Shown here piece after piece: positions 1 to 64,000 of a stretch of DNA of 64,000 nt. The stretch lies in assembly GCF_032163395.1 (NCBI RefSeq), contig NZ_CP119968.1, forward strand, positions 2,630,001-2,694,000. Reading direction: 5' to 3'. A program made the translations under genes and the position numbers. The stretch's first letter is position 1, and every line of letters begins with the position of its first letter. Under the pieces are notes generated by a model. It did no database searches, was not told where the DNA came from, and was given only the letters and a program-made list of their open reading frames with translations. The stretch comes from Gloeocapsopsis dulcis. Its GTDB lineage: Bacteria; Cyanobacteriota; Cyanobacteriia; Cyanobacteriales; Chroococcidiopsidaceae.

Positions 1-387
1 ATTGCCATAGATGGCTTCATAGTTGCCTGGTTCAATCAGGTAAGTTTCGTGCCAAATTCCCACGCTGCCATCGTTACCTACGGCGCGATTAAAGCGTTGC
101 CATGCAGATAGATGAGGATCTGCAGGATTTCTGGCAAAATGCTCTAAATCTTCAAACGAGCGCCAGTATTGAATCAATCCAGCACCTCGCCAATAGAAAA
201 AGTTTTCTCCGCCTAAAAATCCTTTTTCTGGATGTTGATAAAGCGTACGCAGCATTGGTGCCATGGCGCGTGTTGTTGGAATCCATTTAGAAAAAGCGAA
301 GAATTGATTAATTCGCATCCCAATGAGAAATACGACAAAGGGTTCGTCAACTTGCGCTGTAAAGCGTCCTGGCATTATTTGAACCAT
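1..387 (-). CDS. DUF4188 / monooxygenase-like protein (3' end outside window)
   Basis: Read on the minus strand from an ATG at 387, this gives 129 residues beginning MVQIMPGRFTAQVDEPFVV and runs off the left edge without a stop. The pattern (GRFTAQ, VFLIGMRIN, a WxxWRSFEDLEHFAR-like stretch, and GIWHETY) matches the DUF4188 family of dimeric alpha-beta-barrel proteins, often annotated as monooxygenase-like. Substrate unknown. The gene is divergent from the PadR regulator at 527, and the palindromes between them probably control both genes. A PadR partner suggests a detoxification or stress role; that is inference. Confidence 0.8.
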   Translation of the reverse strand, partial: MVQIMPGRFTAQVDEPFVVFLIGMRINQFFAFSKWIPTTRAMAPMLRTLYQHPEKGFLGGENFFYWRGAGLIQYWRSFEDLEHFARNPADPHLSAWQRFNRAVGNDGSVGIWHETYLIEPGNYEAIYGN

Positions 388-446
388 GACTGTTTCCCGT
401 GTAATTGCAAGGTTTTACCGCAAATCATGCCCAACTTGAGATTTAT

Positions 447-509
447 TTATGCAATTAATTTAATATGTGTTTAGTTGCATATTCAAATTATATGCAATCA
501 GTTGCATAT
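447..509. promoter_or_regulatory. PadR-type operator cluster
   Basis: Four copies of an ATATGCAA half-site lie between the divergent genes: TTATGCAA at 447-454, TTGCATAT at 475-482, ATATGCAA at 490-497 and TTGCATAT at 502-509. The last two form the palindrome ATATGCAATCAGTTGCATAT; copies two and three form a second inverted pair with a 7-bp spacer. PadR family operators are typically ATGTnnnACAT or ATGCAA-like inverted repeats next to the regulator gene. The position just before the PadR start (527) suggests autorepression. Confidence 0.7.
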
Positions 510-526
510 GTCAAGGAAATAATTTC

Positions 527-1060
527 ATGGCTTTAGCGCACGCAATCTTAGCGGTTCTTGTTGATTGCCCGAATAGTGGTTATGACTTAGCAAAGCAGTT
601 TGATGGTTCAGTTGGTTTCTTTTGGGCAGCCAGTCATCAACAAATTTATCGGGAGTTGTCAAAACTAGAAGCGAAAGGGTGGGTAACTTGTGAAATCATT
701 CCGCAAGAAGGACGTCCTGATAAAAAGCTGTATCACATTACCGCAGCAGGGAAACAGGAACTACAAGCATGGATCGCTCAACTTTGTGAGCCAGCGGCAA
801 TTAAAGACGATCTTCTCGTAAAAATTTTTGCGGGCTATGTGGCGACTTCTCCCGAAATTATTTTGGATGAGTTACAGCAGCATCGCCAAGCGCATTTAGA
901 GAAGTTATCTACCTACAAAGTTTTGGAACAGCGGTACTTTCAGAATATACAAACGCTGTCTTTGCCTGAGAAGTTTCGTTATTTAACGCTACTCAAAGGC
1001 ATTAGTTATGAAACTGATTGGGTTACTTGGTGCGATCGCGCAATTGAAATACTTAGTTAA
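527..1060 (+). CDS. PadR family transcriptional regulator
   Basis: The protein has 178 residues from ATG 527, which is preceded by AAGGAAAT at 513-520. A longer reading from 467 would run through the operator and has no ribosome site. The N-terminal winged helix is clear (AILAVLVDCPNSGYDLAKQF, then HQQIYRELSKLEAKGWV and the wing EGRPDKKLYHITAAGKQEL). A helical C-terminal dimerisation domain of the PadR-s2/Vir type follows. PadR proteins repress detoxification or multidrug genes and usually their own gene. The divergent DUF4188 gene is the obvious target; the inducer is unknown. Confidence 0.92.
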   Translation: MALAHAILAVLVDCPNSGYDLAKQFDGSVGFFWAASHQQIYRELSKLEAKGWVTCEIIPQEGRPDKKLYHITAAGKQELQAWIAQLCEPAAIKDDLLVKIFAGYVATSPEIILDELQQHRQAHLEKLSTYKVLEQRYFQNIQTLSLPEKFRYLTLLKGISYETDWVTWCDRAIEILS

Positions 1061-1106
1061 GTAATCGTAAATCACTGCGATCGCGCTGTCTGCTAAAATA
1101 GCTAGG

Positions 1107-1634
1107 TTGTTTAATCTGATTCCGTCTTTGAGTCAGTCTATAGATCTCGTCAACAACGTTGACACCTTAGCGCAAGAACTAGCAACGATTCAGCAAACAG
1201 GTGCTAAGCGAATCGCCTTATTAGGTTCTCGTCACGTTCCCCTTACTCATCAGCATCTGATCGAAATGATGAGTTATGCCCTCGTTTTATCTGGCAATCG
1301 ATTAATCACCTCTGGCGCAACCGGAACAAACTCGGCTGCAATCAGAGGCGCAATGCGGGCTGATGCTAATTTATTGACAGTCATTCTTCCCCAAAGCCTA
1401 GAACGCCAACCACTAGAGTCACGACAGCAGCTTGAGCAAGTGATGCACTTAGTAGAAAATCCCAGCAATGATAATTTATCTTTGGCAGAAGCAAGTGCGA
1501 TCTGTAACCAAGAAATCATCTCGCGCTGTCAGCAGCTAATTTGCTTTGCGTTTCACGATAGCCGGACTTTGCTACAGACTTGCCAAGAGGCAGAGGATCA
1601 ACGCAAGGTGGTGACGCTATTCTATTTAGATTAA
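1107..1634 (+). CDS. DprA-like Rossmann-fold protein (DNA recombination-mediator A-like)
   Basis: This is a 175-residue protein with a single Rossmann/SLOG-like domain. It shows KRIALLGSRHVPLTHQHL, then SGNRLITSGATGTNSAAIRGAM (the GATGTN nucleotide or DNA-binding loop of DprA/SLOG folds), and FAFHDSRTLLQTC near the end. Short DprA-like proteins of this type are common in cyanobacteria and are annotated as DNA recombination-mediator proteins, but they lack the extra domains of true DprA. The TTG start at 1107 is the best visible but weak: it has only TAGG just upstream. Function in natural transformation is unproven. Confidence 0.7.
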   Translation: MFNLIPSLSQSIDLVNNVDTLAQELATIQQTGAKRIALLGSRHVPLTHQHLIEMMSYALVLSGNRLITSGATGTNSAAIRGAMRADANLLTVILPQSLERQPLESRQQLEQVMHLVENPSNDNLSLAEASAICNQEIISRCQQLICFAFHDSRTLLQTCQEAEDQRKVVTLFYLD

Positions 1635-1669
1635 GGCTGTGAGTTATCAGCTAGCTCAACTGGTAAAAC

Positions 1670-2083
1670 ATGAATTTATCACAACTACCAGCTTCTACAG
1701 TTTTTTTGTATTGCATTGTTGCGGCAGTTGTCCTCATCTATCTGCCCTTCTTAGTTGTCGGTTATGCACGGGTACAAGTTGGCTACGATATTGCTGCTCC
1801 TCGCGCTATGTTTGACAAATTGCCATCTTATGCACAACGGGCAACGTGGGCACATCAAAATTCTTTTGAAGCCTTCATGATTTTTGCCGCCGCAGCGTTG
1901 ATGGCGTATGTCACAGGTGTGAATTCTAACGTAGCCGTTGGCGCAGCGATCGCATTTGTCATCGTCCGCCTCCTCTACTCAGTGTTTTATGTCGCCAATA
2001 TTCCCATCGGGCGATCGCTCATGTTCGCGATCGGGTCTCTCTGTTCTGGTACGCTATTTGTCTTAAGTCTTCTGCAAAACTAG
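1670..2083 (+). CDS. MAPEG family membrane protein
   Basis: The protein has 137 residues and four predicted membrane segments (about 10-32, 60-80, 84-107 and 115-135). The loop RATWAHQNSFEAFMIFAAAA carries the conserved His/Asn/E pattern of MAPEG proteins (membrane-associated proteins in eicosanoid and glutathione metabolism). Cyanobacterial members are probably glutathione S-transferase or peroxidase-like enzymes of the inner membrane; the actual substrate is unknown. It starts 35 bp after the DprA-like gene on the same strand, so co-transcription is possible. Confidence 0.85.
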   Translation: MNLSQLPASTVFLYCIVAAVVLIYLPFLVVGYARVQVGYDIAAPRAMFDKLPSYAQRATWAHQNSFEAFMIFAAAALMAYVTGVNSNVAVGAAIAFVIVRLLYSVFYVANIPIGRSLMFAIGSLCSGTLFVLSLLQN

Positions 2084-2229
2084 GGGCGAGGAGAGTGGAG
2101 TGAGGGGCGAGTGAAAGAGTGGCTAGTGACTAGTGAAAGAGAAATTCAGTAGTATTTCTTCCCCAGCTCCCCCAGCTTCCCCAACTCCCTCTGTACCCCT
2201 ACTCTTTTTAACCCCCTGACCCCTTACTT

Positions 2230-2721
2230 ATGGCTGCTACATACTCTTTTGATATCGTTAGTGATTTTGATCGCCAAGAGTTAGTCAATGCGGTTGATCA
2301 AGCTGTGCGGGACATTAAAAGTCGTTATGACTTAAAAGATACCCAAACGACCGTAGAACTCGGCGATGAAGCCATCACAATTAATACTGACAGCGAATTT
2401 ACTCTAGATTCAGTACACGCTGTCTTGCGGGAGAAAGCTGCAAAGCGTCAGTTGTCGATGAAAATTTTTGATTTTGGCAAAGTTGAATCAGCAAGTGGAA
2501 ACCGCGTCCGCCAAGAAATTAAGTTAAAAAAAGGCATTAGCCAGGAAATTGGTAAGCAGATTTCGAAGTTGATTCGCGATGATTTTAAGAAGGTACAAGC
2601 TTCTATTCAAGGTGATGCAGTGCGAGTTTCAAGTAAAACGAAAGATGACTTGCAAGCCGTTATGCAACGTCTGAAGCAAGAGGATTTTCCGGTAGCTTTG
2701 CAGTTTACTAACTACCGCTAG
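2230..2721 (+). CDS. yajQ: YajQ family nucleotide-binding protein
   Basis: The protein has 163 residues, the full length for the family. It begins [23 protein letters not shown] and contains two ferredoxin-like halves: [14 protein letters not shown] in the first, and [41 protein letters not shown] in the second. YajQ proteins bind nucleic acids or cyclic di-GMP and in Xanthomonas act as a signalling receptor; the role in cyanobacteria is not established. The 146 bp before it are C/T-rich spacer of the kind common between genes in this genome. No operon partner is evident. Confidence 0.93.
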
Positions 2722-2773
2722 AGCGATGCCTATCTCCTCAAGTCACTAAATGTAAATTTTTTTGGTTAATATC

Positions 2774-2787
2774 TGAATATTTGTTCA
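2774..2787. promoter_or_regulatory. SmtB/ArsR-type metal-responsive operator
   Basis: TGAATATTTGTTCA reads on the other strand as TGAACA-AA-TATTCA. This fits the 6-2-6 SmtB operator consensus TGAACA-nn-TATTCA known from the smtA promoter of Synechococcus. It lies 36 bp before the metallothionein start. SmtB releases this site when zinc binds, turning on metallothionein. No smtB gene is present in the window, so the regulator must be encoded elsewhere. Confidence 0.75.
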
Positions 2788-2822
2788 TATGTTATATTGA
2801 TATTCAGAGCTAGGAGAAAAAA

Positions 2823-2987
2823 ATGACAACTGTAACCCAAATGAAGTGTGCCTGTGAAAATTGCTTGTGTATTGTTTCTTTAGAAGACGCCATTCAACAA
2901 GATGGTAAGCCATATTGCAGTGAAGCCTGCGCCAATGGTCATACAAGTGGTTCAGGTTGCGGTCACAGTGGTTGTGGATGCAGCTAG
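2823..2987 (+). CDS. smtA: Cyanobacterial metallothionein (SmtA/BmtA type)
   Basis: This is a 54-residue protein with ribosome site TAGGAG at 2811-2816. It has nine Cys (9, 11, 14, 16, 32, 36, 46, 51, 53) and two His (40, 48). The N-terminal MKCACENCLC and the zinc-finger-like centre GKPYCSEACANGH are hallmarks of bacterial metallothioneins, which sequester Zn, Cd or Cu in a four-metal cluster in the cytoplasm. The C-terminal SGCGHSGCGC is usual. The gene is monocistronic, flanked by an SmtB-type operator (2774-2787) and an intrinsic terminator (3025-3063). It should be induced by excess zinc or cadmium. Confidence 0.95.
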   Translation: MTTVTQMKCACENCLCIVSLEDAIQQDGKPYCSEACANGHTSGSGCGHSGCGCS

Positions 2988-3024
2988 GATTCAATTTATT
3001 AATCAAGCATTGTAAAGTCATCAG

Positions 3025-3063
3025 GAGTAGGAAAGAAAAAATGTTCCTACTCTTCGGTTTTTA
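3025..3063 (+). terminator. Intrinsic terminator of the metallothionein gene
   Basis: A perfect 9-bp stem, GAGTAGGAA (3025-3033) with TTCCTACTC (3044-3052), is followed by TTCGGTTTTTATAGG. It is 38 bp after the metallothionein stop codon. Confidence 0.85.
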
Positions 3064-3100
3064 TAGGCTTCTATATCAAGCGAGTAAAAAATGCTAATCG

Positions 3101-3883
3101 CTATTTTGAGTTTTTTACATATAAGAATCTATAGCCCACATCCAACTGATTTAGTTGCTTAAAGTGCCCATATTTTGCATTCCATTGACCACTATTTAAA
3201 TCGGCTTGAAGAAGATTTATTCCTTTTTGAACTGCAGCAGGATTAGCTAGCGCAAAAGCTGACATACTTGTTCTAACTTGAGGATTTAAATAGGCTTCAG
3301 GCTGTCTCCAGCCTGCGGCTAAAAACATATCTGATAAATTTGGTGGTAGCATGAAGGAATAAATATTAACTACTCCTTGAGTAATTTCTTTAAGAACAGA
3401 TATGACATCTTTTAAAGATGAAAAGACTTGTTTATCATACTCTCGAATAAAAGGGAAATACTCATACAACCAAAAGTTTTCGCCTGCGATAGGGTCAAAA
3501 GTAAGAATAATAATTTCTTTTTTAGCAATCCGGTTCATCTCGCGAAAGGCTTTTTTTAGCTCAGAAAAATGGTGAATTGCTAGAAGACAAACAACAGCAT
3601 CTACTGCACAATCAGGTAAAGGAATCGCCTCAGCATAATCGCTAAGCCACTGCACTCGTGGATGTGGTGTAGCTTGCGATCGCATCACGGCTGAAGGTTC
3701 AACCGCATAAAGATTGAATCCGCGTTCAGCAAGCATCCTACTATAGCCACCTGTTCCTGCACCAATATCAGCAATAACACTTCCTGGATGCAACGCGAGC
3801 AACTGCAGTACAGAATCGACTATACGAACATCTGGAAGGCGAGAGTGAGCATACGATTGACCGATCGCATCATAGATAGGCAT
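3101..3883 (-). CDS. Class I SAM-dependent methyltransferase
   Basis: The protein has 260 residues with a Rossmann methyltransferase core. Motif I is VIADIGAGTGGYSRMLAERG (about 35-54), followed by the acidic strand end YAVEPS, then VQWLSDYAEAIPLPDCAVDAVVCLLAIHHF (motifs II/III), typical of Methyltransf_11. The C-terminal third (about 160-260) is helical and shows no recognised substrate domain. Small-molecule methylation is likely, but the substrate cannot be told. It stands alone between the metallothionein and metH, on the opposite strand. Confidence 0.85.
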   Translation of the reverse strand: MPIYDAIGQSYAHSRLPDVRIVDSVLQLLALHPGSVIADIGAGTGGYSRMLAERGFNLYAVEPSAVMRSQATPHPRVQWLSDYAEAIPLPDCAVDAVVCLLAIHHFSELKKAFREMNRIAKKEIIILTFDPIAGENFWLYEYFPFIREYDKQVFSSLKDVISVLKEITQGVVNIYSFMLPPNLSDMFLAAGWRQPEAYLNPQVRTSMSAFALANPAAVQKGINLLQADLNSGQWNAKYGHFKQLNQLDVGYRFLYVKNSK

Positions 3884-4043
3884 GATGGGTTTTTGTAGGA
3901 CATGAGGTAATAAAAGGTAATTATTTCGCTGCGATCGCCCCCTATTGCTCGAAAATTTTGCAAAATATATAGAAGTTGAATATTCTTAACTTAATTTTCA
4001 GCAATTAGACAGTAGTTCCGTCACTGCTAGCGATAATTTATAT

Positions 4044-7000
4044 ATGAACAGCCCTTTTCTGACTCGCCTCCACAGTTCTGATCGCCCCGTCATCGTCTTT
4101 GATGGCGCAATGGGAACAAACCTGCAAACCCAAAATCTCAGTGCAGCAGACTTTGGGGGAGCACAGTATGAAGGGTGTAATGAGTATTTAGTTCATACCA
4201 AGCCGGAAGCTGTTGCCAAGGTACATCGCGACTTTTTGGCAGCAGGTGCCGATGTTATTGAGACTGACACCTTTGGCGCTGCATCAATTGTCTTAGCCGA
4301 GTATGATTTAGCCGACCAAGCTTATTACTTAAACAAAAAAGCCGCAGAACTGGCAAAGCAAGTCACCGCAGAATTCTCTACCCTAGAAAAGCCCCGTTTT
4401 GTTGCAGGTTCGATGGGACCCACAACTAAACTACCAACGCTGAGACATATTGACTTTGACACGATGCAAGCTACTTTTGCCGAACAAGCAGAGGGACTAT
4501 ATGACGGTGGAGTTGATTTATTTATTGTTGAGACGTGTCAGGACGTACTGCAAATTAAAGCAGCATTAAATGCAGTCGAGTCAGTGTTTCAACGCAAGGG
4601 AGAACGACGCCCTTTAATGGTATCGGTGACAATGGAAACGACTGGCACGATGCTGGTAGGTTCCGATATCGGTGCAGTGTTGACAATTTTAGAGCCGTAT
4701 CCAATTGATATTCTCGGTCTAAACTGCGCTACAGGTCCAGACCGGATGGCAGAACACATTAAGTATCTTTCGCAGCATTCACCGTTTGTCGTTTCTTGTA
4801 TTCCGAATGCAGGGCTACCAGAGAACGTAGGGGGTCAAGCGCACTATCGACTTACACCGCTGGAATTGCGTATGGCGCTAATGCATTTCATCGAGGATTT
4901 GGGCGTGCAGGTGATTGGTGGCTGTTGCGGTACGCGTCCGGATCACATTCAACAATTAGCAGAAATTGCCGCAATGCTGAAGCCGAAAGAACGGCATCCT
5001 AGCTATGAGCCAGCAGCAGCATCAATTTACAGTGCGCAACCCTATGACCAGGATAATTCATTCCTAATTGTCGGCGAACGATTAAATGCGAGTGGTTCCA
5101 AGAAGTGCCGCGAATTACTGAATGCGGAGGATTGGGATGGACTCGTGTCAATGGCAAAGGCACAGGTGAGAGAAGGCGCACACGTTTTGGATGTCAATGT
5201 GGACTATGTGGGGCGTGATGGGGTGCGGGATATGCACGAATTGGTATCCCGTTTGGTAACGAATGTCACGCTGCCGTTAATGCTCGACTCCACTGAGTGG
5301 GAGAAGATGGAGGCAGGGTTAAAAGTTGCTGGTGGTAAATGTTTGCTCAACTCGACAAACTACGAGGATGGAGAACCACGTTTCTTTAAGGTATTGGAGT
5401 TAGCGAAACAGTATGGTGCGGGTGTAGTTGTTGGCACCATCGATGAAGATGGGATGGCGCGAACTGCAGAAAAGAAATTTGAAATTGCCCAACGTGCCTA
5501 CAATCAAGCTGTCAAACATGGTATTCCACCAGAAGAAATCTTTTTTGATACCTTAGCGCTACCAATCTCGACAGGAATTGAAGAAGATCGCGCCAATGGT
5601 AAGGCAACAATTGAATCGATCCGTCGCATTAGAGAAGAATTACCAGGTTGTCATGTGATTCTAGGCGTTTCCAATGTTTCTTTTGGTTTAAACCCCGCAG
5701 CGCGTGTAGTGCTAAACTCAATGTTTCTCAACGAGGCAATGACGGCGGGAATGGATGCGGCAATTGTCAGTGCTAGTAAAATATTGCCCTTAGCTAAAAT
5801 TGAGCCAGAACACCAGGAACTCTGCCGCAAGTTGATTTATGATGAGCGGCAATTTGATGGAGATATTTGTGTTTACGATCCGTTGGCAAAATTGACAACA
5901 CTGTTTGAAGGCGCAACAACTAAACGCGATCGCACAATTGATGAAAGTATTCCTATCGAAGAACGTCTCAAACGTCACATCATCGACGGCGAACGGATTG
6001 GCTTAGAAGAACAACTCCAAAAAGCCTTAGAAAAATATGCACCATTGGATATCATCAACAACTTCTTACTCGATGGCATGAAAGTTGTCGGTGAATTGTT
6101 CGGTTCTGGGCAAATGCAGCTACCTTTTGTGTTGCAATCGGCGGAGACGATGAAAGCAGCCGTGGCTTATCTAGAACCACTGATGGAAAAGCAAGAAAGC
6201 GGTAATAACTCTAAAGGTACTGTAGTCATTGCCACTGTGAAAGGTGATGTCCACGATATCGGTAAAAATCTTGTCGATATCATTTTGTCAAATAACGGCT
6301 ACAAGGTCGTTAACCTCGGTATCAAACAACCAGTAGAAAACATTATTGATGCCTATGAAGCACATAAAGCAGATTGTATTGCGATGAGTGGGCTATTAGT
6401 GAAGTCTACTGCTTTCATGAAGGAAAACTTGGAAGTATTTAACCAACGGGGAATTACGGTTCCTGTGATTTTGGGTGGTGCAGCACTGACTCCTAAATTT
6501 GTCTATGAGGATTGCCAGCAAACATACAAAGGACATGTAGTTTACGGGAAAGATGCCTTTTCTGACTTGCATTTCATGGATAAGTTAATGCCAGCCAAGT
6601 CGCAAGGTAACTGGGACAATTTTCAAGGCTTTTTGGATGGATTAGCTGAAAATCGTCAAGTATCCAAAAATGGGCATCAAGAACCCTCTGTAGAAAGTCC
6701 CTCACCCCTTACCCCTCACCCCTCGCCCCTCCCTATTGATACGCGCCGTTCTGAAGCCGTAGCAGTCGATATTGAGCGTCCTACACCGCCTTTTTGGGGA
6801 ACAAAGATACTGCAGCCGGAAGATATTGCTTGGGAAGAGTTATTCTGGCACTTGGATTTACAGGCTTTGATTGCGGGACAGTGGCAGTTTCGTAAACCAA
6901 AAGAGCAGTCGAAGGAAGAATATCAAGCTTTCTTGGTAGAGAAGGTCTATCCGATTTTAGAGCAGTGGAAGCAGCGAATCGTTGCGGAGAAGTTGTTACA

Positions 7001-7583
7001 TCCGCAGGTGAGTTATGGGTATTTTCCGTGTCAGGCTGCGGGGAATTCATTGATTGTTTATGAGTCAAACCACAAAGATACAAAGGAAATTGCGAGGTTT
7101 GAGTTTCCAAGACAAAAGTCTTTGAGGCGGCTTTGTATTGCTGATTTCTTTGCGCCGCAGGAGTCGGGTGTGATTGATGTGTTTCCGATGCAGGCGGTGA
7201 CGATGGGGAATATTGCAACGGAGTTTGCGCAAGAGTTGTTTAGGGCGAATCAGTACACTGACTATCTCTACTTCCACGGTTTAGCAGTACAAATGGCGGA
7301 GGCGTTAGCGGAGTGGTTACACGCACGGATTCGTAACGAGTTGGGCTTTGATGCTGAGGAACCGGATAATATTCGGGATGTATTGGCGCAGCGGTATCGT
7401 GGTTCGCGCTATAGTTTTGGTTATCCCGCGTGTCCGAATATTCAGGATCAATATAAATTATTGAAGTTGCTGGAGTGCGATCGCATCAACCTCTACATGG
7501 ATGAAAGCGAACAACTCTATCCTGAACAATCAACAACTGCGATTATTGCCTATCACCCTGTAGCAAAATATTTTAGTGCGTAG
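4044..7583 (+). CDS. metH: Cobalamin-dependent methionine synthase
   Basis: MetH transfers a methyl group from methyltetrahydrofolate to homocysteine through cobalamin. The 1179 residues carry all modules in order. These are the homocysteine domain with zinc ligands C228, C294 and C295 (GGCCGTRPD), the pterin-binding domain (about 340-600, [15 protein letters not shown]), the B12 cap, the B12 domain with DVHDIGKN (H737 is the lower axial ligand), and the SAM-binding reactivation domain (about 910-1179). E. coli MetH has 1227 residues. The linker at about residues 885-899 (nt 6697-6740) is a Pro/Ser-rich stretch whose DNA is the C-rich repeat normally seen between genes here. No cobalamin riboswitch was recognised in the 160 bp upstream. 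Confidence 0.97.
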
Positions 7584-7591
7584 TGCGTACT

Positions 7592-8287
7592 CTATAACTG
7601 CTCTGGATTAATTCCTTTTTCTCGCAGTAGTGCGCTTAAGGCTGCATAACGCTGTCTTTCCTGCTCTAATTGTTTTATTGCTTCATCAGCACGTTGACGT
7701 TCTTGCTCGCGTAGCTGATTTAGCTCAACATAGGTCAGGAATTTGTCTCCTAGAGGTGAAAAAATTTCTAAGTGATTAGAACTAAGCTGAAATTTTATTT
7801 TGAGGCGGGGACTTACCCAACCATCCATCTCTGCAACAATTTCTAAATCATTTCCAGAATGCAGCCAACCAATTAGCTCATTATCGTCTGGGTCATAGAG
7901 ATAGTATTCTTCTACGCCGTAACGTTCGTAGAACTTAAATTTTTCTGCCATTTTCTTTAGACGGTTCCCAGGAGATAGTATTTCAAACACAACCTGCGGC
8001 GGAATATTGTCTTCTTCCCATTGTTTGTAAGAACCTCTGTCTCCTTTTGATCTACCAAAGACAACCATGGTATCTGGTGCTTGACGAATTTTATTGTCTC
8101 CTTGAACCGGATACCACAGTAGATCGCCAGCAACAAATACATGGCTATCATTCACAAATAGTAGTTCTAAGTTTTCTTTGATAGTGACAATCCAACGAAA
8201 TTGTTTGGTGTTGTCTGCCATTGGTTGCCCATCGCTATCTGGGTAGATAATGGTTGGTGTAGTGTTTGTTTGCAGTTGTTTCACCAT
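7592..8287 (-). CDS. Uma2 family endonuclease-like protein (DUF820)
   Basis: The protein has 231 residues from MVKQLQTNT; a start 18 bp earlier is possible, but the chosen one has GGAG upstream. PD-(D/E)xK-type core: an acidic residue in RQAPDTMVVFG, then VVFEILSPGNRLKKMAEKFKFYERYGVEEYYLYDP. A short coiled coil rich in Glu, Gln and Arg closes the protein (REQERQRADEAIKQLEQERQ). The family is greatly expanded in cyanobacteria and its biological role is unsettled. It converges on metH, with 8 bp between stop codons. A second member lies at 21894. Confidence 0.88.
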   Translation of the reverse strand: MVKQLQTNTTPTIIYPDSDGQPMADNTKQFRWIVTIKENLELLFVNDSHVFVAGDLLWYPVQGDNKIRQAPDTMVVFGRSKGDRGSYKQWEEDNIPPQVVFEILSPGNRLKKMAEKFKFYERYGVEEYYLYDPDDNELIGWLHSGNDLEIVAEMDGWVSPRLKIKFQLSSNHLEIFSPLGDKFLTYVELNQLREQERQRADEAIKQLEQERQRYAALSALLREKGINPEQL

Positions 8288-8398
8288 GCTGCTCAATCTC
8301 TCCATTCGAGAGGAATTGCCCTATATTCTATCTTTTTGCTCAGATGTTAATCAGTTCATCAGCTTGCACACAATTGCTAACCCTTGAAAAATAAAAAT

Positions 8399-8421
8399 AG
8401 CACCTACTAATAATAGGTGCT
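8399..8421 (-). terminator. Intrinsic terminator of the gene at 8463-9128
   Basis: An 8-bp stem, AGCACCTA (8399-8406) with TAGGTGCT (8414-8421), has a 7-nt loop. On the minus strand the stem is followed by ATTTTTATTTTTC, a good U-tract. It lies 42 bp beyond the stop of the minus-strand membrane protein gene. Confidence 0.8.
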
Positions 8422-8462
8422 AATAAATATCATTTTGGTTTGTTTCTACTTAGTACTGTCAA

Positions 8463-9128
8463 TTAGTAAGAGGTATTAGCATTTGTTCGTGGGCTACGTG
8501 CGCCAGCGGCTGCACCAATCATTGAAGCGATTAAGCCTAGTAGTGAACCGAAGAAGAACCACCACAAACTTCTAGAAATTCCACCAGCAATGTCACGAGT
8601 TTGCTGTGCTGTTACACCAGGTTGTCCACCTGTTCCTGTTCCTGGTGTAGGAATAGTTCCTTGCTGAGCTTGTTCGAGGACGCCTCCTGCTACATTAGCA
8701 GCTGCTTGAGTTGCTAAACCAAATGCGCCTGTGACACCAGTTGCTAGTAGCCAAGAACCAAGCGCTAAAGTTGTCGCCCAAAGAATCGCTCCGTTTAAGA
8801 GAGCTGTGCTACGATTCATTGGTCCGCAAGCACGAGCTGTCACCCAGCCACCAATAAATAACGAGATTAATAAACCAATAGTTGACCAGATACCGACGTT
8901 ACCTGCAACATCGGGTGCATTTGTCCTTGGAGCGCCAGAACCTGCAATTGTAGTTGCACCAATAGCACCAAATAGCGCGCTAAGGAGTAGTTGAGTTGCT
9001 AAGGCAACAACTAAACCTGAAAGAATAGGACCCCAGCGGACACGATCGTGATAATCAACAACAGCTGCTCGGCTAGCAATAGCCGGCTCAGAAATGACAT
9101 CATCTGCTGGTCTGTTTACATATGACAT
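8463..9128 (-). CDS. Multi-pass membrane protein of unknown function
   Basis: The protein has 221 residues. A hydrophilic N-terminus (MSYVNRPADDVISEP) is followed by VRWGPILSGLVVALATQLLLSALFGAIGAT, then further hydrophobic segments at about 82-100, 110-140 and 185-208. A Gly/Pro/Thr-rich loop (TIPTPGTGTGGQPG) lies near 158-175. The Gly/Ala-rich helices and the DYHDRVRWGPILSG start resemble small cyanobacterial membrane proteins of unknown function; no catalytic motif is seen. A terminator follows it at 8399. Transcription probably starts within the AT-rich 335-bp stretch upstream. Confidence 0.75.
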   Translation of the reverse strand: MSYVNRPADDVISEPAIASRAAVVDYHDRVRWGPILSGLVVALATQLLLSALFGAIGATTIAGSGAPRTNAPDVAGNVGIWSTIGLLISLFIGGWVTARACGPMNRSTALLNGAILWATTLALGSWLLATGVTGAFGLATQAAANVAGGVLEQAQQGTIPTPGTGTGGQPGVTAQQTRDIAGGISRSLWWFFFGSLLGLIASMIGAAAGARSPRTNANTSY

Positions 9129-9463
9129 AGGTGACCTAACCCCCCTTCCCTCTTTTACTCTTTATGTATTTTTGCTTGAGCTTATAAGTTTAAATGGGAA
9201 TTCTAATTTAACTATCTATCAGTAGAAATAATTACGAAATCTACCTTTAGGAATAAAGTAAACTTAATTAATTGTGAATGTTAAGTTATTGAATAAAAAT
9301 TTATTTTTTTTATTAATTTGTAGCTAATTTATTAAGATATTAAAATTCTATACATGCAAGTGATTATCAATATTTATGAGCTTAATTAGCCCTTTAAATG
9401 TAAAAAGGCTGCTTTTAACTTTCGGTTTTTTGCTCATAACATAATTAAAATCTGCAATCTATA
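9129..9463. other. Non-coding gap, AT-rich
   Basis: No coding region is seen. It should hold the promoter of the minus-strand gene ending at 8463 and the 3' end of the YbjQ transcript. The T-run near 9420-9430 and the AAAAGG...CTTTT repeat near 9403-9416 are too weak to call a terminator. Confidence 0.5.
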
Positions 9464-9790
9464 TTATCGAAGCTTAACAGCAGTGCCCGTCGCTGTAATG
9501 AGTAACAAAGCTCCTGATTGATCGATATTAATTGTGCCAGTGTCTATTTCAATGCCGATTACTGCATCGGCTCCTAGTTTAAGTGCGCGTCGCTCTAACT
9601 CTTGCAAGGTGTCTTGCTGTCCTCGCTCAAATACACGTTCGTAACTACCTGTACGTCCACCAATGATATCTCGAATTCCAGCAAAAAAATCACGTAGTGC
9701 ATTGCTACCATAGACAACTTCAGCAGTCACAATTCCTAAGTAAGCTTCAATCGTAGTTCCTTGGAGAACATCGGTGGTAGTTAAAATCAC
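9464..9790 (-). CDS. YbjQ/DUF74 family protein
   Basis: The protein has 108 residues, the full family length. It starts MILTTTDVLQGTTIEAYLGIVTAEVVYG and has the Arg-rich helix YERVFERGQQDTLQELERRA and the strand-forming ADAVIGIEIDTGTI. It forms pentameric beta rings in solved homologues and was named a heavy-metal-binding domain by annotation, but the function is not proven. Single gene; the stop lies next to the long AT-rich gap. Confidence 0.92.
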   Translation of the reverse strand: MILTTTDVLQGTTIEAYLGIVTAEVVYGSNALRDFFAGIRDIIGGRTGSYERVFERGQQDTLQELERRALKLGADAVIGIEIDTGTINIDQSGALLLITATGTAVKLR

Positions 9791-9952
9791 AGGACAACCT
9801 CAAAAAAGGAGCGTAAAAGCTAAGTATAAATCTGCTAATCTCAGTAAACCAGAAAGTTAAAAAAAAGTTTCCAAAATTAGGGATTCCTGGTTTAATGTAG
9901 AGCATCAGTAGCACCTTGGCAAATATCGCAGAAGTATAGCAGAAAATTAGTC

Positions 9953-10897
9953 GTGCAAAAGCAAAGTTTATTAGCTATCAGTATCTTGCTGCTAGGAGGA
10001 ATTGGCATTATTGTACCGCCAACCGCTGAGGCTCAAGTAGTAGCAGCACAAAATAAAGGCGCTGTGCCAAGTAGTCCTTATCAAAGAAGTCAGCAACTAC
10101 AAAAATTGCTGCAAGAAGGACGTAGGTTAATGGATGCGGGGAAATCAGCCGAAGCGATCGCCCGCTATCAACAAGCAGCAAAATTGTCACCAAAAAATGC
10201 TCGAATTTTTTCGACGATGGGTTTTTTGTACGCTCGTCTAAGAAACTTTGCCGCAGCAACAACGGCGTATCGACAAGCTATTAATGCAGCGCCCAATCAT
10301 GCAGACTTTCACTACGCTCTGGGTTACACACTAGCAAGGATGGGACAGTATGCAGAGGCTGCAAATGCGTATCAGCGAACGACAGAGCTAGACCAGAATA
10401 ATATTAACGCTTACCTTGGGTTAGGTGTAGTGCTATTGCGTCAAAAAAACTATAAAGGTGCAGAGTGGGCAGCACAGCAGGCGATTAACCGCGATCCAAA
10501 TAATGCGAGTGCTTATGAATTGATGGGTGCAATTCAACTGCAACAAGATCAGTTTCGCGATGCGATCGCTACCTTGCAAAGGTCAGCAACAATTGACCCT
10601 AACAATAGCAACGTTCTAGTCAATTTAGCTACTGCTTGGGCGACTCAGGGCAATATCACTGCAGCGCTAATGACTTTGAGACAAGCTATTCAAATAGACC
10701 CACAAAATGTTAAAGCATTACTTCAAATGGGAGACATTCTTAGAGTCCAAAACGATGTTCAGGGGGCATTAGACGCATACAAACGTGCTTTGGCATTGCA
10801 ACCAGATTTAGCAGAAGCCCGGAAGGCAATGAATGATATGCTGCTTAATCAAGCAGGTAGCAACCGTATAAATCGTCCTCTTACACCACAGCTTTGA
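9953..10897 (+). CDS. Secreted or periplasmic TPR repeat protein
   Basis: The protein has 314 residues from a GTG start. A signal peptide is clear (KQSLLAISILLLGGIGIIVPPTAEAQ, cut near residue 27). From about residue 45 to 300 there are seven or more tetratricopeptide repeats, each with the A..Y..A......P pattern (for example AIARYQQAAKLSPKNARIFS, then AAATTAYRQAINAAPNHADFH). TPR superhelices bind other proteins, so it is probably a scaffold or assembly factor in the periplasm or thylakoid lumen. Partner unknown. Confidence 0.85.
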   Translation: MQKQSLLAISILLLGGIGIIVPPTAEAQVVAAQNKGAVPSSPYQRSQQLQKLLQEGRRLMDAGKSAEAIARYQQAAKLSPKNARIFSTMGFLYARLRNFAAATTAYRQAINAAPNHADFHYALGYTLARMGQYAEAANAYQRTTELDQNNINAYLGLGVVLLRQKNYKGAEWAAQQAINRDPNNASAYELMGAIQLQQDQFRDAIATLQRSATIDPNNSNVLVNLATAWATQGNITAALMTLRQAIQIDPQNVKALLQMGDILRVQNDVQGALDAYKRALALQPDLAEARKAMNDMLLNQAGSNRINRPLTPQL

Positions 10898-11007
10898 GAG
10901 GGGCGAGTGGGTAGTGATTAGTTTTAGGTAGTGCCCAAGATATAATGATGGAGAAGTAGAGTAGCACTTCTATTTTTGATATATTGGTATATACGTAGGG
11001 AAAGGTC

Positions 11008-11370
11008 ATGCTGCTCATTTGTAGAGCCATCGCTGCTTTGGGAATTATTGCCTTAGCTAGTGGAATATCCTATCCTGTCCAAGCTGCGCCTTTGCTAGCA
11101 GACACTTCAACACTCATGGCACAACAGTCTTACTATAGTAGGGCTGGGTATCGAGGTAGGGTATACACATCGGATTTCGGTCGCCTGCATGGATTGCCGC
11201 GATCGCGTAGATTCTATCGACAGCGTGTCAATGCTGTTTACCGTGCAGATCCTTTCTATCATCTATACACAGGTAGTTTCCACCGTCGCCGCATCCACAA
11301 TAATCGCTATCCTGTACGCAGAAGAATGAGAGGTTTTAGACCAGGAATTAGGCTAAGGTTTGTGAGGTAA
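11008..11370 (+). CDS. Small basic secreted protein, unknown
   Basis: The protein has 120 residues, with GGGAAAGG before the ATG. The signal peptide is about residues 1-26 (LGIIALASGISYPVQAA). The mature part is rich in Arg, Tyr and Gly: RAGYRGRVYTSDFGRLHGLPRSRRFYRQR and a C-terminal VRRRMRGFRPGIRLRF, with an estimated pI above 11. No family recognised. The 3' end overlaps the 3' end of nadE by 23 bp (convergent), so antisense effects are possible. Confidence 0.6.
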   Translation: MLLICRAIAALGIIALASGISYPVQAAPLLADTSTLMAQQSYYSRAGYRGRVYTSDFGRLHGLPRSRRFYRQRVNAVYRADPFYHLYTGSFHRRRIHNNRYPVRRRMRGFRPGIRLRFVR

Positions 11371-13075
11371 GGCTAGTTTGCTCAAGGGTATGCGTTTGAT
11401 CGCTACTTGTGGATATCCATTTGTTAGCAATTGGCATTCGCCAACCTGTACCAAAGGCGCGATCGGTAACTTTTAACCCTGGTGGTGCTTGACGGCGTTT
11501 AAATTCGGCACGTACTACCATTTTGATGACGAGATCTACTATTGTTGGATCGTGACCTGCCTCTGTTATTTGACTAGCAGATTCGTGGTTGCAAATAAAG
11601 CGCTCTAAGATATCATCAAGTACATCGTATGATGGTAAGGAATCTTGATCGACTTGACCAGGTTTTAATTCGGCGCTAGGGGCTTTGGTGAGGATGTTTT
11701 CTGGAATAACCTCCGAGTGTTGATTTAACCAACGGCACAGTGAGTAAACGCGGGTTTTAGGAACATCCGCAATTACGGCTAAACCACCATTCATATCACC
11801 GTAGAGGGTGCAATAGCCGACTGCCATTTCTGATTTATTTCCTGTAGATAGCAGTAAATGTCCAAATTTGTTGGAAATCGCCATTAACAAATTACCGCGA
11901 ATCCGCGACTGAATATTTTCTTCGGCAAGTCCAAACTCAGTATTAGCAAATAAAGATACTAAAGTTTTGTCATAGCCTTGCATTAACTCTTCAATAGGTA
12001 AAGTTTGTGTTTGGATTCCTAAATTTGTGGCAAGTTGCAGGGCATCTTTTACTGAATGTTCGGAACTGTAAGGCGAAGGCATTAGTACGCCTAGAACATT
12101 TTCTTTACCAAGGGCTGCTGTCGCGATCGTAGTGACTAACGCAGAATCAACACCTCCGCTTAAGCCAATGACAACTTTAGAAAAGCCGCATTTACGTGTA
12201 TAATCTTTTACACCTAAAACTAAAGCTTGCCAAATTTCCGCATCATCATTTTCTGGCATAGAGGCAATTCTACTAGGTTGTAAGTCCTGTTTCTCCTCAT
12301 CCAATTCGACAACAAGTAAATCTGGCTCAAACGCAGCAGCGCGGCATACCATTTTACCATTACAGTTAAATCCGACACTACAGCCATCAAAAATCAAGTC
12401 ATCATTCGCGGCGATTTGATTAGTATACAGAATTGGGCAACGATAACGGCTAGCAGCATGACTCAGCATAGCTTCGCGTAGTTGCTGTTTGGCTACACTG
12501 TAAGGAGAAGCTGATAAATTGACAATTAAGTCAACACCTGCCTCGATTAAGTCTGTAATCGGACTTACTGCGTAGTGGCGTTTTCCCCAAAACTCTTCAT
12601 CATTCCATAAATCTTCACAGATGGTGACACCGATTTTCAGGGGCGAGGGATTAATTGTAAAAAATTGAGTTTCTTGCCCAGGTTCAAAGTAGCGATTTTC
12701 GTCGAATACATCGTAGGTAGGGAGTAGACGTTTATGAAAAGTTTGCTGAATGCCTTGATGAAGTAAAGCAACGCTGTTGAATAAAGGTTTACCACCAGAA
12801 ATGTATGCTTGGGTGTTGAGTTCGACGCAACCGACTAAGACTGCTAACTGGGGTGGTAATTCTTGTACAAGTTGTTGTAGGGTTGAGGTGATCGCTGTAA
12901 TAAAACTCGGATCGAGTAATAAATCCCTGGGTGGGTAGCCACATAGCGAAAGTTCGGGTGTTAATAGTAAGTCTGCACCTTGCGCGGCTGCTTCTTGGGC
13001 AGCAGTGAGGATTTTTTGCCTGTTACCTGCTAGATCACCAACGGTAGGATTAATTTGAGCGATCGCAATTTTCAT
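11348..13075 (-). CDS. nadE: Glutamine-hydrolysing NAD+ synthase
   Basis: The last step of NAD+ synthesis amidates nicotinate adenine dinucleotide with glutamine-derived ammonia. The 575 residues have two domains. The first is a nitrilase-like glutaminase with the Glu/Lys/Cys triad in TPELSLCGYPP, FHKRLLPTYDVFDE and GVTICEDLWND. The second is an ATP-pyrophosphatase synthetase with the P-loop VIGLSGGVDSALV near residue 305. Length agrees with the fused bacterial form. It is the last gene of the NAD operon, 8 bp after the chorismate-mutase-like gene. Confidence 0.97.
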   Translation of the reverse strand: MKIAIAQINPTVGDLAGNRQKILTAAQEAAAQGADLLLTPELSLCGYPPRDLLLDPSFITAITSTLQQLVQELPPQLAVLVGCVELNTQAYISGGKPLFNSVALLHQGIQQTFHKRLLPTYDVFDENRYFEPGQETQFFTINPSPLKIGVTICEDLWNDEEFWGKRHYAVSPITDLIEAGVDLIVNLSASPYSVAKQQLREAMLSHAASRYRCPILYTNQIAANDDLIFDGCSVGFNCNGKMVCRAAAFEPDLLVVELDEEKQDLQPSRIASMPENDDAEIWQALVLGVKDYTRKCGFSKVVIGLSGGVDSALVTTIATAALGKENVLGVLMPSPYSSEHSVKDALQLATNLGIQTQTLPIEELMQGYDKTLVSLFANTEFGLAEENIQSRIRGNLLMAISNKFGHLLLSTGNKSEMAVGYCTLYGDMNGGLAVIADVPKTRVYSLCRWLNQHSEVIPENILTKAPSAELKPGQVDQDSLPSYDVLDDILERFICNHESASQITEAGHDPTIVDLVIKMVVRAEFKRRQAPPGLKVTDRAFGTGWRMPIANKWISTSSDQTHTLEQTSLTSQTLA

Positions 13076-13083
13076 CTTAGATT

Positions 13084-13392
13084 TTAGTTTTTAGATTTTG
13101 AGTTAGATTGCCAATGCTTTAACTCTTCGTTAATGAAATAATTGACTAAATCCCGATATAACTTTTCTACTACATCTGGATTTAAGCCTGATTCTTCAGC
13201 CCAAATCCGTCTTTGCTGCAACATCGCGTTAAATCTTTCTGCTGCTTTGACACTTGCTTCGCTTGTTTTAAACTTAGCTGCTGCTCTAACATATACAAAT
13301 CGGTCACTCAAAGCTTTAATAACTTCCCTATCAATTGCATCGATTGCCGAGCGAATTTCTTGAATATTAGAACACTCATTTGGTGCTTTCAT
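13084..13392 (-). CDS. AroQ-type chorismate mutase / isochorismate lyase (PchB-like)
   Basis: The protein has 102 residues, all helical, of the AroQ fold: IRSAIDAIDREVIKALSDRFVYVRAAAKFK, then AAERFNAMLQQRRIWAEESGLNPDVVEKLYRDLVNYFINEELKHW. The ASVKAAERF loop and length of about 100 are closer to PchB (isochorismate to salicylate plus pyruvate) than to ordinary chorismate mutase, but activity cannot be decided by eye. It sits inside the NAD operon between nrtR (22 bp gap) and nadE (8 bp gap), an unexpected place for a chorismate enzyme. Confidence 0.85.
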   Translation of the reverse strand: MKAPNECSNIQEIRSAIDAIDREVIKALSDRFVYVRAAAKFKTSEASVKAAERFNAMLQQRRIWAEESGLNPDVVEKLYRDLVNYFINEELKHWQSNSKSKN

Positions 13393-13414
13393 ATTTTGTA
13401 TACCTTTTGGCAGT

Positions 13415-14152
13415 TCAAATAAATACTAAAGGCTTATCTTTAAAGGGGGCGAAGGCAGTAGCATTAAAGCGGTATAAACTTGCAGGACGTCCTGCACCGC
13501 GTGAGACTTTTAACCCTGTATCGCACAAGAACCCTAGCTTTAGGAGTCGGGCACGGAAATTTGAATAATCAGAGAATTCACCTAACACTGTGGTATAAAG
13601 TTGATAGAGGTCGTTCAGCGTAAAAACTTCGGGTAAGACATCAAACGCAACGGGGCTGTATTCCAATTTATTTTTAAGGCGGCGGTGTCCGTAAGCTAAA
13701 ATTTCGTTGTGGTCAAATGCCAGTTGAGGAACTTGTTTTACGGGATACCAAGCGATTCCACTCACTCCATTGGCAATTAGTTCCGCATCTTCATAACGTA
13801 CTAACGCAAAGTAACTGACTGAAAGATAGCGCACTCCATCTGTTTCTTCGCGAGGATCGCGTTCTGGTCCACCGAAGGTATATAGTTGCTCTAAGTATAA
13901 ATTTTTGACTTGAATTTTTTCTGCTAAAATGCGATACGCTGCATCCTCTAGCGATTCGCCTTGGCGTACCAAGGTTCCAGGTAAACACCACTGACCTAAA
14001 AAAGGTTGTTGTTGTCGCATCACTAGTAGGACTAAAAGCCGATTCTGGGCAGTATCAACTGAAAAGATCGCGTTGTCCACTCCGACCTTAAAATCTGCTA
14101 AAGGCTGTGGCTTGACTACATCGGCAATTTTTCTTTGGCTGTGTGTTGGCAT
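13415..14152 (-). CDS. nrtR: NrtR-type Nudix transcriptional regulator of NAD metabolism
   Basis: The protein has 245 residues. The N-terminal Nudix-like domain carries a divergent box (GTLVRQGESLEDAAYRILAEKIQV), as expected for NrtR, which uses the fold to sense ADP-ribose. The C-terminal winged helix (about 150-245) holds FTLNDLYQLYTTVLGEFSDYSNFRARLLKLGFL and the basic RGAGRPASLYRF. Known NrtR proteins repress NAD synthesis and salvage genes and are often encoded with them, as here. The start overlaps the end of nadD by 37 bp. Its operator is probably in front of pncB. Confidence 0.88.
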   Translation of the reverse strand: MPTHSQRKIADVVKPQPLADFKVGVDNAIFSVDTAQNRLLVLLVMRQQQPFLGQWCLPGTLVRQGESLEDAAYRILAEKIQVKNLYLEQLYTFGGPERDPREETDGVRYLSVSYFALVRYEDAELIANGVSGIAWYPVKQVPQLAFDHNEILAYGHRRLKNKLEYSPVAFDVLPEVFTLNDLYQLYTTVLGEFSDYSNFRARLLKLGFLCDTGLKVSRGAGRPASLYRFNATAFAPFKDKPLVFI

Positions 14153-14715
14153 TCGTACAAATGCTGTTGATGAATATAGGCTTCTACAGGAGGTGTTAGG
14201 GCTTCGGCATCTCCACTTTCACGATACGCTGTTGAGGAAACATCAGGAGCAGTTAGATTAGCGATCGCCACTTTCGCGCCCAACTGTTTTAGCGGTTGTA
14301 GATCGCTGTCTGCTACTTCATATCCTGGTCGCGGTACAACTAATAACTGAACTTGTTGCAACAATTCTTCAATGGCGTACCACTGTTGTAACTGATCGAC
14401 TAAATCAGAACCAATAACAAGTGTAAAGGCTGTGTCTTTACCCCACTGTTGTTTTGCTTTGTAGACTGTCTCTAGCGTGCGGTGACTACTTAATTCTTGA
14501 TGTAAGCCGATATTGGATCGAGGAGGGTTAATATCCTCAATCAGTAACCGCAGCATAGCAGCGCGATGTTCTAGAGGTGAACCGTGAGACTTAAATGGAT
14601 TATCTGCTGCCCATACTGCCACCCAATCATAGCGCTGTGATAACCAGCTAATAATTGCTTGATGTCCGGCGGTAGGAGGATCAGCGCTTGTCCCAAATAA
14701 CGCAATTTTGAGCAT
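14116..14715 (-). CDS. nadD: Nicotinate-nucleotide adenylyltransferase
   Basis: NadD makes nicotinate adenine dinucleotide from NaMN and ATP. The protein has 199 residues. The nucleotidyltransferase signature is FGTSADPPTAGHQAIISWL (a variant of GxFxPxHxGH). FTLVIGSDLVDQLQQWY is the family's GxD motif, and VSSTAYR near the end replaces the usual ISSTxIR. The product feeds NadE at the other end of the operon. It overlaps nrtR by 37 bp and lies 16 bp after pncB. Confidence 0.92.
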   Translation of the reverse strand: MLKIALFGTSADPPTAGHQAIISWLSQRYDWVAVWAADNPFKSHGSPLEHRAAMLRLLIEDINPPRSNIGLHQELSSHRTLETVYKAKQQWGKDTAFTLVIGSDLVDQLQQWYAIEELLQQVQLLVVPRPGYEVADSDLQPLKQLGAKVAIANLTAPDVSSTAYRESGDAEALTPPVEAYIHQQHLYECQHTAKEKLPM

Positions 14716-14731
14716 TTTTGATTTTGAGTTG

Positions 14732-16105
14732 CTATGCGGTTACGGTTGTTTCAGCTAGCCGAGTTTTCTCAGTCAACTGCTGTAAGGCGGGAGAGATTTC
14801 TACAGGAAAAGGTATCGGGCGATCGAGTTGCCTCACAGTATCGGGTAAACTGGCAACTGACTTGGTGGTGCGATCGCGAATCTGTGCTAAGGTCTCTGGT
14901 GGTTGAATTCTTTTGCCTTGCTGCATGACTAGTTGCAATAATGGTTGCGCATGAGTTTCTGTCACTAAACCCAAAGAGTCTTTGCTTGCTTTATTTCCTT
15001 CAAAACTGCGAAAAACTTGTTTGCGTCCAGGATACGTCGCTTTACCACTCGATTGTTTCATGACTGGGATGCCAGCAATTTCGACAATTTTGTAGACTCC
15101 ATTGACGGGTGTACCTGTCACTAAGCGCGTTCCTAATCCATAGCCATCAATTTCTGCACCACTCGCTTTAAGTTTGGCAATTTCCCACTCATCAATATCT
15201 CCGCTGGCAAAAATACTGACTCCTGGTAGTAGTGATCGCACTTGTTTGGACAACGTTACTAAGTCTCCCGAATCTAACCGCACTCCTGCGAGTTGCATTC
15301 CTGCTTGGACTTTTTCTGATAAACGTTGGGCAGCTGCTACTGTATCGTAGGTGTCAATCAACAAAGGTGCGCCTGGAAAATAACGATGAAACGCTGTAAA
15401 AGCTTGATCTTCCGTACCTTCCATTGCAGCGATCGCCATAACTAAAGAATGCGCCATTGTCCCACTCGGCTGACTCCCTAACTGAAGTGCGGCTAACACA
15501 TTTGATGTCGAATCTAATCCAGCAGCTAGTGCTGCCCGCGCTGCCCATAATGACGATTGCGGGCTAAAAGCCCGTCGCGTCCCAAATTCTAAGAGTGTCG
15601 CGGATGTTCCTGCAATATCTCGCAGTCGTGCTGCCCGTGTTGCGACTAATGTTTGAAAATTTAGCGTATTCAATAAATAGGTTTCGACTAACTGTGCTTG
15701 CCACAGTGGTGCTTCGACGCGCAGAAGTGGTTCATTAGCAAACACTGCGGTTCCTTCGGGTACTGCCCACACGTCTCCGGTAAAGTGTCCTGATTCTAGC
15801 AGCGTCCAAAAGTTTTCTGGAGCGTTAGTAAAAATTCCTGTTGCTTTTAAAGCTGATATCTGTGTTGGACTGAAGTGCAAGTTTTCTAGATACTCTAACG
15901 CTTGGGCTAATCCCATTGCGATTAAGTAGCCGAAATCTTTAGGTAAGCGACGGGTAAACAGTTCAAAACTTGCCCATTTTTGCTCTAGCCCTTCGCCTGT
16001 ATAGCAAGCTGCCATTGTCAGCTGATAGAGGTCTGTCAGCAGACTGTAATCTTCCGCAGTCAGCGTAAGTTCTTGAGTTGGTACGCAATCCAGGGAAGGT
16101 GTCAT
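14732..16105 (-). CDS. pncB: Nicotinate phosphoribosyltransferase
   Basis: This enzyme salvages nicotinate to nicotinate mononucleotide. The protein has 457 residues, beginning LLTDLYQLTMAACY; FELFTRRLPKDFGYLIAMGL follows. Later motifs are VATRAARLRDIAG with FGTRRAFSPQSS (the catalytic His is in the typical motif but here is followed by a different residue pattern), RLDSGDLVTLSKQVR, FASGDIDEWEI and GYGLGTRLVTG. First gene of the NAD operon (pncB-nadD-nrtR-AroQ-nadE); a strong promoter lies 30 bp upstream. Confidence 0.95.
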   Translation of the reverse strand: MTPSLDCVPTQELTLTAEDYSLLTDLYQLTMAACYTGEGLEQKWASFELFTRRLPKDFGYLIAMGLAQALEYLENLHFSPTQISALKATGIFTNAPENFWTLLESGHFTGDVWAVPEGTAVFANEPLLRVEAPLWQAQLVETYLLNTLNFQTLVATRAARLRDIAGTSATLLEFGTRRAFSPQSSLWAARAALAAGLDSTSNVLAALQLGSQPSGTMAHSLVMAIAAMEGTEDQAFTAFHRYFPGAPLLIDTYDTVAAAQRLSEKVQAGMQLAGVRLDSGDLVTLSKQVRSLLPGVSIFASGDIDEWEIAKLKASGAEIDGYGLGTRLVTGTPVNGVYKIVEIAGIPVMKQSSGKATYPGRKQVFRSFEGNKASKDSLGLVTETHAQPLLQLVMQQGKRIQPPETLAQIRDRTTKSVASLPDTVRQLDRPIPFPVEISPALQQLTEKTRLAETTVTA

Positions 16106-16135
16106 TGCACAGCATTTTTGACTCCGGTTTGTTTG

Positions 16136-16166
16136 ATTATAGTGTAATTCACCAAAATAGTGTCAA
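16136..16166 (-). promoter_or_regulatory. Promoter of the NAD operon
   Basis: Read on the minus strand, TTGACA (16166-16161) and TATAAT (16141-16136) are perfect consensus hexamers separated by 19 bp, about 30 bp before pncB. The long spacer and the twin ACACTAT words inside it (one overlapping each hexamer) suggest that regulator binding modulates this promoter. NrtR is the natural candidate. Confidence 0.65.
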
Positions 16167-16576
16167 GGTTAACGGTGATTGTTCTTAGAGCAATAGGATT
16201 TTTGGCTTAAATACAAGTAAACGTTACAGAAAAAACATTTATTTTTATATTTGTTTGTAGTTGATTTTACTATTTTATTGATGGAATTGAGCTTGATATC
16301 CCTAAACGATACTCAATCATACAAAAGACTAAAATTATGATTCTGGCTAGTAAAAGGTAACTATCATTTATCTATTACCAATTACCGCTTCATAGCTATT
16401 ATGTAAGTCCTGCACTCCTAGCCTCTAATTCTCAATAAAGTATTGCAAACATAAACAAATAAGCATTACAAATACACGCAAAAGATTAAGTGCGTATCAT
16501 AATTAGAGTAGAGCGGTATTAAACTACACACATCCAGAATTGAATCCATCATAATCATCATTAGGAGAATTATCCT
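16167..16576. other. Non-coding gap between NAD operon and the small gene at 16577
   Basis: This is an AT-rich stretch with no coding region. It probably holds the promoter of the 50-residue protein on the right. Nothing else was recognised. Confidence 0.5.
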
Positions 16577-16729
16577 ATGAGTATTTATCGCATGATTGAC
16601 AGCATGACCCGATATATTTCTGAAGCTGTCACGCGGATTTTTGGACCAAGCGATGATGCTTATCCGGCAACGGGAGTACAGCCGTTTACAGGAGAACCTT
16701 TCAAAGCTCAACGTAATGCTGATTGGTAA
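16577..16729 (+). CDS. Conserved-looking 50-residue protein, unknown
   Basis: ATG 16577 is preceded by TTAGGAGAAT (16561-16570). The 50 residues start MSIYRMIDSMTRYISEAVTR as an amphipathic helix. They continue IFGPSDDAYPATGVQPFTGEPF and end KAQRNADW, a compact disordered tail. A good ribosome site and a terminator 47 bp downstream (16776) support a real monocistronic gene. I do not recognise a characterised family; the helix could bind membrane or a partner protein. Confidence 0.65.
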   Translation: MSIYRMIDSMTRYISEAVTRIFGPSDDAYPATGVQPFTGEPFKAQRNADW

Positions 16730-16775
16730 GCATTATCATTAGTTTAACTTAATTGAATGCTATGTAGTTAGCAAT

Positions 16776-16818
16776 AAAGTAGGTGGAGAATGAATTACAC
16801 TCCCCACCTACTTTTATT
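16776..16818 (+). terminator. Intrinsic terminator of the small gene
   Basis: An 11-bp perfect stem, AAAGTAGGTGG (16776-16786) with CCACCTACTTT (16804-16814), is followed by TATTTG; the upper stem is extended by partly paired bases. Confidence 0.85.
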
Positions 16819-16990
16819 TGATTGGCAATAGATAAGATAATTTCTGCGATCGCTGACATCCAAAGCTGCACTGACATAAATTAACTAAAATAGTATTCAG
16901 TCATAATTTGAAGAGGAACGCACTTTGCAGACCTTCAGTTCAGAAACTATCCCTGATCTCTGACATCTGACTTCTGAACCCTTCTACTGA

Positions 16991-17566
16991 ATGCATATGC
17001 AATTAAATACTTCCCATGCAATTAAAGAATGGGCTGTAGCAGTTGAAGCGCTAGAGCAAGCAAAAACAATCATGCTACTACGCAAAGGTGGTATTCACGA
17101 ACAAGGCGGGCGCTTTCGCGTTGCTTATGACCAAGTTTTGCTCTACCCTACCTACGAGCATCAGCAACCTGCGTTGTTGAAACCAAAATATGCTGACGTT
17201 GTAACTCCTGTCGCTTCCGGTTGGCATCCTGAAACTGTACGTATTGGTAGTTGGGCAGAAATTACTGAGATTTTGCTTGTGAGTGATCCCTCAGCAGTAG
17301 CAGCGTTGTTGCCGTTTCATATCTGGAATGAGAAGTTCATTAGCGATCGCCTAAAATGGAAATCACGTCAGCCGCTATACGTATTGTTGCTACGAACCTA
17401 CAAAACTCAAGTGCAGTTAATACCCTATCGTGCAGAATATGGGGGGTGTAAGTCTTGGATTGAGTTAGCAGAAACCATTTCTCTAGAAAACTCCCAACCC
17501 GTTTTATCCGATGCGGCTTATTCTCAAATGGTGGCAGAAATTCGTCAGACGATCAGTAATGTTTAG
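16991..17566 (+). CDS. DUF1802 family protein
   Basis: The protein has 191 residues. The pattern IKEWAVAVEALEQAKTIMLLRKGGIHEQGGRF, then LYPTYEHQQPALLKP, and later PLYVLLLRTYKTQVQLIPYRAEYGGCKSWIELA matches DUF1802, a family seen mainly in cyanobacteria and a few other bacteria. The KGGIHE motif and the mixed alpha/beta pattern are conserved, but no activity is known. It stands alone between two short genes of unknown function. Confidence 0.85.
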   Translation: MHMQLNTSHAIKEWAVAVEALEQAKTIMLLRKGGIHEQGGRFRVAYDQVLLYPTYEHQQPALLKPKYADVVTPVASGWHPETVRIGSWAEITEILLVSDPSAVAALLPFHIWNEKFISDRLKWKSRQPLYVLLLRTYKTQVQLIPYRAEYGGCKSWIELAETISLENSQPVLSDAAYSQMVAEIRQTISNV

Positions 17567-17875
17567 AGGGATTAGGGCTAGGGGTTGCAGAGGTTTATAT
17601 AATTCTTCCATTGCAAAATCCTGCTATGTGGCGATCCCCAGTGCCTAACTCGCTTGCTAAGTTTTAATTCTTACTCCAGATAGATATACAAAACTTAAAG
17701 AAAAAAGTATCTTGACCGCAAGACTAACATCTTGACAAACGTAAATTAGTGTGCTTAAACATTTATAAGCTTGAGGCAGCATACTTCTTCAAAGTTATCA
17801 GCCTAAGTACAAGCTTTTGCTAAATGCAAATTAGCGCATTGCGTTTTATGCCGTTATTAGAGATAAGGAGTGCCT
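17567..17875. other. Non-coding gap
   Basis: No gene or clear hairpin seen; it ends in the ribosome site TAAGGAG (17864-17870) of the next gene. Confidence 0.5.
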
Positions 17876-18133
17876 ATGCCTCGACAATTGTGCTGGCTAT
17901 CGAAATCCGGTACAGATGGCGAGAAAGTCTTGTATTTGCAGGCTGCACCGCATGAACCGTGGAAACCTTACACCTCTTTTCCGCAGTATGTAGTACCAGA
18001 CTACCCAATTCCTGGAGGTTCTAAAGGTTGGGCAACTTACCAAAAACTGCTTAAGCAAGGCTGGATTGTAGTGCCCAGTGCCCGCGCTACAGAATTCGGC
18101 AAAATTGCGGCAGAGGCAGAAATATTGAAATAA
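17876..18133 (+). CDS. Hypothetical 85-residue protein
   Basis: Start ATG 17876 was chosen because TAAGGAG lies 6 bp before it; a GTG at 17870 overlaps that site. The protein reads MPRQLCWLSKSGTDGEKVLYLQAAPHEPWKPY, then Pro/Tyr-rich FPQYVVPDYPIPGG, then SKGWATYQKLLKQGWIVVPS and a short Ala/Glu tail. The GWATYQKLLKQGW stretch looks like a folded helix-strand unit. Family not recognised. It converges on the broken ggt gene 10 bp away. Confidence 0.65.
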   Translation: MPRQLCWLSKSGTDGEKVLYLQAAPHEPWKPYTSFPQYVVPDYPIPGGSKGWATYQKLLKQGWIVVPSARATEFGKIAAEAEILK

Positions 18134-18143
18134 TGCGATCTAC

Positions 18144-19704
18144 TCAAAATCCCCTAGGCGAACCTTCTCCACGGGGATCGGCAGCACCTTCTAGCGTGTT
18201 ATCAGGAGTCACGACGATCGCATTTGTATTGCCCCAAGTGGAGCGTTCCTCAATTTTATGTCCTCGACGACACAGTTCGGCAATCGTGGCATAGTCTAAA
18301 CCAAAAGGTTCTATTCGTAACTCGTCGGGTAGCCATTGGTGATGAATTCGAGGCGCAGCAACGGCAGATCCGGCATCCATACCGTATTCTAGGGCATTGA
18401 GGATTGTTTGCAATACTGTAGCGATAATCGTGCTACCGCCAGGTGCGCCGACTGCCATCCGCAAGCGATTATTTTCGGTAACGATGGTGGGTGTCGTACT
18501 CGATAGAGGAGTTTTACGCGGTGCGATCGCATTTGCATCTCCGCCGACAAGCCCGTAAGCATTGGGAATACCTGGTGCAGCAGCAAAATCGTCCATTTCA
18601 TCGTTGAGGAGAACTCCTGTTCCTGGTGTGACAACACCAGAACCGAAGCCGTAGTTGATTGTAAAGGTGAGACTGACAGCATTACGCTGCGGATCGATTA
18701 CTGTTAGATGACTCGTGTCAGCTGATTCCTTGCCTTTGATATAGCGGAGTAGTGTTTGTCTGTCTACAGGTTTGACTTCACTTGAACGTCGTACTGTCTC
18801 CATCCGGATTTCTTGACGTCTTTGGGAAGCATAGTCCTGACTAGTAAGTTGTTGCACTGGAACTTTGACAAAATCGGGATCGCCGAGATGTTCGGAACGA
18901 TCTGCATAGGCGATCCGCATTGCTTCTACCATCAGATGCAGTGCGTCAGGATTACGCCATCCTAGTGATTTTAAGTTGGTATTGCTGATGATATTTAAAA
19001 TCTGTAATAAGTGTACGCCTCCAGAAGATGGCGGCGGCATTGAGCATATGCGGTAGGTACGGAAGTTGCCACAAACAGGAGTGCGCTAAATGGGTTTGTA
19101 GGTTCTGAGATCTTCGAGGGTGATTAAACCACCGTTTCTTGCCATGTCGGAGGCGATCGCACGGGCAATGTTTTTGGTGTAAAGCTTTGGGGGTTCCTGG
19201 CAACTGCTTGTAACGTTCCTGCTAAATCTCGTTGGATTAGTTTCTCGCCTGGCTGATACATTTTGCCATTGCGTGTAAAAATTTGTCGTGCTGCGGGATT
19301 TGCTAAAATAGCCTCTTGACGACTTTCAGCAGCATTAGTATATTTTTGCGATACCACAAAGCCATCACGAGCATAGCGAATTGCTGGTGCAATCAATGTC
19401 GCCCAAGGTAATTTTCCATATTGGCGATGCACTTCATACATTCCGGCTACGGTTCCTGGAACTGCTACGGATAAGTAACCATCTATACTGGCATTCGGAC
19501 GCACTTTGCCTTGCGCACCTAAATACATATTTCGCGTTATATCTCTAATCCTGCTTCGCTGGCTAAAGGATGCGCGGAGACAACCATCGCTTGTTTCGTG
19601 CGGAGTGGTTGGATAAAAGCCGCAGTTGCAGGTTGGGAAGGTGTAATAAAGCACAGGAAAGTCACAACAAGCGCTAATGGCTTGTACTTGGAGGCTATGC
19701 GCAT
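18144..19704 (-). pseudogene. ggt: Gamma-glutamyltransferase, disrupted
   Basis: The remnant reads in three pieces on the minus strand. The N-terminus starts at 19704 (signal peptide, then KQAMVVSAHPLASEAGLEI and a stop), lacking roughly 50 residues that normally follow. The middle resumes at RNMYLGAQGKVRPNASIDGYLSV. One base is missing near 19185-19190 (FYT-KNIARAIASD restored by one T). The next frame contains an amber codon in YKPI-stop-RTPVCGNF. The C-terminal part from PPPSSGGVHLLQIL carries the autoprocessing Thr region (ADTSHLTVIDPQRNAVS) and is intact. At least three separate lesions make a functional glutathione hydrolase unlikely. Confidence 0.9.
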
Positions 19705-19774
19705 TCGAGGTTTTTACGAGCTATACCTGAACTTTAGTATATTTGTGCTGTTTTGAATTAGAGGTGGTAGTTTA

Positions 19775-19834
19775 AAACGAACCACACCAGCGTAGCGAAG
19801 CCGTAGGCGTTAGGCACTAAGGACTCTAAGGAAA
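19775..19834. repeat. Dispersed AACGAACCACA... repeat, intergenic copy
   Basis: AACGAACCACA is followed by a HIP-like core (CAGCGTAGCGAAGCCGTAGG), then CACTAAGGACTCTAAGGAAAGAAAAGAG. The same outer blocks with a different core occur inside the helicase gene at 29409-29472. It looks like a mobile or recombining short repeat of cyanobacterial type. Confidence 0.6.
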
Positions 19835-19846
19835 GAAAAGAGAGAT

Positions 19847-20680
19847 TTAGGTGTTAGTTAATCTCGTATAGTTGCGAAATAAATGTATAAGGCATTGGGT
19901 GTTTTTTCCTGGCTTGCCGTTGGAGATTTGTAAATCGTCGATTTGAGTTACTGGCATAATCTCTTTGTTTGTAGCGGTGATGAATACTTCGTCACAACTA
20001 TTTAACTCGCTGTAGTAAATCGGTTGTTCGACGATCTCAAATTCGTTTTTTGCAAGTTCTAAAACAACTTCTCTAGTGATACCGTGGAGAATGTTTTCTT
20101 TTGGGGTAATAAGTTTATTGTCGCGAAATACGAATATATTTGTTGTTGTTCCTTCAAGAACATGATGCTGATTTATATATAGTGCTTCAATTGCATTAAC
20201 TTGTTTTGCTTGTTGTAATGCCATAATTGCAGAGATATAATTTAGACTCTTGGCTCCTGGTATAAATCGCTGAGTTTGGACTGTAATTACTTTGACTCCT
20301 TGTTTGTAATATGCTTCAGGATATTCAGTTACCGGAGTCACAATGACTATCAAGCTGGGTTCGCCGGAAGGAGTAATAAAATCTGTTGAAATACCACCTG
20401 TAGCTATGATGCGAATGTTGGCTTCAGGAAGATGATTGCAGTTGAATGTCTCTTGGGCGATCGCCTTAATCTCTAAAGTTGACCACGGTAAGTTTAAACC
20501 GATTAATTCTGCCGATTTCTGCAGTCTTTGTACGTGTTCGCGGAGTTTGAAAGGTACTCCATTATAAGTACGTAAAAAGTCAAAGATGCCATATCCTCGA
20601 ACAATTCCTAAATCATTAAGCGGTAAACAAGCTTCGTCAGCAGCAACATATTTCCCATTTATGTAATAAATATACGTCAT
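19847..20680 (-). CDS. Class IV aminotransferase (branched-chain or D-amino acid type)
   Basis: This is a PLP enzyme of fold type IV, 277 residues, beginning YYINGKYVAADEACLPLNDLGIVRGYGIFDFLRTYNG. The PLP lysine is in RFIPGAKSLNYISAI (about residue 145), followed by EALYINQHHVLEGTTTNIFVF and DEVFITATNKEIMPV. The family includes branched-chain aminotransferase, D-amino acid aminotransferase and aminodeoxychorismate lyase; the motifs do not separate them safely. No operon partner: it lies between the ggt remnant and the transporter gene. Confidence 0.85.
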   Translation of the reverse strand: MTYIYYINGKYVAADEACLPLNDLGIVRGYGIFDFLRTYNGVPFKLREHVQRLQKSAELIGLNLPWSTLEIKAIAQETFNCNHLPEANIRIIATGGISTDFITPSGEPSLIVIVTPVTEYPEAYYKQGVKVITVQTQRFIPGAKSLNYISAIMALQQAKQVNAIEALYINQHHVLEGTTTNIFVFRDNKLITPKENILHGITREVVLELAKNEFEIVEQPIYYSELNSCDEVFITATNKEIMPVTQIDDLQISNGKPGKNTQCLIHLFRNYTRLTNT

Positions 20681-20894
20681 CTCTCTAGCTTTAGCGGTTA
20701 GAAATGATTTTAAACTTGAATATTAAGAATGTTTCAAAAAAAAATTGGTAGTATATATCTGCTGCAATTTATTGTATTATTCTAATATGGCTTTCTTCAT
20801 AGTGAAATTATAAATATCAACAAAAATTTTGCATAGATTTCCATTATGATATAGATTGTATCAGGAACAGCTAGAAATTTCAACTACCTTTTAC

Positions 20895-21812
20895 CTACTT
20901 TTTCACATTTTTTGTCGGAATTTTAGCTTGTAAAAACTCCCGAACAACTTCTGGGATATCGCGTAATTCGCCTTCGACTTGGTAATTCAAACCGCGCATT
21001 TCATCTTCAGTAATTAAGTCACCAAGTTGTTGAATTGCGGGTAGTAGCTGAGGGTATTTTTTCAAAGTTGCTTGGCGGATGATTGGTGCGGCTTCATAAG
21101 GGGGAAAATAGCGCTTGTCATCTTCAAGAATTGCTAGATCTAACCGTGCAATTTGTCCATCAGTAGAGTTACCAGCAACCAGATCAACCTGCTTATCAAT
21201 TAGGGCACGATACATTAAGCCTAAATCCATCACGCGGGGCGATCGCGCAAACTGTAAGTTGTAGGTTTGAGCCAATCCTGGAAATCCATCTTCGCGCTGA
21301 ATAAATTCGTAACCAAAGCCTGCTTGCCATTGTGGAGTATATGGGGCGGCTTGGGAAATTGTTTGTAAATTATAGGCTCTTGCGTCTTCGCCGCGAACAA
21401 TAATAGCAAAGGTATTTTCAAAGCCTAAGGGTGGAGTTACTTCAAGTTCAAATTGTTGCGCATATGACGATCTGACTTGTTGATAAACAGCTTGCGGATC
21501 GCCAATTGGCTTTTGTTTCAAGATACCAGTAAAAGCTGTACCAGTGTATTCAATATAAGCATCAATTTGTCCTGCAAGTAATGCTTGGTGACAGACAAAA
21601 GTTCCACCTAAATGTAAGCGACGATCGACCCTTAATTCTGTTGTATTTTCGATATGCTGAGCTAAAAGTTCACCAAGAATATCTTGTTCAGTGAAATCTT
21701 TAGAAGCAACAACAATATCACCACCACCACCTGTTGTTGTGCTGGGGTTACAACTAGCGATCGCGAGTATCAAACTAAAGCTAAAAAAGCAGAGAAGAAT
21801 AAATCTTTTCAT
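20895..21812 (-). CDS. Osmoprotectant (glycine betaine/choline) ABC transporter substrate-binding lipoprotein
   Basis: This is a solute-binding protein of the OpuAC/OpuCC class, 305 residues from ATG 21812; a GTG 6 bp earlier is possible. The lipoprotein signal is MKRFILLCFFSFSLILAIASC, with the lipobox Cys near residue 21. IVVASKDFTEQDILGELLAQHIE is the typical first strand-helix, and AYIEYTGTAFTGIL and LVAGNSTDGQIARLDLAILEDD follow. It binds a quaternary amine outside the membrane. Its permease and ATPase genes lie 4.6 kb away at 26386-27842, on the same strand; normally the three are adjacent. Confidence 0.9.
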   Translation of the reverse strand: MKRFILLCFFSFSLILAIASCNPSTTTGGGGDIVVASKDFTEQDILGELLAQHIENTTELRVDRRLHLGGTFVCHQALLAGQIDAYIEYTGTAFTGILKQKPIGDPQAVYQQVRSSYAQQFELEVTPPLGFENTFAIIVRGEDARAYNLQTISQAAPYTPQWQAGFGYEFIQREDGFPGLAQTYNLQFARSPRVMDLGLMYRALIDKQVDLVAGNSTDGQIARLDLAILEDDKRYFPPYEAAPIIRQATLKKYPQLLPAIQQLGDLITEDEMRGLNYQVEGELRDIPEVVREFLQAKIPTKNVKK

Positions 21813-21893
21813 GCGCACTACTGTCAGAAAACCCGATGAATTAGACTAGAAATAACATTTATTTGCCTGTGGCTGTCAACCAGGCTAGGTGAT

Positions 21894-22589
21894 ATGGTGC
21901 AAAGCAGTCAAACCGACACTCCTGTTTTTCCGCCCAGTGACTTACTGAGTAAAGAACCGCAGTTGGAAACATACCGTCATCTCAAACAACTTATCTTACT
22001 GTTAACCTGCTTAGAACGCTTGTGGCAAAATCGGCAAGATTTCTTTGCTGGGGGTAATATAAGCATTTACTATAGCATCCGTCAACTTAAATCCGAGGAT
22101 GTCAAAGGACCAGATTTTTTTGTAGTGCTTAATACAGAACGTCGAGAGCATAAAAGCTGGATTGTTTGGGAAGAAGATGGAAAGTACCCTAACTTCATTC
22201 TGGAAATTCTTTCAGAGTCAACTGCTAAAAATGACCGAGGTTTGAAAAAACAATTGTATCAAGATGTGTTTCGCACACCAGATTACTTCTGGTTTGACCC
22301 TTATACATTAGAACTTGCGGGTTTTAAACTCAACTATCGCATCTACGAACCAATCGTCGCGAATGAGCAAGGATGGTTGTGGAGTGACGAATTACAGTTG
22401 TATTTGGGTATTGTTGGAGAACAATTGCGGTTTTTTACCCCAGATGGGGAATTAGTTCTTACTCCCGAAGAAGCAGAAGCCGAGGAACGTCAACGGGCTG
22501 AAACCGAACGTCAACGGGCTGATGCAGCAGAAGCAAAAGTAGAAACGCTACGGCAAAAGTTGCTGGAATTGGGGGTAAATTTAGAATAG
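21894..22589 (+). CDS. Uma2 family endonuclease-like protein
   Basis: The protein has 231 residues. The PD-(D/E)xK-like core is VKGPDFFVVLN..., then NFILEILSESTAKNDRGLKKQLYQDVFRTPDYFWFDP. The C-terminal coiled coil is AEAEERQRAETERQRADAAEAKVETLRQKL, containing a short repeat RQRAE/D. Same family as the gene at 7592 but well diverged. It is the first gene of the accessory block that splits the osmoprotectant transporter and is transcribed opposite to its neighbours. Confidence 0.87.
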   Translation: MVQSSQTDTPVFPPSDLLSKEPQLETYRHLKQLILLLTCLERLWQNRQDFFAGGNISIYYSIRQLKSEDVKGPDFFVVLNTERREHKSWIVWEEDGKYPNFILEILSESTAKNDRGLKKQLYQDVFRTPDYFWFDPYTLELAGFKLNYRIYEPIVANEQGWLWSDELQLYLGIVGEQLRFFTPDGELVLTPEEAEAEERQRAETERQRADAAEAKVETLRQKLLELGVNLE

Positions 22590-22643
22590 TTAAATGGAGA
22601 ATAGACGGTGTCAAAGGTAAGCATCGTTTATTTAACCTACGTT

Positions 22644-24206
22644 TCACAGAGAAATTATCTGCTTGATAATAGAAAAATTATTGATTGTCATAAGCGTAAT
22701 TGCCAGAACCAAACCTATTTTAAAGTAGCTATTTTTTAACAGAGATTTATTAAAGAACAGCAATAAAACAGGGAAAGTGACGTTACATGAGTAAAGAAAA
22801 ATTTCTGTTACTCCAAAAAAAGAATGTAAAATCATGTTATACACTACTGCACAACACACAGCAACCAAGAAAATATTGTAATGGATAATATTTTTCAAAA
22901 ATCCTAAACTAAATAAACACATTAAAAGAATGACTCCTGCGTACCCAATAAGACTATAATCTAAAGGACGCATAAAATATCCTAAAAGTAAAAAACCTGG
23001 AAAATCTGGGTCATTAGCTGCAAATGGATCTGGAGCTATAAAGTTTACTAGAAAGAAACTTTTAAAAACTTCTTGTGCAATTAGTAATGGTTGCTCAAAA
23101 ACAAGTGTTGATATATGTTTTGATTCAGTAGTGATCAGAGAAGGCATAAAGAAATATCGAGCCAGAGGAAATAATTTCTTTTGGATGATGCTAAGTATAA
23201 AAGCAAAAGAAACAACAACCCCTAGATACTCTAAAATAGTCAGCCATCTGATTTTTCTATTCAGATAAAAGACTAGTGCAATAAAACAAATTAAGGTTTG
23301 AGCAAAGTTGGTAATTGTCACACTAAATGAGAATAAACCAGCCAAAATCCAGTACTCAAAATATAACTTCTTCCTTTGTAAGCAAATCCAAAATAAAATG
23401 TATGTTGTAATGATGCTGCAAGCAGCTAAGGCGTATGTTTCTGGTACAGCCCCAAAGATGAGCTGGCTCATACTCAAGCCAAAAGTAACAGATAATAATA
23501 AAGTGTCAACATATCTTTTTGTATAATTCCAAAAAAAAGATTGCAGACAGAAATATACCAAAAGCACCAAAAAAAGAATTTAATATTACTACTGACACTT
23601 CTCCTGATTTGACAAAATAATTTATTAGGCTTGCCCAGGGAACAATTAAGAATAAAACTAGCGGATGAGAACCTTTATGAAATCTACTATCTAGAGAAAT
23701 CCACCCAGGAAGTGCATCGATGTAATCTGCCCCAAAAAAGTAATTTTTTGAGAGTAAGGTATAAATAGAAGTCCTATTGAAAAATATATATAATAAAAGG
23801 TAATGAATAAACAAAGTGAAGTAAGAATGATATTTTTATTCTTACCGATAAGTTTGAGTTTAGCGAACTCATTTTTCAATCCAAAAACAGTTGTTTGATA
23901 ATTCGTAATCAGCTTAAAGAAAAAAGGATAACTCAATACAAACGATGAAATCAGTATGTTGGCTGATAAATATAATAGATCTGCTTTTCTTAAGTAAAAA
24001 GACAGTGGATTTTCTGTTCTACCTTTAAACTCCTTATTCAGAAAAGCAGTGGCTTCACCTTTATAGATTGCTTCAATGATTCGATGACCAAATATAAAAT
24101 ATAATATTCCTCCTATTGTTAAACAGATAGTTAATAAAATAAATCTCTTGTCAATTAAAAGTTTAAACAAGTAACAATACTTTTTTAGATTTGATTGAAT
24201 AGACAT
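22644..24206 (-). pseudogene. Polytopic membrane protein, GT-C glycosyltransferase-like, frameshifted twice
   Basis: One long membrane protein of about 520 residues reads across three frames. Part one starts at 24206 (MSIQSNLKKYCYLFKLLIDKR). It ends at an A6 run (plus strand T6, 23744-23749), where one extra A would join IPYSQK to NYFFGADYIDALPGW. Part two stops after SAIFF at a T8 run (plus strand A8, 23531-23538); with seven T it continues WNYTKRYVDTLLL and VPETYALAACSII to the stop at 22644. About 11-12 hydrophobic helices and the early periplasmic loop suggest a lipid-sugar glycosyltransferase of the GT-C type; this is inference. Slippage, mutation or sequencing error could explain the breaks. 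Confidence 0.75.
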
Positions 24207-24302
24207 AAAATTAATCTCCTATTTAGAACAACCAACTCATCTGAGGAAAAAGCAATTTTATAGCTAGCGTAGTATCCTTCAAAGAATGAAAACTGCTATA
24301 GT

Positions 24303-24636
24303 TTATTTAGGAAAAGAAATGGCAGAAATACCACTTATAATTAATCCAATTCCCACCCAGTGGACAGTAGGAACTTGTTCTTTCAAAAAAAACTGTGCTT
24401 GAGAAAGTAGTAGCTACTATCGATAAACCAATAACAACAGGATAAATTAGGGATAAATTAAGTCGGCTCAAAGCTAGAAGATAAACGAGTGTACTCATAC
24501 CATAAGTTAAAATTCCTGATAGTAAGTAGATGTTTATCATGTTGTACTCAGTCCCTAATTTGAGTAGTGTTTGGGCAGCTGTATTAAGTACAACTGTTAC
24601 TAAAATAAGGCAAGTAAAGAAAAAATAGCTGTTCAT
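24303..24636 (-). pseudogene. SMR/EamA-type small membrane transporter, frameshifted at a T8 run
   Basis: The intact N-terminal part has about 92 residues: VVLNTAAQTLLKLGTEYN, then YGMSTLVYLLALSRLNLSLIYPVVIGLSIV. These are the helices of a small multidrug-resistance/ArnE-like four-helix protein. At 24385-24392 (A8 on the plus strand, T8 in the gene) the frame slips; with seven T it would continue LKEQVPTVHWVGIGLIISG and end PK at 24303, giving the expected fourth helix and a length of about 110. It overlaps the HAD gene by ATGA, so the two are translationally coupled. A flippase role next to a GT-C-like protein is plausible. Confidence 0.75.
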
Positions 24637-25172
24637 AATAAGTTGTTATATAGAAAATCGTTTTTCCAAAGTTCTTGCGTATGAGGGTACGGAGTTTGTA
24701 CTCGCTTTCCTAGAATTTTTTCCCACCATCGTAAGGGATGAGGTAAGATAGCAACCTGGATGCTATAACAGCCAATAAACCATGCTTCCAGAATATCTGT
24801 ATGGCAACTGTCACCAATAACTACAACCTGCTTTGGTGTTAGTTTCATAAATTTTAATGCTCTACGAAATGCACAAGTAAATGGCTTTCTTGCTGGATTA
24901 ATTAGTGGTATTTTTAACCTTTGCGACCATGCTTTTGCTCGATAGTGCCACTTACCATTAGAGAGAATAAAAAAAATTAAGCCTTGTAATTTTGCTTGTT
25001 TTATCCAAGCTTCAGCACCTGGGGATAAGTAGCAATCGTCTTCTGAAACAATTGTGTTATCTAAATCAAGAAGTATACCTTGTATTCCAAATATTTTTAG
25101 TAAATCAACATCGATAGAAGCCAGAGTATAAGTTTGTTTAGGACAATTCCATTTTGAATTATTTCTACGCAT
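24633..25172 (-). CDS. HAD-superfamily phosphatase, YqeG-like
   Basis: The protein has 179 residues. HAD motif I is GILLDLDNTIVSED, motif II LSNGK, and the motif III/IV region is KQVVVIGDSCHTDILEAW. DLDNT with a subclass III arrangement and no cap domain matches the YqeG/HAD-IIIA family; the Gly-Asp-Ser-x-x-x-Asp end is a little divergent. Substrate unknown. It overlaps the SMR-like gene by 4 bp (ATGA). It is the first gene of the minus-strand block that also holds the broken membrane proteins. Confidence 0.82.
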   Translation of the reverse strand: MRRNNSKWNCPKQTYTLASIDVDLLKIFGIQGILLDLDNTIVSEDDCYLSPGAEAWIKQAKLQGLIFFILSNGKWHYRAKAWSQRLKIPLINPARKPFTCAFRRALKFMKLTPKQVVVIGDSCHTDILEAWFIGCYSIQVAILPHPLRWWEKILGKRVQTPYPHTQELWKNDFLYNNLL

Positions 25173-26385
25173 ATAATTGAAACGAAATAACCGATCACCT
25201 TGAAATATTTACAAGTGATAATGACAATTGAATAATTACTTTGAGGTCATGGAAATAAACTCATGCGATTGCAGTATGAGGTAAACAAAGAGAAATTGAA
25301 TACTTTTCATTACACTACCTATTACCAATTTCTCCTAATCAATCTTTAATGATGTTTGAATAAATACTAGGAAAATCAAGTTAATTAAATGTATTTGTTT
25401 CAATTCCAAAATTACATACATTGAAACTATCCAACCTACAACAGTGATTAGCAGGGGAAAATCTGTTAGTAAAATTTCTTCTGGACGCTCACTCCGTTCA
25501 GTTTTTCGGCTTTGAGGTGAGTTCTACGGGCAATTTCCTGGGAATCATTCAGTAGCTGTCTGACACATAGTTACAGCTATTACAACAGCGTTGAATCCAC
25601 GAGCGGATACGTTTGTCATAGACTGTGCTAAATATGAAAATGGGTAGGTACTTGGTAAGCACTAATTACTTAAGCCAAATACAAAATCAAGCCAAAAGCA
25701 TTGAACGACTTTGGCTCAAGAATGTAGTATTTATTACAGTAAAAATGCGTTTGAATTTATACTTGCAATTTAATTCGACTATCAAAACTCTGCTTGATAT
25801 AACTAATTAAAGCCTTGAAACGTGTTTGAGTAAAAAATACTTTGTGCAAGTTGTATTGTTCGAGTACAGGTAAGATGCCCAGTTTATAAATAAAGTATTC
25901 TAGGGCTTGGTATGCACTTTTAATAAGTCTTACTAAGTAGGAGTTTTCTAGAGACGTATTCTTCTGGTTCTACCAAGACAGCCGAAGTTCACTCTTAGTG
26001 TCTTCTCCAACTACCTATAACGCTTGGGGCGCTAGCCAGATAAAATCCTGCCTAGACAGGTTTATTTGTGTAGAATAGATTTTAACAACCCAACTGTTTT
26101 GTAATCTTAAATACAATACTCATAACATTTATAAATGAGTATTTCAATACTTTTGTATTAAGTATTTAACAGATAATTATTCAGCCCAACTGATGATATA
26201 CAAAAGTATAATAGTTAGTCAACTACTGTAATAGAGATCATTCTGCTAAAAGATAAGGGAAATAACCAGACTTTCTTGAATTTTATACGTTATCAACATT
26301 ATTATAAGTTTTATTGCTATATGATCTGAATCCGCTAGTATCTTTGAATGCTTTAGCGTCAAATCTGAGCAATTTTCTGATCTTC
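25173..26385. other. 1.2-kb gap with a decayed coding fragment
   Basis: No intact gene. On the minus strand 25757-25969 is open for 70 residues without a start. It includes ENSYLVRLIKSAYQALEYF, then IYKLGILPVLEQYNLHKVFF and a terminal KQSFDSRIKLQV, which looks like the C-terminal end of a lost gene; family not recognised. A small hairpin CCTG-CCTAGA-CAGG near 26047-26060 may end the permease transcript. The rest is AT-rich and unexplained. Confidence 0.45.
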
Positions 26386-27042
26386 TTACCTATCTTTCAC
26401 ACCTGAACGCTTGTTCATCAAACGCCTTTCGATTAAACCAATTCCCCAGTCGGCTAAAATTGCTAATATTGCTGCGGGTATTGCTCCTGCGAGAATGAGT
26501 TGATTGTTTACCATAGCAATACCGCGAAAGACAAACACACCCAAACCCCCTGCGCCAATTGCAGCGGCGATTGTCGCAATACCGATCGCGATTACGGTAG
26601 CGACTCGCACTCCTGCTAAAATAAAACTTAATGCTAGGGGCATTTCTACTTGTAAGAGCAATTGGCGATCAGTCATTCCCATACCGCGCCCAGCTTCTCG
26701 AATTGCCGGATCGACGCTCATAATTCCCGTGTAAGTATTGCGGATAATTGGCAGAAAAGAGTATAAAGTTAAGGCAATAATTGCAGTTTGCGCTCCAATT
26801 CCACCGATAATGGGTACAGAAATTAAAAATCCGAAAAGTGCCAGACTCGGAATCGTCTGCAAGATATTCGCAATTCCAAGAATCGGTTGTCGCCAGCGTA
26901 CTTGGCGCGTGATCAGAATTCCTAAAGGAATACCAATTAAAGTTGCAATACCAACTGCAATTGCAACAATGAATAAGTGTGTACCAGTTTCTTGCAAAAT
27001 TTCTGGAGCGTATCTGACAAGGAAAAATTCACTTAAATCCAT
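26386..27042 (-). CDS. Osmoprotectant ABC transporter permease
   Basis: The protein has 218 residues with five to six membrane helices. It shows the OpuCB/ProW-like pattern TGTHLFIVAIAVGIATLIGIPLGILITR, then IPSLALFGFLISVPIIGGIGAQTAI and the coupling loop TYTGIMSVDPAIREAGRGMGMTDRQLLLQVEMPLALSFILAG, which contacts the ATPase. It forms the membrane channel for quaternary-amine uptake. It overlaps the ATPase gene by 10 bp. The matching binding protein is at 20895-21812, beyond an accessory block. Confidence 0.93.
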   Translation of the reverse strand: MDLSEFFLVRYAPEILQETGTHLFIVAIAVGIATLIGIPLGILITRQVRWRQPILGIANILQTIPSLALFGFLISVPIIGGIGAQTAIIALTLYSFLPIIRNTYTGIMSVDPAIREAGRGMGMTDRQLLLQVEMPLALSFILAGVRVATVIAIGIATIAAAIGAGGLGVFVFRGIAMVNNQLILAGAIPAAILAILADWGIGLIERRLMNKRSGVKDR

Positions 27043-27842
27043 TTTCCGTTATTGCTATCTCCATCTGAAAATTTTGGCAGTGATGCTTTTGAAGATGCGA
27101 TTCCTTGCAAACACTGCTTGAAGGCAAGTGCTTCAGGTTCTTGCGAACCTAAAAAATCTTCTGGCGTACCCAAGACTACCAACCGCCCAGTATCCATTAA
27201 ACCAATACGGGAAGCTAGAACGAATGCTTCTTGAATATCGTGAGTTACAAAAACAACCGTTTTACCAAGTTCTTGTTGCAGACGGCGAAATTCGCTTTGA
27301 ATTTCTAAGCGAGTAATTGGATCTAATGCACCGAAAGGTTCATCCATTAATAATACTGGAGGATCTGCAGCTAAGGCTCGTGCAACACCAATCCGCTGGC
27401 GTTGCCCACCGGATAATTCATGCGGATAGCGTTTAGCAAATTGTTTGGGTTCTAAACCGACTAAGTTTAATAGTTCAAACACCCGCGTTTTGATTTGTTT
27501 AGGTTTCCAGCCTTCTAAAGTAGGAATTAAGCCGACATTGCGTTCTACAGTAAAATGGGGAAATAAGCCAGTTTCTTGAATGACATAACCAATTTTGCGC
27601 CGTAGTTTAATTTCATCCCACTGATTTGTCGGCATACCATCGAATAGTACTTCGCCTTGAGTAGGTGTGAGTAGCCGATTAATTAACTTCATCGTGGTTG
27701 TTTTACCACTACCACTACGTCCTAACAAAATCAGTGCTTCACCTCGACGGATTGAGAAATTGAGATTCGACACAATTGGGCGGTGTTGTGGGCTATAACT
27801 GACATCACGGAATTCAATAACCGTTTGCTGTTCCTGCAACAT
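27033..27842 (-). CDS. Osmoprotectant ABC transporter ATP-binding protein
   Basis: The protein has 269 residues: Walker A GRSGSGKTTTMKLIN, Q-loop YVIQETGLFPHFTVERNVG, signature LSGGQRQRIGVARALAADP, Walker B VLLMDEPFGALD and switch VVFVTHDIQEAF. The pattern matches OpuCA/ProV-type importers for glycine betaine, choline or carnitine. It lacks the C-terminal CBS pair found in OpuCA, so it is the short form. First gene of its operon; the permease follows with a 10-bp overlap. Confidence 0.93.
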   Translation of the reverse strand: MLQEQQTVIEFRDVSYSPQHRPIVSNLNFSIRRGEALILLGRSGSGKTTTMKLINRLLTPTQGEVLFDGMPTNQWDEIKLRRKIGYVIQETGLFPHFTVERNVGLIPTLEGWKPKQIKTRVFELLNLVGLEPKQFAKRYPHELSGGQRQRIGVARALAADPPVLLMDEPFGALDPITRLEIQSEFRRLQQELGKTVVFVTHDIQEAFVLASRIGLMDTGRLVVLGTPEDFLGSQEPEALAFKQCLQGIASSKASLPKFSDGDSNNGKWI

Positions 27843-28040
27843 GGATAATTTGCCCTGACTCGGCTTACGTCATTATGAAATGATTTTGCCCTTAAAAGTG
27901 TAATGTGTGCGATCGCTTTGCAGAATTATTGACTATTTTGAATTAATAATCAACAGCACAGTAAACTGATCCAAGTAGTCTCCTTATCTGTTTCCTCAGC
28001 TTTGTGTTCCTAAAAGCGGGGATGGATCGGTAATAAGTTA

Positions 28041-29546
28041 ATGGTACGTATTCCTACACTATCTTTTGATCGCGGTACTTTAATTTTGCATCCTCCGCCC
28101 AAGGGTAAGGCATGGGTAGATTACGCTACCTGGGACGATCGCGTAGAAAAATTCCGCATCAAAGCAATTGACTATCGTCCGCTTGTGGAAGCATTACAAA
28201 ACGAGAACATTCATTTTATTGATGAAGCCAAGGCGTTTGTGACATTGGAACTTGTGTCAAGTTTGGCAATGGAACCGTATCCTCATCAAACAGAGGCTTT
28301 AACCGCATGGAAACAAGCGGGGCGTCAAGGTGTAGTTGTCTTACCTACTGCCGCTGGAAAAACGTACTTAGCTCAACTGGCGATCGCTTCTACTCCACGT
28401 AGTACACTAATCGTAGTTCCAACTTTGGATTTGATGCATCAGTGGTATGCTCAACTCTTAGCAGCGTTTCCAGATGCAAAAGTAGGGTTACTTGGTGGCG
28501 GATCGCGAGATAAGTCTCTCCTGCTAGTTGCTACGTATGATAGTGCAGCCATTCATGCAGAAGCTTTGGGAAACCGCTATGCACTGTTGATTTTTGATGA
28601 GTGTCATCATTTACCTACTGATTTTAATCGCGCGATCGCGGAATATGCGATCGCACCCTATCGATTAGGACTCACTGCAACACCAGAACGCAGCGATGGT
28701 AAGCACTCAGATTTAAATTACTTAATTGGAACCGAAGTTTATCGCCAAACTGCGGAAGAACTTGCAGGTAAAGCTTTAGCCAAACACGAAGTTGTCCAAA
28801 TCAAGGTAAAACTGTCGCAACAGGAACGCGATCGCTATAACGAATCGATTAAGTTACGCAATGCCTTTTTACAGCAAGCAAATATTAAGCTTGGTAGTTT
28901 AAAAGGTTGGCAATTATTTGTCCAAGCAAGTGCGCGTTCGACAGCAGGACGTAAAGCAATGTTAGCGCACCGCGCAGCAAAGGCGATCGCCTTAGGTACG
29001 GATGGTAAGTTACGGGTGTTGAGTAATTTACTCGCCGAACATTATCCCGAACGTACGTTAATTTTTACGGCAGATAACGCAACGGTGTATCGCATTTCAC
29101 AGGAATTGTTGATTCCAGCAATTACCCATCAAACTCCAATTAAGGAACGTCATGAGATTCTTCTGCGGTTTCGGGAAGGGGAGTATCGCGCTTTAGTCGC
29201 TTCGCATGTTTTGAATGAGGGTGTCGATGTTCCCGCAGCGAGTGTGGCGATTATTCTTTCGGGTACGGGTTCGGCGCGGGAGTATATTCAACGTTTGGGA
29301 CGGGTGTTGCGACGCGGTACGGATGGGGAGAAGTTGGCTGTGTTGTATGAGGTGGTGGCGGAGGATACTTCGGAGGAGGGAACTTCGGTGAGAAGGAGGG
29401 GTTTGGATAACGAACCACATTCCCCGCAGGGGTTGCCGAAGGCTAGACACAAAGGACACAAAGAGAAGAAAGATTTTGGGGGGAGTTTGGTAGCAGCGGA
29501 GTCTTTAGGTTTGTATCGAGTTGATGTTGATAATGAAGATACTTAA
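28041..29546 (+). CDS. XPB/Rad25-type superfamily 2 DNA helicase
   Basis: The protein has 501 residues. An N-terminal damage-recognition-like region (1-80) is followed by YPHQTEALTAWKQAGRQG, Walker A LPTAAGKTYLA (K107), DECHH (186-190) and LTATPERSDG. The second RecA domain has LRVLSNLLAEHYPERTLIFTADN, ASHVLNEGVDVPAASVAIILSG and the arginine motif YIQRLGRVLRRG. It follows the archaeal/bacterial XPB layout and stands 12 bp before a DUF790 gene, the Bax1 nuclease partner of XPB. The tail after about residue 450 contains a copy of a dispersed repeat (29409-29472). Confidence 0.9.
   Translation: MVRIPTLSFDRGTLILHPPPKGKAWVDYATWDDRVEKFRIKAIDYRPLVEALQNENIHFIDEAKAFVTLELVSSLAMEPYPHQTEALTAWKQAGRQGVVVLPTAAGKTYLAQLAIASTPRSTLIVVPTLDLMHQWYAQLLAAFPDAKVGLLGGGSRDKSLLLVATYDSAAIHAEALGNRYALLIFDECHHLPTDFNRAIAEYAIAPYRLGLTATPERSDGKHSDLNYLIGTEVYRQTAEELAGKALAKHEVVQIKVKLSQQERDRYNESIKLRNAFLQQANIKLGSLKGWQLFVQASARSTAGRKAMLAHRAAKAIALGTDGKLRVLSNLLAEHYPERTLIFTADNATVYRISQELLIPAITHQTPIKERHEILLRFREGEYRALVASHVLNEGVDVPAASVAIILSGTGSAREYIQRLGRVLRRGTDGEKLAVLYEVVAEDTSEEGTSVRRRGLDNEPHSPQGLPKARHKGHKEKKDFGGSLVAAESLGLYRVDVDNEDT
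29409..29472. repeat. Dispersed repeat inside the helicase gene
   Basis: AACGAACCACAT, a core TTCCCCGCAGGGGTTGCCGA, then GACACAAAGGACACAAAGAG AAGAAAG. The outer blocks match the intergenic copy at 19775-19834. It is read through in frame as DNEPHSPQGLPKARHKGHKE, in the helicase tail. Confidence 0.6.
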
Positions 29547-29558
29547 TTTAAGGTTGAG

Positions 29559-30770
29559 ATGTTACCAACTGATTTACTAACGCATCGCTTGAATGGGGAG
29601 ACGATTGTTCCGAAGCGATTGGCGATTGATGCTAAGAATTTGGAGTTGGCAACGGATTTGATTGCTTGTTTTCAGGAATCGATTGGTAACTCTCAGGGCG
29701 AGTTAAATGAGCGATTGCAAGATTTTGAGGGTGATAGTCCTGATTATCGCATTAAGCGTGGGTTGGCGCATTTGTTGAAAGGTTTATGTGAATTTGAGGT
29801 TGTTAGTCCGCTGGAACCTCAAGTTTTGAGAGAACGAGTATTTAAAGTTGCGGCACAAACAGTTCCTAGTCGTTTTAATAGTCAGCAAACTCTCAATAAT
29901 TTAGCTTTACAACTAAGTCAAGAATTACAGCGGGAAGTTATTGCGGAGGAAATTCGGGTGGGATTGTATGCTGATCTTGCTGAGAATCGAATTTTAACTT
30001 CTTTTGATGTGCCTACACCAGAGCAATTATTACATCGATATAATTTGTCTCAAGTTCAGGGAATTTTTTATAAAGCAAGTCATTTAATTATTAATGCACA
30101 TCGCAATGTTCCTGGTCAATATAAGTTATTATTTCGTTATCTAAAATTATTTCAATTGATGGCTTATATTGAAGGCGATGCAGAGCATGGATTTACAATT
30201 ACAGTTGATGGTCCTACAAGTTTATTTAGTCCAAGTACTCGATATGGACTAGCGATCGCTAAACTGATTCCTGCACTGTTACACGTGACTAAATGGAGTC
30301 TCAGCGCAACACTACAATTTCGCGATTTTTATACAAATAATTGGAAAACTGGTCGCTTTCATCTTGATTCCGAATGCGGTTTAGTGTCGCACTACCCACC
30401 AGGTAAACCTTACGATAGTATGCTTGAAGCCTCATTTGTCGATCGCTGGGAATCTTTGAAAACAAATTGGATTTTAGAACGTGAAGTCGATTTAATTCCA
30501 ATTCCTGGTAGTGTGATGATTCCTGACTTTCGCTTGGTGCATCCTGATGGCAGAATATTTTTACTAGAAATTGTCGGTTATTGGCGTCCCGAATATTTAC
30601 AAAAGAAGTTTTCTCAAGTGCGTAGAGCAAATTGCGATCATTTGATATTAGCAATTTCTGAGCGCTTGAATTTAGAAAAAGCTGGCGTAAAACTTAATGA
30701 TTGTCCTGCACAAATTGTGTGGTTTAAAGATAAGTTACAGCCTAAGTCTGTTTTAGCAGTACTAGAATAA
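29559..30770 (+). CDS. DUF790 family nuclease (Bax1-like partner of XPB)
   Basis: The protein has 403 residues. The N-terminal helical part opens MLPTDLLTHRLNGETIVPKRL and includes DYRIKRGLAHLLKGLCEFEV. The C-terminal third is a PD-(D/E)xK-type nuclease: MIPDFRLVHPDGRIFLLEIVGYWRPEYLQKK, where the Asp of PDF, the Glu of LLEIVGYW and a Lys are the likely catalytic set. DUF790 is the family of archaeal Bax1, which binds XPB and cuts DNA at a bubble. The gene follows the helicase by 12 bp, so the two form a repair unit resembling nucleotide excision. Confidence 0.88.
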   Translation: MLPTDLLTHRLNGETIVPKRLAIDAKNLELATDLIACFQESIGNSQGELNERLQDFEGDSPDYRIKRGLAHLLKGLCEFEVVSPLEPQVLRERVFKVAAQTVPSRFNSQQTLNNLALQLSQELQREVIAEEIRVGLYADLAENRILTSFDVPTPEQLLHRYNLSQVQGIFYKASHLIINAHRNVPGQYKLLFRYLKLFQLMAYIEGDAEHGFTITVDGPTSLFSPSTRYGLAIAKLIPALLHVTKWSLSATLQFRDFYTNNWKTGRFHLDSECGLVSHYPPGKPYDSMLEASFVDRWESLKTNWILEREVDLIPIPGSVMIPDFRLVHPDGRIFLLEIVGYWRPEYLQKKFSQVRRANCDHLILAISERLNLEKAGVKLNDCPAQIVWFKDKLQPKSVLAVLE

Positions 30771-30845
30771 TCTGGCAATTGAAATTAATATGTGACTAAT
30801 GGTAATTGTTAGTGAAAAAACATCTACCAATCCAATTTACTAACC

Positions 30846-32903
30846 TTAAGTAGCTGCTTGCTGTGCTTGCGAATAAGTCACTTCCTGGAACTGCAATACA
30901 TCTTGACGCGGATCGACGTAGCTGACTTTAACTGACACCTGTTCGCCTAAACCAACACCGCGTTTGAAAACCATTGGCAACTGCAATCCCAAATCTTCAA
31001 TTAAAATCAGTGCCAAACGGCTATCTTCTCGCAGCCACATCAACACCAAAGCTTGCCAAACTTGATTAGGATGACGGCGTAAATATTCTAAACCCCAATA
31101 GCGATTTGTTTGACGTTCTACCAAGGTAGCTTCTTGGGTCACTGTCGTCACACTCAACATGACTTCTTGGATCTGTTCTCCAGAGAACGGAGGTGTTTCG
31201 CCACGTAAGTGAGCTTTTAATTGAAAATGAGTGAGTAAGTCTGTATAGCGCCGAATTGGTGAAGTTGCTTGTGTATAAGTTGATAAACCTAAGCCCGCAT
31301 GACGTGTAGGTGTAGTGCTCATTTCACTTTTAGGCATACAACGGCGCATCGCACAAGCGCGAGCAAAGCCTGCGGGTAATTGAATTAACTCTTCGTCAGA
31401 GGGTAATTCTGGTTGTGGCTGACCGCGAAATGGTAAAGCAATTTTATGCACCTGGGCGTAATGACCAGCAACTTCTCCTGCTAAAATCATCATTTCAGCG
31501 ACTAACTGACGCGCTAGCGAATCATTGAGAACTTTGATCGTAATTTCGTCATCTTGAACTTTGATGACGGCTTCTGGTAAGTTGATGCTCACTGCTCCTT
31601 GCGATTGTCGCCACATTTGACGACGTCGGGCTAAAGCAGCGATCGCCGTAATTTCTGGTTCAGCTTCTACCCCCAACTCCAACATTTCGTCTACATCTTC
31701 ATACGTTAGACGGTAGGTAGGTTTGATCGAACTTGCGTGTATATTATACTCTTGTACTGCTCCTGAGTCATCTAAAACAACACCAAAACTTAAAGCACAA
31801 CAAACTTTTCCCTGTAGTAAACTCATTGGTCCTGTTGCCAATGCAGAAGGGAACATCGGGATCATTCCTGTTGGCAAATAAACTGTTGTCCCGCGTTTTC
31901 GTGCATCTAAATCAAGCTCATCTTCTGGAACTAACCACCGCGTGGGATCGGCAATATGAATCCATAATCTTTGACGTCCATCGACGAGTAATTCCCAACT
32001 GACACCATCATCAATTTCGCTCGTGCTTTGATCGTCAATTGTGTAAACTTTAAGACGAGTCAGATCCAGGCGACGATCTGGGTCAGGTGGTGGAGAATCT
32101 ATGCGCTGTTGAGCCACTTCTAACACCTTAGTAGGGAACTGAACCGAAATTTGACTGCGCCGCAAAAACAAATTTTCGTGAACGCTCCAAATACCCAAAT
32201 CAACCAGCAACTCAAAAGCTGCTTGTGGTGTGGCAGAACGTCCCAAAGTATTCATTGTTTCTACAACGGAAGCAGGTGGAGAATAAGTACGCGCTAGCGA
32301 GTCTGGAGTTAAACCCGAACGCACACATTCTGCTAGTAGTGTCGCATACTTTTCTATGGCTTCAATTCGCTGGCGATCTTGGCGACTCCATTCGACTGTT
32401 TCACCATTGATCGCTTGAGAAACTCGTGTCAGAAAATCTTGTTGTTCGCGCTGTCGATTTGCTTCGACTTCGATCTGATGTTTTCGTTCAGCAACTTGCG
32501 CCGCACTCCGTGGCTCGTAGCTATTTCCTTTTTGCTTAAAGTACAGTTTATCTTCTGACAGTAAGCAATGAGCAGCATAGCATTGTGGCGGGTTCTGCTC
32601 TGAAAATAACAACATTGCCATTTGTGCTGGATCAACGCTTTCGCCGCTTTCGACCAACAATTCCCAAGCAACTTCTAAGCTTGAAGGGTCAAGGTATATC
32701 TGTACTTCCTCCAGAAAGTGCGGAATTTCTGACGGTTTGTAGGTTTGACCCAAAACTTCGTAAGTAATTTGTCGCGGAGCTAGACTGTGCGCTAGACCGC
32801 GCTCATCGATTGCGATCCAGCGTGATTTACCATCAGGACGATCAACAACACCAAGTCGGCGATCGCCTTGCACTCTAAATTCGACTAGCTTTCCCTTTTC
32901 CAC
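30846..32903 (-). CDS. rnb: Exoribonuclease II/R family
   Basis: The protein has 685 residues, with an N-terminal cold-shock-like region (1-~75). The RNB catalytic domain from about 270 holds VYTIDDQSTSEIDDGVSWEL (four conserved Asp/Glu metal ligands) and WIHIADPTRWL. HAGLGLSTYTQATSPIRRYTDLLTHFQLKAHL closes the RNB core, and an S1-like C-terminus ends at 685. It degrades RNA 3'-5'. The cyanobacterial form of this length is called RNase II or VacB-like. It lies 113 bp after rpsR on the same strand; linkage to ribosomal genes is common in cyanobacteria. Confidence 0.93.
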   Translation of the reverse strand: MEKGKLVEFRVQGDRRLGVVDRPDGKSRWIAIDERGLAHSLAPRQITYEVLGQTYKPSEIPHFLEEVQIYLDPSSLEVAWELLVESGESVDPAQMAMLLFSEQNPPQCYAAHCLLSEDKLYFKQKGNSYEPRSAAQVAERKHQIEVEANRQREQQDFLTRVSQAINGETVEWSRQDRQRIEAIEKYATLLAECVRSGLTPDSLARTYSPPASVVETMNTLGRSATPQAAFELLVDLGIWSVHENLFLRRSQISVQFPTKVLEVAQQRIDSPPPDPDRRLDLTRLKVYTIDDQSTSEIDDGVSWELLVDGRQRLWIHIADPTRWLVPEDELDLDARKRGTTVYLPTGMIPMFPSALATGPMSLLQGKVCCALSFGVVLDDSGAVQEYNIHASSIKPTYRLTYEDVDEMLELGVEAEPEITAIAALARRRQMWRQSQGAVSINLPEAVIKVQDDEITIKVLNDSLARQLVAEMMILAGEVAGHYAQVHKIALPFRGQPQPELPSDEELIQLPAGFARACAMRRCMPKSEMSTTPTRHAGLGLSTYTQATSPIRRYTDLLTHFQLKAHLRGETPPFSGEQIQEVMLSVTTVTQEATLVERQTNRYWGLEYLRRHPNQVWQALVLMWLREDSRLALILIEDLGLQLPMVFKRGVGLGEQVSVKVSYVDPRQDVLQFQEVTYSQAQQAAT

Positions 32904-33016
32904 AACCAGCGCACTCAGCAGTTAAGTTAATGTTCAATTAGGTTTCAAAAGTAGGATTTAGGGCAAGTCACCAAACAGCCTCCTCGCCCCTTGCTCCTCG
33001 CCCCTTGCTCCTAAAT

Positions 33017-33232
33017 TTACCCTTCCTGATTAATAAATGGCATCATCGCTAAAATCCGTGCTCGCTTAATTGCCACTGTAAGATCGCGTTGTTGCTTAGC
33101 AGTTAGTCCTGTAATTCTCCGAGGAAGAATTTTGCCTCGCTCGGTAACAAACTTGCGCAGCAATTCGATATCTTTGTAATCTATGGGATCTTGCGGTTTA
33201 ATTGGTGACAGACGACGACGAAAATAACTCAT
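33017..33232 (-). CDS. rpsR: 30S ribosomal protein S18
   Basis: The protein has 71 residues: [64 protein letters not shown] is the complete S18 core, placed with S6 on the small-subunit platform. It lies 2 bp after rpmG, the same pairing as rpl33-rps18 in plastid genomes. Confidence 0.98.
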
Positions 33233-33234
33233 TG

Positions 33235-33429
33235 TTACTTAATTTCCTTATGAACGGTGTGGCGGTTGCAGTTAGGGCAAAACTTCTTCAGTTCTAATCT
33301 TGCAGTTGTGTTACGCCGATTTTTCATTGTGGTGTAACGCGACACTCCAGGCGATCGCTTGTCTGGGTTGGTGCGACATTCAGTACATTCTATTGTCACG
33401 GTGATCCGGACACCCTTACTTTTAGCCAT
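33235..33429 (-). CDS. rpmG: 50S ribosomal protein L33 (zinc-binding form)
   Basis: The protein has 64 residues: [14 protein letters not shown], then [33 protein letters not shown]. Two CxxC pairs (CTEC and CPNC) make this the zinc-binding C+ form. It is co-transcribed with rpsR. Confidence 0.98.
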
Positions 33430-33472
33430 ATTGTTTACTTACTCAAGTTTAAACAAAATTAAACACAATCTA

Positions 33473-34015
33473 TTATTTTACAACATGCTGGCGAACTTGG
33501 GCAAGAAAACGTTTCACTTTAATATCAAGTGAATATCCTCGGAGTGAACTAACAACAATAGTTCGAGCAATCAAGTCGTGTCCTGCTTGACGTCGCGTGT
33601 TATCTGCTAGTGCAAGACCACACTCAAGTGCTAAAGGCACTAGCAACAATATACTACCTGCACTAATCAAAAAATTGCTCAAGGCGATCGCTACTAGCAT
33701 GGCACACGAACCAGCAATGCTTTCGCGCTTCACTAAGGTGAGTAGATCTGGAACTGTGCCCGACTCCACATCCAGTACTTTCATATCCAAAGTCCAGCGA
33801 CCAAAGCTTTGTCCCTGATTGCAATACACGAGCAATACTCGCATACCACACCAAGCTAATAAAAATACAAAAAACTGCACCCACGAAAGCCTAGGACGTC
33901 CACTCAACAAAGCACTAAGTAGCCAAACTCCCAAAAAATCTATTCCAAAAGCTACAGCGCGTCTTCCCATTTGCACCCGAGGAAAACGGGTATAGTCTGG
34001 CGAAGTATTCATTGC
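33473..34015 (-). CDS. RDD family membrane protein
   Basis: The protein has 180 residues from ATG 34015; an in-frame GTG at 34063 would add 16 residues but neither has a strong ribosome site. The RDD pattern is present: RRAVAFGIDFLGVWLLSALL (Arg...Asp), then GQSFGRWTLDMKVLD and ESIAGSCAMLVAIAL. Two to four membrane helices. RDD proteins are small membrane proteins, some with transport roles. It lies 43 bp after rpmG on the same strand but upstream of it in transcription order. Confidence 0.82.
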   Translation of the reverse strand, partial: AMNTSPDYTRFPRVQMGRRAVAFGIDFLGVWLLSALLSGRPRLSWVQFFVFLLAWCGMRVLLVYCNQGQSFGRWTLDMKVLDVESGTVPDLLTLVKRESIAGSCAMLVAIALSNFLISAGSILLLVPLALECGLALADNTRRQAGHDLIARTIVVSSLRGYSLDIKVKRFLAQVRQHVVK

Positions 34016-34329
34016 AAAAATAACTAACTGGCTACTTTCATATCCTATGCTGAGAGCTACCACATTGGAGACATTTCTGTATAAAAGGTGGATGTTGACG
34101 ATATCCAGAAAAATTCTTAATTTATATGATTATGCCTGTAATCTATTGTCTAGCTGAATCGCTGGGTGTGATAGAAGAAAAGGTTCTGCATAATAACTAG
34201 TTAGCTGGCTCCATCTCAGTCATTAGGTAGTAGTTTGAAATTTATTCGTGGTGACATGAAGGCTGGACGATTTGTAAGATGTTAGGATTACGTGTTTAGC
34301 CTATCTAAGCGTAAACTGTGAGGTAGCCC
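34016..34329. other. Non-coding gap
   Basis: AT-rich spacer, with a possible ribosome site GTGAGGTAG just before the GNAT start at 34330. Nothing else seen. Confidence 0.4.
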
Positions 34330-34866
34330 GTGCAGAATGTTTGGTTGCGTCCAATTACTTTAGAAGATGCAGATGCAGTTCAACGTTGTGCCTCAGATGC
34401 AAAACTTGCTGCGACTTGCAACGTTCCACATCCATATCCATTGAACGGGGGTCAGCAATTTGCTGAACGATCTATTCGTGCTCGTGAACAGAAGCAACGT
34501 TTTCCCCATGCAATCGTTTGTAATGACCAATTTGTTGGAGTGATTGGTATCAATTTGCCAGACTTTTCAAACCTTACCGCAGAGGTGGATTACTGGTTAG
34601 CTGTTCCGTTCTGGGGGCGCGGCATCATGACTCAAGCAGTCGGTTTAGTTGTTGAGATAGCATTTCAAGAGCTTGGTTTTCGACATTTATTCAGCAGTTG
34701 CTGGGCTGAAAATCCTGCTTCATGTCGTGTGTTGGAAAAGAACGGCTTCCGTAAGATTCAGAGTGTGCTCAATGATGGTCATTTTGGGCAGAAGTTTTTA
34801 GGTCAAACGATTCATCGATTTAGGTTGTCGTATGAGGAATGGTTGAACCGCGCCAAAGCCAGCTAA
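34330..34866 (+). CDS. GNAT N-acetyltransferase, RimJ/RimL-like
   Basis: The protein has 178 residues from a GTG start, opening VWLRPITLEDADAVQRCASD. The acetyl-CoA loop is VPFWGRGIMTQAVGLVVEIAFQELGFRHLFSSCWAENPASCRVLEKNGFRK, typical of the RimJ/RimL branch that acetylates protein N-termini or small amines. GNAT genes are frequent cassette cargo. Here the stop codon TAA (34864-34866) falls inside AGCTAAC, the start of a candidate attC (34861-34944), so the gene may be a solitary cassette. Confidence 0.85.
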   Translation: MQNVWLRPITLEDADAVQRCASDAKLAATCNVPHPYPLNGGQQFAERSIRAREQKQRFPHAIVCNDQFVGVIGINLPDFSNLTAEVDYWLAVPFWGRGIMTQAVGLVVEIAFQELGFRHLFSSCWAENPASCRVLEKNGFRKIQSVLNDGHFGQKFLGQTIHRFRLSYEEWLNRAKAS

Positions 34867-34944
34867 CAAGTCGATGGAGCGGACGAATGAGAGATACTGG
34901 TTAAGTGCAAAGCCATCTGTCGCCGCTTATCTTTGCCGTTGGAT
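34861..34944 (+). other. Candidate solitary attC site
   Basis: It begins AGCTAAC (including the GNAT stop codon) and ends GTTGGAT, 84 bp in all, close to the 86-87 bp of the three sites in the integron. The arms AACAAGTCGATGGAGCGGAC and the complement of GCCGCTTATCTTTGCCGTT partly match (AAC...GAT...AGCGG). The pairing is weaker than in the other sites, and the last bases also encode part of the next GNAT fragment. Confidence 0.45.
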
Positions 34945-35180
34945 ATGTAGATGATGAAACGCCTGAGCTTGGAATCGTGGTGCTGCCGGAGTACAGAGGC
35001 AAAGGAATCGGAACTACTCTACTCATGCATCTTCTTCAAGCAGCGAGTGTTGAGTACAAATCAGTTTCTCTCAGCGTATCCTTAGATAACCCAGCTTTGC
35101 GATTATATGAACGCATAGGATTTCAACGGTTGGATGCCAGCGACACATCTATTACCATGTTTAAAAGCTTGAGAGCGTGA
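34905..35180 (+). pseudogene. GNAT acetyltransferase, N-terminally truncated
   Basis: The 91 readable residues start at the acetyl-CoA-binding half: GYVDDETPELGIVVLPEYRGKGIGTTLLMHLLQAA, then SVSLDNPALRLYERIGFQRL. The substrate-side half is absent, and the first ten codons look like chance fusion sequence. It probably lost its 5' end when the upstream segment was inserted, with the junction near GTTGGAT at 34938-34944. Confidence 0.7.
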
Positions 35181-35397
35181 CCTTAGTGCAGCAAAACAAC
35201 ATAATGGCAAATAAATATCCAAAGTGCTACGTAGCTCACGGATGTTGTGCCAGGGCACGGGTGATGAAGAACGGTGGGCTGCTGGAGTTATTCGGGACAA
35301 ATCCTAAGTTAATTTTTAGGAATTATGACTAACAGCTAATTGCTAACAGCTCAGCGCTGTTACTAAGCTAAGAATACAGAATTCAGAGTTAAATTGT

Positions 35398-36684
35398 ATG
35401 CTGCCAGCAAACCGAGCAGAGGCAATGATTTTAGATTTGGTGCAACCCCTAGACGGAAAGCGCAATGGTGAGGTTGTAACACTTTTAACAGCAATTGACC
35501 GCATCCTGGCAGCACCAGTTGTGAGTCAGTTGGATTTTCCTCATTGGGATAATTCAGCAATGGATGGTTATGCTGTACGTTATGAAGATGTCAAAACCAG
35601 TCACGCTGAGCAACCTGTAGCTTTAGAAATTGTAGAAGAAGTCCGCGCCGGGCAAGCACCGCAGCGCGAGATCAAACCAGGACAAGCTGCACGCATTTTC
35701 ACAGGTGGAATCATGCCCTCAGGAACCGATACTGTGGTGATGCAAGAACACACCAAACGCGAGGGCGATCGCGTCTTTGTTTTCACAGCACCACCAGAAG
35801 AAAAAGCCTTTGTCCGCCAGGGGGCATCGTTTTATCAAGCAGGAACGCCACTTTTATTGCCTGGAATTGCGTTACAACCTCCAGAACTGGCAGTGCTAGC
35901 AGCAGCACAGTGTACGCAAATTAAAGTTTATCGCCGACCACAAGTGGCAATTTTGTCTACTGGCGACGAATTAATTACTCCCGATCAGCCCTTACAACTT
36001 GGTCAAATTGTTGATTCCAATCAATATGCTTTAGCCGCACTTGTCGCACAGACAGGAGCAGAACCTTTGCATTTGGGAATTTTCCCTGATAAACCTCATA
36101 TTTTAAGAAGAGCAATTTCACAGGCGATCGCCACTGCTGATGTTGTTCTTTCCTCTGGTGGAGTTTCTGTTGGTGATTATGACTACGTAGAGCAAATTTT
36201 GGCGGAGTTAGGAGCGACAATTCATATTCGTGCTGTAGCTGTTAAACCAGGTAAACCCTTGACATTTGCCACATTTCCTGCTTCTGCTGCTTCTAAGCAT
36301 AAACCAGTGTTGTATTTTGGATTACCTGGCAATCCGGTTTCTGCTTTAGTCAGTTTTTGGCGATTTGTACAACCAGCATTACGCAAGCTTTCTGGACTAG
36401 CACATAGTTGGGGTCCGATGTTTGTCCAAGCGCGCTCGCAGCACGATCTCAACTCTGATGGTCAGCGCGAAACTTATCTTTGGGGACAATTACACTTAAT
36501 TGATGGTTGCTACGAGTTTCACTTAGCCGATGGTAGCCACAGTTCAGGAAACTTAATTAACCTAGCCCAAACTAATGGCTTAGCAGTTATGCCAATCGGT
36601 CAACCCGCGATCGCTAAAGGTGAAACAATCCAAGTTTTACAAGTCGGTACACCCTTAATTCCGCTAGCCCATAGTCAACTTTAA
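35398..36684 (+). CDS. moeA: Molybdopterin molybdenumtransferase
   Basis: MoeA inserts molybdenum into adenylylated molybdopterin. The protein has 428 residues and all domains are present: DFPHWDNSAMDGYAVRYED, FTGGIMPSGTDTVVMQEHT, STGDELITPDQPLQLGQIVDSNQY, SSGGVSVGDYDYVEQIL, KPGKPLTFA and GLPGNPVSALVSFWRFV, followed by a C-terminal beta domain. The length is slightly longer than E. coli MoeA (411). It stands alone; no other molybdenum cofactor gene is in the window. A hairpin-rich 390-bp stretch follows. Confidence 0.96.
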   Translation: MLPANRAEAMILDLVQPLDGKRNGEVVTLLTAIDRILAAPVVSQLDFPHWDNSAMDGYAVRYEDVKTSHAEQPVALEIVEEVRAGQAPQREIKPGQAARIFTGGIMPSGTDTVVMQEHTKREGDRVFVFTAPPEEKAFVRQGASFYQAGTPLLLPGIALQPPELAVLAAAQCTQIKVYRRPQVAILSTGDELITPDQPLQLGQIVDSNQYALAALVAQTGAEPLHLGIFPDKPHILRRAISQAIATADVVLSSGGVSVGDYDYVEQILAELGATIHIRAVAVKPGKPLTFATFPASAASKHKPVLYFGLPGNPVSALVSFWRFVQPALRKLSGLAHSWGPMFVQARSQHDLNSDGQRETYLWGQLHLIDGCYEFHLADGSHSSGNLINLAQTNGLAVMPIGQPAIAKGETIQVLQVGTPLIPLAHSQL

Positions 36685-37074
36685 TTCCCGCAACGCATAG
36701 TTGTAAAAAGGACAAGTTTCTAGCTATGCTTGTTGTTCGCTGTTTAATTCAATAGCTATTAAGCCGTTAGCTGTTAGCCGAAATGCTGAGTTAATCTTTA
36801 ACGGGAGATTGTACTCACCGTACGGTTGATAAAGGGGACGGATGTCCCGTCCCCAACAACCTCTAAACATATTCCGTTAAAAATCTTTGATTTTAACGGG
36901 GGTCTTAAACCCAAAGCTAATAGCCAATAGCTAGTAGCTTCTCGATCAACTAAACTTCGCTATCCGCAGGGTACAAAAATTACTCGGACATAGGGATGTC
37001 AAGACAACTCCAACACAGATTTCTCAACCGTCCGTTTCATTGACTTGATTATTTTCGCATTTAATCGATTTCTT
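36685..37074. repeat. Hairpin-rich intergenic repeat
   Basis: Two hairpins are clear: GGGGACGG-ATGTC-CCGTCCCC (36834-36854) and CCGTTAAAAATC-TTT-GATTTTAACGG (36874-36899). The word TTTAACGGG appears again at about 36797-36805, so the block is bounded by related words in a partly palindromic arrangement, like a degraded miniature element. Flanks contain short words (TAGCTATT, GTTAGCTGTTAGC) common in this genome's spacers. No gene. Confidence 0.5.
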
Positions 37075-37791
37075 TCATGGTGGGAGCATATCACGCAATC
37101 TCGCTACCATTTCTGTCCGAGCAGAAACTTCTAATTTCCGAAACATACGCTTTAAGGCTTGTTTGACAGAATTCTGAGTGATCCATAACTCTGCGCCAAT
37201 CTCTGCATTAGTTAATCCTTTAGCAACAAGATTAGCAATTTGAACTTCTCTAGGGGTGAGGCGCTTAAAAAGTGGGTTTGGAACCACTGATAGTTGGTGT
37301 CGCAACTCAGCAAGACGTGCGGAAAAATGCGTACAAACCGCGCCTAAACTAGCCAAATCAAGTTGACTGAATGCGGGTGTATTACTAGTACGAGCAAAGT
37401 TCACTGTGCCGATCAACTGACCTTGCCCAATGATGGGTCCAGTCATAATATGCTCATGATCATATGCAGCGCAGCACCTTTTGTACAACTGGCTCTGTTT
37501 CCAAGTTCCTTTTGGCAAAACTAACTCTTCGTGGGCTGGAGCATGATACCGCATAACATACCACAGGACTAGATCAACAGATTTGCCTACTTGTTGATAT
37601 CGCTCAATGAACGCATCTGGAACTCCCTTGACATCAACGCTGGCTAAGCTATCTTCCGTGTCTAAAAGATAAATTCCCCAACGTTGCACCCCAAAGTATT
37701 CGCTGATGCTATCCATGAACCTGAATCGTAATGTCTGTTCAGTTGGTGCAGTAGCGATCGCCTGAAATAAACGGTGAAGAGAATAATCCAT
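37075..37791 (-). CDS. LuxR-type transcriptional regulator with GAF-like sensor domain
   Basis: The protein has 238 residues from ATG 37791 (MDYSLHRLFQAIATAPTEQTLR); an upstream start would add 22 residues. The N-terminal GAF-like domain (20-160) includes YFGVQRWGIYLLDTED and PIIGQGQLIGTVNFARTSN. The C-terminal LuxR helix-turn-helix is LTPREVQIANLVAKGLTNAEIGAELWITQNSVKQALKRMFRKLEV. It is divergent from the DJ-1/PfpI gene at 37884 with 92 bp between starts, so it may control that gene. Confidence 0.88.
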   Translation of the reverse strand: MDYSLHRLFQAIATAPTEQTLRFRFMDSISEYFGVQRWGIYLLDTEDSLASVDVKGVPDAFIERYQQVGKSVDLVLWYVMRYHAPAHEELVLPKGTWKQSQLYKRCCAAYDHEHIMTGPIIGQGQLIGTVNFARTSNTPAFSQLDLASLGAVCTHFSARLAELRHQLSVVPNPLFKRLTPREVQIANLVAKGLTNAEIGAELWITQNSVKQALKRMFRKLEVSARTEMVARLRDMLPP

Positions 37792-37883
37792 GCGTTGAAA
37801 GTGTACCCACCTGAGGACTATGCGCGTTAACGGACTCTGCCTACAATCGTTCCACAATAGGAAATCTTAATCAAGTGTAAACT

Positions 37884-38585
37884 ATGACTCAACTACAAAT
37901 CGGCTTTCTAATTTATCCAGGTGTTATTCAACTCGACGTGATGGGAGCATATCAGGTTCTAGTATTTCCACCTAATACACAAGTGCATTTGATCTGGAAA
38001 ACACTAACCCCGATTGTCAGTAATGAAGGATTGACCTTTGTTCCAACCGTAACGTTTGCCGATTGTCCACCTCTAGATGTAATTTGTGTTCCTGGCGGTG
38101 GTATTGGACAAGTCGCAGTTATGAAAGATGCTGAAATCTTGTCCTTCCTGCAACAACAGTCTATATCCGCTCAATACGTGACTAGCGTATGTACAGGTTC
38201 AATGATCTTGGCGGCAGCTGGTTTACTGCAAGGTTACAAAGCAACCTGTCATTGGGCATTTCGAGATCAACTGGCAATGCTGGGAGTTGAAGTTATTCCT
38301 CAACGGGTGGTAATTGATCGCAATCGAGTAACGGGGGCTGGTGTCACATCGGGGATTGATTTTGGCTTAACGCTATTGGGATTGCTTTGTGGTGAACAGG
38401 TAGCAAAGATGGCTCAATTGATGATGGAATACACACCTGAACCACCTTTCAATGCAGGCAAACCAGAAACAGTAGGCAAGGAAATCGTGCGACCATTTAT
38501 GCAGTTTGGTAAACCGCTTCTCGATGCATTTCTAGCCCAAACAAGAGAAACGGCGGCTCAATTAAAACTAGAAACCGATTTTTAA
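37884..38585 (+). CDS. DJ-1/PfpI family protein (isonitrile hydratase-like)
   Basis: The protein has 233 residues with a class I glutamine amidotransferase-like fold: QIGFLIYPGVIQLDVMGAYQVL, then VICVPGGGIGQVAVM. The nucleophile elbow is YVTSVCTGSMILAAAGLLQGYKATCHWAF, with the conserved Cys and a downstream His. The isonitrile hydratase subgroup (InhA of Pseudomonas) has this layout; regulators and peptidases share it too. Divergent from the LuxR gene. Its 3' end faces the far end of the integron cassette array. Confidence 0.85.
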   Translation: MTQLQIGFLIYPGVIQLDVMGAYQVLVFPPNTQVHLIWKTLTPIVSNEGLTFVPTVTFADCPPLDVICVPGGGIGQVAVMKDAEILSFLQQQSISAQYVTSVCTGSMILAAAGLLQGYKATCHWAFRDQLAMLGVEVIPQRVVIDRNRVTGAGVTSGIDFGLTLLGLLCGEQVAKMAQLMMEYTPEPPFNAGKPETVGKEIVRPFMQFGKPLLDAFLAQTRETAAQLKLETDF

Positions 38586-38637
38586 GGCTGTGTCTCACCG
38601 ATAATCTTCAGGCTGTGCCCCTACCGATAACTCAGCA

Positions 38638-38723
38638 AGATAACGGTGAAGTGTAGCGGCAGTGGTTAACCATCAACTCCCTACATATGCCTTTCGTCTG
38701 TCCGCTGCCACGCAGTGTTAGCT
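38638..38723 (-). other. attC site A (end of cassette array)
   Basis: 86 bp, read on the minus strand from AGCTAAC to GTTATCT. Outer arms: TAACACTGCGTGGCAGCGG and the complement of CCGCTACACTTCACCGTTA pair with a few mismatches, with unpaired G and A in the left arm. Its core ends differ from RYYYAAC and GTTRRRY by one base each. The last cassette gene (stop at 38742) ends 18 bp before it. Confidence 0.75.
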
Positions 38724-38741
38724 GGCGACCAGAGAACCAAC

Positions 38742-39162
<421 letters not shown>

Positions 39163-39191
<29 letters not shown>

Positions 39192-39378
39192 GTAGCACTT
39201 TTAACATCGTATCTGCTGCCTCAACTGCATCATAGGGCGACCACACCGGGTAAGATTGCTCAGCTTTAATTAGATCCGTTTCCTGCTGAGCTAGTTCCGA
39301 AATCAGGAGTTGCATAATGTAGAACTTGTCTGAACGACTCAGCCCCTTCAATGTTGAGATTAACTCTGATGAAACCAT
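39163..39378 (-). CDS. Small protein paired with the aspartic protease, unknown
   Basis: The protein has 71 residues from MVSSELISTLKGLSRSDKF; a start 18 bp earlier is possible. Helical N-terminal half with IMQLLISELAQQETDLIKAEQ, then SYPVWSPYDAVEAADTMLKVL. It overlaps the protease gene by 29 bp, so the two are probably made together, perhaps as protein and processing enzyme, or in an antitoxin-like relation. No DNA-binding fold is evident. Function unknown. Confidence 0.7.
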
Positions 39379-39460
39379 GTCAATCACTCCGGTCAAGCCA
39401 GATTTATCCTTCTATTCTAATTGCCCTAGTGCACCTCTGAACCTATCTTGGTTGACGGCT

Positions 39461-40066
39461 CTACCTGCACAAATGATTAGTACTTTCTAAAAATTTCCAG
39501 ATCGGTCGATCGTTCCAAATCTGGGCCTCGATGAATCTGTCATATCGCCAGTACTCTTCAGTTTTCCATTTATCACCTGGCATTCCGTATTTTTGAACAA
39601 CCTCAACGATTTCTTCCAAAGTAAACACCTGCCCGTGAATTGGTTTCCGGCATAAGTCGCCCCGTCCAGTAGTGTCTGTAGCGATCGCTAGACTTGGCAT
39701 ACTGTCAGGGTAGGTGAACGAAATCATATCACTGTTAAACAAAGACAACGGAATCTGCAACTTAGCTGGGTTCGCATCGCTGAAAAAGCCGTTCTTTTGA
39801 AAAAAGTCGTCATTCTCGCCCAATACAAAATAGAGCGGACTTTGAAGATATGGTTTCTTACCTTTCCTCACAAACTCACTGTAGAGCCACGCTTCGACTC
39901 TTCGACGTTCTTCAAGATAACCAGGATGCAACCATGCCCGTTTGCCACTCTCTTTGAGGGTAGATAGAAATTGCTCAGCCATCTCATCGGGATAGCTACA
40001 AATATTTTTTAAACGATCGCTGCCCTTGCTGTAGTAATGCGTGATGTAGTCTGGTATCTCGCACAT
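39461..40066 (-). CDS. Unknown protein, integron cassette gene
   Basis: The protein has 201 residues from MCEIPDYITHYYSKG; a start 21 bp earlier exists. It contains RAWLHPGYLEERRRVEAWLYSEFVRKGKKP, then YFVLGENDDFF, SMISFTYPDS-like ending SFTYPDSMPSL and HGQVFTLEEIVEVVQKYGMP. Proteins with the ITHYY start and SFTYPDS motif recur as hypothetical proteins in diverse bacteria; activity unknown. First gene of cassette 3, directly after attC B. Confidence 0.75.
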   Translation of the reverse strand: MCEIPDYITHYYSKGSDRLKNICSYPDEMAEQFLSTLKESGKRAWLHPGYLEERRRVEAWLYSEFVRKGKKPYLQSPLYFVLGENDDFFQKNGFFSDANPAKLQIPLSLFNSDMISFTYPDSMPSLAIATDTTGRGDLCRKPIHGQVFTLEEIVEVVQKYGMPGDKWKTEEYWRYDRFIEAQIWNDRPIWKFLESTNHLCR

Positions 40067-40157
40067 CCATCTTTGTCCTTCATGCAAGCGTGCTTCAACA
40101 TTGTAAGCAAATCAACCAACTACTTTCAAACTACTGCCACCACTCGTAACCGAAGCC

Positions 40158-40244
40158 AGCTGACGGTTCTGCTCACCGGACGCAGATAACTTTTGCTCCC
40201 CACTCAGAAATCAACTTCGTTCCGGTGCAGCGGGATTGTTAGGC
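40158..40244 (-). other. attC site B
   Basis: 87 bp on the minus strand, beginning GCCTAAC (perfect RYYYAAC, containing the stop TAA of the preceding gene) and ending GTCAGCT. Left arm ATCCCGCTGCACCGGA pairs with GTCCGGTGAGCAGAACCG of the right arm, leaving an unpaired G (GCTGCACC versus GCTCACC). The central spacer is about 40 bp. Confidence 0.85.
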
Positions 40245-41348
40245 GGTAGCTACATCTGCAAACAATTCCTGAATCATTTCAGCTACTTCCTGAATCCTGC
40301 CTTGAAATATGTTTATATTACTTTCCCGCATGTTACTGAGGATCTTCAGTAAAGCTCTCTTCTCGCATATTTGTCTGTAATAGCATTCAAATGACTCGAG
40401 GTGAGCAAATGCACCATTCATCTCTTTGCGAAATATATAAAACACAATTGCTTTTTCAATCATGTCTCTAAGCTTTTCATCTTCAATAAATGTGTGCATA
40501 ATGAGCACCAAGTAGCTAAAAGTAACTTCATATCTGATGTATGGATAAAGACGCAGCATTAAGCAAATCAGCAGAATGTCAGAGATTTGTGCTACATAAG
40601 AATACAAAGTAACTAAAAATACTTTAGCTTCAGGTTGACCTGCCATAAGTTGAGTATATCCTGGTGCAGATGCATTATGGATCTCAATTTTTCTACGAAG
40701 TGAGACGCCATCTTCACTGAAGCTATTAAATACTATTCTGTTGCGGACATAAGGTTCCAGTTGGTTTTCGATATCCTCAAAAGTATCGAAGTCTTCACAA
40801 AATGAATCTTGATCCTCGTATTTTTTCTTGAATATACTCGATATGAAATTCATAAAGAATTCACTAAGCAATTCGCGATGTTCTTGTTCATTTTCAATTG
40901 CCAGTAATTGAATAGGTAATATATAAAAAATAAGTTGGTAGTTCTCCAGAACTTTAATGGTATCAATCAGTAAGCGCCGAAAAAGATTTACACACTCACC
41001 TGTGTCAATTGATCCTTCGGGAATCCTGAAGAAATGCTCTATCTTTAAAAAGGGATCATGTAAGAGATGGAAATCACCAAGTGATTTAAAATAGAAATGC
41101 TCATTTTCAGAAACGTTTAGGTAGGTCGCTCCACTCAACAAAAAGCATACATTGTGTTCCGTTAAGCCTTCAAGTTCTAAGTCAATAATATCAAGTCTTT
41201 CCATCCAAAAATACTTAACCTCATCCATGAACAGCGAGATTTGCATTGCTGTTAATTCGTTGACATTATAACTATTTGAAAACTGGGCAACTAGTTTATG
41301 ATATTCTGATTGAAACCGTTGGATATGTTGAATAGTTGGTTGAGGCAT
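40239..41348 (-). CDS. Unknown 369-residue protein, integron cassette gene
   Basis: Starts MPQPTIQHIQRFQSEYHKL, mostly helical and rich in Phe, Tyr, Leu and Glu. It contains YNVNELTAMQISLFMDEVKYFWMERLDII and a hydrophobic stretch near 250-285 (YSYVAQISDILLICLMLRLYPYIRYEVTF) that could be one or two membrane helices or a buried core. No recognised domain. Its stop codon lies within attC B. It follows the 486-residue gene by 9 bp, and the two form one cassette; both are probably needed for one function. Confidence 0.75.
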   Translation of the reverse strand: MPQPTIQHIQRFQSEYHKLVAQFSNSYNVNELTAMQISLFMDEVKYFWMERLDIIDLELEGLTEHNVCFLLSGATYLNVSENEHFYFKSLGDFHLLHDPFLKIEHFFRIPEGSIDTGECVNLFRRLLIDTIKVLENYQLIFYILPIQLLAIENEQEHRELLSEFFMNFISSIFKKKYEDQDSFCEDFDTFEDIENQLEPYVRNRIVFNSFSEDGVSLRRKIEIHNASAPGYTQLMAGQPEAKVFLVTLYSYVAQISDILLICLMLRLYPYIRYEVTFSYLVLIMHTFIEDEKLRDMIEKAIVFYIFRKEMNGAFAHLESFECYYRQICEKRALLKILSNMRESNINIFQGRIQEVAEMIQELFADVATA

Positions 41349-41357
41349 TCGCGTGAC

Positions 41358-42818
41358 CTAATCCAATATCATTAATGTTTCTGGAATTTCATAGTTTTGT
41401 TTTAGCAAGTCAAGCAACCTCATCATAATGCTGCGACAATCTGCCTTCACGTCAGGCAAGTTCTGAACGCCAAATATGTCTGGAACAATATGGTACTGAT
41501 GGCTTGCATTATTACATTTGAGCATTGATGTTTCTCTAATCGCTCCCCACAAACCATGAGCAAAACTTGAATCATAATCGTAGAATAGGTCGAAAAGATA
41601 TTTTTCTCCGACTTCTATACTCTTTTCTCTGATCCCCTGTTTGTCGAAATACTTTAAATCAACGTCGATAAACTCTTCCCATTTGATCTCATTCACTAAC
41701 ATATCCACTAATGGTGGAACAAAATGAGCTGATTCTTCTAGTTCATTTTCCCTAGCCTTCAATAAAACAAGCTTATACTTGCTGATTCCATACAACTTGT
41801 ACTCTTCCCATATTTTTGGATGGTCGTTTTCCCGTTTCAATAAATACTTCAGGATAATTAAAATCTCAATGATCGTTCTTATTGCATATCGCCCTAGAAT
41901 TCCGTTTCCTAAATTATTATCATAGATTTCAGAGAACAACCTCAGCGCATAAGTTATTGAACCAATAATAACGTCAAACCTGTCATCTAGAAGCGACTCT
42001 GTTTTATAAGAATTAGTGACGTATTCTAATACTTTCCGGTATTGTTCAATAAATGGTTGATAGTTAAATGTATTTTCATCATGCATAATTCGTGTAGGGT
42101 TACATCGCGTAATCATTCCAATCTTTTTCCAAAACTCCGAGGTGAATTCGCCATCCTCATTCTCTCCGAATGAACCTTCCATAGCCCTAATGGTTGGCCG
42201 ATACATTTTCATCCTTTCATCATCATGACTAGTGTAGGGATAGATTGAAAGTGCTTCAAGTGCATTTGGGGCATCTTTTGATATATGAATTCTTCCAGCA
42301 AAAATATGAAGTTCCAGCGTTAAAAAGCGTAAATCTGTAGCTTCATTAGATTGATGAGGGGAATAAATCTCAATAGCATTAGTGAGTTGCTTTAGTCTTA
42401 CTTCAAAATTGATTTCTGGAACATTGAAGGCTTCATTAAACTGTGGATAGTCCCTAGCTCGATATAAAACTGTTAAAGGAGATAAGACAAAAGGCTCTAC
42501 TTGCTCCAAAATGATTTGAAAAACAGATGCTTGTTCGTCATAAGGCAACTCAAGTATTTGTGACAATTTAGGCTTTGATAAATTTTGAATTTGTGTGGAA
42601 ATATTATTTAGGATTGCTCCTGCTTTTTGAAATCCCTCTTCTCTCCTATACTCCATAAGAATTAAGCCTAACCACAAATACTCTGGCATCCGTTCTTTCG
42701 CCCATGAACTCAATCTCAATTGATCGCCAAGACTATCATTTATAGGACTGATTACTCTTCCTTGTCGGCGATGCAGTTTATGGTCGCTGAGACTGCTGAC
42801 GTTCTTTTCGCTTGTCAT
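41358..42818 (-). CDS. Unknown 486-residue protein, possibly DUF5677-like, integron cassette gene
   Basis: An all-helical protein from MTSEKNVSSLSDHKLHRRQGR. The second half has RTIIEILIILKYLLKRENDHPKIWEEYKLYGISKYKLV, then an acidic region and YLFDLFYDYDSSFAHGLWGAIRE. This arrangement (E...LKYLL, K..Y..YG..K, then a late SxxxHG-like motif) recalls DUF5677, a HEPN-like helical family, but the match is by eye only. First gene of cassette 2, 167 bp after attC C, followed in 9 bp by the 369-residue gene. Confidence 0.72.
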   Translation of the reverse strand: MTSEKNVSSLSDHKLHRRQGRVISPINDSLGDQLRLSSWAKERMPEYLWLGLILMEYRREEGFQKAGAILNNISTQIQNLSKPKLSQILELPYDEQASVFQIILEQVEPFVLSPLTVLYRARDYPQFNEAFNVPEINFEVRLKQLTNAIEIYSPHQSNEATDLRFLTLELHIFAGRIHISKDAPNALEALSIYPYTSHDDERMKMYRPTIRAMEGSFGENEDGEFTSEFWKKIGMITRCNPTRIMHDENTFNYQPFIEQYRKVLEYVTNSYKTESLLDDRFDVIIGSITYALRLFSEIYDNNLGNGILGRYAIRTIIEILIILKYLLKRENDHPKIWEEYKLYGISKYKLVLLKARENELEESAHFVPPLVDMLVNEIKWEEFIDVDLKYFDKQGIREKSIEVGEKYLFDLFYDYDSSFAHGLWGAIRETSMLKCNNASHQYHIVPDIFGVQNLPDVKADCRSIMMRLLDLLKQNYEIPETLMILD

Positions 42819-42985
42819 AAGTTAATTTCTTTATTCAAAACTCCAATTGGGAATGGCATAATTTCAATTCTATGTCTATCGTTCAGTTATCAAACCACGC
42901 CCTCGATTTCTTTGACCCATCGGTCTTACGCTTTTGCTAGGTGAGCGGGAACTTTCTCACTTAGAAGGTTTTGTTACAATAGCCC

Positions 42986-43072
42986 GCCTAACGGTACGGT
43001 TCAGGGGTGGTAGATAGCTTTTGCCATCCCACCAATGACTTTCGACCATCCGCTGCAACCGAATTGTTATGC
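42986..43072 (-). other. attC site C
   Basis: 87 bp on the minus strand, from GCATAAC (containing the stop TAA of the preceding gene) to a perfect GTTAGGC. Left arm TAACAATTCGGTTGCAGCGG and the complement of CCCCTGAACCGTACCGTTA align with an unpaired G (GGTTGCAG versus GGTTCAG), the extrahelical base typical of attC. Confidence 0.88.
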
Positions 43073-43725
43073 CGCCGCAATTAACGACTTCATATCTGAA
43101 TAATAAGATTCATAATTTCTCCATTCAAGAAGTGCTGTAATATTGCTAGAAAAATTGATTAACACTTCATTCTCTAAATCAAATGCTGGATCTCCAAGAG
43201 ATTGTTCTGTAGCACCAGTGTAATTGTGTGCAAGGAAATTGAAGATAGTTTTGCTTGGTTCTCTAAGTTCTTCATTATCCATATGATTGAACTGATTACG
43301 ACCAGCATAGATTATTAGACCTATAGGCAAGTGGCGAACCCTGCGCCCTATGCAGAACTTGACAGACTTACTTTTAGGTTTTATCGATGAACGTAGAGCT
43401 TCAGGTAAATCTTCAGGTATCTCTTCGTTCCCAGAAAACCATTAGAACCCCATTGCAGCAATTTGAAGCAAGGAACCACATAATGTGGCAAGTGCAAAAC
43501 TTTCTACGGAGAACTCCCTCTGTGCTTTGAATGATGATTGGATTGCATCTCTATTTACAGCCACCCAATTCTTATAAGCAGGTTTTTGGTTTAAAGTATC
43601 ACCAGCATTGCCTAAGTATATGGGCGGCGTGCATCGCGTAAGATCTTGAGATATAAATCAATCCCATCAAAAATTTTGATTACCGCACTTTCTGTTCGTT
43701 TAATATATTCTTCTGCTGAGTTCAT
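43067..43725 (-). pseudogene. Unknown cassette gene, disrupted
   Basis: Reads from ATG 43725 (MNSAEEYIKRTESAVIKIFD). One frameshift is near 43625-43630 (DAR then YLGNAGDTLNQKPAYKNWV), then VESFALATLCGSLLQIAAMGF and an ochre stop (43445-43447), then WFSGNEEIPEDLPEALRSS and RHLPIGLIIYAGRNQFNHMD to SLIAAA. The last stop is inside attC C. About 218 residues if repaired. The ancestral family is not recognised. It starts 21 bp after the gene at 43747 and so belongs to the same cassette. Confidence 0.75.
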
Positions 43726-43746
43726 TATGAAAACTGTTTATACTGA

Positions 43747-44475
43747 TTATTTCGCATTAGGGCATAAATATTTGTGAGCGCCATTGTAAATTACATTGGT
43801 GTTCTGTGTGTTACTGAATGACTTTATTTTATCTTCTACAGCTTGTTTATATCCCAGTGCATAGATCTCGCTACACGCGCCATACCCAGCTACAAGCATT
43901 GTTGCATCGGGCTTTTGATGAAACTCAGCATTCACATTTTGGGTATCAAAGCCTTGTTGCCTGATATCAGACAGGTAACTTTTAGGAGCTTCAAGAGGGA
44001 TAGAAACTTGAACACCTTTGTCAGGGCAACTATATAAATTGGCAAGAGCGTATACTGTAACCAAATTAAGCGAGAGTTCGTCCACTATGCTTATTGCTGA
44101 TGGTTCTTCAAGAAGTCGTTGTAACTGACTAGCAATAGAGGCAAAAATTTGCTCCTCTTTCGTAACACTGGTTTTCAGTTCACAATACTTATCCGCCATA
44201 TCTAGAACATCTTGATTAGTTTGCGGCGATTTCTTTTTCTCTGGAAAAACCTTATAAAATCCTTCAACTAATTTTGCTTGAGTTTCACGTTTTGGGCTGC
44301 GATCAGCCATAATTTCTCTGAAGGGACTCCAGTTTTCGCGCTTCATTGTTACTGGATCGTATACCTGAATTATGTCACCACAACCACGAAAGAAAAAGAT
44401 TCCTCCGAAAATCAGGACAAAACCCAGAATGCCTCCAATTTTTTCTCTCCACATAGTTGCAACCAAGCTCTTCAA
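43747..44475 (-). CDS. Unknown single-pass membrane protein, first cassette gene
   Basis: The protein has 242 residues. One membrane helix is near the N-terminus (IGGILGFVLIFGGIFFFRGC, about 13-32) and a large soluble domain follows. This has CELKTSVTKEEQIFASIASQLQRLLEEPSAIS and the late CPDKGVQVSIPLEAP plus ATMLVAGYGACSEIYALGYKQAVEDKI. Five Cys (YSC, YGAC, YLC and others) could form disulphides outside the cytoplasm. Family not recognised. It is the integrase-proximal gene of the array and so is the most likely to be transcribed from a cassette promoter. Confidence 0.72.
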   Translation of the reverse strand: MKSLVATMWREKIGGILGFVLIFGGIFFFRGCGDIIQVYDPVTMKRENWSPFREIMADRSPKRETQAKLVEGFYKVFPEKKKSPQTNQDVLDMADKYCELKTSVTKEEQIFASIASQLQRLLEEPSAISIVDELSLNLVTVYALANLYSCPDKGVQVSIPLEAPKSYLSDIRQQGFDTQNVNAEFHQKPDATMLVAGYGACSEIYALGYKQAVEDKIKSFSNTQNTNVIYNGAHKYLCPNAK

Positions 44476-44610
44476 GATCTAGATTGCCCATTAGCTTACC
44501 TACAGACCTCACTCTTAGCGATCCGGACTATCTCAGCAGCACCTCTGAGGTTAGCTTGACTTTGACACCAACAGATTCGATGGTGGTTGCGCCCCTACCA
44601 AGGACTAGCA

Positions 44611-44640
44611 GCATAACTATTTATTATACGGAAAGGTTCC
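44611..44640 (-). other. Candidate attI recombination site
   Basis: On the minus strand GTTATGC (44617-44611) matches the core at the end of the attC sites and lies between intI and the first cassette gene. Directly beside it is an inverted copy (TATTATACGGAAAGGTTCC, 44622-44640) of the repeats found before intI, an arrangement reminiscent of the extra integrase sites DR1 and DR2 of attI1. Crossover position is inferred. Confidence 0.5.
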
Positions 44641-44702
44641 ATGTAATCTTTTTCTAGATAGAGATATATAAGCATGAGAGCACTTTCCTGTTAGAATACA
44701 CA

Positions 44703-44876
44703 GAAATTTTCTTGAAAATAACCCTAATTGGATATTATCCAGACTTTTTCCGTATAATCACCCTTAATGGGAGGATTATATAGAATTCTTCTGTATATCC
44801 CTTAGTGATATATAGAATTTTTCCGTATAACATCCTGATTAAGATTATTAAACGGAATTTTTCTATATAACACCCT
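44703..44876. repeat. Five tandem repeats of a TTTTTCCGTATAA motif before intI
   Basis: Copies start near 44703, 44742, 44783, 44814 and 44855. Core versions include GACTTTTTCCGTATAATCAC, GAATTCTTCTGTATATCCCT, GAATTTTTCCGTATAACATC and GAATTTTTCTATATAACACC. Spacing is 39, 41, 31 and 41 bp. They end exactly at the intI start codon. They could be binding sites for the integrase or a repressor, or parts of attI. Confidence 0.7.
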
Positions 44877-45843
44877 ATGGAACAGCGTCCAAAAAAGCTG
44901 CTTGAACAAGTACAAGATGCGATTCGTCTTAAGCACTATTCTTACCAAACAGAAAAGACTTATATTTACTGGATTAGACGCTATATCCTTTTTCATAATA
45001 AACGCCATCCGAAGGATATGGGAAGTGCTGAAATTGAAGCATTTTTAACGCATCTTGCGGTTCATGAAAATGTGGCGGCATCAACGCAAAATCAAGCACT
45101 TCATTCTGTTTTATTTTTATACCGAGAAGTATTAAAACAAGATTTAGATTTAAAGGTTGATGCAGTACGTGCAAAGAAATCTAAATATTTACCAACAGTT
45201 CTGACAAAAGATGAAGTTTTCGCAACTATCCAACAATTATCGGGTGTACATCAACTTTTAATTAAATTACTTTACGGTACAGGGCTACGATTAAATGAAG
45301 GATTGAGCTTAAGAGTTAAAGATATTGATTTTGCTCAAAATCAAATTACAGTACGCGATACAAAAGGTAATGAAAGTCGGGTGACTATGTTACCAGAAAG
45401 TATTGCTGAAGAATTAAAAAGTCATTTACAAAGTGTAAAAATTTTACATCAACAAGATTTACAAAAAGGCTATGGTTCGGTTTATTTACCTTTTGCATTA
45501 GAAAGAAAATATCCCAGAGCGAAGTACGATTGGATTTGGCAGTTTGTTTTTCCTTCGAGTAGCATCTCTAGAGACCCGCGTAGTGGAGAAGTTCATCGCC
45601 ATTATTTACACGAGAGTAGTTTACAAAAAGCCCTCAACCAAGCAGTTCGTCAAGCAGGTATTCAAAAAAAAGGTTAGTTGTCATACCTTTCGCCACAGTT
45701 TCGCTACCTACTTACTCCAAAACGGCTATGACATCCGCACGGTACAGGAATTACTTGGACACAAGAATGTCAAAACAACGATGATTTATACCCATGTACT
45801 CAACCGTGGTGGTAAGGCTGTTCGTAGCCCACTTGATTTGTAA
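44877..45843 (+). pseudogene. intI: Integron integrase (tyrosine recombinase), frameshifted at A8
   Basis: Restoring one base gives 321 residues; IntI1 has 337. Residues 1-264 read [21 protein letters not shown], then the SAM-like domain. The IntI-specific extra domain is [18 protein letters not shown] and [16 protein letters not shown]. The run of eight A at 45664-45671 breaks the frame after GIQKK; with seven A the reading goes on [23 protein letters not shown] and [13 protein letters not shown]. Catalytic residues R138, K163, H269, R272, H295 and Y304 equal IntI1 positions minus 8. Cassette excision and insertion at attI and attC is its job. It is inactive unless slippage or a sequencing error is involved. 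Confidence 0.93.
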
Positions 45844-45908
45844 AGAGTCGGTTGACGTTTATGAACAACTGAATTTTCCCACTCAGTAAAAATTTTGCAC
45901 TTCACGTT

Positions 45909-46781
45909 TTACAAATACTTCTGCAATAACAAATGTAATTTCTCTTTTGTCGCTGCAGGTGCTTGATCGAGTCGAGTCAAAATTGCATATTTTAATGCTG
46001 AGTGCGCTTCTGATAACGGTGGATTCTGACTCAAGCGCCTTACAGTTTCTTGAATGACTTTTTGGGCATTCGTTGCATTGCGTTGCAAGTTAGCAATCAC
46101 CATTTCCACCGTAACGCTGTCATGGTCTGGATGCCAACAGTCGTAATCTGTCACGAGTGCTAATGTCGCGTAGGCGATTTCTGCTTCGCGTGCTAATTTT
46201 GCTTCAGGTAAATTTGTCATCCCAATGACAGTAGCACCCCAGCTACGGTAAAGATGCGATTCGGCTTTGGTAGAAAATGCCGGACCTTCCATACACACAT
46301 AAGTTCCGCCACGATGTAAGGTTACATCAGGTAAGTTGAGAGTAGCGATCGCATCTGCCAAAATTCCTGCAAGCTGATGACAAACTGGGTCGCCAAAAGA
46401 AATATGCGCCACAATTCCTGCGCCAAAAAATGTCGAAATTCGGTTCTTTGTCCGATCAATAAATTGATCCGGTACTACCATATCAAGAGGCTTGACTTCT
46501 TCTTTAAGCGAACCAACAGCAGAAGCAGAAATTAAGTACTCGACTCCCAGCTGCTTCATCGCATAGATATTTGCACGAAAAGGTAGTTCCGATGGCAGCA
46601 AAGTATGATTGCGACCGTGACGCGCTAAAAAAGCAACTCTTGTTTCCTCTAAAGTTCCTAATCTTACTGCATCTGAAGGCGAACCAAAGGGTGTAGATAT
46701 CTGTACTTCTTTAACATCTTTAAGCGCATCCATGTTATATAGACCGCTACCACCAATAATCCCGATTTGAGCTTGAGCCAT
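45909..46781 (-). CDS. mtnP: S-methyl-5'-thioadenosine phosphorylase
   Basis: It cleaves methylthioadenosine, a by-product of polyamine synthesis, with phosphate and returns sulphur to methionine. The protein has 290 residues: [15 protein letters not shown] (phosphate loop), [48 protein letters not shown] and [32 protein letters not shown]. The SNxMP-type motif is MTNLPEA. It lies next to the integron but is a normal chromosomal gene. Confidence 0.95.
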
Positions 46782-46927
46782 CTTTAATGAATGTAATACT
46801 GCAATTTTTAAGCTATTTTACCGAGAAATAATCAATAAAAACGCACAGAAAAATACAAAATAAAATTTGTCAAAGTTACTATGAATTCTCAATTGGCAAT
46901 TAATGCTAATTGCTCTAATTTTAATAA

Positions 46928-46972
46928 CAAAAAACCGCCCAAGATTCTTCCCTCGAAACCTTCTGAGCGGTT
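46928..46972 (-). terminator. Intrinsic terminator of the gene at 46996
   Basis: On the minus strand AACCGC (46972-46967) pairs with GCGGTT (46938-46933), with a long partly paired loop, then TTTTTG. The same A-rich, C-rich layout is seen behind other cyanobacterial genes. It lies 24 bp after the stop. Confidence 0.7.
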
Positions 46973-46995
46973 ATGTTGGTTCTTGTAAATTTTTC

Positions 46996-47376
46996 TTAAA
47001 CTGCTCCTGGTCCTCTACCACGAGTATCATCTTCCATTGTTAGTTCGCCTTGCTTATCTTGATTAGCTTCTGCAAGTTCTTGCACGCGGTGAGCTTTATC
47101 TTGTTCAGCTTCTTGTTGAGCATCGCCTGGGTTATCGTAATACATTTCAGGTTCAACAGCGTAATTGTTTGCCAAACCTTCTTGGTCTACGGTTGCGCCC
47201 CCAGTCACATCAATGCTCTCAGCACCAGCTTGTTCATCAGCAGTATCTCGATAATCACTACCTTCGCGATCCATACGTGCGGCTACTTCAGATGGAATAA
47301 TACCGCGATCTGCTGTAGAGGTTTCTAACTCTTCATTTGCTGTAACTTTTTCTTTAGAGCGTGCTTCATTTTCCAT
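46996..47376 (-). CDS. Acidic hydrophilic protein, unknown
   Basis: The protein has 126 residues: MENEARSKEKVTANEELET, then TADRGIIPSEVAARMDREGSDYRDTADEQAGA and PEMYYDNPGDAQQEAEQDK, ending TRGRGPGAV. It is almost devoid of hydrophobic residues and rich in Glu, Asp, Gln and Ala, so it is predicted disordered. The composition recalls stress-related hydrophilins; no motif proves this. A terminator follows directly. Confidence 0.65.
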   Translation of the reverse strand: MENEARSKEKVTANEELETSTADRGIIPSEVAARMDREGSDYRDTADEQAGAESIDVTGGATVDQEGLANNYAVEPEMYYDNPGDAQQEAEQDKAHRVQELAEANQDKQGELTMEDDTRGRGPGAV

Positions 47377-47513
47377 GAATTTTGCCTCAAAAAAACTTAT
47401 GTTTATGTAGTTTTTTATGCTATAACTCAGCTTATTTTACTGCATCTATCTTCAGTCTTAAGCCCTTTAAACAGAGTATTAAGTATTAATAACTGAGATA
47501 TCTATACTGAAGT

Positions 47514-48350
47514 TTAATCTTGGCGTAGCAGCCAAAAACCACTAAACGTTACATCAGAATTATCAGGTTGCACGAGTAAAAAATGCAATCCTTTGCTTTG
47601 CTGCTTGCGCTGTTCATAAATTTGAGCAGATGCAGAAACTTCTCGATCTTCAAACGTTGCCACAATCCAGCGATCTGCTAAATCTGCTTCTAACACTAAT
47701 CCATCAGGAGCACCACCTATGTAGTTTAGTGCTATAGGACTTGTCTGCTGTATCCAACGAGTCAACCGCATTGATTGCCGTCCCCCGTAAATGATGACAC
47801 CTGGAACACTGATATTAGAAGCCAATCCTAACTGTAACGGCATTAGTGCTGGCGGCATATCCAGAATTGGGATAGGACGTTCTTGAAACGCTGCTTCTAC
47901 ATCCTTGGCGCTAAGTGCGGCAAAACGCCACTGTTCGCCCCACAGTTTTTCGGGTAGTGGTGTTGGTGGTGGTTTTTCAATTGTTAAGAGATCGTAGGCT
48001 TCTCCTGTGTAATTATTCATGCTGCGGTAGAGGGGCGATCGCTCTTGCAGCCATTGCTTTAAAGCATAAGTTCGGCGAGTTGCTTCTACCGTGGTTCCTA
48101 ATTGTTCTCCTGCAGTGGTAAGCAGACTCAGTGACTGCGGACGAAAAATCTGGATTGTATCTGGCATTTTATCCGCAACAAGCTGCAATTGTTCCACGAG
48201 CCAATGGGCGTTAGCTTGCGATTGGGGACACAGGGCGACAAATTCAACTGTGCGAGTCGAGTCACAAACGAGTAACTCCCACAAAGCTTGTCCACCTGCA
48301 TCCCGCAACGGACGGCGATAAAAATCAGCTTGCCAAATGATTTGAGCCAT
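47514..48350 (-). CDS. Tab2/Atab2 family RNA-binding protein
   Basis: The protein has 278 residues. The start IIWQADFYRRPLRDAGGQALWELLVCD, the mid region ATRRTYALKQWLQERSPLYRSM and the end ATFEDREVSASAQIYEQRKQQSKGLHFLLVQPD match the Tab2 family. Chloroplast Tab2 binds psaB mRNA and is needed for photosystem I translation; cyanobacterial members are presumed to act similarly, but this is not shown here. Single gene between the hydrophilic protein and the phosphorylase. Confidence 0.88.
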   Translation of the reverse strand: MAQIIWQADFYRRPLRDAGGQALWELLVCDSTRTVEFVALCPQSQANAHWLVEQLQLVADKMPDTIQIFRPQSLSLLTTAGEQLGTTVEATRRTYALKQWLQERSPLYRSMNNYTGEAYDLLTIEKPPPTPLPEKLWGEQWRFAALSAKDVEAAFQERPIPILDMPPALMPLQLGLASNISVPGVIIYGGRQSMRLTRWIQQTSPIALNYIGGAPDGLVLEADLADRWIVATFEDREVSASAQIYEQRKQQSKGLHFLLVQPDNSDVTFSGFWLLRQD

Positions 48351-48410
48351 TAGCTATCATAACGTACCTATCCAAATTGTACGCAGAAAAGCTAACTGCT
48401 AAAAGCTGAC

Positions 48411-50624
48411 TTACACCATAACCTTGGCAAGAATTGGTGCCACACTGGTAGCAATTTCTGGGACATAGACTTGCGATACGTAGTCTGAGATCATGCGATC
48501 GGTGTTAAACAAAGGTGCATTGGTTTTAATCGATGCTTTCATCATTTGAATCCACCGCCGAGGAATACCATCTGCATCGCGATCGTAATACAGCGGGACG
48601 ATTTCTTCTTCAAGCAACTGATACAGTGATTGCGAGTCAATCCGATCCTGCAATTCCTGGTCGCTTGTATGTGCATCTTCACCGATCGCCCAGCCATTCA
48701 ATCCTTTACCATCAGGTCCAGTCTGATAGCCTTCACACCACCAGCCATCTAAGACACTACAATTGATCCCACCGTTGAAACAAACTTTTTGCCCGCTTGT
48801 ACCTGATGCTTCTAAAGGACGACGCGGGTTATTCAGCCACACATCAACACCTTGTACGAGTTTTTGACCAATGTAAATATCGTAGTCTTCAATTAACGCA
48901 ACTCGGTTTTGAATCGCGTTGTTACGACACCACTCCATAATACGTTGAATGATTCGCTTACCTTCTTCATCTGCAGGGTGCGCTTTACCTGCAAAGACAA
49001 TTTGGATTGGACGTTCGGCGTTACCAAAAATTTTGATTGCCCGTTGAGCATCGCGCAAAATTAGATTGCCGCGCTTGTAAGGACTAAAGCGTCTGGCGAA
49101 TCCGATAGTTAGTACGTTTGGATCTAATAGCGTTTCTGTTGCTTGAATATGTTCGTAGTCTTCACCGCGTTGTTCCCGTGCTTTTTTGACATTAAAGCGC
49201 GTATACGCGATTAATCTCTCTTTGAGAACTTGGTGTCGCCACCACAACTCCTCATCAGGAATTTCATCGACCTTTGCCCACATTTCTGGATGAATAACAC
49301 GGGTTTTCCAGTCTTCACCCAAATACTTCGCATACAAGTCTGTTATCAGGGGAGCAGTCCAAGTAGGCACATGAACTCCGTTTGTAATGTGACCAATGGG
49401 GACTTTGTCTTCGGAACGATCGGGATACAAAATTGTCCACATTTTACGCGAAACATGACCGTGGAGTTCGCTTACACCATTTGCTGCACGACACATCCGC
49501 AATGCCAACACTGTCATGCCGAAAGGTTCCCAAGGATCGCCGAGTCGTCTTGCACCCAAAGCCATAAATTGTTCGCGGGACAGTTTCATTTGCATCCAGT
49601 AGTGGGCAAAGTAAGAGTCCATTAAGTCGCCAGAGAAGACATCGTGACCTGCAGGAACTGGGGTGTGGGTTGTGAAAACACAACGATCGCGGACGCTTGT
49701 TTCGACATCGTAAAACGATTTACCTGTGCGTTCCATTTCTTGTCGCGCAACTTCTAAAGTGCAAAATGCCGCATGACCTTCATTGAGGTGATACACCGAA
49801 GGCGCGATCCCTAATGCTGTGAGTGCGCGAACACCACCAATTCCTAAAACGACTTCTTGGGCAATTCGCGTGTCTTGATTGCCACCATAGAGGTGTCCTG
49901 TTAACCAACGGTCGATGGGATCGTTGTCTTCGCGATCGCTATCTAGCAGGTAAAGACTGACACGCCCAACTTGAGTCCGCCAAATTTGGACTCTGACGCA
50001 ACGCTGGCGAACTTCTAGTTCGATAGTAAGTGGTTCGCCTTGGTCGTTTTTGATTAACTCCAAAGGCATTTTAGAAAAAGGATTGTCAACATAGTAATCC
50101 TCTTGCCAACCACTCCGGTTTAAGCGTTGACGGAAATAACCTTGGCGATACAGCAAGCCGATCCCAACCATAGGTACTCCTAAATCGGAAGCAGACTTGA
50201 GGTGATCTCCAGCGAGAATACCTAAACCACCAGAGTAAATGGGTAGGGATTCGTGAATTCCAAATTCAGCACAAAAGTAAGCGATCGGATGTTCTGCTGA
50301 AGTCTGTGGTGCAACCCGACTGACCCAGGTATCTTGCTGTGCCATGTATTGGTCAAATTCAGCTACCAAAGATTGCAGTTGCTTGATGTAAAAAGGATCT
50401 TCTGCAAGTTGAGTAAGGCGTTCGTAGGAAGCAGACTCTAAGATAGCTACGGGGTTGTGTCCGCAGTTCTCCCACTGTTCGGGATCAATGTTACGAAATA
50501 AGGAAACTCGGTCAATTGTCCAACTCCACCAATAGTTGTATGCCAAATCTGCTAATCGTTGCAGCGCCTGAGGTAACTTTTTACTAAGCTGTTGCGCAAG
50601 GGTGAATCCACCGTTATTTGTCAT
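48411..50624 (-). CDS. glgP: Alpha-glucan (glycogen) phosphorylase, DUF3417 type
   Basis: It releases glucose-1-phosphate from glycogen with a PLP cofactor. The protein has 737 residues. The N-terminal DUF3417-like part is QALQRLADLAYNYWWSWTIDRVSLFRNIDPEQWENCGHNP; YFCAEFGIHESLPIYSGGLGILAGDHLKSASDLG and HLNEGHAAFCTLEVARQ follow. The PLP-lysine region is EASGTSGQKVCFNGGINCSVLDGWWCEG. It is shorter than other DUF3417 members (often 840-860) but carries every catalytic block. Confidence 0.92.
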   Translation of the reverse strand: MTNNGGFTLAQQLSKKLPQALQRLADLAYNYWWSWTIDRVSLFRNIDPEQWENCGHNPVAILESASYERLTQLAEDPFYIKQLQSLVAEFDQYMAQQDTWVSRVAPQTSAEHPIAYFCAEFGIHESLPIYSGGLGILAGDHLKSASDLGVPMVGIGLLYRQGYFRQRLNRSGWQEDYYVDNPFSKMPLELIKNDQGEPLTIELEVRQRCVRVQIWRTQVGRVSLYLLDSDREDNDPIDRWLTGHLYGGNQDTRIAQEVVLGIGGVRALTALGIAPSVYHLNEGHAAFCTLEVARQEMERTGKSFYDVETSVRDRCVFTTHTPVPAGHDVFSGDLMDSYFAHYWMQMKLSREQFMALGARRLGDPWEPFGMTVLALRMCRAANGVSELHGHVSRKMWTILYPDRSEDKVPIGHITNGVHVPTWTAPLITDLYAKYLGEDWKTRVIHPEMWAKVDEIPDEELWWRHQVLKERLIAYTRFNVKKAREQRGEDYEHIQATETLLDPNVLTIGFARRFSPYKRGNLILRDAQRAIKIFGNAERPIQIVFAGKAHPADEEGKRIIQRIMEWCRNNAIQNRVALIEDYDIYIGQKLVQGVDVWLNNPRRPLEASGTSGQKVCFNGGINCSVLDGWWCEGYQTGPDGKGLNGWAIGEDAHTSDQELQDRIDSQSLYQLLEEEIVPLYYDRDADGIPRRWIQMMKASIKTNAPLFNTDRMISDYVSQVYVPEIATSVAPILAKVMV

Positions 50625-51029
50625 AGAGTTCTAGAAGTTATGCTTGATTCTCGTCGGCTGAAACTATGTCACATCGTCCACTGTTTCTCAGGGATATCAG
50701 CGTTCTTGGACTAAGCTTCTGAAAAACAACTGGTTTCCTGCTAGCTAGCATATTCTACAATTAGGTGCAGTGTCGGCAACTTTACACGCTTTTTATGCAA
50801 ATATATTTTTGCTTCACCTGCAAAATCTTTCCATTTGTAAAATTTTATGTATAAATTAAGAGTTAAACTATTTTAAAAATTACCAGCTTGCTGTTGTTAT
50901 CCGCAGTAAGATCAACGTTTAGCGCTGCAAAAGTGTCCATCTAGTTAAATTAGTTAAATTGGCAAGCACAAGTAATAAATAAAACACTTGCCGTTTTCAA
51001 ATTGTCCACTAATTGATGAATGACGACTT
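50625..51029. other. Divergent promoter region between glgP and avtA
   Basis: 405 bp without a gene. It holds the promoters of two divergent genes. A short tandem word TAGTTAAAT TAGTTAAAT (50943-50960) is seen, no hairpin of note. Confidence 0.45.
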
Positions 51030-52313
51030 ATGAACCCTGCCCTGACTCAAATTGGCGACCAAATGTCCAACCTGACAGGTGTCAGGGCGATTATGAAGGA
51101 TATTGTTGAAACGCTACAAGCCGGAGCAGGTCGCGAATTTATTAACTTGAGTGCAGGTAATCCGTTAATTTTGCCTGAGGTAGAGCAACTGTGGCGAGAC
51201 TGTACGGTAGAACTCTTAGCAAGTGACGATTATGGCGAGGTGGTTTGTCGTTATGGTTCGAGTCAAGGCTATGGACCGTTAATTAAGGCGATCGCAGATG
51301 ATTTTAATCGACGTTACAACTTAGAATTGAGCGATCGCAATATCCTGATTACTCCTGGAAGTCAAACATTATACTTCTATGCGGCAAATGCTTTCGGCGG
51401 TTACACAAGCGGTGGAGATTTAAAGCAAATCGTTTTACCGCTTAGTCCAGATTACACAGGTTACGGCGGCGTTAGTTTAGTCCCAGAAGCATTAATCGCT
51501 TACAAACCAACTTTGGATATTGAATCCTCTACACACCGATTCAAATATCGCCCTGACTTTAGTCAATTGACGATTACTGAAAATACTGGGTGCGTCATAT
51601 TTTCGCGTCCGTGTAATCCTACCGGAAATGTGTTGACGGATGAGGAGGTGAAAAAAATTGCGGCTTTGGCTGCACCCTATGATGTACCAGTGTTTATTGA
51701 TTCGGCGTATGCACCACCATTTCCGGCGTTGAACTTTACGGAAATGACCCCAGTGTTTGGTAGCAATATTCTGCATTGCATGAGTTTATCAAAAGCAGGA
51801 CTGCCAGGAGAACGGATTGGGGTGGCGATTGGCGATGCTAAGTGGATTCAAGTGCTAGAGTCTTTCCAGACAAATATGTGCATTCACCCGTCGCGGTATG
51901 GACAGGCGATCGCTGCACGGGCAATTAACTCTGGGGCGCTGGCGGAGATTGCTGAACGAGTGATTCGACCTTTTTACCAGAATAAGTTTACCGTACTGGA
52001 AAATACACTTAATGCTGCAATGCCGCAAAATTTACCATGGTTTTTACATCGCGGTGAAGGAGCGATTTTTGCTTGGTTGTGGCTAAAAGATTTACCGATT
52101 ACTGACTGGGAGTTGTATCAACAGTTAAAGCAAGTTGGTGTAATTGTTGTGCCTGGTAGTACTTTCTTCCCTGGTTTACGCGAAAGTTGGTTGCATAAGC
52201 AGCAGTGTTTGCGCATTAGTCTAACGGCGAGTGATGCGGAGATTGTAACAGGAATGCAACGTTTGGCGAAGGTGACTGAACAGGTTTATCAACGTGCAGC
52301 GGTGAGTGCTTGA
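51030..52313 (+). CDS. avtA: Valine--pyruvate aminotransferase
   Basis: A fold type I PLP aminotransferase, 427 residues. It begins [25 protein letters not shown], with [27 protein letters not shown] and [17 protein letters not shown]. The PLP lysine is in [21 protein letters not shown], and [13 protein letters not shown] and [12 protein letters not shown] follow. The pattern fits AvtA (valine to 2-oxoisovalerate). The stop TGA overlaps the rimM start (TGATG), so the two are coupled. Confidence 0.9.
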
Positions 52314-52900
52314 TGGAGTTGATGGCGAACTACAAAGACACGAAGAATTTAGAGCAAGAATCAGAGTGGTTGGAAATTGGGAAGATTGTTGGACCTCAAG
52401 GATTAAATGGAGAGGTGCGGGTTTATCCTAATTCTGATTTTCCTGAAAGGTTTGAACAACCAGGAACGCGATGGTTATTGTGTTCTCAAGATGAGGAACC
52501 ACGTCCAATTGAATTGTTGAGTGGGCGGTATCTTGCTGGTAAGAATTTGTATGTGGTGGAATTTTTGGGAGTGGAGGATCGCAATCAGGCGGAGGCTTTG
52601 CGGGGGTGTAAGTTATTAGTTCCCCAGAGCGATCGCCCTGCACTAGGCGAAGATGAATATCATGTTTTGGATTTGGTTGGTTTGGCAGTCATCATGCAGG
52701 AATCTGGAGAAAAGATTGGCACTGTAGTTGATGTAATTGCTGCTGGAAATGATTTATTGCAAGTCAGGTTACATCAAGAACAAAATGTAGAGAAAACTCG
52801 GACTGTTTTGGTTCCTTTTGTCAAAGAAATCGTTCCTATTGTGGATTTACAAGCACGTCGTGTGGAGATTACACCGCCACCAGGATTGATGGAAATTTAA
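52313..52900 (+). CDS. rimM: Ribosome maturation factor RimM
   Basis: RimM helps 16S rRNA folding around S19. The protein has 195 residues from ATG 52313; MANYKDTKN at 52322 is an alternative start. Core: [28 protein letters not shown], then [31 protein letters not shown], the PRC-barrel [25 protein letters not shown], and [26 protein letters not shown]. The first codons include ACTACAAAGACACGAAG, similar to the dispersed repeat, so the N-terminal extension may come from it. Confidence 0.93.
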
Positions 52901-52976
52901 CTTCAACGGCGAGAAGTCCCACGCCATAACGTAGTTTGGCGCTGCGGATGAATCGCCGACCGGATCTTTACGACAA

Positions 52977-53014
52977 AATAGTTTACCGCTGACACTAGCT
53001 AATGGTAAACTATT
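52977..53014 (+). promoter_or_regulatory. Perfect inverted repeat before tnpB
   Basis: AATAGTTTACC (52977-52987) and GGTAAACTATT (53004-53014) form an 11-bp perfect stem with a 16-nt loop, ending 3 bp before the TnpB start codon. It could be the left-end hairpin of an IS605-type element, an operator, or an mRNA hairpin hiding the ribosome site. Confidence 0.65.
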
Positions 53015-53017
53015 CTC

Positions 53018-54286
53018 ATGCTAACTCTAAACTACTCGTATCGAATTTATCCTGACTCCGAACAAGTCGCCCTTTTGGACGAATGGCTAGAGACTTGTAG
53101 ACTCTCCTACAACTATGCGTTGCGGGAGTTGAAGGATTGGATAGCTTCGAGAAAGTGTCCCATAGACAGGTGTAGTTTAGAGTCAGAATACATAATGCCT
53201 GCTGATTATCCTTTTCCTGGATATCACAAGCAGCAAAACAATCTTCCCAAGGCGAAGAAACTATTTCCTCGTCTCGCAGCTGTACCTTCTCAGGTGTTGC
53301 AAACCAATATTAGAAGGCTGCACGATGCTTGGGATTTCTTTCAAAAACGGGGGTACGGGTTTGCGAGGTTCAAAAAGTACGGACAAATGAAGTCTATACT
53401 TTTTCCTCAGTTCAAGGTCAATCCCATTACTGGATGGCAACTCAGTTTACCTAAATTAGGGAAGGTACAAATAAACTTGCACAGACCCATACCAGATGGC
53501 TTTGTTGTCAAACAGGTGCGTATTGTCAAAAAGGCGATGGGGTGGTTTGCGATTGTTTCTATTTCATCCGATGTAGAAATACCGCCACCTCTGCCTCACG
53601 GTCATTTTATCGGGGTGGATGTCGGGTTGCTCAACTACCTAGCAACATCAGACGGCTTTATCGAACCAGGACGCAAGTTTTTCAAGACAGAGCATCGTCG
53701 GCTGAAAGTGCTACAACGCAGACTGTCGAAAAAAGTCAAACGTTCTCAGAACTACGAAAAAGCCCGTAAAAGAGTAGAAAAACAGCACAATCACATTTAT
53801 TTCAAACGTAAAGATTACCAGTTCAAGCTTGCTCATAAACTATGCAACATGGCGGATTCTATATTCGTTGAGGATATAGATTTTCGGATTATGGCAAAGG
53901 GTTTTTTGGGTAAGCATACTATCGATGCGGCATTCGGACAATTCAGATCCATACTCAAATACGTTGGTTGGATACGCGGTAAATTTGTTGCCGAGGTTGA
54001 CCATAAAGGCAGTAGTCAAGTCTGCCCTAACTGCCGCATTGAAGTCAGGAAAGAGCTAGGGGATAGACGGCACTCATGCCCTGAATGTCTCTATGAATGT
54101 GATAGGGATATTGCTTCGGCTCAAGAACTGTGTAACCGAGGTCTAGAAACGTATCCAGGGACTCTGGAAAAGCAAGAAATTGACTCTCAAGTCGTACTGT
54201 CGGGGGTGATGAGCCTAGATAAGTGGCGTAGGGGAGTAATGCCCAGCAGTGATGTTGGGAAGCCCGCACTATACTCGCAGGGGTAG
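53018..54286 (+). CDS. tnpB: RNA-guided nuclease TnpB of an IS200/IS605-type element
   Basis: The protein has 422 residues. The N-terminal HTH_OrfB_IS605 part is RIYPDSEQVALLDEWLETCRLSYNYALRELKDW. The RuvC residues are complete: D201 in GVDVGLLNYLATSDG, E285 in VEDIDFRI, D364 in CDRDIASAQE. A zinc ribbon VCPNC...CPEC lies between. No transposase tnpA is nearby, so this is a solo IS1341-type unit and depends on helpers to move. Such TnpB uses an omega RNA transcribed from its 3' end. Confidence 0.93.
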   Translation: MLTLNYSYRIYPDSEQVALLDEWLETCRLSYNYALRELKDWIASRKCPIDRCSLESEYIMPADYPFPGYHKQQNNLPKAKKLFPRLAAVPSQVLQTNIRRLHDAWDFFQKRGYGFARFKKYGQMKSILFPQFKVNPITGWQLSLPKLGKVQINLHRPIPDGFVVKQVRIVKKAMGWFAIVSISSDVEIPPPLPHGHFIGVDVGLLNYLATSDGFIEPGRKFFKTEHRRLKVLQRRLSKKVKRSQNYEKARKRVEKQHNHIYFKRKDYQFKLAHKLCNMADSIFVEDIDFRIMAKGFLGKHTIDAAFGQFRSILKYVGWIRGKFVAEVDHKGSSQVCPNCRIEVRKELGDRRHSCPECLYECDRDIASAQELCNRGLETYPGTLEKQEIDSQVVLSGVMSLDKWRRGVMPSSDVGKPALYSQG

Positions 54287-54293
54287 TGTCGGG
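54263..54293 (+). ncRNA. Probable 3' hairpin of the TnpB omega RNA
   Basis: CCCG-C-ACTA (54263-54271) pairs with TAGT-GT-CGGG (54284-54293) over the TnpB stop codon. Omega RNAs overlap the end of tnpB and finish in such a stem at the right end, with the guide taken from flanking DNA just beyond 54293. The full RNA would extend upstream into the coding region; its 5' end was not placed. Confidence 0.5.
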
Positions 54294-54313
54294 ATGATGT
54301 CACAGATAATGTT

Positions 54314-54811
54314 ATGAAGATCCGAAATGCACTGATTTCAGACTTACGAGACATTATTCAAATTTACAATGCATCAATTCCTACTCGCATCGCGACTGCA
54401 GATACTGAACCTATCACTATTGAGAGTCGCTTAGATTGGTTTGCAAAGCATAATGCAGAATCACGCCCTTTATGGGTTCTAGCAAGCGAACAAGGAGTGA
54501 TTGCGTGGATTGGTCTAACATCGTTTTATGGAGGACGCCCAGCTTACAATGCAACTGCGGAAGTCAGTATTTATATTGCACCACAGCATCAAGGCAAAGG
54601 CTACGGCACAATGCTAGTCCGCCGCATGATTGAGTACTGCCCTAGCTTAAACGTAACAACATTGCTAGCAATGTACTTCGATCATAATGATGCTAGTCGC
54701 CGGATGTTTGAGAAACTCGGTTTTCAGCAAAAAGGGCACTTGCCAGAAATTGCAGTTCTTGATGGCAAAAAATACGGCTTGGTTATTGCAGCTTATAAAA
54801 TTGCAGAATAA
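54314..54811 (+). CDS. GNAT acetyltransferase, phosphinothricin-acetyltransferase-like
   Basis: The protein has 165 residues and opens MKIRNALISDLRDIIQIYNASIPTRIATADTEPITIESRLDWF. The motif ATAEVSIYIAPQHQGKGYGTMLVRRMIEYCPSLNVTTLLAMYFDHNDASRRMFEKLGFQQKGHLPEIA has the Q/R-x-x-G-x-G/A acetyl-CoA loop. This is the PAT/YncA subgroup, which acetylates amino-acid analogues such as phosphinothricin or methionine sulfoximine. It follows the tnpB right end by 20 bp. Confidence 0.88.
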   Translation: MKIRNALISDLRDIIQIYNASIPTRIATADTEPITIESRLDWFAKHNAESRPLWVLASEQGVIAWIGLTSFYGGRPAYNATAEVSIYIAPQHQGKGYGTMLVRRMIEYCPSLNVTTLLAMYFDHNDASRRMFEKLGFQQKGHLPEIAVLDGKKYGLVIAAYKIAE

Positions 54812-55142
54812 TGACAGCGACTGATTGTTTTACTGAAACTTAATCTAACACTACTATTTTTCAGTGTTACCGATCCATGCTTGACTCTATCCCATATTTG
54901 ATGCATTTGACTTACTTATTCTTCTCCTTCAGTGATTCTACTCTAGTTTATTTCATAGTTTCATGGTTTTATATTCAGTAGTTTTGCTAATGTTCTACTT
55001 TTATAAAAATTAGTATAACAAAACATTGTTCATATTTTATAACTGTTTTCCCTTTTTTTTAAGACTACAAAAAACTGATATATCTCAAAAAATAAAACTT
55101 GCCTTTTTCGGAGTTAACCAAAATAAAAAAAATATTTTAGTT
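54812..55142. other. Non-coding gap
   Basis: AT-rich; a small hairpin AACACT...AGTGTT (54847-54868) may end the GNAT transcript. Nothing else seen. Confidence 0.4.
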
Positions 55143-55715
55143 ATGAATTATAAATTTTTCTTATATAGCGTAGTTTCACTTTATTTCGGGATGACAACTT
55201 CTTTGTCGTACTTACAGCAGCAAGCAAACGCTATGGTTGGCAAAAACCAGATTAAATTAATAGTAATTTTAGAGCCAGAAGTACCACCTTTAGGAGCAGC
55301 ATCTTTATATTTACCACCCGAAGAAATTGCTACAAATAGTTCTTTAAGATCCAAATTGCGTCATGCTCGTTTAATTGCTAAACTACACGAACACCGTAGT
55401 TACGCCTATCAAGTAAATAATTTGCAATCTAACTCTTCGTCAGCAAGTAGAAAAGTTCCTCAGAACAAACTCAAAGGCAACTTTAAAAAATTAGATGTGC
55501 AACACAACATCACTTGGCAGCAGCCAGCAATAGGAAAAATGATTTTTCCAAAAATAGAAAAGTCGCTAGAAACACTATGGATGAACTTTTGGAAAGACAG
55601 ATTTTATTTTAATCATTTTCAGGAAATGCCAAAAGAATTTGGACAAGATATTTTTGGGTTATACGACCAGATCAATATCGGCATACCTGTGAATCGAATC
55701 CTAGAAAATGATTGA
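55143..55715 (+). CDS. Secreted protein, unknown
   Basis: The protein has 190 residues from MNYKFFLYSVVSLYFGM; a longer reading from 55026 starts in AT-rich sequence and adds low-complexity residues. The signal peptide is about 1-32. The mature part is basic: KIVILEPEV-like IKLIVILEPEVPPLGAASLYLPPEEIATNSSLRSKLRHARLIAKL, then ends DIFGLYDQINIGIPVNRILEND. Family not recognised. Confidence 0.6.
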   Translation: MNYKFFLYSVVSLYFGMTTSLSYLQQQANAMVGKNQIKLIVILEPEVPPLGAASLYLPPEEIATNSSLRSKLRHARLIAKLHEHRSYAYQVNNLQSNSSSASRKVPQNKLKGNFKKLDVQHNITWQQPAIGKMIFPKIEKSLETLWMNFWKDRFYFNHFQEMPKEFGQDIFGLYDQINIGIPVNRILEND

Positions 55716-55960
55716 AAGTTGCCTGATATTTGGTCAATTCAGGACAATTTAGGACAAAAATACACCAAATGTAGCTTTAACATAGATGATAACTTGAGCA
55801 GGTGGAACTGTAATCCGGTTATTTCGTCGTATAAGATTTTGTGTGTTTATGTCATGACAAGGGGGATTCTCTGAAGTTGAACTATTATATTCTTCCAGTC
55901 TCCTTATAATAAAATGGCTTAGCAGCCGCTTGTAGATCGTCGATCCTCACAGCCAGAAGC

Positions 55961-56986
55961 ATGAATCAATTCAACAACGCCTTTACTCTATTCTTAAGTC
56001 TGCTAGTAGAAGCAATGCCTTTTTTGCTGCTAGGAGTATTGTTATCCAGTGTGTTGTTGTTGTTTATTGATGAGCAACAGTTAATTGCTAAACTTCCTAA
56101 AAATCCATTGTTGGGTGCTTTGGTTGGTAGTATGGTAGGTTTTTTGTTTCCTGTATGCGAATGCGGTAATGTGCCAGTTGCACGGCGATTGTTGATGCAG
56201 GGAGTACCTACGCCAGTTGCTATCGGTTTTTTATTAGCAGCGCCTACTGTCAATCCGATTGTTATCTGGGCAACTTGGACAGCATTTCGCGATCAACCAG
56301 AAATTGTTGTACTACGAATTTTGCTGTCGTTGATTATTGCTACTATTGTAGGCTGGGTGTTTAGTGTGCAAAAAGATCTCAAACCTTTATTACAGCCAGC
56401 AATTGCTAAACGTTGGGAATATAACTCTAGACCTAAGCAAGAATTAAAAGAAGCTACGCCAACATCACCACTATTGCAATCTGGTACATTTTTACTTGAT
56501 CAACCTGGTCAAATGGTGCGCATGGATGCTACTGTACTCCAGGCAAGTTTAGCAGCTACAGCGCCGACTAAGCCGTTGTCTGACCGCCTGCGATTATTAG
56601 TAGACAATACCATACAAGAATTACGTGAGTTGGGAGCAGTTTTAGTCTTTGGGAGTGCGATCGCTGCTTTTATTCAAGTAGCCGTACCGCGTGAGGTAAT
56701 TTTAAGTCTAGGCTATGGTCCAGTGACATCAATCATTGCCATGATGATATTGGCAGCTGTTGTATCGATTTGCTCTACAGTCGATTCTTTTTTTGCACTA
56801 TCTTTTTCGGCGACATTCACTAGCGGTTCTCTGCTGGCATTTTTAATATTTGGACCAATGATTGATTTAAAAGCAATTGGTCTGATGCTCTCAATTTTTA
56901 AGCCCAAAGCTATTATTTATTTATTTGCTTTAGCTGCACAATTAGCATTTTTATTTACTTTATTTATTAATTTGCAAATTATTTAA
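55961..56986 (+). CDS. YraQ/UPF0718-type permease (DUF318)
   Basis: The protein has 341 residues with eight predicted membrane helices in two halves, split by a hydrophilic loop (about 145-205). The signature VCECGNVPVARRLLMQGVPTPVAIGFLLAAPTVNP and the second-half VSICSTVDSFFALSFSATFTSGSLLAFLIFGPMIDLKAIGLML match the permease family that includes YcgR of Bacillus, part of a zinc-responsive pair. Substrate not proven. It lies 9 bp before the TIGR03943 gene, its usual partner. Confidence 0.87.
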   Translation: MNQFNNAFTLFLSLLVEAMPFLLLGVLLSSVLLLFIDEQQLIAKLPKNPLLGALVGSMVGFLFPVCECGNVPVARRLLMQGVPTPVAIGFLLAAPTVNPIVIWATWTAFRDQPEIVVLRILLSLIIATIVGWVFSVQKDLKPLLQPAIAKRWEYNSRPKQELKEATPTSPLLQSGTFLLDQPGQMVRMDATVLQASLAATAPTKPLSDRLRLLVDNTIQELRELGAVLVFGSAIAAFIQVAVPREVILSLGYGPVTSIIAMMILAAVVSICSTVDSFFALSFSATFTSGSLLAFLIFGPMIDLKAIGLMLSIFKPKAIIYLFALAAQLAFLFTLFINLQII

Positions 56987-56995
56987 TTGCTTATT

Positions 56996-57790
56996 ATGAT
57001 TGGCAGTAAATCCAAACGCAAGCAAGCAAAATTAACCCCTAATCAATCCAAAACTAGAGCTTGGTTTTTTACTTGGCTCGATATATTGGCAATTGGTGCT
57101 TGGGGCATTTTAATGTTGCGATATTGGCTCACAGGTAAATTAAACTTACTCATTCATCCTGATTATTTCTGGCTAGTCATTTCCGGTGGTATTGGATTAA
57201 TTATTATTGCAACTAGTAAAGCCTGGGAACTAGTGCGACGACGTCGTAGTAGTGATACAACACAGCACGTCACTTTATTTCCTCCTGGAATGAGTAGCAG
57301 TTTATTATTAATTACTGCAATTATTGGTATGACATTTACACCACGGGTTTTTGCTAGTCAAACTGCACTTGAACGAGGTGTAACAGATTCTTTAGGTGCG
57401 ACAAGGGCGCAACCGCAAGCTTTTCGGAGTGCGCGTAATCCTGAAGAGCGATCGCTTTTAGATTGGGTACGAACTTTAAATGTTTACCCTGAACCAGATG
57501 CTTATGCTGGACAAAGTGCTAAAGTACAAGGATTTGTGATTCATTCTCCAGAATTGCCACCCGAATACATTTTGATATCACGGTTTGTTATTACCTGCTG
57601 TGCTGCGGATGCTTATCCTGTAGGATTACCAGTGAAATTGAGTTCATCTCGCCAAGCTTATCCACCAGATACCTGGTTAGAAATTGAAGGGACAATGATG
57701 ACTGACGCTTTACTAGGTAAACGTCAGTTAACAATTCAAGCAATTTCGCTGACACAAATTGCTGAACCAGATAACCCTTATGAATATTAG
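56996..57790 (+). CDS. TIGR03943/YcgQ family protein
   Basis: The protein has 264 residues from ATG 56996; a TTG 9 bp earlier is also in frame. The helices WLDILAIGAWGILMLRYWLTG and FWLVISGGIGLIIIATSKAWEL, a third at about 97-115, then the periplasmic domain with LNVYPEPDAYAGQSAKVQGFVIHSPELPPEYILISRFVITCCAADAYPVGLPVK. The CCAAD motif is typical of the family. Paired with the permease at 55961, as ycgQ is with ycgR in Bacillus under Zur control; no Zur box was recognised here. Confidence 0.87.
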   Translation: MIGSKSKRKQAKLTPNQSKTRAWFFTWLDILAIGAWGILMLRYWLTGKLNLLIHPDYFWLVISGGIGLIIIATSKAWELVRRRRSSDTTQHVTLFPPGMSSSLLLITAIIGMTFTPRVFASQTALERGVTDSLGATRAQPQAFRSARNPEERSLLDWVRTLNVYPEPDAYAGQSAKVQGFVIHSPELPPEYILISRFVITCCAADAYPVGLPVKLSSSRQAYPPDTWLEIEGTMMTDALLGKRQLTIQAISLTQIAEPDNPYEY

Positions 57791-57887
57791 TTAAGCAGGC
57801 TGGCGAGACACTCTACTTTATCACTTGATAGCGCTTTATTGCCCTACTATCTTGTAACTCTGACCCTTGACCCCTGAACCCTGCTGT

Positions 57888-59417
57888 ATGTTTGTGAGTC
57901 GTAAATTTCTACAACCACTCGATCGTGTCGCACTCACCTTAATACTGGTGCTGAGTGTTTTAATTGGACTGCTGTTATTGCAGGGTGATGGTGTCGCGCC
58001 ACAAGTGCGAGATTTTAGTTGGGATGGTAAAGCAATTGGCGCAGAAGACACTGCTTTTATTTTGAATTTTAGTCGTCCTATGGACACAAAGAGTGTCGAG
58101 GAAAATCTTCAGCTCGATCCGCCACTACCAGGGAAAATAAGCTGGGCAGGGCGACGCATGGCGTATACACTGCTGACACCTGCACCTTACGGCAACTCTT
58201 ATCAATTTAATTTACACGGTGCTAAAGATCGCCTTTCTGTAGCTGAAAATTCGCCAAAAGTGATCCAGCCATTTAGTAGTAACTTTCGCACGCGCGATCG
58301 CGCTTTTGTTTATCTAGGCGTAGAAGGAGATGAACAAGGACGTCTGATCCTATACAACCTCTCGCAACAGCGCAAAACAATTCTCACGCCCAGAGATTTA
58401 GTTGTGGTAGACTTCAAGCCATATTCTGATGGACAAAAAGTTTTATTCTCCGCTACTGAGCGTACCAATAGCCAAGACTTACTGAGTTCACAAATTTACA
58501 CAGTAACTACTGGCATAAATTCTGACTCTGGAACCAAAATCACTCAAAGTTTTTTGGGCCTGCGCTTACCTTTTGGTGCGACAGCTAATCCAGAACCACC
58601 TGGCAAAATAGATTTAATATTAGATAACAAAGATTATCAAAATTTAAAATTCGATCTCTCTGCGGATGGGCAAAAGATCGTAGTTCAACGTGTGAATCAA
58701 CAGAATCCAGGAGAATTTGGGCTGTGGTTATTGCAAGAGAACGAAAAACCGCAGCAACTGAATAGCCAACCAGGGGGGGACTTCACGATCACACCAGATA
58801 GCGCTTCTGTCGCGGTGGCACAAGGAGAGGGTGTAGGTATTTTACCGTTACAAGCCGATGCTGAAAAACCACTGGATTTTCTGCCAGAATATGGTACGGT
58901 ACTGAATTTTTCTCGCGATGGTGCGCAAGCAACGATGGTGAAATTTAATTCGGATTACACGCGATCACTATTTTTGGTAACAAGCCAAGGCGAACCCCAA
59001 GAACTTTTACGTACAACAGGCTCAATTAAAAGCTGTCAGTTCGATCCACTCCGCCAAAATCTGTATTGTCTCCTCACGCAGTTGTTAGAAAAAGAGGAAT
59101 ACGAAGAACAACCGTATTTAGTAGCAATTGACTTGAAAACAGGTAATCAAAAACCGTTGGTGATTCTGCCCGACCAACGCGACGTCCAAATGAGTCTAGC
59201 ACCGGACGGTTTGGCAGTGTTATTTGACCAAGTCGTTGCCACAACAGATGTTGTTAACCCAGCAGTTGATGTACCGCGCACGAGTGGCGGAGAAGCGATC
59301 GCGACTAGTCGTTTATGGTTACTTCCTTTGCTTTCGCCCGCATCCTCGCCACAGCCGACACAGATGCAGCCAGAACAACTACCATTACCAGGCTTTCATC
59401 CTCGTTGGCTACCTTAA
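57888..59417 (+). CDS. Secreted or membrane-anchored protein with Ig-like and beta-propeller-like domains
   Basis: The protein has 509 residues from MFVSRKFLQPLDR; an in-frame start 21 bp earlier is possible. One N-terminal membrane helix (about 14-31) is followed by an Ig-like domain (FILNFSRPMDTKSVEENLQLDPPLPGKISWAGRRM, typical of bacterial Big/invasin folds). Then come repeating blade-like segments (GRLILYNLSQQRKTILTPRDLVVVDFKP, FDLSADGQKIVVQRVN, NFSRDGAQATMVKFN, LYCLLTQLL). The layout suggests a lumenal or periplasmic scaffold. Known in cyanobacteria as hypothetical; function unknown. Confidence 0.7.
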   Translation: MFVSRKFLQPLDRVALTLILVLSVLIGLLLLQGDGVAPQVRDFSWDGKAIGAEDTAFILNFSRPMDTKSVEENLQLDPPLPGKISWAGRRMAYTLLTPAPYGNSYQFNLHGAKDRLSVAENSPKVIQPFSSNFRTRDRAFVYLGVEGDEQGRLILYNLSQQRKTILTPRDLVVVDFKPYSDGQKVLFSATERTNSQDLLSSQIYTVTTGINSDSGTKITQSFLGLRLPFGATANPEPPGKIDLILDNKDYQNLKFDLSADGQKIVVQRVNQQNPGEFGLWLLQENEKPQQLNSQPGGDFTITPDSASVAVAQGEGVGILPLQADAEKPLDFLPEYGTVLNFSRDGAQATMVKFNSDYTRSLFLVTSQGEPQELLRTTGSIKSCQFDPLRQNLYCLLTQLLEKEEYEEQPYLVAIDLKTGNQKPLVILPDQRDVQMSLAPDGLAVLFDQVVATTDVVNPAVDVPRTSGGEAIATSRLWLLPLLSPASSPQPTQMQPEQLPLPGFHPRWLP

Positions 59418-59693
59418 TTTAGCGCTTCTATGTCTGAACCCTGATCTCTGACCCCTGCTTCTAATTGCGAATTCTATTTTTCAAAAATTTTTTTTGCCCC
59501 CTTGTTTTCTGAGCTAATACCTAATATCATGTCCATCTAATTGAACACAATTTTTTGCGTTGCCTTTAAGTATTCACGTATACGTAATATTCCTGCTGAT
59601 CGCTATCACTGAACCACAAACCTTTGAATAACTTGTGATGAACGTCACAGACAGAGGAGTTTCGTTAAACATAGCATCCTGTAATTCCGCTAT

Positions 59694-60956
59694 TTGTTAG
59701 AAGTTGATAAATTACCAGTTAATAATATTCACTCAACTACAACAAACCGGATACTCTGTGATGCTGATGCGCTTGCCCAGAGCAAATTGCCTATGAATAT
59801 GGAATTAACTCAAAAAGAAACTAATTTAGCAAGAGTCACAACTTCCAGCCTAATGGAAGGAATAGAAAACTTGCTAAGCGCGCCTGTAAATGTTGAAATG
59901 AACAAACAAGAAGAAATTGCCGTGATTCAGGTATTACGCTTGAAAAACAGTAAGCTACTCAAGAAGGCAATGCAGTTAGAACAAGCACGGGTGGAATGCA
60001 AAAAAGACTCGCAGCTACAAACACAGCTAGCACAGAAAATGCAGGAATTAGAAACCGCACAGCAACAAATTAAACTACTCAAGCAAGAACAACAAAGTTA
60101 TAAAGAAAAGACTCAGCAGCAGCAAATTTTAATTGAAGGCTTAACAGTACAGTTACAAACAAGTCAAGAACGAGTTAACCAACTTGAGCACGAGTGGTTA
60201 TTAACTCAAGCAACTTACAATGAACAAACTTATCAGTTGCGACAAAGCGAAAGCACCTGTCAAGAACTACGTAACCGCCTGACACGTCAGCAGCGCTATA
60301 CAATGCAACTAAAAGTCGCTCTAGAAAAATGCCTCGAACAACCTAATACTAAATCGGAAGTTGAAAGCGATCGCATTTTTACATACCAAGAATGCGAGCA
60401 AAAGACTGATTCACCGCATCAAGTATCCTTCGCACAAGTTGAGCCAATTCCACCTTGGTCAGGTCACGAATCAAAAGTTGATTGTGAAGTGTTCACCACA
60501 CAACCAATGAATGCTGTTGCGGCGACAACAAATATCGATGAAATAGTAGAAGTTTTCAAGGAGCAATTTCCAGAAGCGATCGCGCCTTTGGGGCAAACTC
60601 CAGAAGAGCAACATGATGCTGTGTTGAATTTACTGAATGATGCTCCGTGTGTTGAGGCTCAAGCCTCTGACAATTTTATTAAGGTAGTAGAAGTTGCTAG
60701 TGAAGATCAATCACAAGATTGGCTAGAAGCTACGTTTGCAGAAGTGCTAGAAGCTCCTGCCGAGACTAACTGTGATTCTACATCTTCGTCAGTGTCATCT
60801 GAATCAACAACTGAGTTTGAGCAGCTACCTACATGGGAAGAACCTGAATTTTTTACTAATCCCAATTGGCCTTCGCCTATCTTGTATCCATCGCGATCTA
60901 AAAAGCGTAAGACTTTAGCTGCGATTGAACTACCAAATTTTGCCCATAGTCATTAA
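59694..60956 (+). CDS. Coiled-coil protein, cyanobacterial unknown
   Basis: Up to 420 residues from TTG 59694; an internal ATG at 59796 is possible. Residues about 70-225 form a long coiled coil rich in Gln, Leu and Lys (LKNSKLLKKAMQLEQARVECKKDSQLQTQLAQKMQELE). An acidic middle follows, then a conserved C-terminus EFFTNPNWPSPILYPSRSKKRKTLAAIELPNF, which looks like a docking motif. Possibly a cytoskeletal or septum-associated protein; no evidence beyond architecture. Confidence 0.7.
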   Translation: MLEVDKLPVNNIHSTTTNRILCDADALAQSKLPMNMELTQKETNLARVTTSSLMEGIENLLSAPVNVEMNKQEEIAVIQVLRLKNSKLLKKAMQLEQARVECKKDSQLQTQLAQKMQELETAQQQIKLLKQEQQSYKEKTQQQQILIEGLTVQLQTSQERVNQLEHEWLLTQATYNEQTYQLRQSESTCQELRNRLTRQQRYTMQLKVALEKCLEQPNTKSEVESDRIFTYQECEQKTDSPHQVSFAQVEPIPPWSGHESKVDCEVFTTQPMNAVAATTNIDEIVEVFKEQFPEAIAPLGQTPEEQHDAVLNLLNDAPCVEAQASDNFIKVVEVASEDQSQDWLEATFAEVLEAPAETNCDSTSSSVSSESTTEFEQLPTWEEPEFFTNPNWPSPILYPSRSKKRKTLAAIELPNFAHSH

Positions 60957-61066
60957 ATAAATATAACTGGTGTGTGCAGGCATTCGTATTCTCTTCTATC
61001 CTGCACGCACTCAATAACCTCTCACCTCAATGCGCCTAATTGATTGAGGAGGATCGTAACTAACTT

Positions 61067-63160
61067 TTAACTCTGACCTCTGACCTTTGCTATATCTCGG
61101 CTTGTAGGTCGCTCCTGATAAGTCTGAGAACGCCCCATACTAGCTGTCAGCTCGTAGTTATAGGCTAGTAGCTTTAACCATAAAGCAGGATAACGAGGTT
61201 CTAACCAAGATTGGCTTTGATGCAGAAAACCAGGAAACCAACTACTAAGTAAAGCACTGACTAAGGCAAAGAAGCCAAAGTTAATATAGTTACCCAGCCA
61301 TCGCCAAATATCTTTTGGTCCTGCTAAGTCCCAAATCCACAAGACTTGAGCAGGATTTTTTCTGGCTGCTTTCAGCGCTAGGCGATTAAAAGTTAACCAA
61401 TCTACTCGATCTTTGATAAAAGTATCAGCGACTTCTGGCGGTTCATCAGTCAACAAGCCAAAGAAAGTATTCAGCATCGAGTTGATCCGTTGGGGTGGTA
61501 AAAACTTCCCTGTAGGAACCATCATGCCTTTAGAAAATAGCCAGGTAACAGCGACGTTGCTTTGATAGGCACGAATTTGGTTCAAGTGGTGGAATTGCCA
61601 CAAGTCATGCTTCAAAGCAGTATCTAGCAGTGTTGTCAGGCGTTCTAGGTTACGGACTAAGGAACCAAAGCCAGTAAAGACTAAAGGAGATTGCAGCGAT
61701 GCCGCATCACCGATCGCAATCAGTCGATCAAAAGCAACTGTGCGATCGCGGCTACCAGAACTAAAGTGACCTGGAATATAACCAAATGTGGCTTTCTTCC
61801 ACACCAGCTTGTCCAAATCGCAGCGACGGTACTCTGGCAAAATTGTAAAAAAGTCTTCATACATTTCGAGTAACGACCCAGGATTGACTGTATTCACTTG
61901 ATGGTAATGGAAGAGGTAAATAGCAATATCCTTTCCTGCGCCAGGAAACAACTCCCAAATCAGCTGTCGTCCGCGTGAAATGTCTCCGTGACTATTTAGC
62001 ACATCGCCATACTGTGAATCCCACACTTCTGAGTCAAAGCCACCAGAAACTACTGCACCTACTGTCGGACAAACGCTATCAAATGCCCGTCCACCGTTCA
62101 ACTGCCAAGCAATAGGGGAAGCTGTTCCCATAGCATCTACCAGTAAACGTCCGGTGACTTCGCGCTCGCGAGCTGTTGGTAAGTGCTTGACTTTTACTGT
62201 TAAATGTGTATCGGCGATCGCCGCATTGACAAATTCCGCTTCATCCCAAATTTCTCCGCCAGCCGCTTGTAATTTTTCCCCGCACATTTGTAACAGCTTT
62301 TCAGCATCGAGCGCAACATTCAACACAGTTGGAGTGTGCAAAACAGGTGCTTTGAGATGATGCGGGTTGTTGCTATCAAAAAACTTGTTAAATCCGTCTT
62401 TATATTCACGGGCGATAATGCTTTCACATTCTGCTGGAGTCAACACGCCCAAATTGATCAAGCTTTGTAATTCGGCGCGGGAAATATTCCACTCGCGATT
62501 CACTCTGCCAAACGGTAAACGCTCGATTAGCAATACTTTGTAACCTAACTGTGCCATCACCACCGCATGAATAACGCCTAATGCACCACCTATGTAGATC
62601 AAGTCATACGCGGGTATTAAAGGATTTTGCTCAGTGAGTGCAGCTTTGAAAATAACTTGCTGTGGTTGTTGCGGATTGCGGACACCTTCACGCCATCGTT
62701 TTTCCCACCAGTAAGCGCGGGTTAAGTCATACTCTCCTTGAGGAAATTTCTGAAAATACTTAACAGTTAAAGGATAATTAGGAGCTAATGCCTCAAAAAT
62801 TGATTTGTCACCAATTTCAGGTGGTTCCGGATAGTGGTGTGGAAACCGAACTCGTAGTTCAGCCGTCAGACGTTGGAGAATCTGCTTTTCATGAGGGAAA
62901 GCTTTATTACCCCAGCGAAAAACTTTAAGATAAGTTGTGCGCTGTACTGACCAAACAAAAGCGGAGAGTTCAGAAGGCACTTTATCTGCCGAAAAGTCAG
63001 AAACAGACGTTACCAAAGATAAATTTTCAGGCACTCTCAATCGTAGCCCTTCAGGAGTGATAATTTTCTCCCCTATTTCCGGTACCCATTCCGTTTGCAG
63101 CCAGTTCCGAACAGCTGCTGTGGCTAGTGTGGGAATTTCTATGTAAACAAGTTCTCTCAT
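61067..63160 (-). CDS. CruA/CruP-type lycopene cyclase homologue
   Basis: The protein has 697 residues. An N-terminal extension (1-175) is followed by the FAD-binding fold YDLIYIGGALGVIHAVVMAQLGYKVLLIERL, where the usual GxGxxG is GGALGV. It continues NREWNISRAELQSLINLGVLT, LLVDAMGTASPIAWQL, and FDRLIAIGDAASLQSPLVFTGFGSLVRNLERL near the end of the FAD domain. CruA and CruP convert lycopene to gamma- or beta-carotene in many cyanobacteria; CruP may have a related protective role. Which type this is was not settled. Confidence 0.75.
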   Translation of the reverse strand: MRELVYIEIPTLATAAVRNWLQTEWVPEIGEKIITPEGLRLRVPENLSLVTSVSDFSADKVPSELSAFVWSVQRTTYLKVFRWGNKAFPHEKQILQRLTAELRVRFPHHYPEPPEIGDKSIFEALAPNYPLTVKYFQKFPQGEYDLTRAYWWEKRWREGVRNPQQPQQVIFKAALTEQNPLIPAYDLIYIGGALGVIHAVVMAQLGYKVLLIERLPFGRVNREWNISRAELQSLINLGVLTPAECESIIAREYKDGFNKFFDSNNPHHLKAPVLHTPTVLNVALDAEKLLQMCGEKLQAAGGEIWDEAEFVNAAIADTHLTVKVKHLPTAREREVTGRLLVDAMGTASPIAWQLNGGRAFDSVCPTVGAVVSGGFDSEVWDSQYGDVLNSHGDISRGRQLIWELFPGAGKDIAIYLFHYHQVNTVNPGSLLEMYEDFFTILPEYRRCDLDKLVWKKATFGYIPGHFSSGSRDRTVAFDRLIAIGDAASLQSPLVFTGFGSLVRNLERLTTLLDTALKHDLWQFHHLNQIRAYQSNVAVTWLFSKGMMVPTGKFLPPQRINSMLNTFFGLLTDEPPEVADTFIKDRVDWLTFNRLALKAARKNPAQVLWIWDLAGPKDIWRWLGNYINFGFFALVSALLSSWFPGFLHQSQSWLEPRYPALWLKLLAYNYELTASMGRSQTYQERPTSRDIAKVRGQS

Positions 63161-63322
63161 TTTGCTGATCTTAACTCCGAGTTAATTGTTTATGCAGGTA
63201 GATTTGACAAAATCACAGTTTGCGGTACACTTCCCCATACGAGTTAGCTGAGAATTTTTTTAAGAAAGTTTACAATCTAACTAAGTTTATTAAAGTAATT
63301 CCTAGTTGTGTGAAAGTACGCC

Positions 63323-63556
63323 ATGCATTATCCCATTCCTGCTAGTCCTGAAGAAATTGTTGATCTGCACCAAGAACCTGTAAATGAAGAATTAGTCGCA
63401 GCTGCGATCGCGGGTGTCATTAAAATTGTCCGCGCCCAAGGTCAATCCTTAGAACAGTTAACTGCTCAAGTGCTAGCCGATGACAGCTTACTTGATATTC
63501 AGCAACGACGTTGGTTAAGTGATGTCGTGGCTCAAGCTTGGGAGAGTTTCTCTTAG
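63323..63556 (+). CDS. Conserved cyanobacterial small protein, unknown
   Basis: The protein has 77 residues: MHYPIPASPEEIVDLHQEPVNEELVAAAIAGVIKIVRAQGQSLEQLTAQVLADD, then LLDIQQRRWLSDVVAQAWESF. Predicted three short helices. The composition and length agree with small cyanobacterial hypothetical proteins found beside membrane phosphatases. The TAG-terminated frame ends 34 bp before the PAP2 gene, so the two may be co-transcribed. Confidence 0.72.
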   Translation: MHYPIPASPEEIVDLHQEPVNEELVAAAIAGVIKIVRAQGQSLEQLTAQVLADDSLLDIQQRRWLSDVVAQAWESFS

Positions 63557-63590
63557 ACTGGGAAAAGACGATTTGAGTAAGATAAACTAG

Positions 63591-64000
63591 ATGCGATCCC
63601 AACTGATTTCGCTAGTATTTCGCATCAGAGTTGCAGGAATTTTGCTGGCGGGCTTATCTTTATGGATATTTGCCGAAGTTGCAGACGAAGTTTTAGAAAA
63701 AGAAAGCTACGCGCTTGATACTAAAATCTTGCTAACAATTCGACAATTACATAATACTTGGCTCGATCGAGCAATGATGGGAGTAACATTCCTGGGCGAT
63801 CCAGTTGTAATATTTGTCGTTTGCTTGATTGTAGGAATTTGGTTATACAGACAGCATCGTTCGGAAGCAACAACAGTAGGGATAGCCGCGATCGGCGCAG
63901 TATTACTTAACTATTGGCTTAAGCAACTATTTACTAGACCAAGACCAGCTTTGTGGGAACGTATCGTTAATGTGAGAGATTACAGCTTTCCCAGCGGTCA
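63591..64000 (+). CDS. PAP2-type membrane phosphatase (3' end outside window)
   Basis: 136 residues are visible from ATG 63591. Membrane helices lie at about 12-30, 70-90 and 95-112. The first phosphatase motif KQLFTRPRP is followed by YSFPSG at the window edge, the start of the second motif PSGH. This family dephosphorylates lipids such as undecaprenyl pyrophosphate or phosphatidic acid. The remaining third motif lies beyond the end. Confidence 0.9.
   Translation, partial: MRSQLISLVFRIRVAGILLAGLSLWIFAEVADEVLEKESYALDTKILLTIRQLHNTWLDRAMMGVTFLGDPVVIFVVCLIVGIWLYRQHRSEATTVGIAAIGAVLLNYWLKQLFTRPRPALWERIVNVRDYSFPSG

Follow-up and report, generated by a model that had tools for sequence, protein, structure and literature searches.

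A two-gene integron cassette of the cyanobacterium Gloeocapsopsis dulcis matches the Aditi anti-phage system

Introduction

What is encoded by two large, closely spaced genes that lie together between recombination sites of an integron in the cyanobacterium Gloeocapsopsis dulcis? Both are found in a window of 64,000 nucleotides (contig NZ_CP119968.1, positions 2,630,001 to 2,694,000), for which an initial annotation had proposed a single cassette of about 2.8 kb whose paired genes might form an interacting system, possibly of defence. Here, the pair is identified, with hardly any doubt, as DitA and DitB, which together form a complete Aditi system, an anti-phage system that is reportedly owed to Millman et al. 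2022. The best explanation of the whole locus, an Aditi DitAB system that is carried as a two-gene cyanobacterial integron cassette and acts by the mechanism proposed below, which is the weakest step, is given a probability of roughly 0.7.

Table 1. Features of the DitAB cassette and its surroundings (positions within the window).
Feature	Position	Strand	Remarks
attC of the following cassette, 86 bp	38638..38723	-	read by eye
attC of the DitAB cassette, 87 bp	40158..40244	-	R'' GCCTAAC / R' GTCAGCT
Integron gene cassette, 2,828 bp	40164..42991	-	between R' cut points of two attC
DitB, 369 aa, second Aditi gene	40239..41348	-	PADLOC PDLC03827
DitA, 486 aa, first Aditi gene	41358..42818	-	PADLOC PDLC03826
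DUF5677 domain of DitA, residues 282-437	41508..41975	-	Pfam PF18928, E 2.1e-16
attC upstream of DitA, 87 bp	42986..43072	-	R'' GCATAAC / R' GTTAGGC; owned by the preceding cassette
intI integron integrase	44877..45843	+	divergent from the array; TIGR02249, E 7.6e-105 for the first part

The cassette, its attC sites and the integrase

Integron integrases cut after the G of the GTTRRRY core, which sets the borders of a cassette at the R' boxes of successive attC sites. Measured in this way, the flanking sites enclose the proposed cassette at the length given in Table 1, and both open reading frames, which lie on the minus strand, fill this one unit at the positions, lengths and 9-bp intergenic gap of the initial annotation. 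The cassette is read as the second counted from the integrase, and the stop codon of DitB falls inside the R'' box of its own attC. Sites with R'' and R' boxes stand on both sides in one orientation and their bottom strands can be folded, although less convincingly for the cassette's own attC, and the DitAB unit is very likely a genuine attC-bounded cassette.

The three sites differ in how well they are individually supported. The attC upstream of DitA was found by an automatic pattern scan, folds with a z-score of -2.2 and scores 84.7 bits with the covariance model R2, which includes the site itself. The cassette's own attC was missed by that scan and recognised by eye; it can be aligned with the other sites and reaches 80.7 bits with R2 (again with the site itself in the model), its R' box departs from the GTTRRRY consensus, and its fold z-score is only -0.27, with 80 of 200 shuffled sequences folding as well. 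For the attC of the following cassette, the z-score is -1.1 (site plus one base) and the R2 score 70.8 bits, this site also being part of the model. Folding energy of single strands, taken alone, thus backs only the upstream site among the three. Since the cassette's own attC combines an off-consensus R' box with a fold no better than that of shuffles, the cassette may no longer be mobile.

Comparison across the genome shows that chance does not account for the attC sites of the window. When the three sites were used to build a covariance model (R1), this gave 45 matches at E<=1 in a whole-genome scan, and the window together with 20 stretches chosen around those matches holds 34 sites at E<=1e-4, 31 of which lie outside the training set. 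Over the 34 sites, in an alignment fitted to the structure, covariation is 0.384, compared with 0.152 for shuffled partners (reached in 0 of 500 shuffles) and 0.056-0.092 when the partners are slid; for pairs changed on both sides in the same alignment, shuffling attains the observed value 4 times in 500. At the mean density of the genome, 0.03 attC would be expected per 3 kb. Altogether, attC matches in the genome number at least 54 and fall into 28 clusters, which are short and scattered and do not form a single large array. Another attC of the same genome follows a two-gene CBASS system. An Rfam scan of positions 36500-46500 returned five sub-threshold matches and none above the gathering score.

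Near the array and divergent from it, the integrase gene is recognised by a TIGR02249 match at 44877-45677 on the plus strand. Its frame is broken at a run of eight A residues (45664-45671) and the gene therefore reads as two open reading frames, 44877-45677 and 45544-45843, which makes present excision or insertion activity doubtful. In a sister genome, the integrase is likewise split. Promoter-like sites between 40000 and 45000 number 17, compared with 16.8 expected by chance, and no promoter inside the cassette is supported by this count.

Identification of DitA and DitB

DitA matches its PADLOC model with an E-value of 4.3e-177 (residues 7-483 on profile positions 3-479 of 486) and DitB its own with an E-value of 8.7e-90 (residues 7-365 on profile positions 7-356 of 361). 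Homologues of both Aditi components, each covering most of its length, are thus adjacent on the same strand, and the guess of a paired-gene cassette with a defence system is supported by these near full-length matches. The statement that neither protein has a clear domain proved wrong for DitA; its proposed resemblance to the DUF5677 family is confirmed by a Pfam match of 60.9 bits against a curated cut-off of 27.1. In this respect DitA resembles other DUF5677 proteins, but the only other match of the genome (27.7 bits) sits in a frame of 303 aa, which is too short for the 486-aa layout of DitA. NCBIfam gave no match to DitA or DitB.

The association of the two genes is conserved. DitB lies directly downstream of DitA in the same order at ten of ten loci, with a spacing that varies between an overlap of 26 bp and a gap of 9 bp, which agrees with the proposed pairing. 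As the profile first used for this adjacency contained two of the tested DitB partners, the comparison was repeated with independent models: the PADLOC DitB model matched the partner in every one of the 9 other records, with 7.5e-65 as the weakest E-value, and a DitB profile made without the Streptococcus/Enterococcus group recovered all five members of that group (worst E 8.8e-28). Among pairs of the ten loci, which are not independent of each other, DitA shows the higher conservation of the two proteins in 44 of 45, with mean identities of 47.7% and 32.7%, respectively. In nine relatives, DitA measures 480-493 aa and DitB 350-379 aa.

The densest run of invariant residues in DitA is its DUF5677 domain, within a polar-rich C-terminal domain; among ten DitA sequences, 53 of 166 columns are invariant in residues 282-447 compared with 28 of 281 in residues 1-281. 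HEPN ribonucleases are marked by a conserved RX4-6H motif. An assignment of the C-terminal domain to this class is not supported, since inspection of the ten sequences by eye revealed no invariant R placed 5-7 residues ahead of an invariant H; H421 stands in the context Y-[DE]-Y-D-S-x3-H-G. No recognised catalytic motif was found in DitA. Its predicted model is poor (pLDDT 62.9, pTM 0.54), with no Foldseek match in the PDB at E<=0.001 and VIA-align Z-scores of at most 7.8, and a comparison with PDB sequences yielded one chance-level match (E 0.51). Relatives of DitA were not detected in phage records or viral contigs.

For the DitB of this cassette, the search of Pfam up to E 10 and the comparison with PDB sequences were both negative. 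With its predicted model (pLDDT 79.5, pTM 0.77), Foldseek at E<=0.001 returned nothing from the PDB and nothing from viral models. Several similarities were set aside as chance or too weak: of DitB to Csm2 (E 0.005), of three in ten DitB proteins to DUF547 (under the curated cut-off, with E 0.0016 at best), of one DitB to PsbP_2 (E 0.0081), of the open reading frame at 43747-44475 to DUF732 (under the cut-off) and of the integrase of the window to a local DitB profile (14 bits).

Distribution, transfer and genomic company

DitB was found in 1 of 292 sampled genomes of the phylum and DitA in 1 of 19 genomes of the family, the other 291 and 18 being without a match. The initial annotation had named a housekeeping family as the finding that would speak against its reading; no such match exists in Pfam or NCBIfam and, given also the absence from all of these other genomes, a housekeeping function is rejected for both proteins. 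The G+C contents of the two genes are 0.366 and 0.352; the window as a whole has 0.419, and the nearby moeA and MTAP genes have 0.462 and 0.436. Two plasmids and six Bacillota genomes also carry the pair. A single scan of low sensitivity supplied the seven genome loci, namely those of the six Bacillota and one on a contig binned as Bdellovibrionales. The latter is the closest relative, with 66% identity for DitA and 59% for DitB, and its DitB ends inside an attC (2751-2803; fold z -2.8) that R2, built without this site, finds with an E-value of 3.9e-6. That the DitB of the closest relative also ends in an attC suggests a travelling cassette.

The expectation that the pair stands beside defence genes elsewhere holds in part. 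In Streptococcus entericus, its neighbours are a type I specificity subunit and a protein with matches to pAgo models, but when ten neighbours of the relatives were compared with PADLOC one by one, 7 of 10 lacked a match at 1e-10, so that the company of defence genes is shown for this one locus only. Taken with the homology, this context supports a putative role of the pair in anti-phage defence.

Proposed action and alternative explanations

In the scheme considered here, DitA and DitB would act together. The conserved DitA would serve as the effector: by way of its polar-rich C-terminal DUF5677 domain it would halt infection, probably in that the infected cell is damaged or arrested. The faster-diverging DitB would sense infection, or restrain and aim DitA. 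This division of labour is tentative, its chances being rather below even, and the roles of sensor and effector could be swapped between the two proteins; the lack of a catalytic motif in DitA and of a confident fold match for either protein counts against it. In a converse arrangement, which is improbable, the enzyme would be DitB, with DitA serving as its sensor or scaffold: a predicted class-I aaRS-like Rossmann (HUP) core of DitB, related to cyclodipeptide synthases, would act on charged tRNA or nucleotides upon detection by DitA. Among the 50 VIA-align matches shown for the DitB model, 11 span from residues 7-66 to residues 308-316. They comprise cyclodipeptide synthases (9j61 with Z 5.7, rmsd 5.4 and 182 aligned residues; also 4q24, 3s7t and 3oqi), pantothenate synthetases (3mue with Z 5.6, rmsd 4.2 and 162 aligned; also 1iho, 3inn and 7tot), TyrRS (7ror with Z 5.4, rmsd 4.4 and 165 aligned) and TrpRS (5tev and 3fhj), all of which share the HUP fold. 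Moreover, DitB residues 75 (S/T in 9 of 10) and 78 (N/D in 10 of 10) have the spacing of Ser37 and Asn40 of AlbC, numbered by counting on the AlbC sequence, which have a catalytic role; the motif is nevertheless short and was picked out after the match had been seen. All of the VIA-align Z-scores are below 8, which according to the tool may indicate no more than a shared arrangement, and equal values are reached in the same list by unrelated helical proteins (9ivk, 5.4; 6h2f, 5.2). The negative Foldseek and Pfam searches with DitB argue in the same direction, and the kinship gained no support from profile comparison, in which hhalign against four cyclodipeptide synthases gave 0.1% probability and E 0.55 and paired non-corresponding regions, the profiles being shallow for both partners. 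Across 146 genomes of the phylum no cyclodipeptide synthase was detected, but this search is uninformative, as the controls also gave 0. That DitB has such a core and that Aditi stops phages by acting on an aminoacyl-tRNA or nucleotide when triggered by DitA is very improbable; if true, it would be an anti-phage mechanism without description in the literature searched, and one that has spread among distantly related bacteria in an integron cassette.

Two other explanations concern the cassette as a whole. Toxin-antitoxin cassettes are common in large integron arrays, and two closely spaced genes within such an array could form a module that stabilises the array rather than an anti-phage system; the near full-length matches of both proteins to defence-system models, their large size (486 and 369 aa) and the occurrence of the pair on plasmids and in Bacillota, once beside restriction and pAgo-like genes, make this improbable. 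An Aditi system of the past that lies behind a broken integrase and has lost its expression or activity would fit the interrupted intI frame, split in the sister genome as well, the off-consensus R' box of the cassette's own attC and the chance-level number of promoter-like sites. Such a dead cassette is unlikely, however, as both frames are open and of full length when set against the nine relatives.

Relation to known systems and significance

Aditi is already known and what is new here is its carriage in a cyanobacterial integron, an unusual carrier and host. Excerpts of a review list the mechanism of Aditi as unknown (PMC12926258), and the system is named in excerpts of reports on Streptococcus suis and of an E. 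coli survey (PMC12813430, PMC10121019). The present copy agrees with Aditi in both proteins, gene order and lengths as well as in the DUF5677 domain of DitA, but it is an integron cassette of a cyanobacterium, in contrast to the scanned loci of six Bacillota and one Bdellovibrionales-binned contig. Anti-phage cassettes borne by integrons have been described in Vibrio, Xanthomonas and mobile integrons (Darracq, Getz, Kieffer et al., 2025, as relayed in excerpts of PMC12409362 and PMC12444791), and the former of these excerpts adds that integron-borne systems have a streamlined size (PMC12409362). The DitAB unit shares with these cassettes the placement of a defence system between attC sites near an integrase. 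It differs in its host, a cyanobacterium whose attC clusters are numerous, short and scattered instead of forming one large array, and in that DitA and DitB are no shorter than the range of their non-integron relatives. Within the partial texts returned by a literature search on Aditi with integron or defence, no integron-borne Aditi was found.

A full-length Aditi system is carried by a cyanobacterial integron, and a related copy, on a contig that was assigned by binning to another phylum, has an attC at its end. The invariant residues of DitA and DitB over the ten loci are direct targets for mutagenesis; E318, H421, R428, E429 and H443 are among those of DitA, and in DitB the candidate sites are positions 75, 78, D98, Q254 and Y270. 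The finding suggests that a two-gene system of 2.8 kb may travel as a single cassette without shrinking. Together, the cyanobacterial Aditi cassette, the attC-ending copy of its closest relative and the attC that follows CBASS suggest that the view of integrons as defence libraries may extend to cyanobacteria.

Identity and host of the gene pair

The initial annotation described two large minus-strand ORFs of 486 and 369 residues with 9 bp between them, and these are present as stated. Their description as an unknown pair does not hold. The first protein aligns with positions 3-479 of the 486-position PADLOC DitA model (E 4.3e-177), and its residues 282-437 match Pfam DUF5677 with 60.9 bits, above the cut-off of 27.1; the second matches the DitB model (E 8.7e-90, profile positions 7-356 of 361); both are therefore identifiable. 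DitA and DitB are the two components of the Aditi anti-phage system. A review (PMC12926258), referring to Millman et al. 2022 and Doron et al. 2018, lists Aditi with the defence-island systems and gives its mechanism as unknown. The host is a cyanobacterium: the photosystem II family PF00421 is matched seven times in its 5.6 Mb genome, and in a control of 14 genomes it was matched only in Synechococcus elongatus.

Cassette borders and attC sites

DitB terminates within the attC of its cassette, with the stop codon in the R'' box; the R' box of this site (GTCAGCT) is off consensus, and the site's fold as single-stranded DNA is no better than that of shuffles (z -0.27). A covariance model generated from the three array sites (R1) yields 45 matches at E<=1 in the whole host genome and, in the window plus 20 stretches chosen around genome matches, 34 at E<=1e-4, 31 of them outside the model-building set. 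Stem covariation reaches 0.384, compared to 0.152 for shuffled alignments (0 of 500 reach the observed value) and 0.056-0.092 for slid controls, and 21 pairs are changed on both sides (reached by 4 of 500 shuffles); the covariation score benefits from an alignment that had been fitted to the structure. A second model built from the 34 matches (R2) detects at least 54 sites at E<=0.01 in the host contig C1 (150 of 1152 first-look candidates scored), scattered over 28 clusters of one to six sites each, and sites of this type, at E<=1e-4, in 16 of 19 family genomes.

Since R2 detects only one attC between integrase and DitA, we count DitAB as the second cassette. The two ORFs between integrase and first attC show no Pfam match above cut-off and no detected attC between them. 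The cassette following DitAB holds overlapping ORFs, the longer matching Pfam Asp_protease_2, together with a 208-aa ORF that has no Pfam, NCBIfam or PADLOC match. The lone attC lies about 3.7 kb from the array's nearest site, and a 178-aa plus-strand ORF (window 34330-34944 region) terminates within it.

Locations of features in the window, in other host-genome loci (L048, L054) and in relatives (L007, L009)
Feature	Location	Strand	Length	Remark
Integrase	44877-45843	+		
Two ORFs	43067-44475	-	87 + 242 aa	
attC upstream of DitA	42986-43072		87 bp	caught by pattern scan
DitA	41358-42818	-	486 aa	
DitB	40239-41348	-	369 aa	
attC of DitAB cassette	40158-40244		87 bp	missed by pattern scan
Single ORF	39461-40087	-	208 aa	
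Overlapping ORFs	38742-39396	-	77 + 149 aa	
Third attC	38638-38723		86 bp	missed by pattern scan
Lone attC	34861-34944			opposite orientation
CBASS	L048:2824-4486			= G000:C1:2206323-2207985
2TM effector	L048:2824-3465			
Nucleotide cyclase	L048:3502-4377			
CBASS attC	L048:4400-4486			
Reverse-transcriptase-like protein	L054:10048-11019	+		
Hairpin	L007:48-126			
attC after DitB	L007:2751-2803			
Gene next after DitAB	L007:2864-4150	+	429 open codons	to contig end
Genes adjoining Aditi	L009:6815-9676			Streptococcus entericus

Relatives and distribution

A single scan for two short peptide patterns across 84,980 species genomes returned 155 matching stretches, among them seven DitA loci (Cohnella, three Streptococcus species, an Enterococcus, an unclassified Bacillota and a Bdellovibrionales-binned contig). 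Protein searches of 72,556 plasmid records identified DitA in two records and DitB in one of these two, and no DitA relative turned up in a scan of viral contigs or in a search of phage records. Within the reach of their models or patterns, the distribution scans place DitB in 1 of 292 sampled phylum genomes and DitA in 1 of 19 family genomes, each time the window's own.

The window, the two plasmid records and the seven genome loci form a comparison set of ten. A DitB-like ORF directly follows DitA on its 3' side in 10/10 loci, a count whose profile included two of the tested partners, chosen by position. In an independent repeat, the PADLOC DitB model matches the partner in all nine other records (E 7.0e-124 to 7.5e-65), and a DitB profile generated without the Streptococcus/Enterococcus group recovers each of that group's five members (E 8.8e-28 at worst). 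Among ten neighbours scanned from five Aditi loci, a PADLOC model was matched at 1e-10 by three, leaving seven unmatched, and type I specificity models are matched by 6 of 60 neighbouring proteins from eight loci. The genes adjoining Aditi in Streptococcus entericus encode a type I specificity subunit and a 477-aa protein (pAgo models, E 1.1e-40).

Conservation, structure and proposed mechanism

In 44 of 45 pairwise comparisons DitA shows the higher identity (mean 47.7%, vs 32.7% for DitB); these are all pairs of the ten related loci and thus not independent. Across the ten DitA sequences, 53 of 166 columns are invariant at residues 282-447 (35 of these polar), compared with 28 of the 281 N-terminal columns; the ten DitB sequences share 12 of 369. 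Sensors often change fast, and this pattern is compatible with an effector domain in DitA and a faster-changing partner, DitB. Because the genes are tightly spaced or overlapping, their arrangement suggests that the two proteins act together. The conserved DitA domain would then be the effector and DitB a sensor-like partner, with both acting jointly, a mechanism to which we assign a probability of roughly 0.4.

The predicted model is fair for DitB (pLDDT 79.5, pTM 0.77) and poor for DitA (pLDDT 62.9, pTM 0.54), and Foldseek returned no match at E<=0.001 for either. Of the 50 matches listed in the VIA-align second look at DitB, 11 are cyclodipeptide synthases, pantothenate synthetases and TyrRS or TrpRS at Z 3.8-5.7. 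Values in this range may reflect no more than a common arrangement, and unrelated helical proteins on that list reach 5.4. Cyclodipeptide synthases, pantothenate synthetases and tyrosyl-/tryptophanyl-tRNA synthetases have a common fold. Position 75 of DitB is S/T in 9/10 and position 78 N/D in 10/10 of the compared sequences, with the spacing of AlbC Ser37 and Asn40; a profile comparison with cyclodipeptide synthases, using shallow profiles, gave a probability of 0.1%. A relation of DitB to the cyclodipeptide synthase/aaRS-type fold remains a lead from the predicted model.

Origin and mobility

The sister genome G005 aligns at 90% with window 44614 to 50000, the end of the compared stretch, and the 1,090 bp that its contig has on the cassette side show no alignment to the window. 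A further genome, G292, aligns from 45897 outward and retains a 146-bp integrase remnant. The flank on the MTAP side is therefore common to all three, with the integrase also common to G005 and a differing cassette side. The G+C content is 0.366 for DitA and 0.352 for DitB vs 0.419 for the window; the nearby genes, putatively moeA and MTAP, have 0.462 and 0.436. An A8 run (45664-45671) interrupts the integrase frame, with the C-terminal part lying in another frame; the G005 integrase is likewise split, and the host genome's five further integrase matches are all partial. Cassette movement at this site is probably past.

Other defence genes near host attC sites

A pool of 91 proteins at or near host attC sites, some of them chromosomal neighbours rather than cassette genes, includes members matching 124 PADLOC families at 1e-3. 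The 25 families listed out of these 124 include mad1, PDC-M52B, PDC-S03 and a type IIG model, as matches of the pool as a whole. In single scans of 40 of these proteins at 1e-8, five matched. The 2TM effector (E 3.5e-81) and nucleotide cyclase (E 6.9e-101) of L048 make up one complete two-gene CBASS system, which ends 23 bp ahead of an attC, with none detected on the far side. Between attC sites of a six-site cluster, L054 encodes a reverse-transcriptase-like protein (PDLC01136, E 2.1e-43); the remaining two matches are partial mad2.

Comparison with known integron-borne defence and a second copy

Anti-phage or defence-annotated integron cassettes are described for Vibrio, Xanthomonas and mobile integrons in PMC12409362 and PMC12444791. 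Integrons are also known from cyanobacteria, for which PMC8352920 built a phylum-specific attC model. According to PMC12409362, integron defence systems are streamlined, and larger ones with more than two genes do not occur. DitAB stays within two genes, yet its proteins are unshortened at 486 and 369 aa; lengths in the other nine loci are 480-493 aa (DitA) and 350-379 aa (DitB). Among the papers listed for Aditi together with integrons, none was recognised as describing an integron-borne Aditi cassette. DitAB here is thus a known system in a known carrier type, in a combination and host group for which no description was found.

The Bdellovibrionales-binned contig L007 (4,151 bp) encodes DitA and DitB 66% and 59% identical to the window copies. 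It is a low-coverage MAG contig that may be misbinned, and its host is therefore uncertain. The gene next after DitAB is a different one, with a hydrophobic N-terminus. Upstream there is a strong hairpin (z -3.8 on one strand), which R2 does not call an attC even at E 10; hence, only the downstream border of the unit is firm. There, the end of DitB falls within a site with R'' GCCTAAC and R' GTTAGAC, which R2, built from the cyanobacterial genome alone, detects at E 3.9e-6. In two DNA sources that are only distantly related, DitAB is thus a two-gene unit with an attC at its end.
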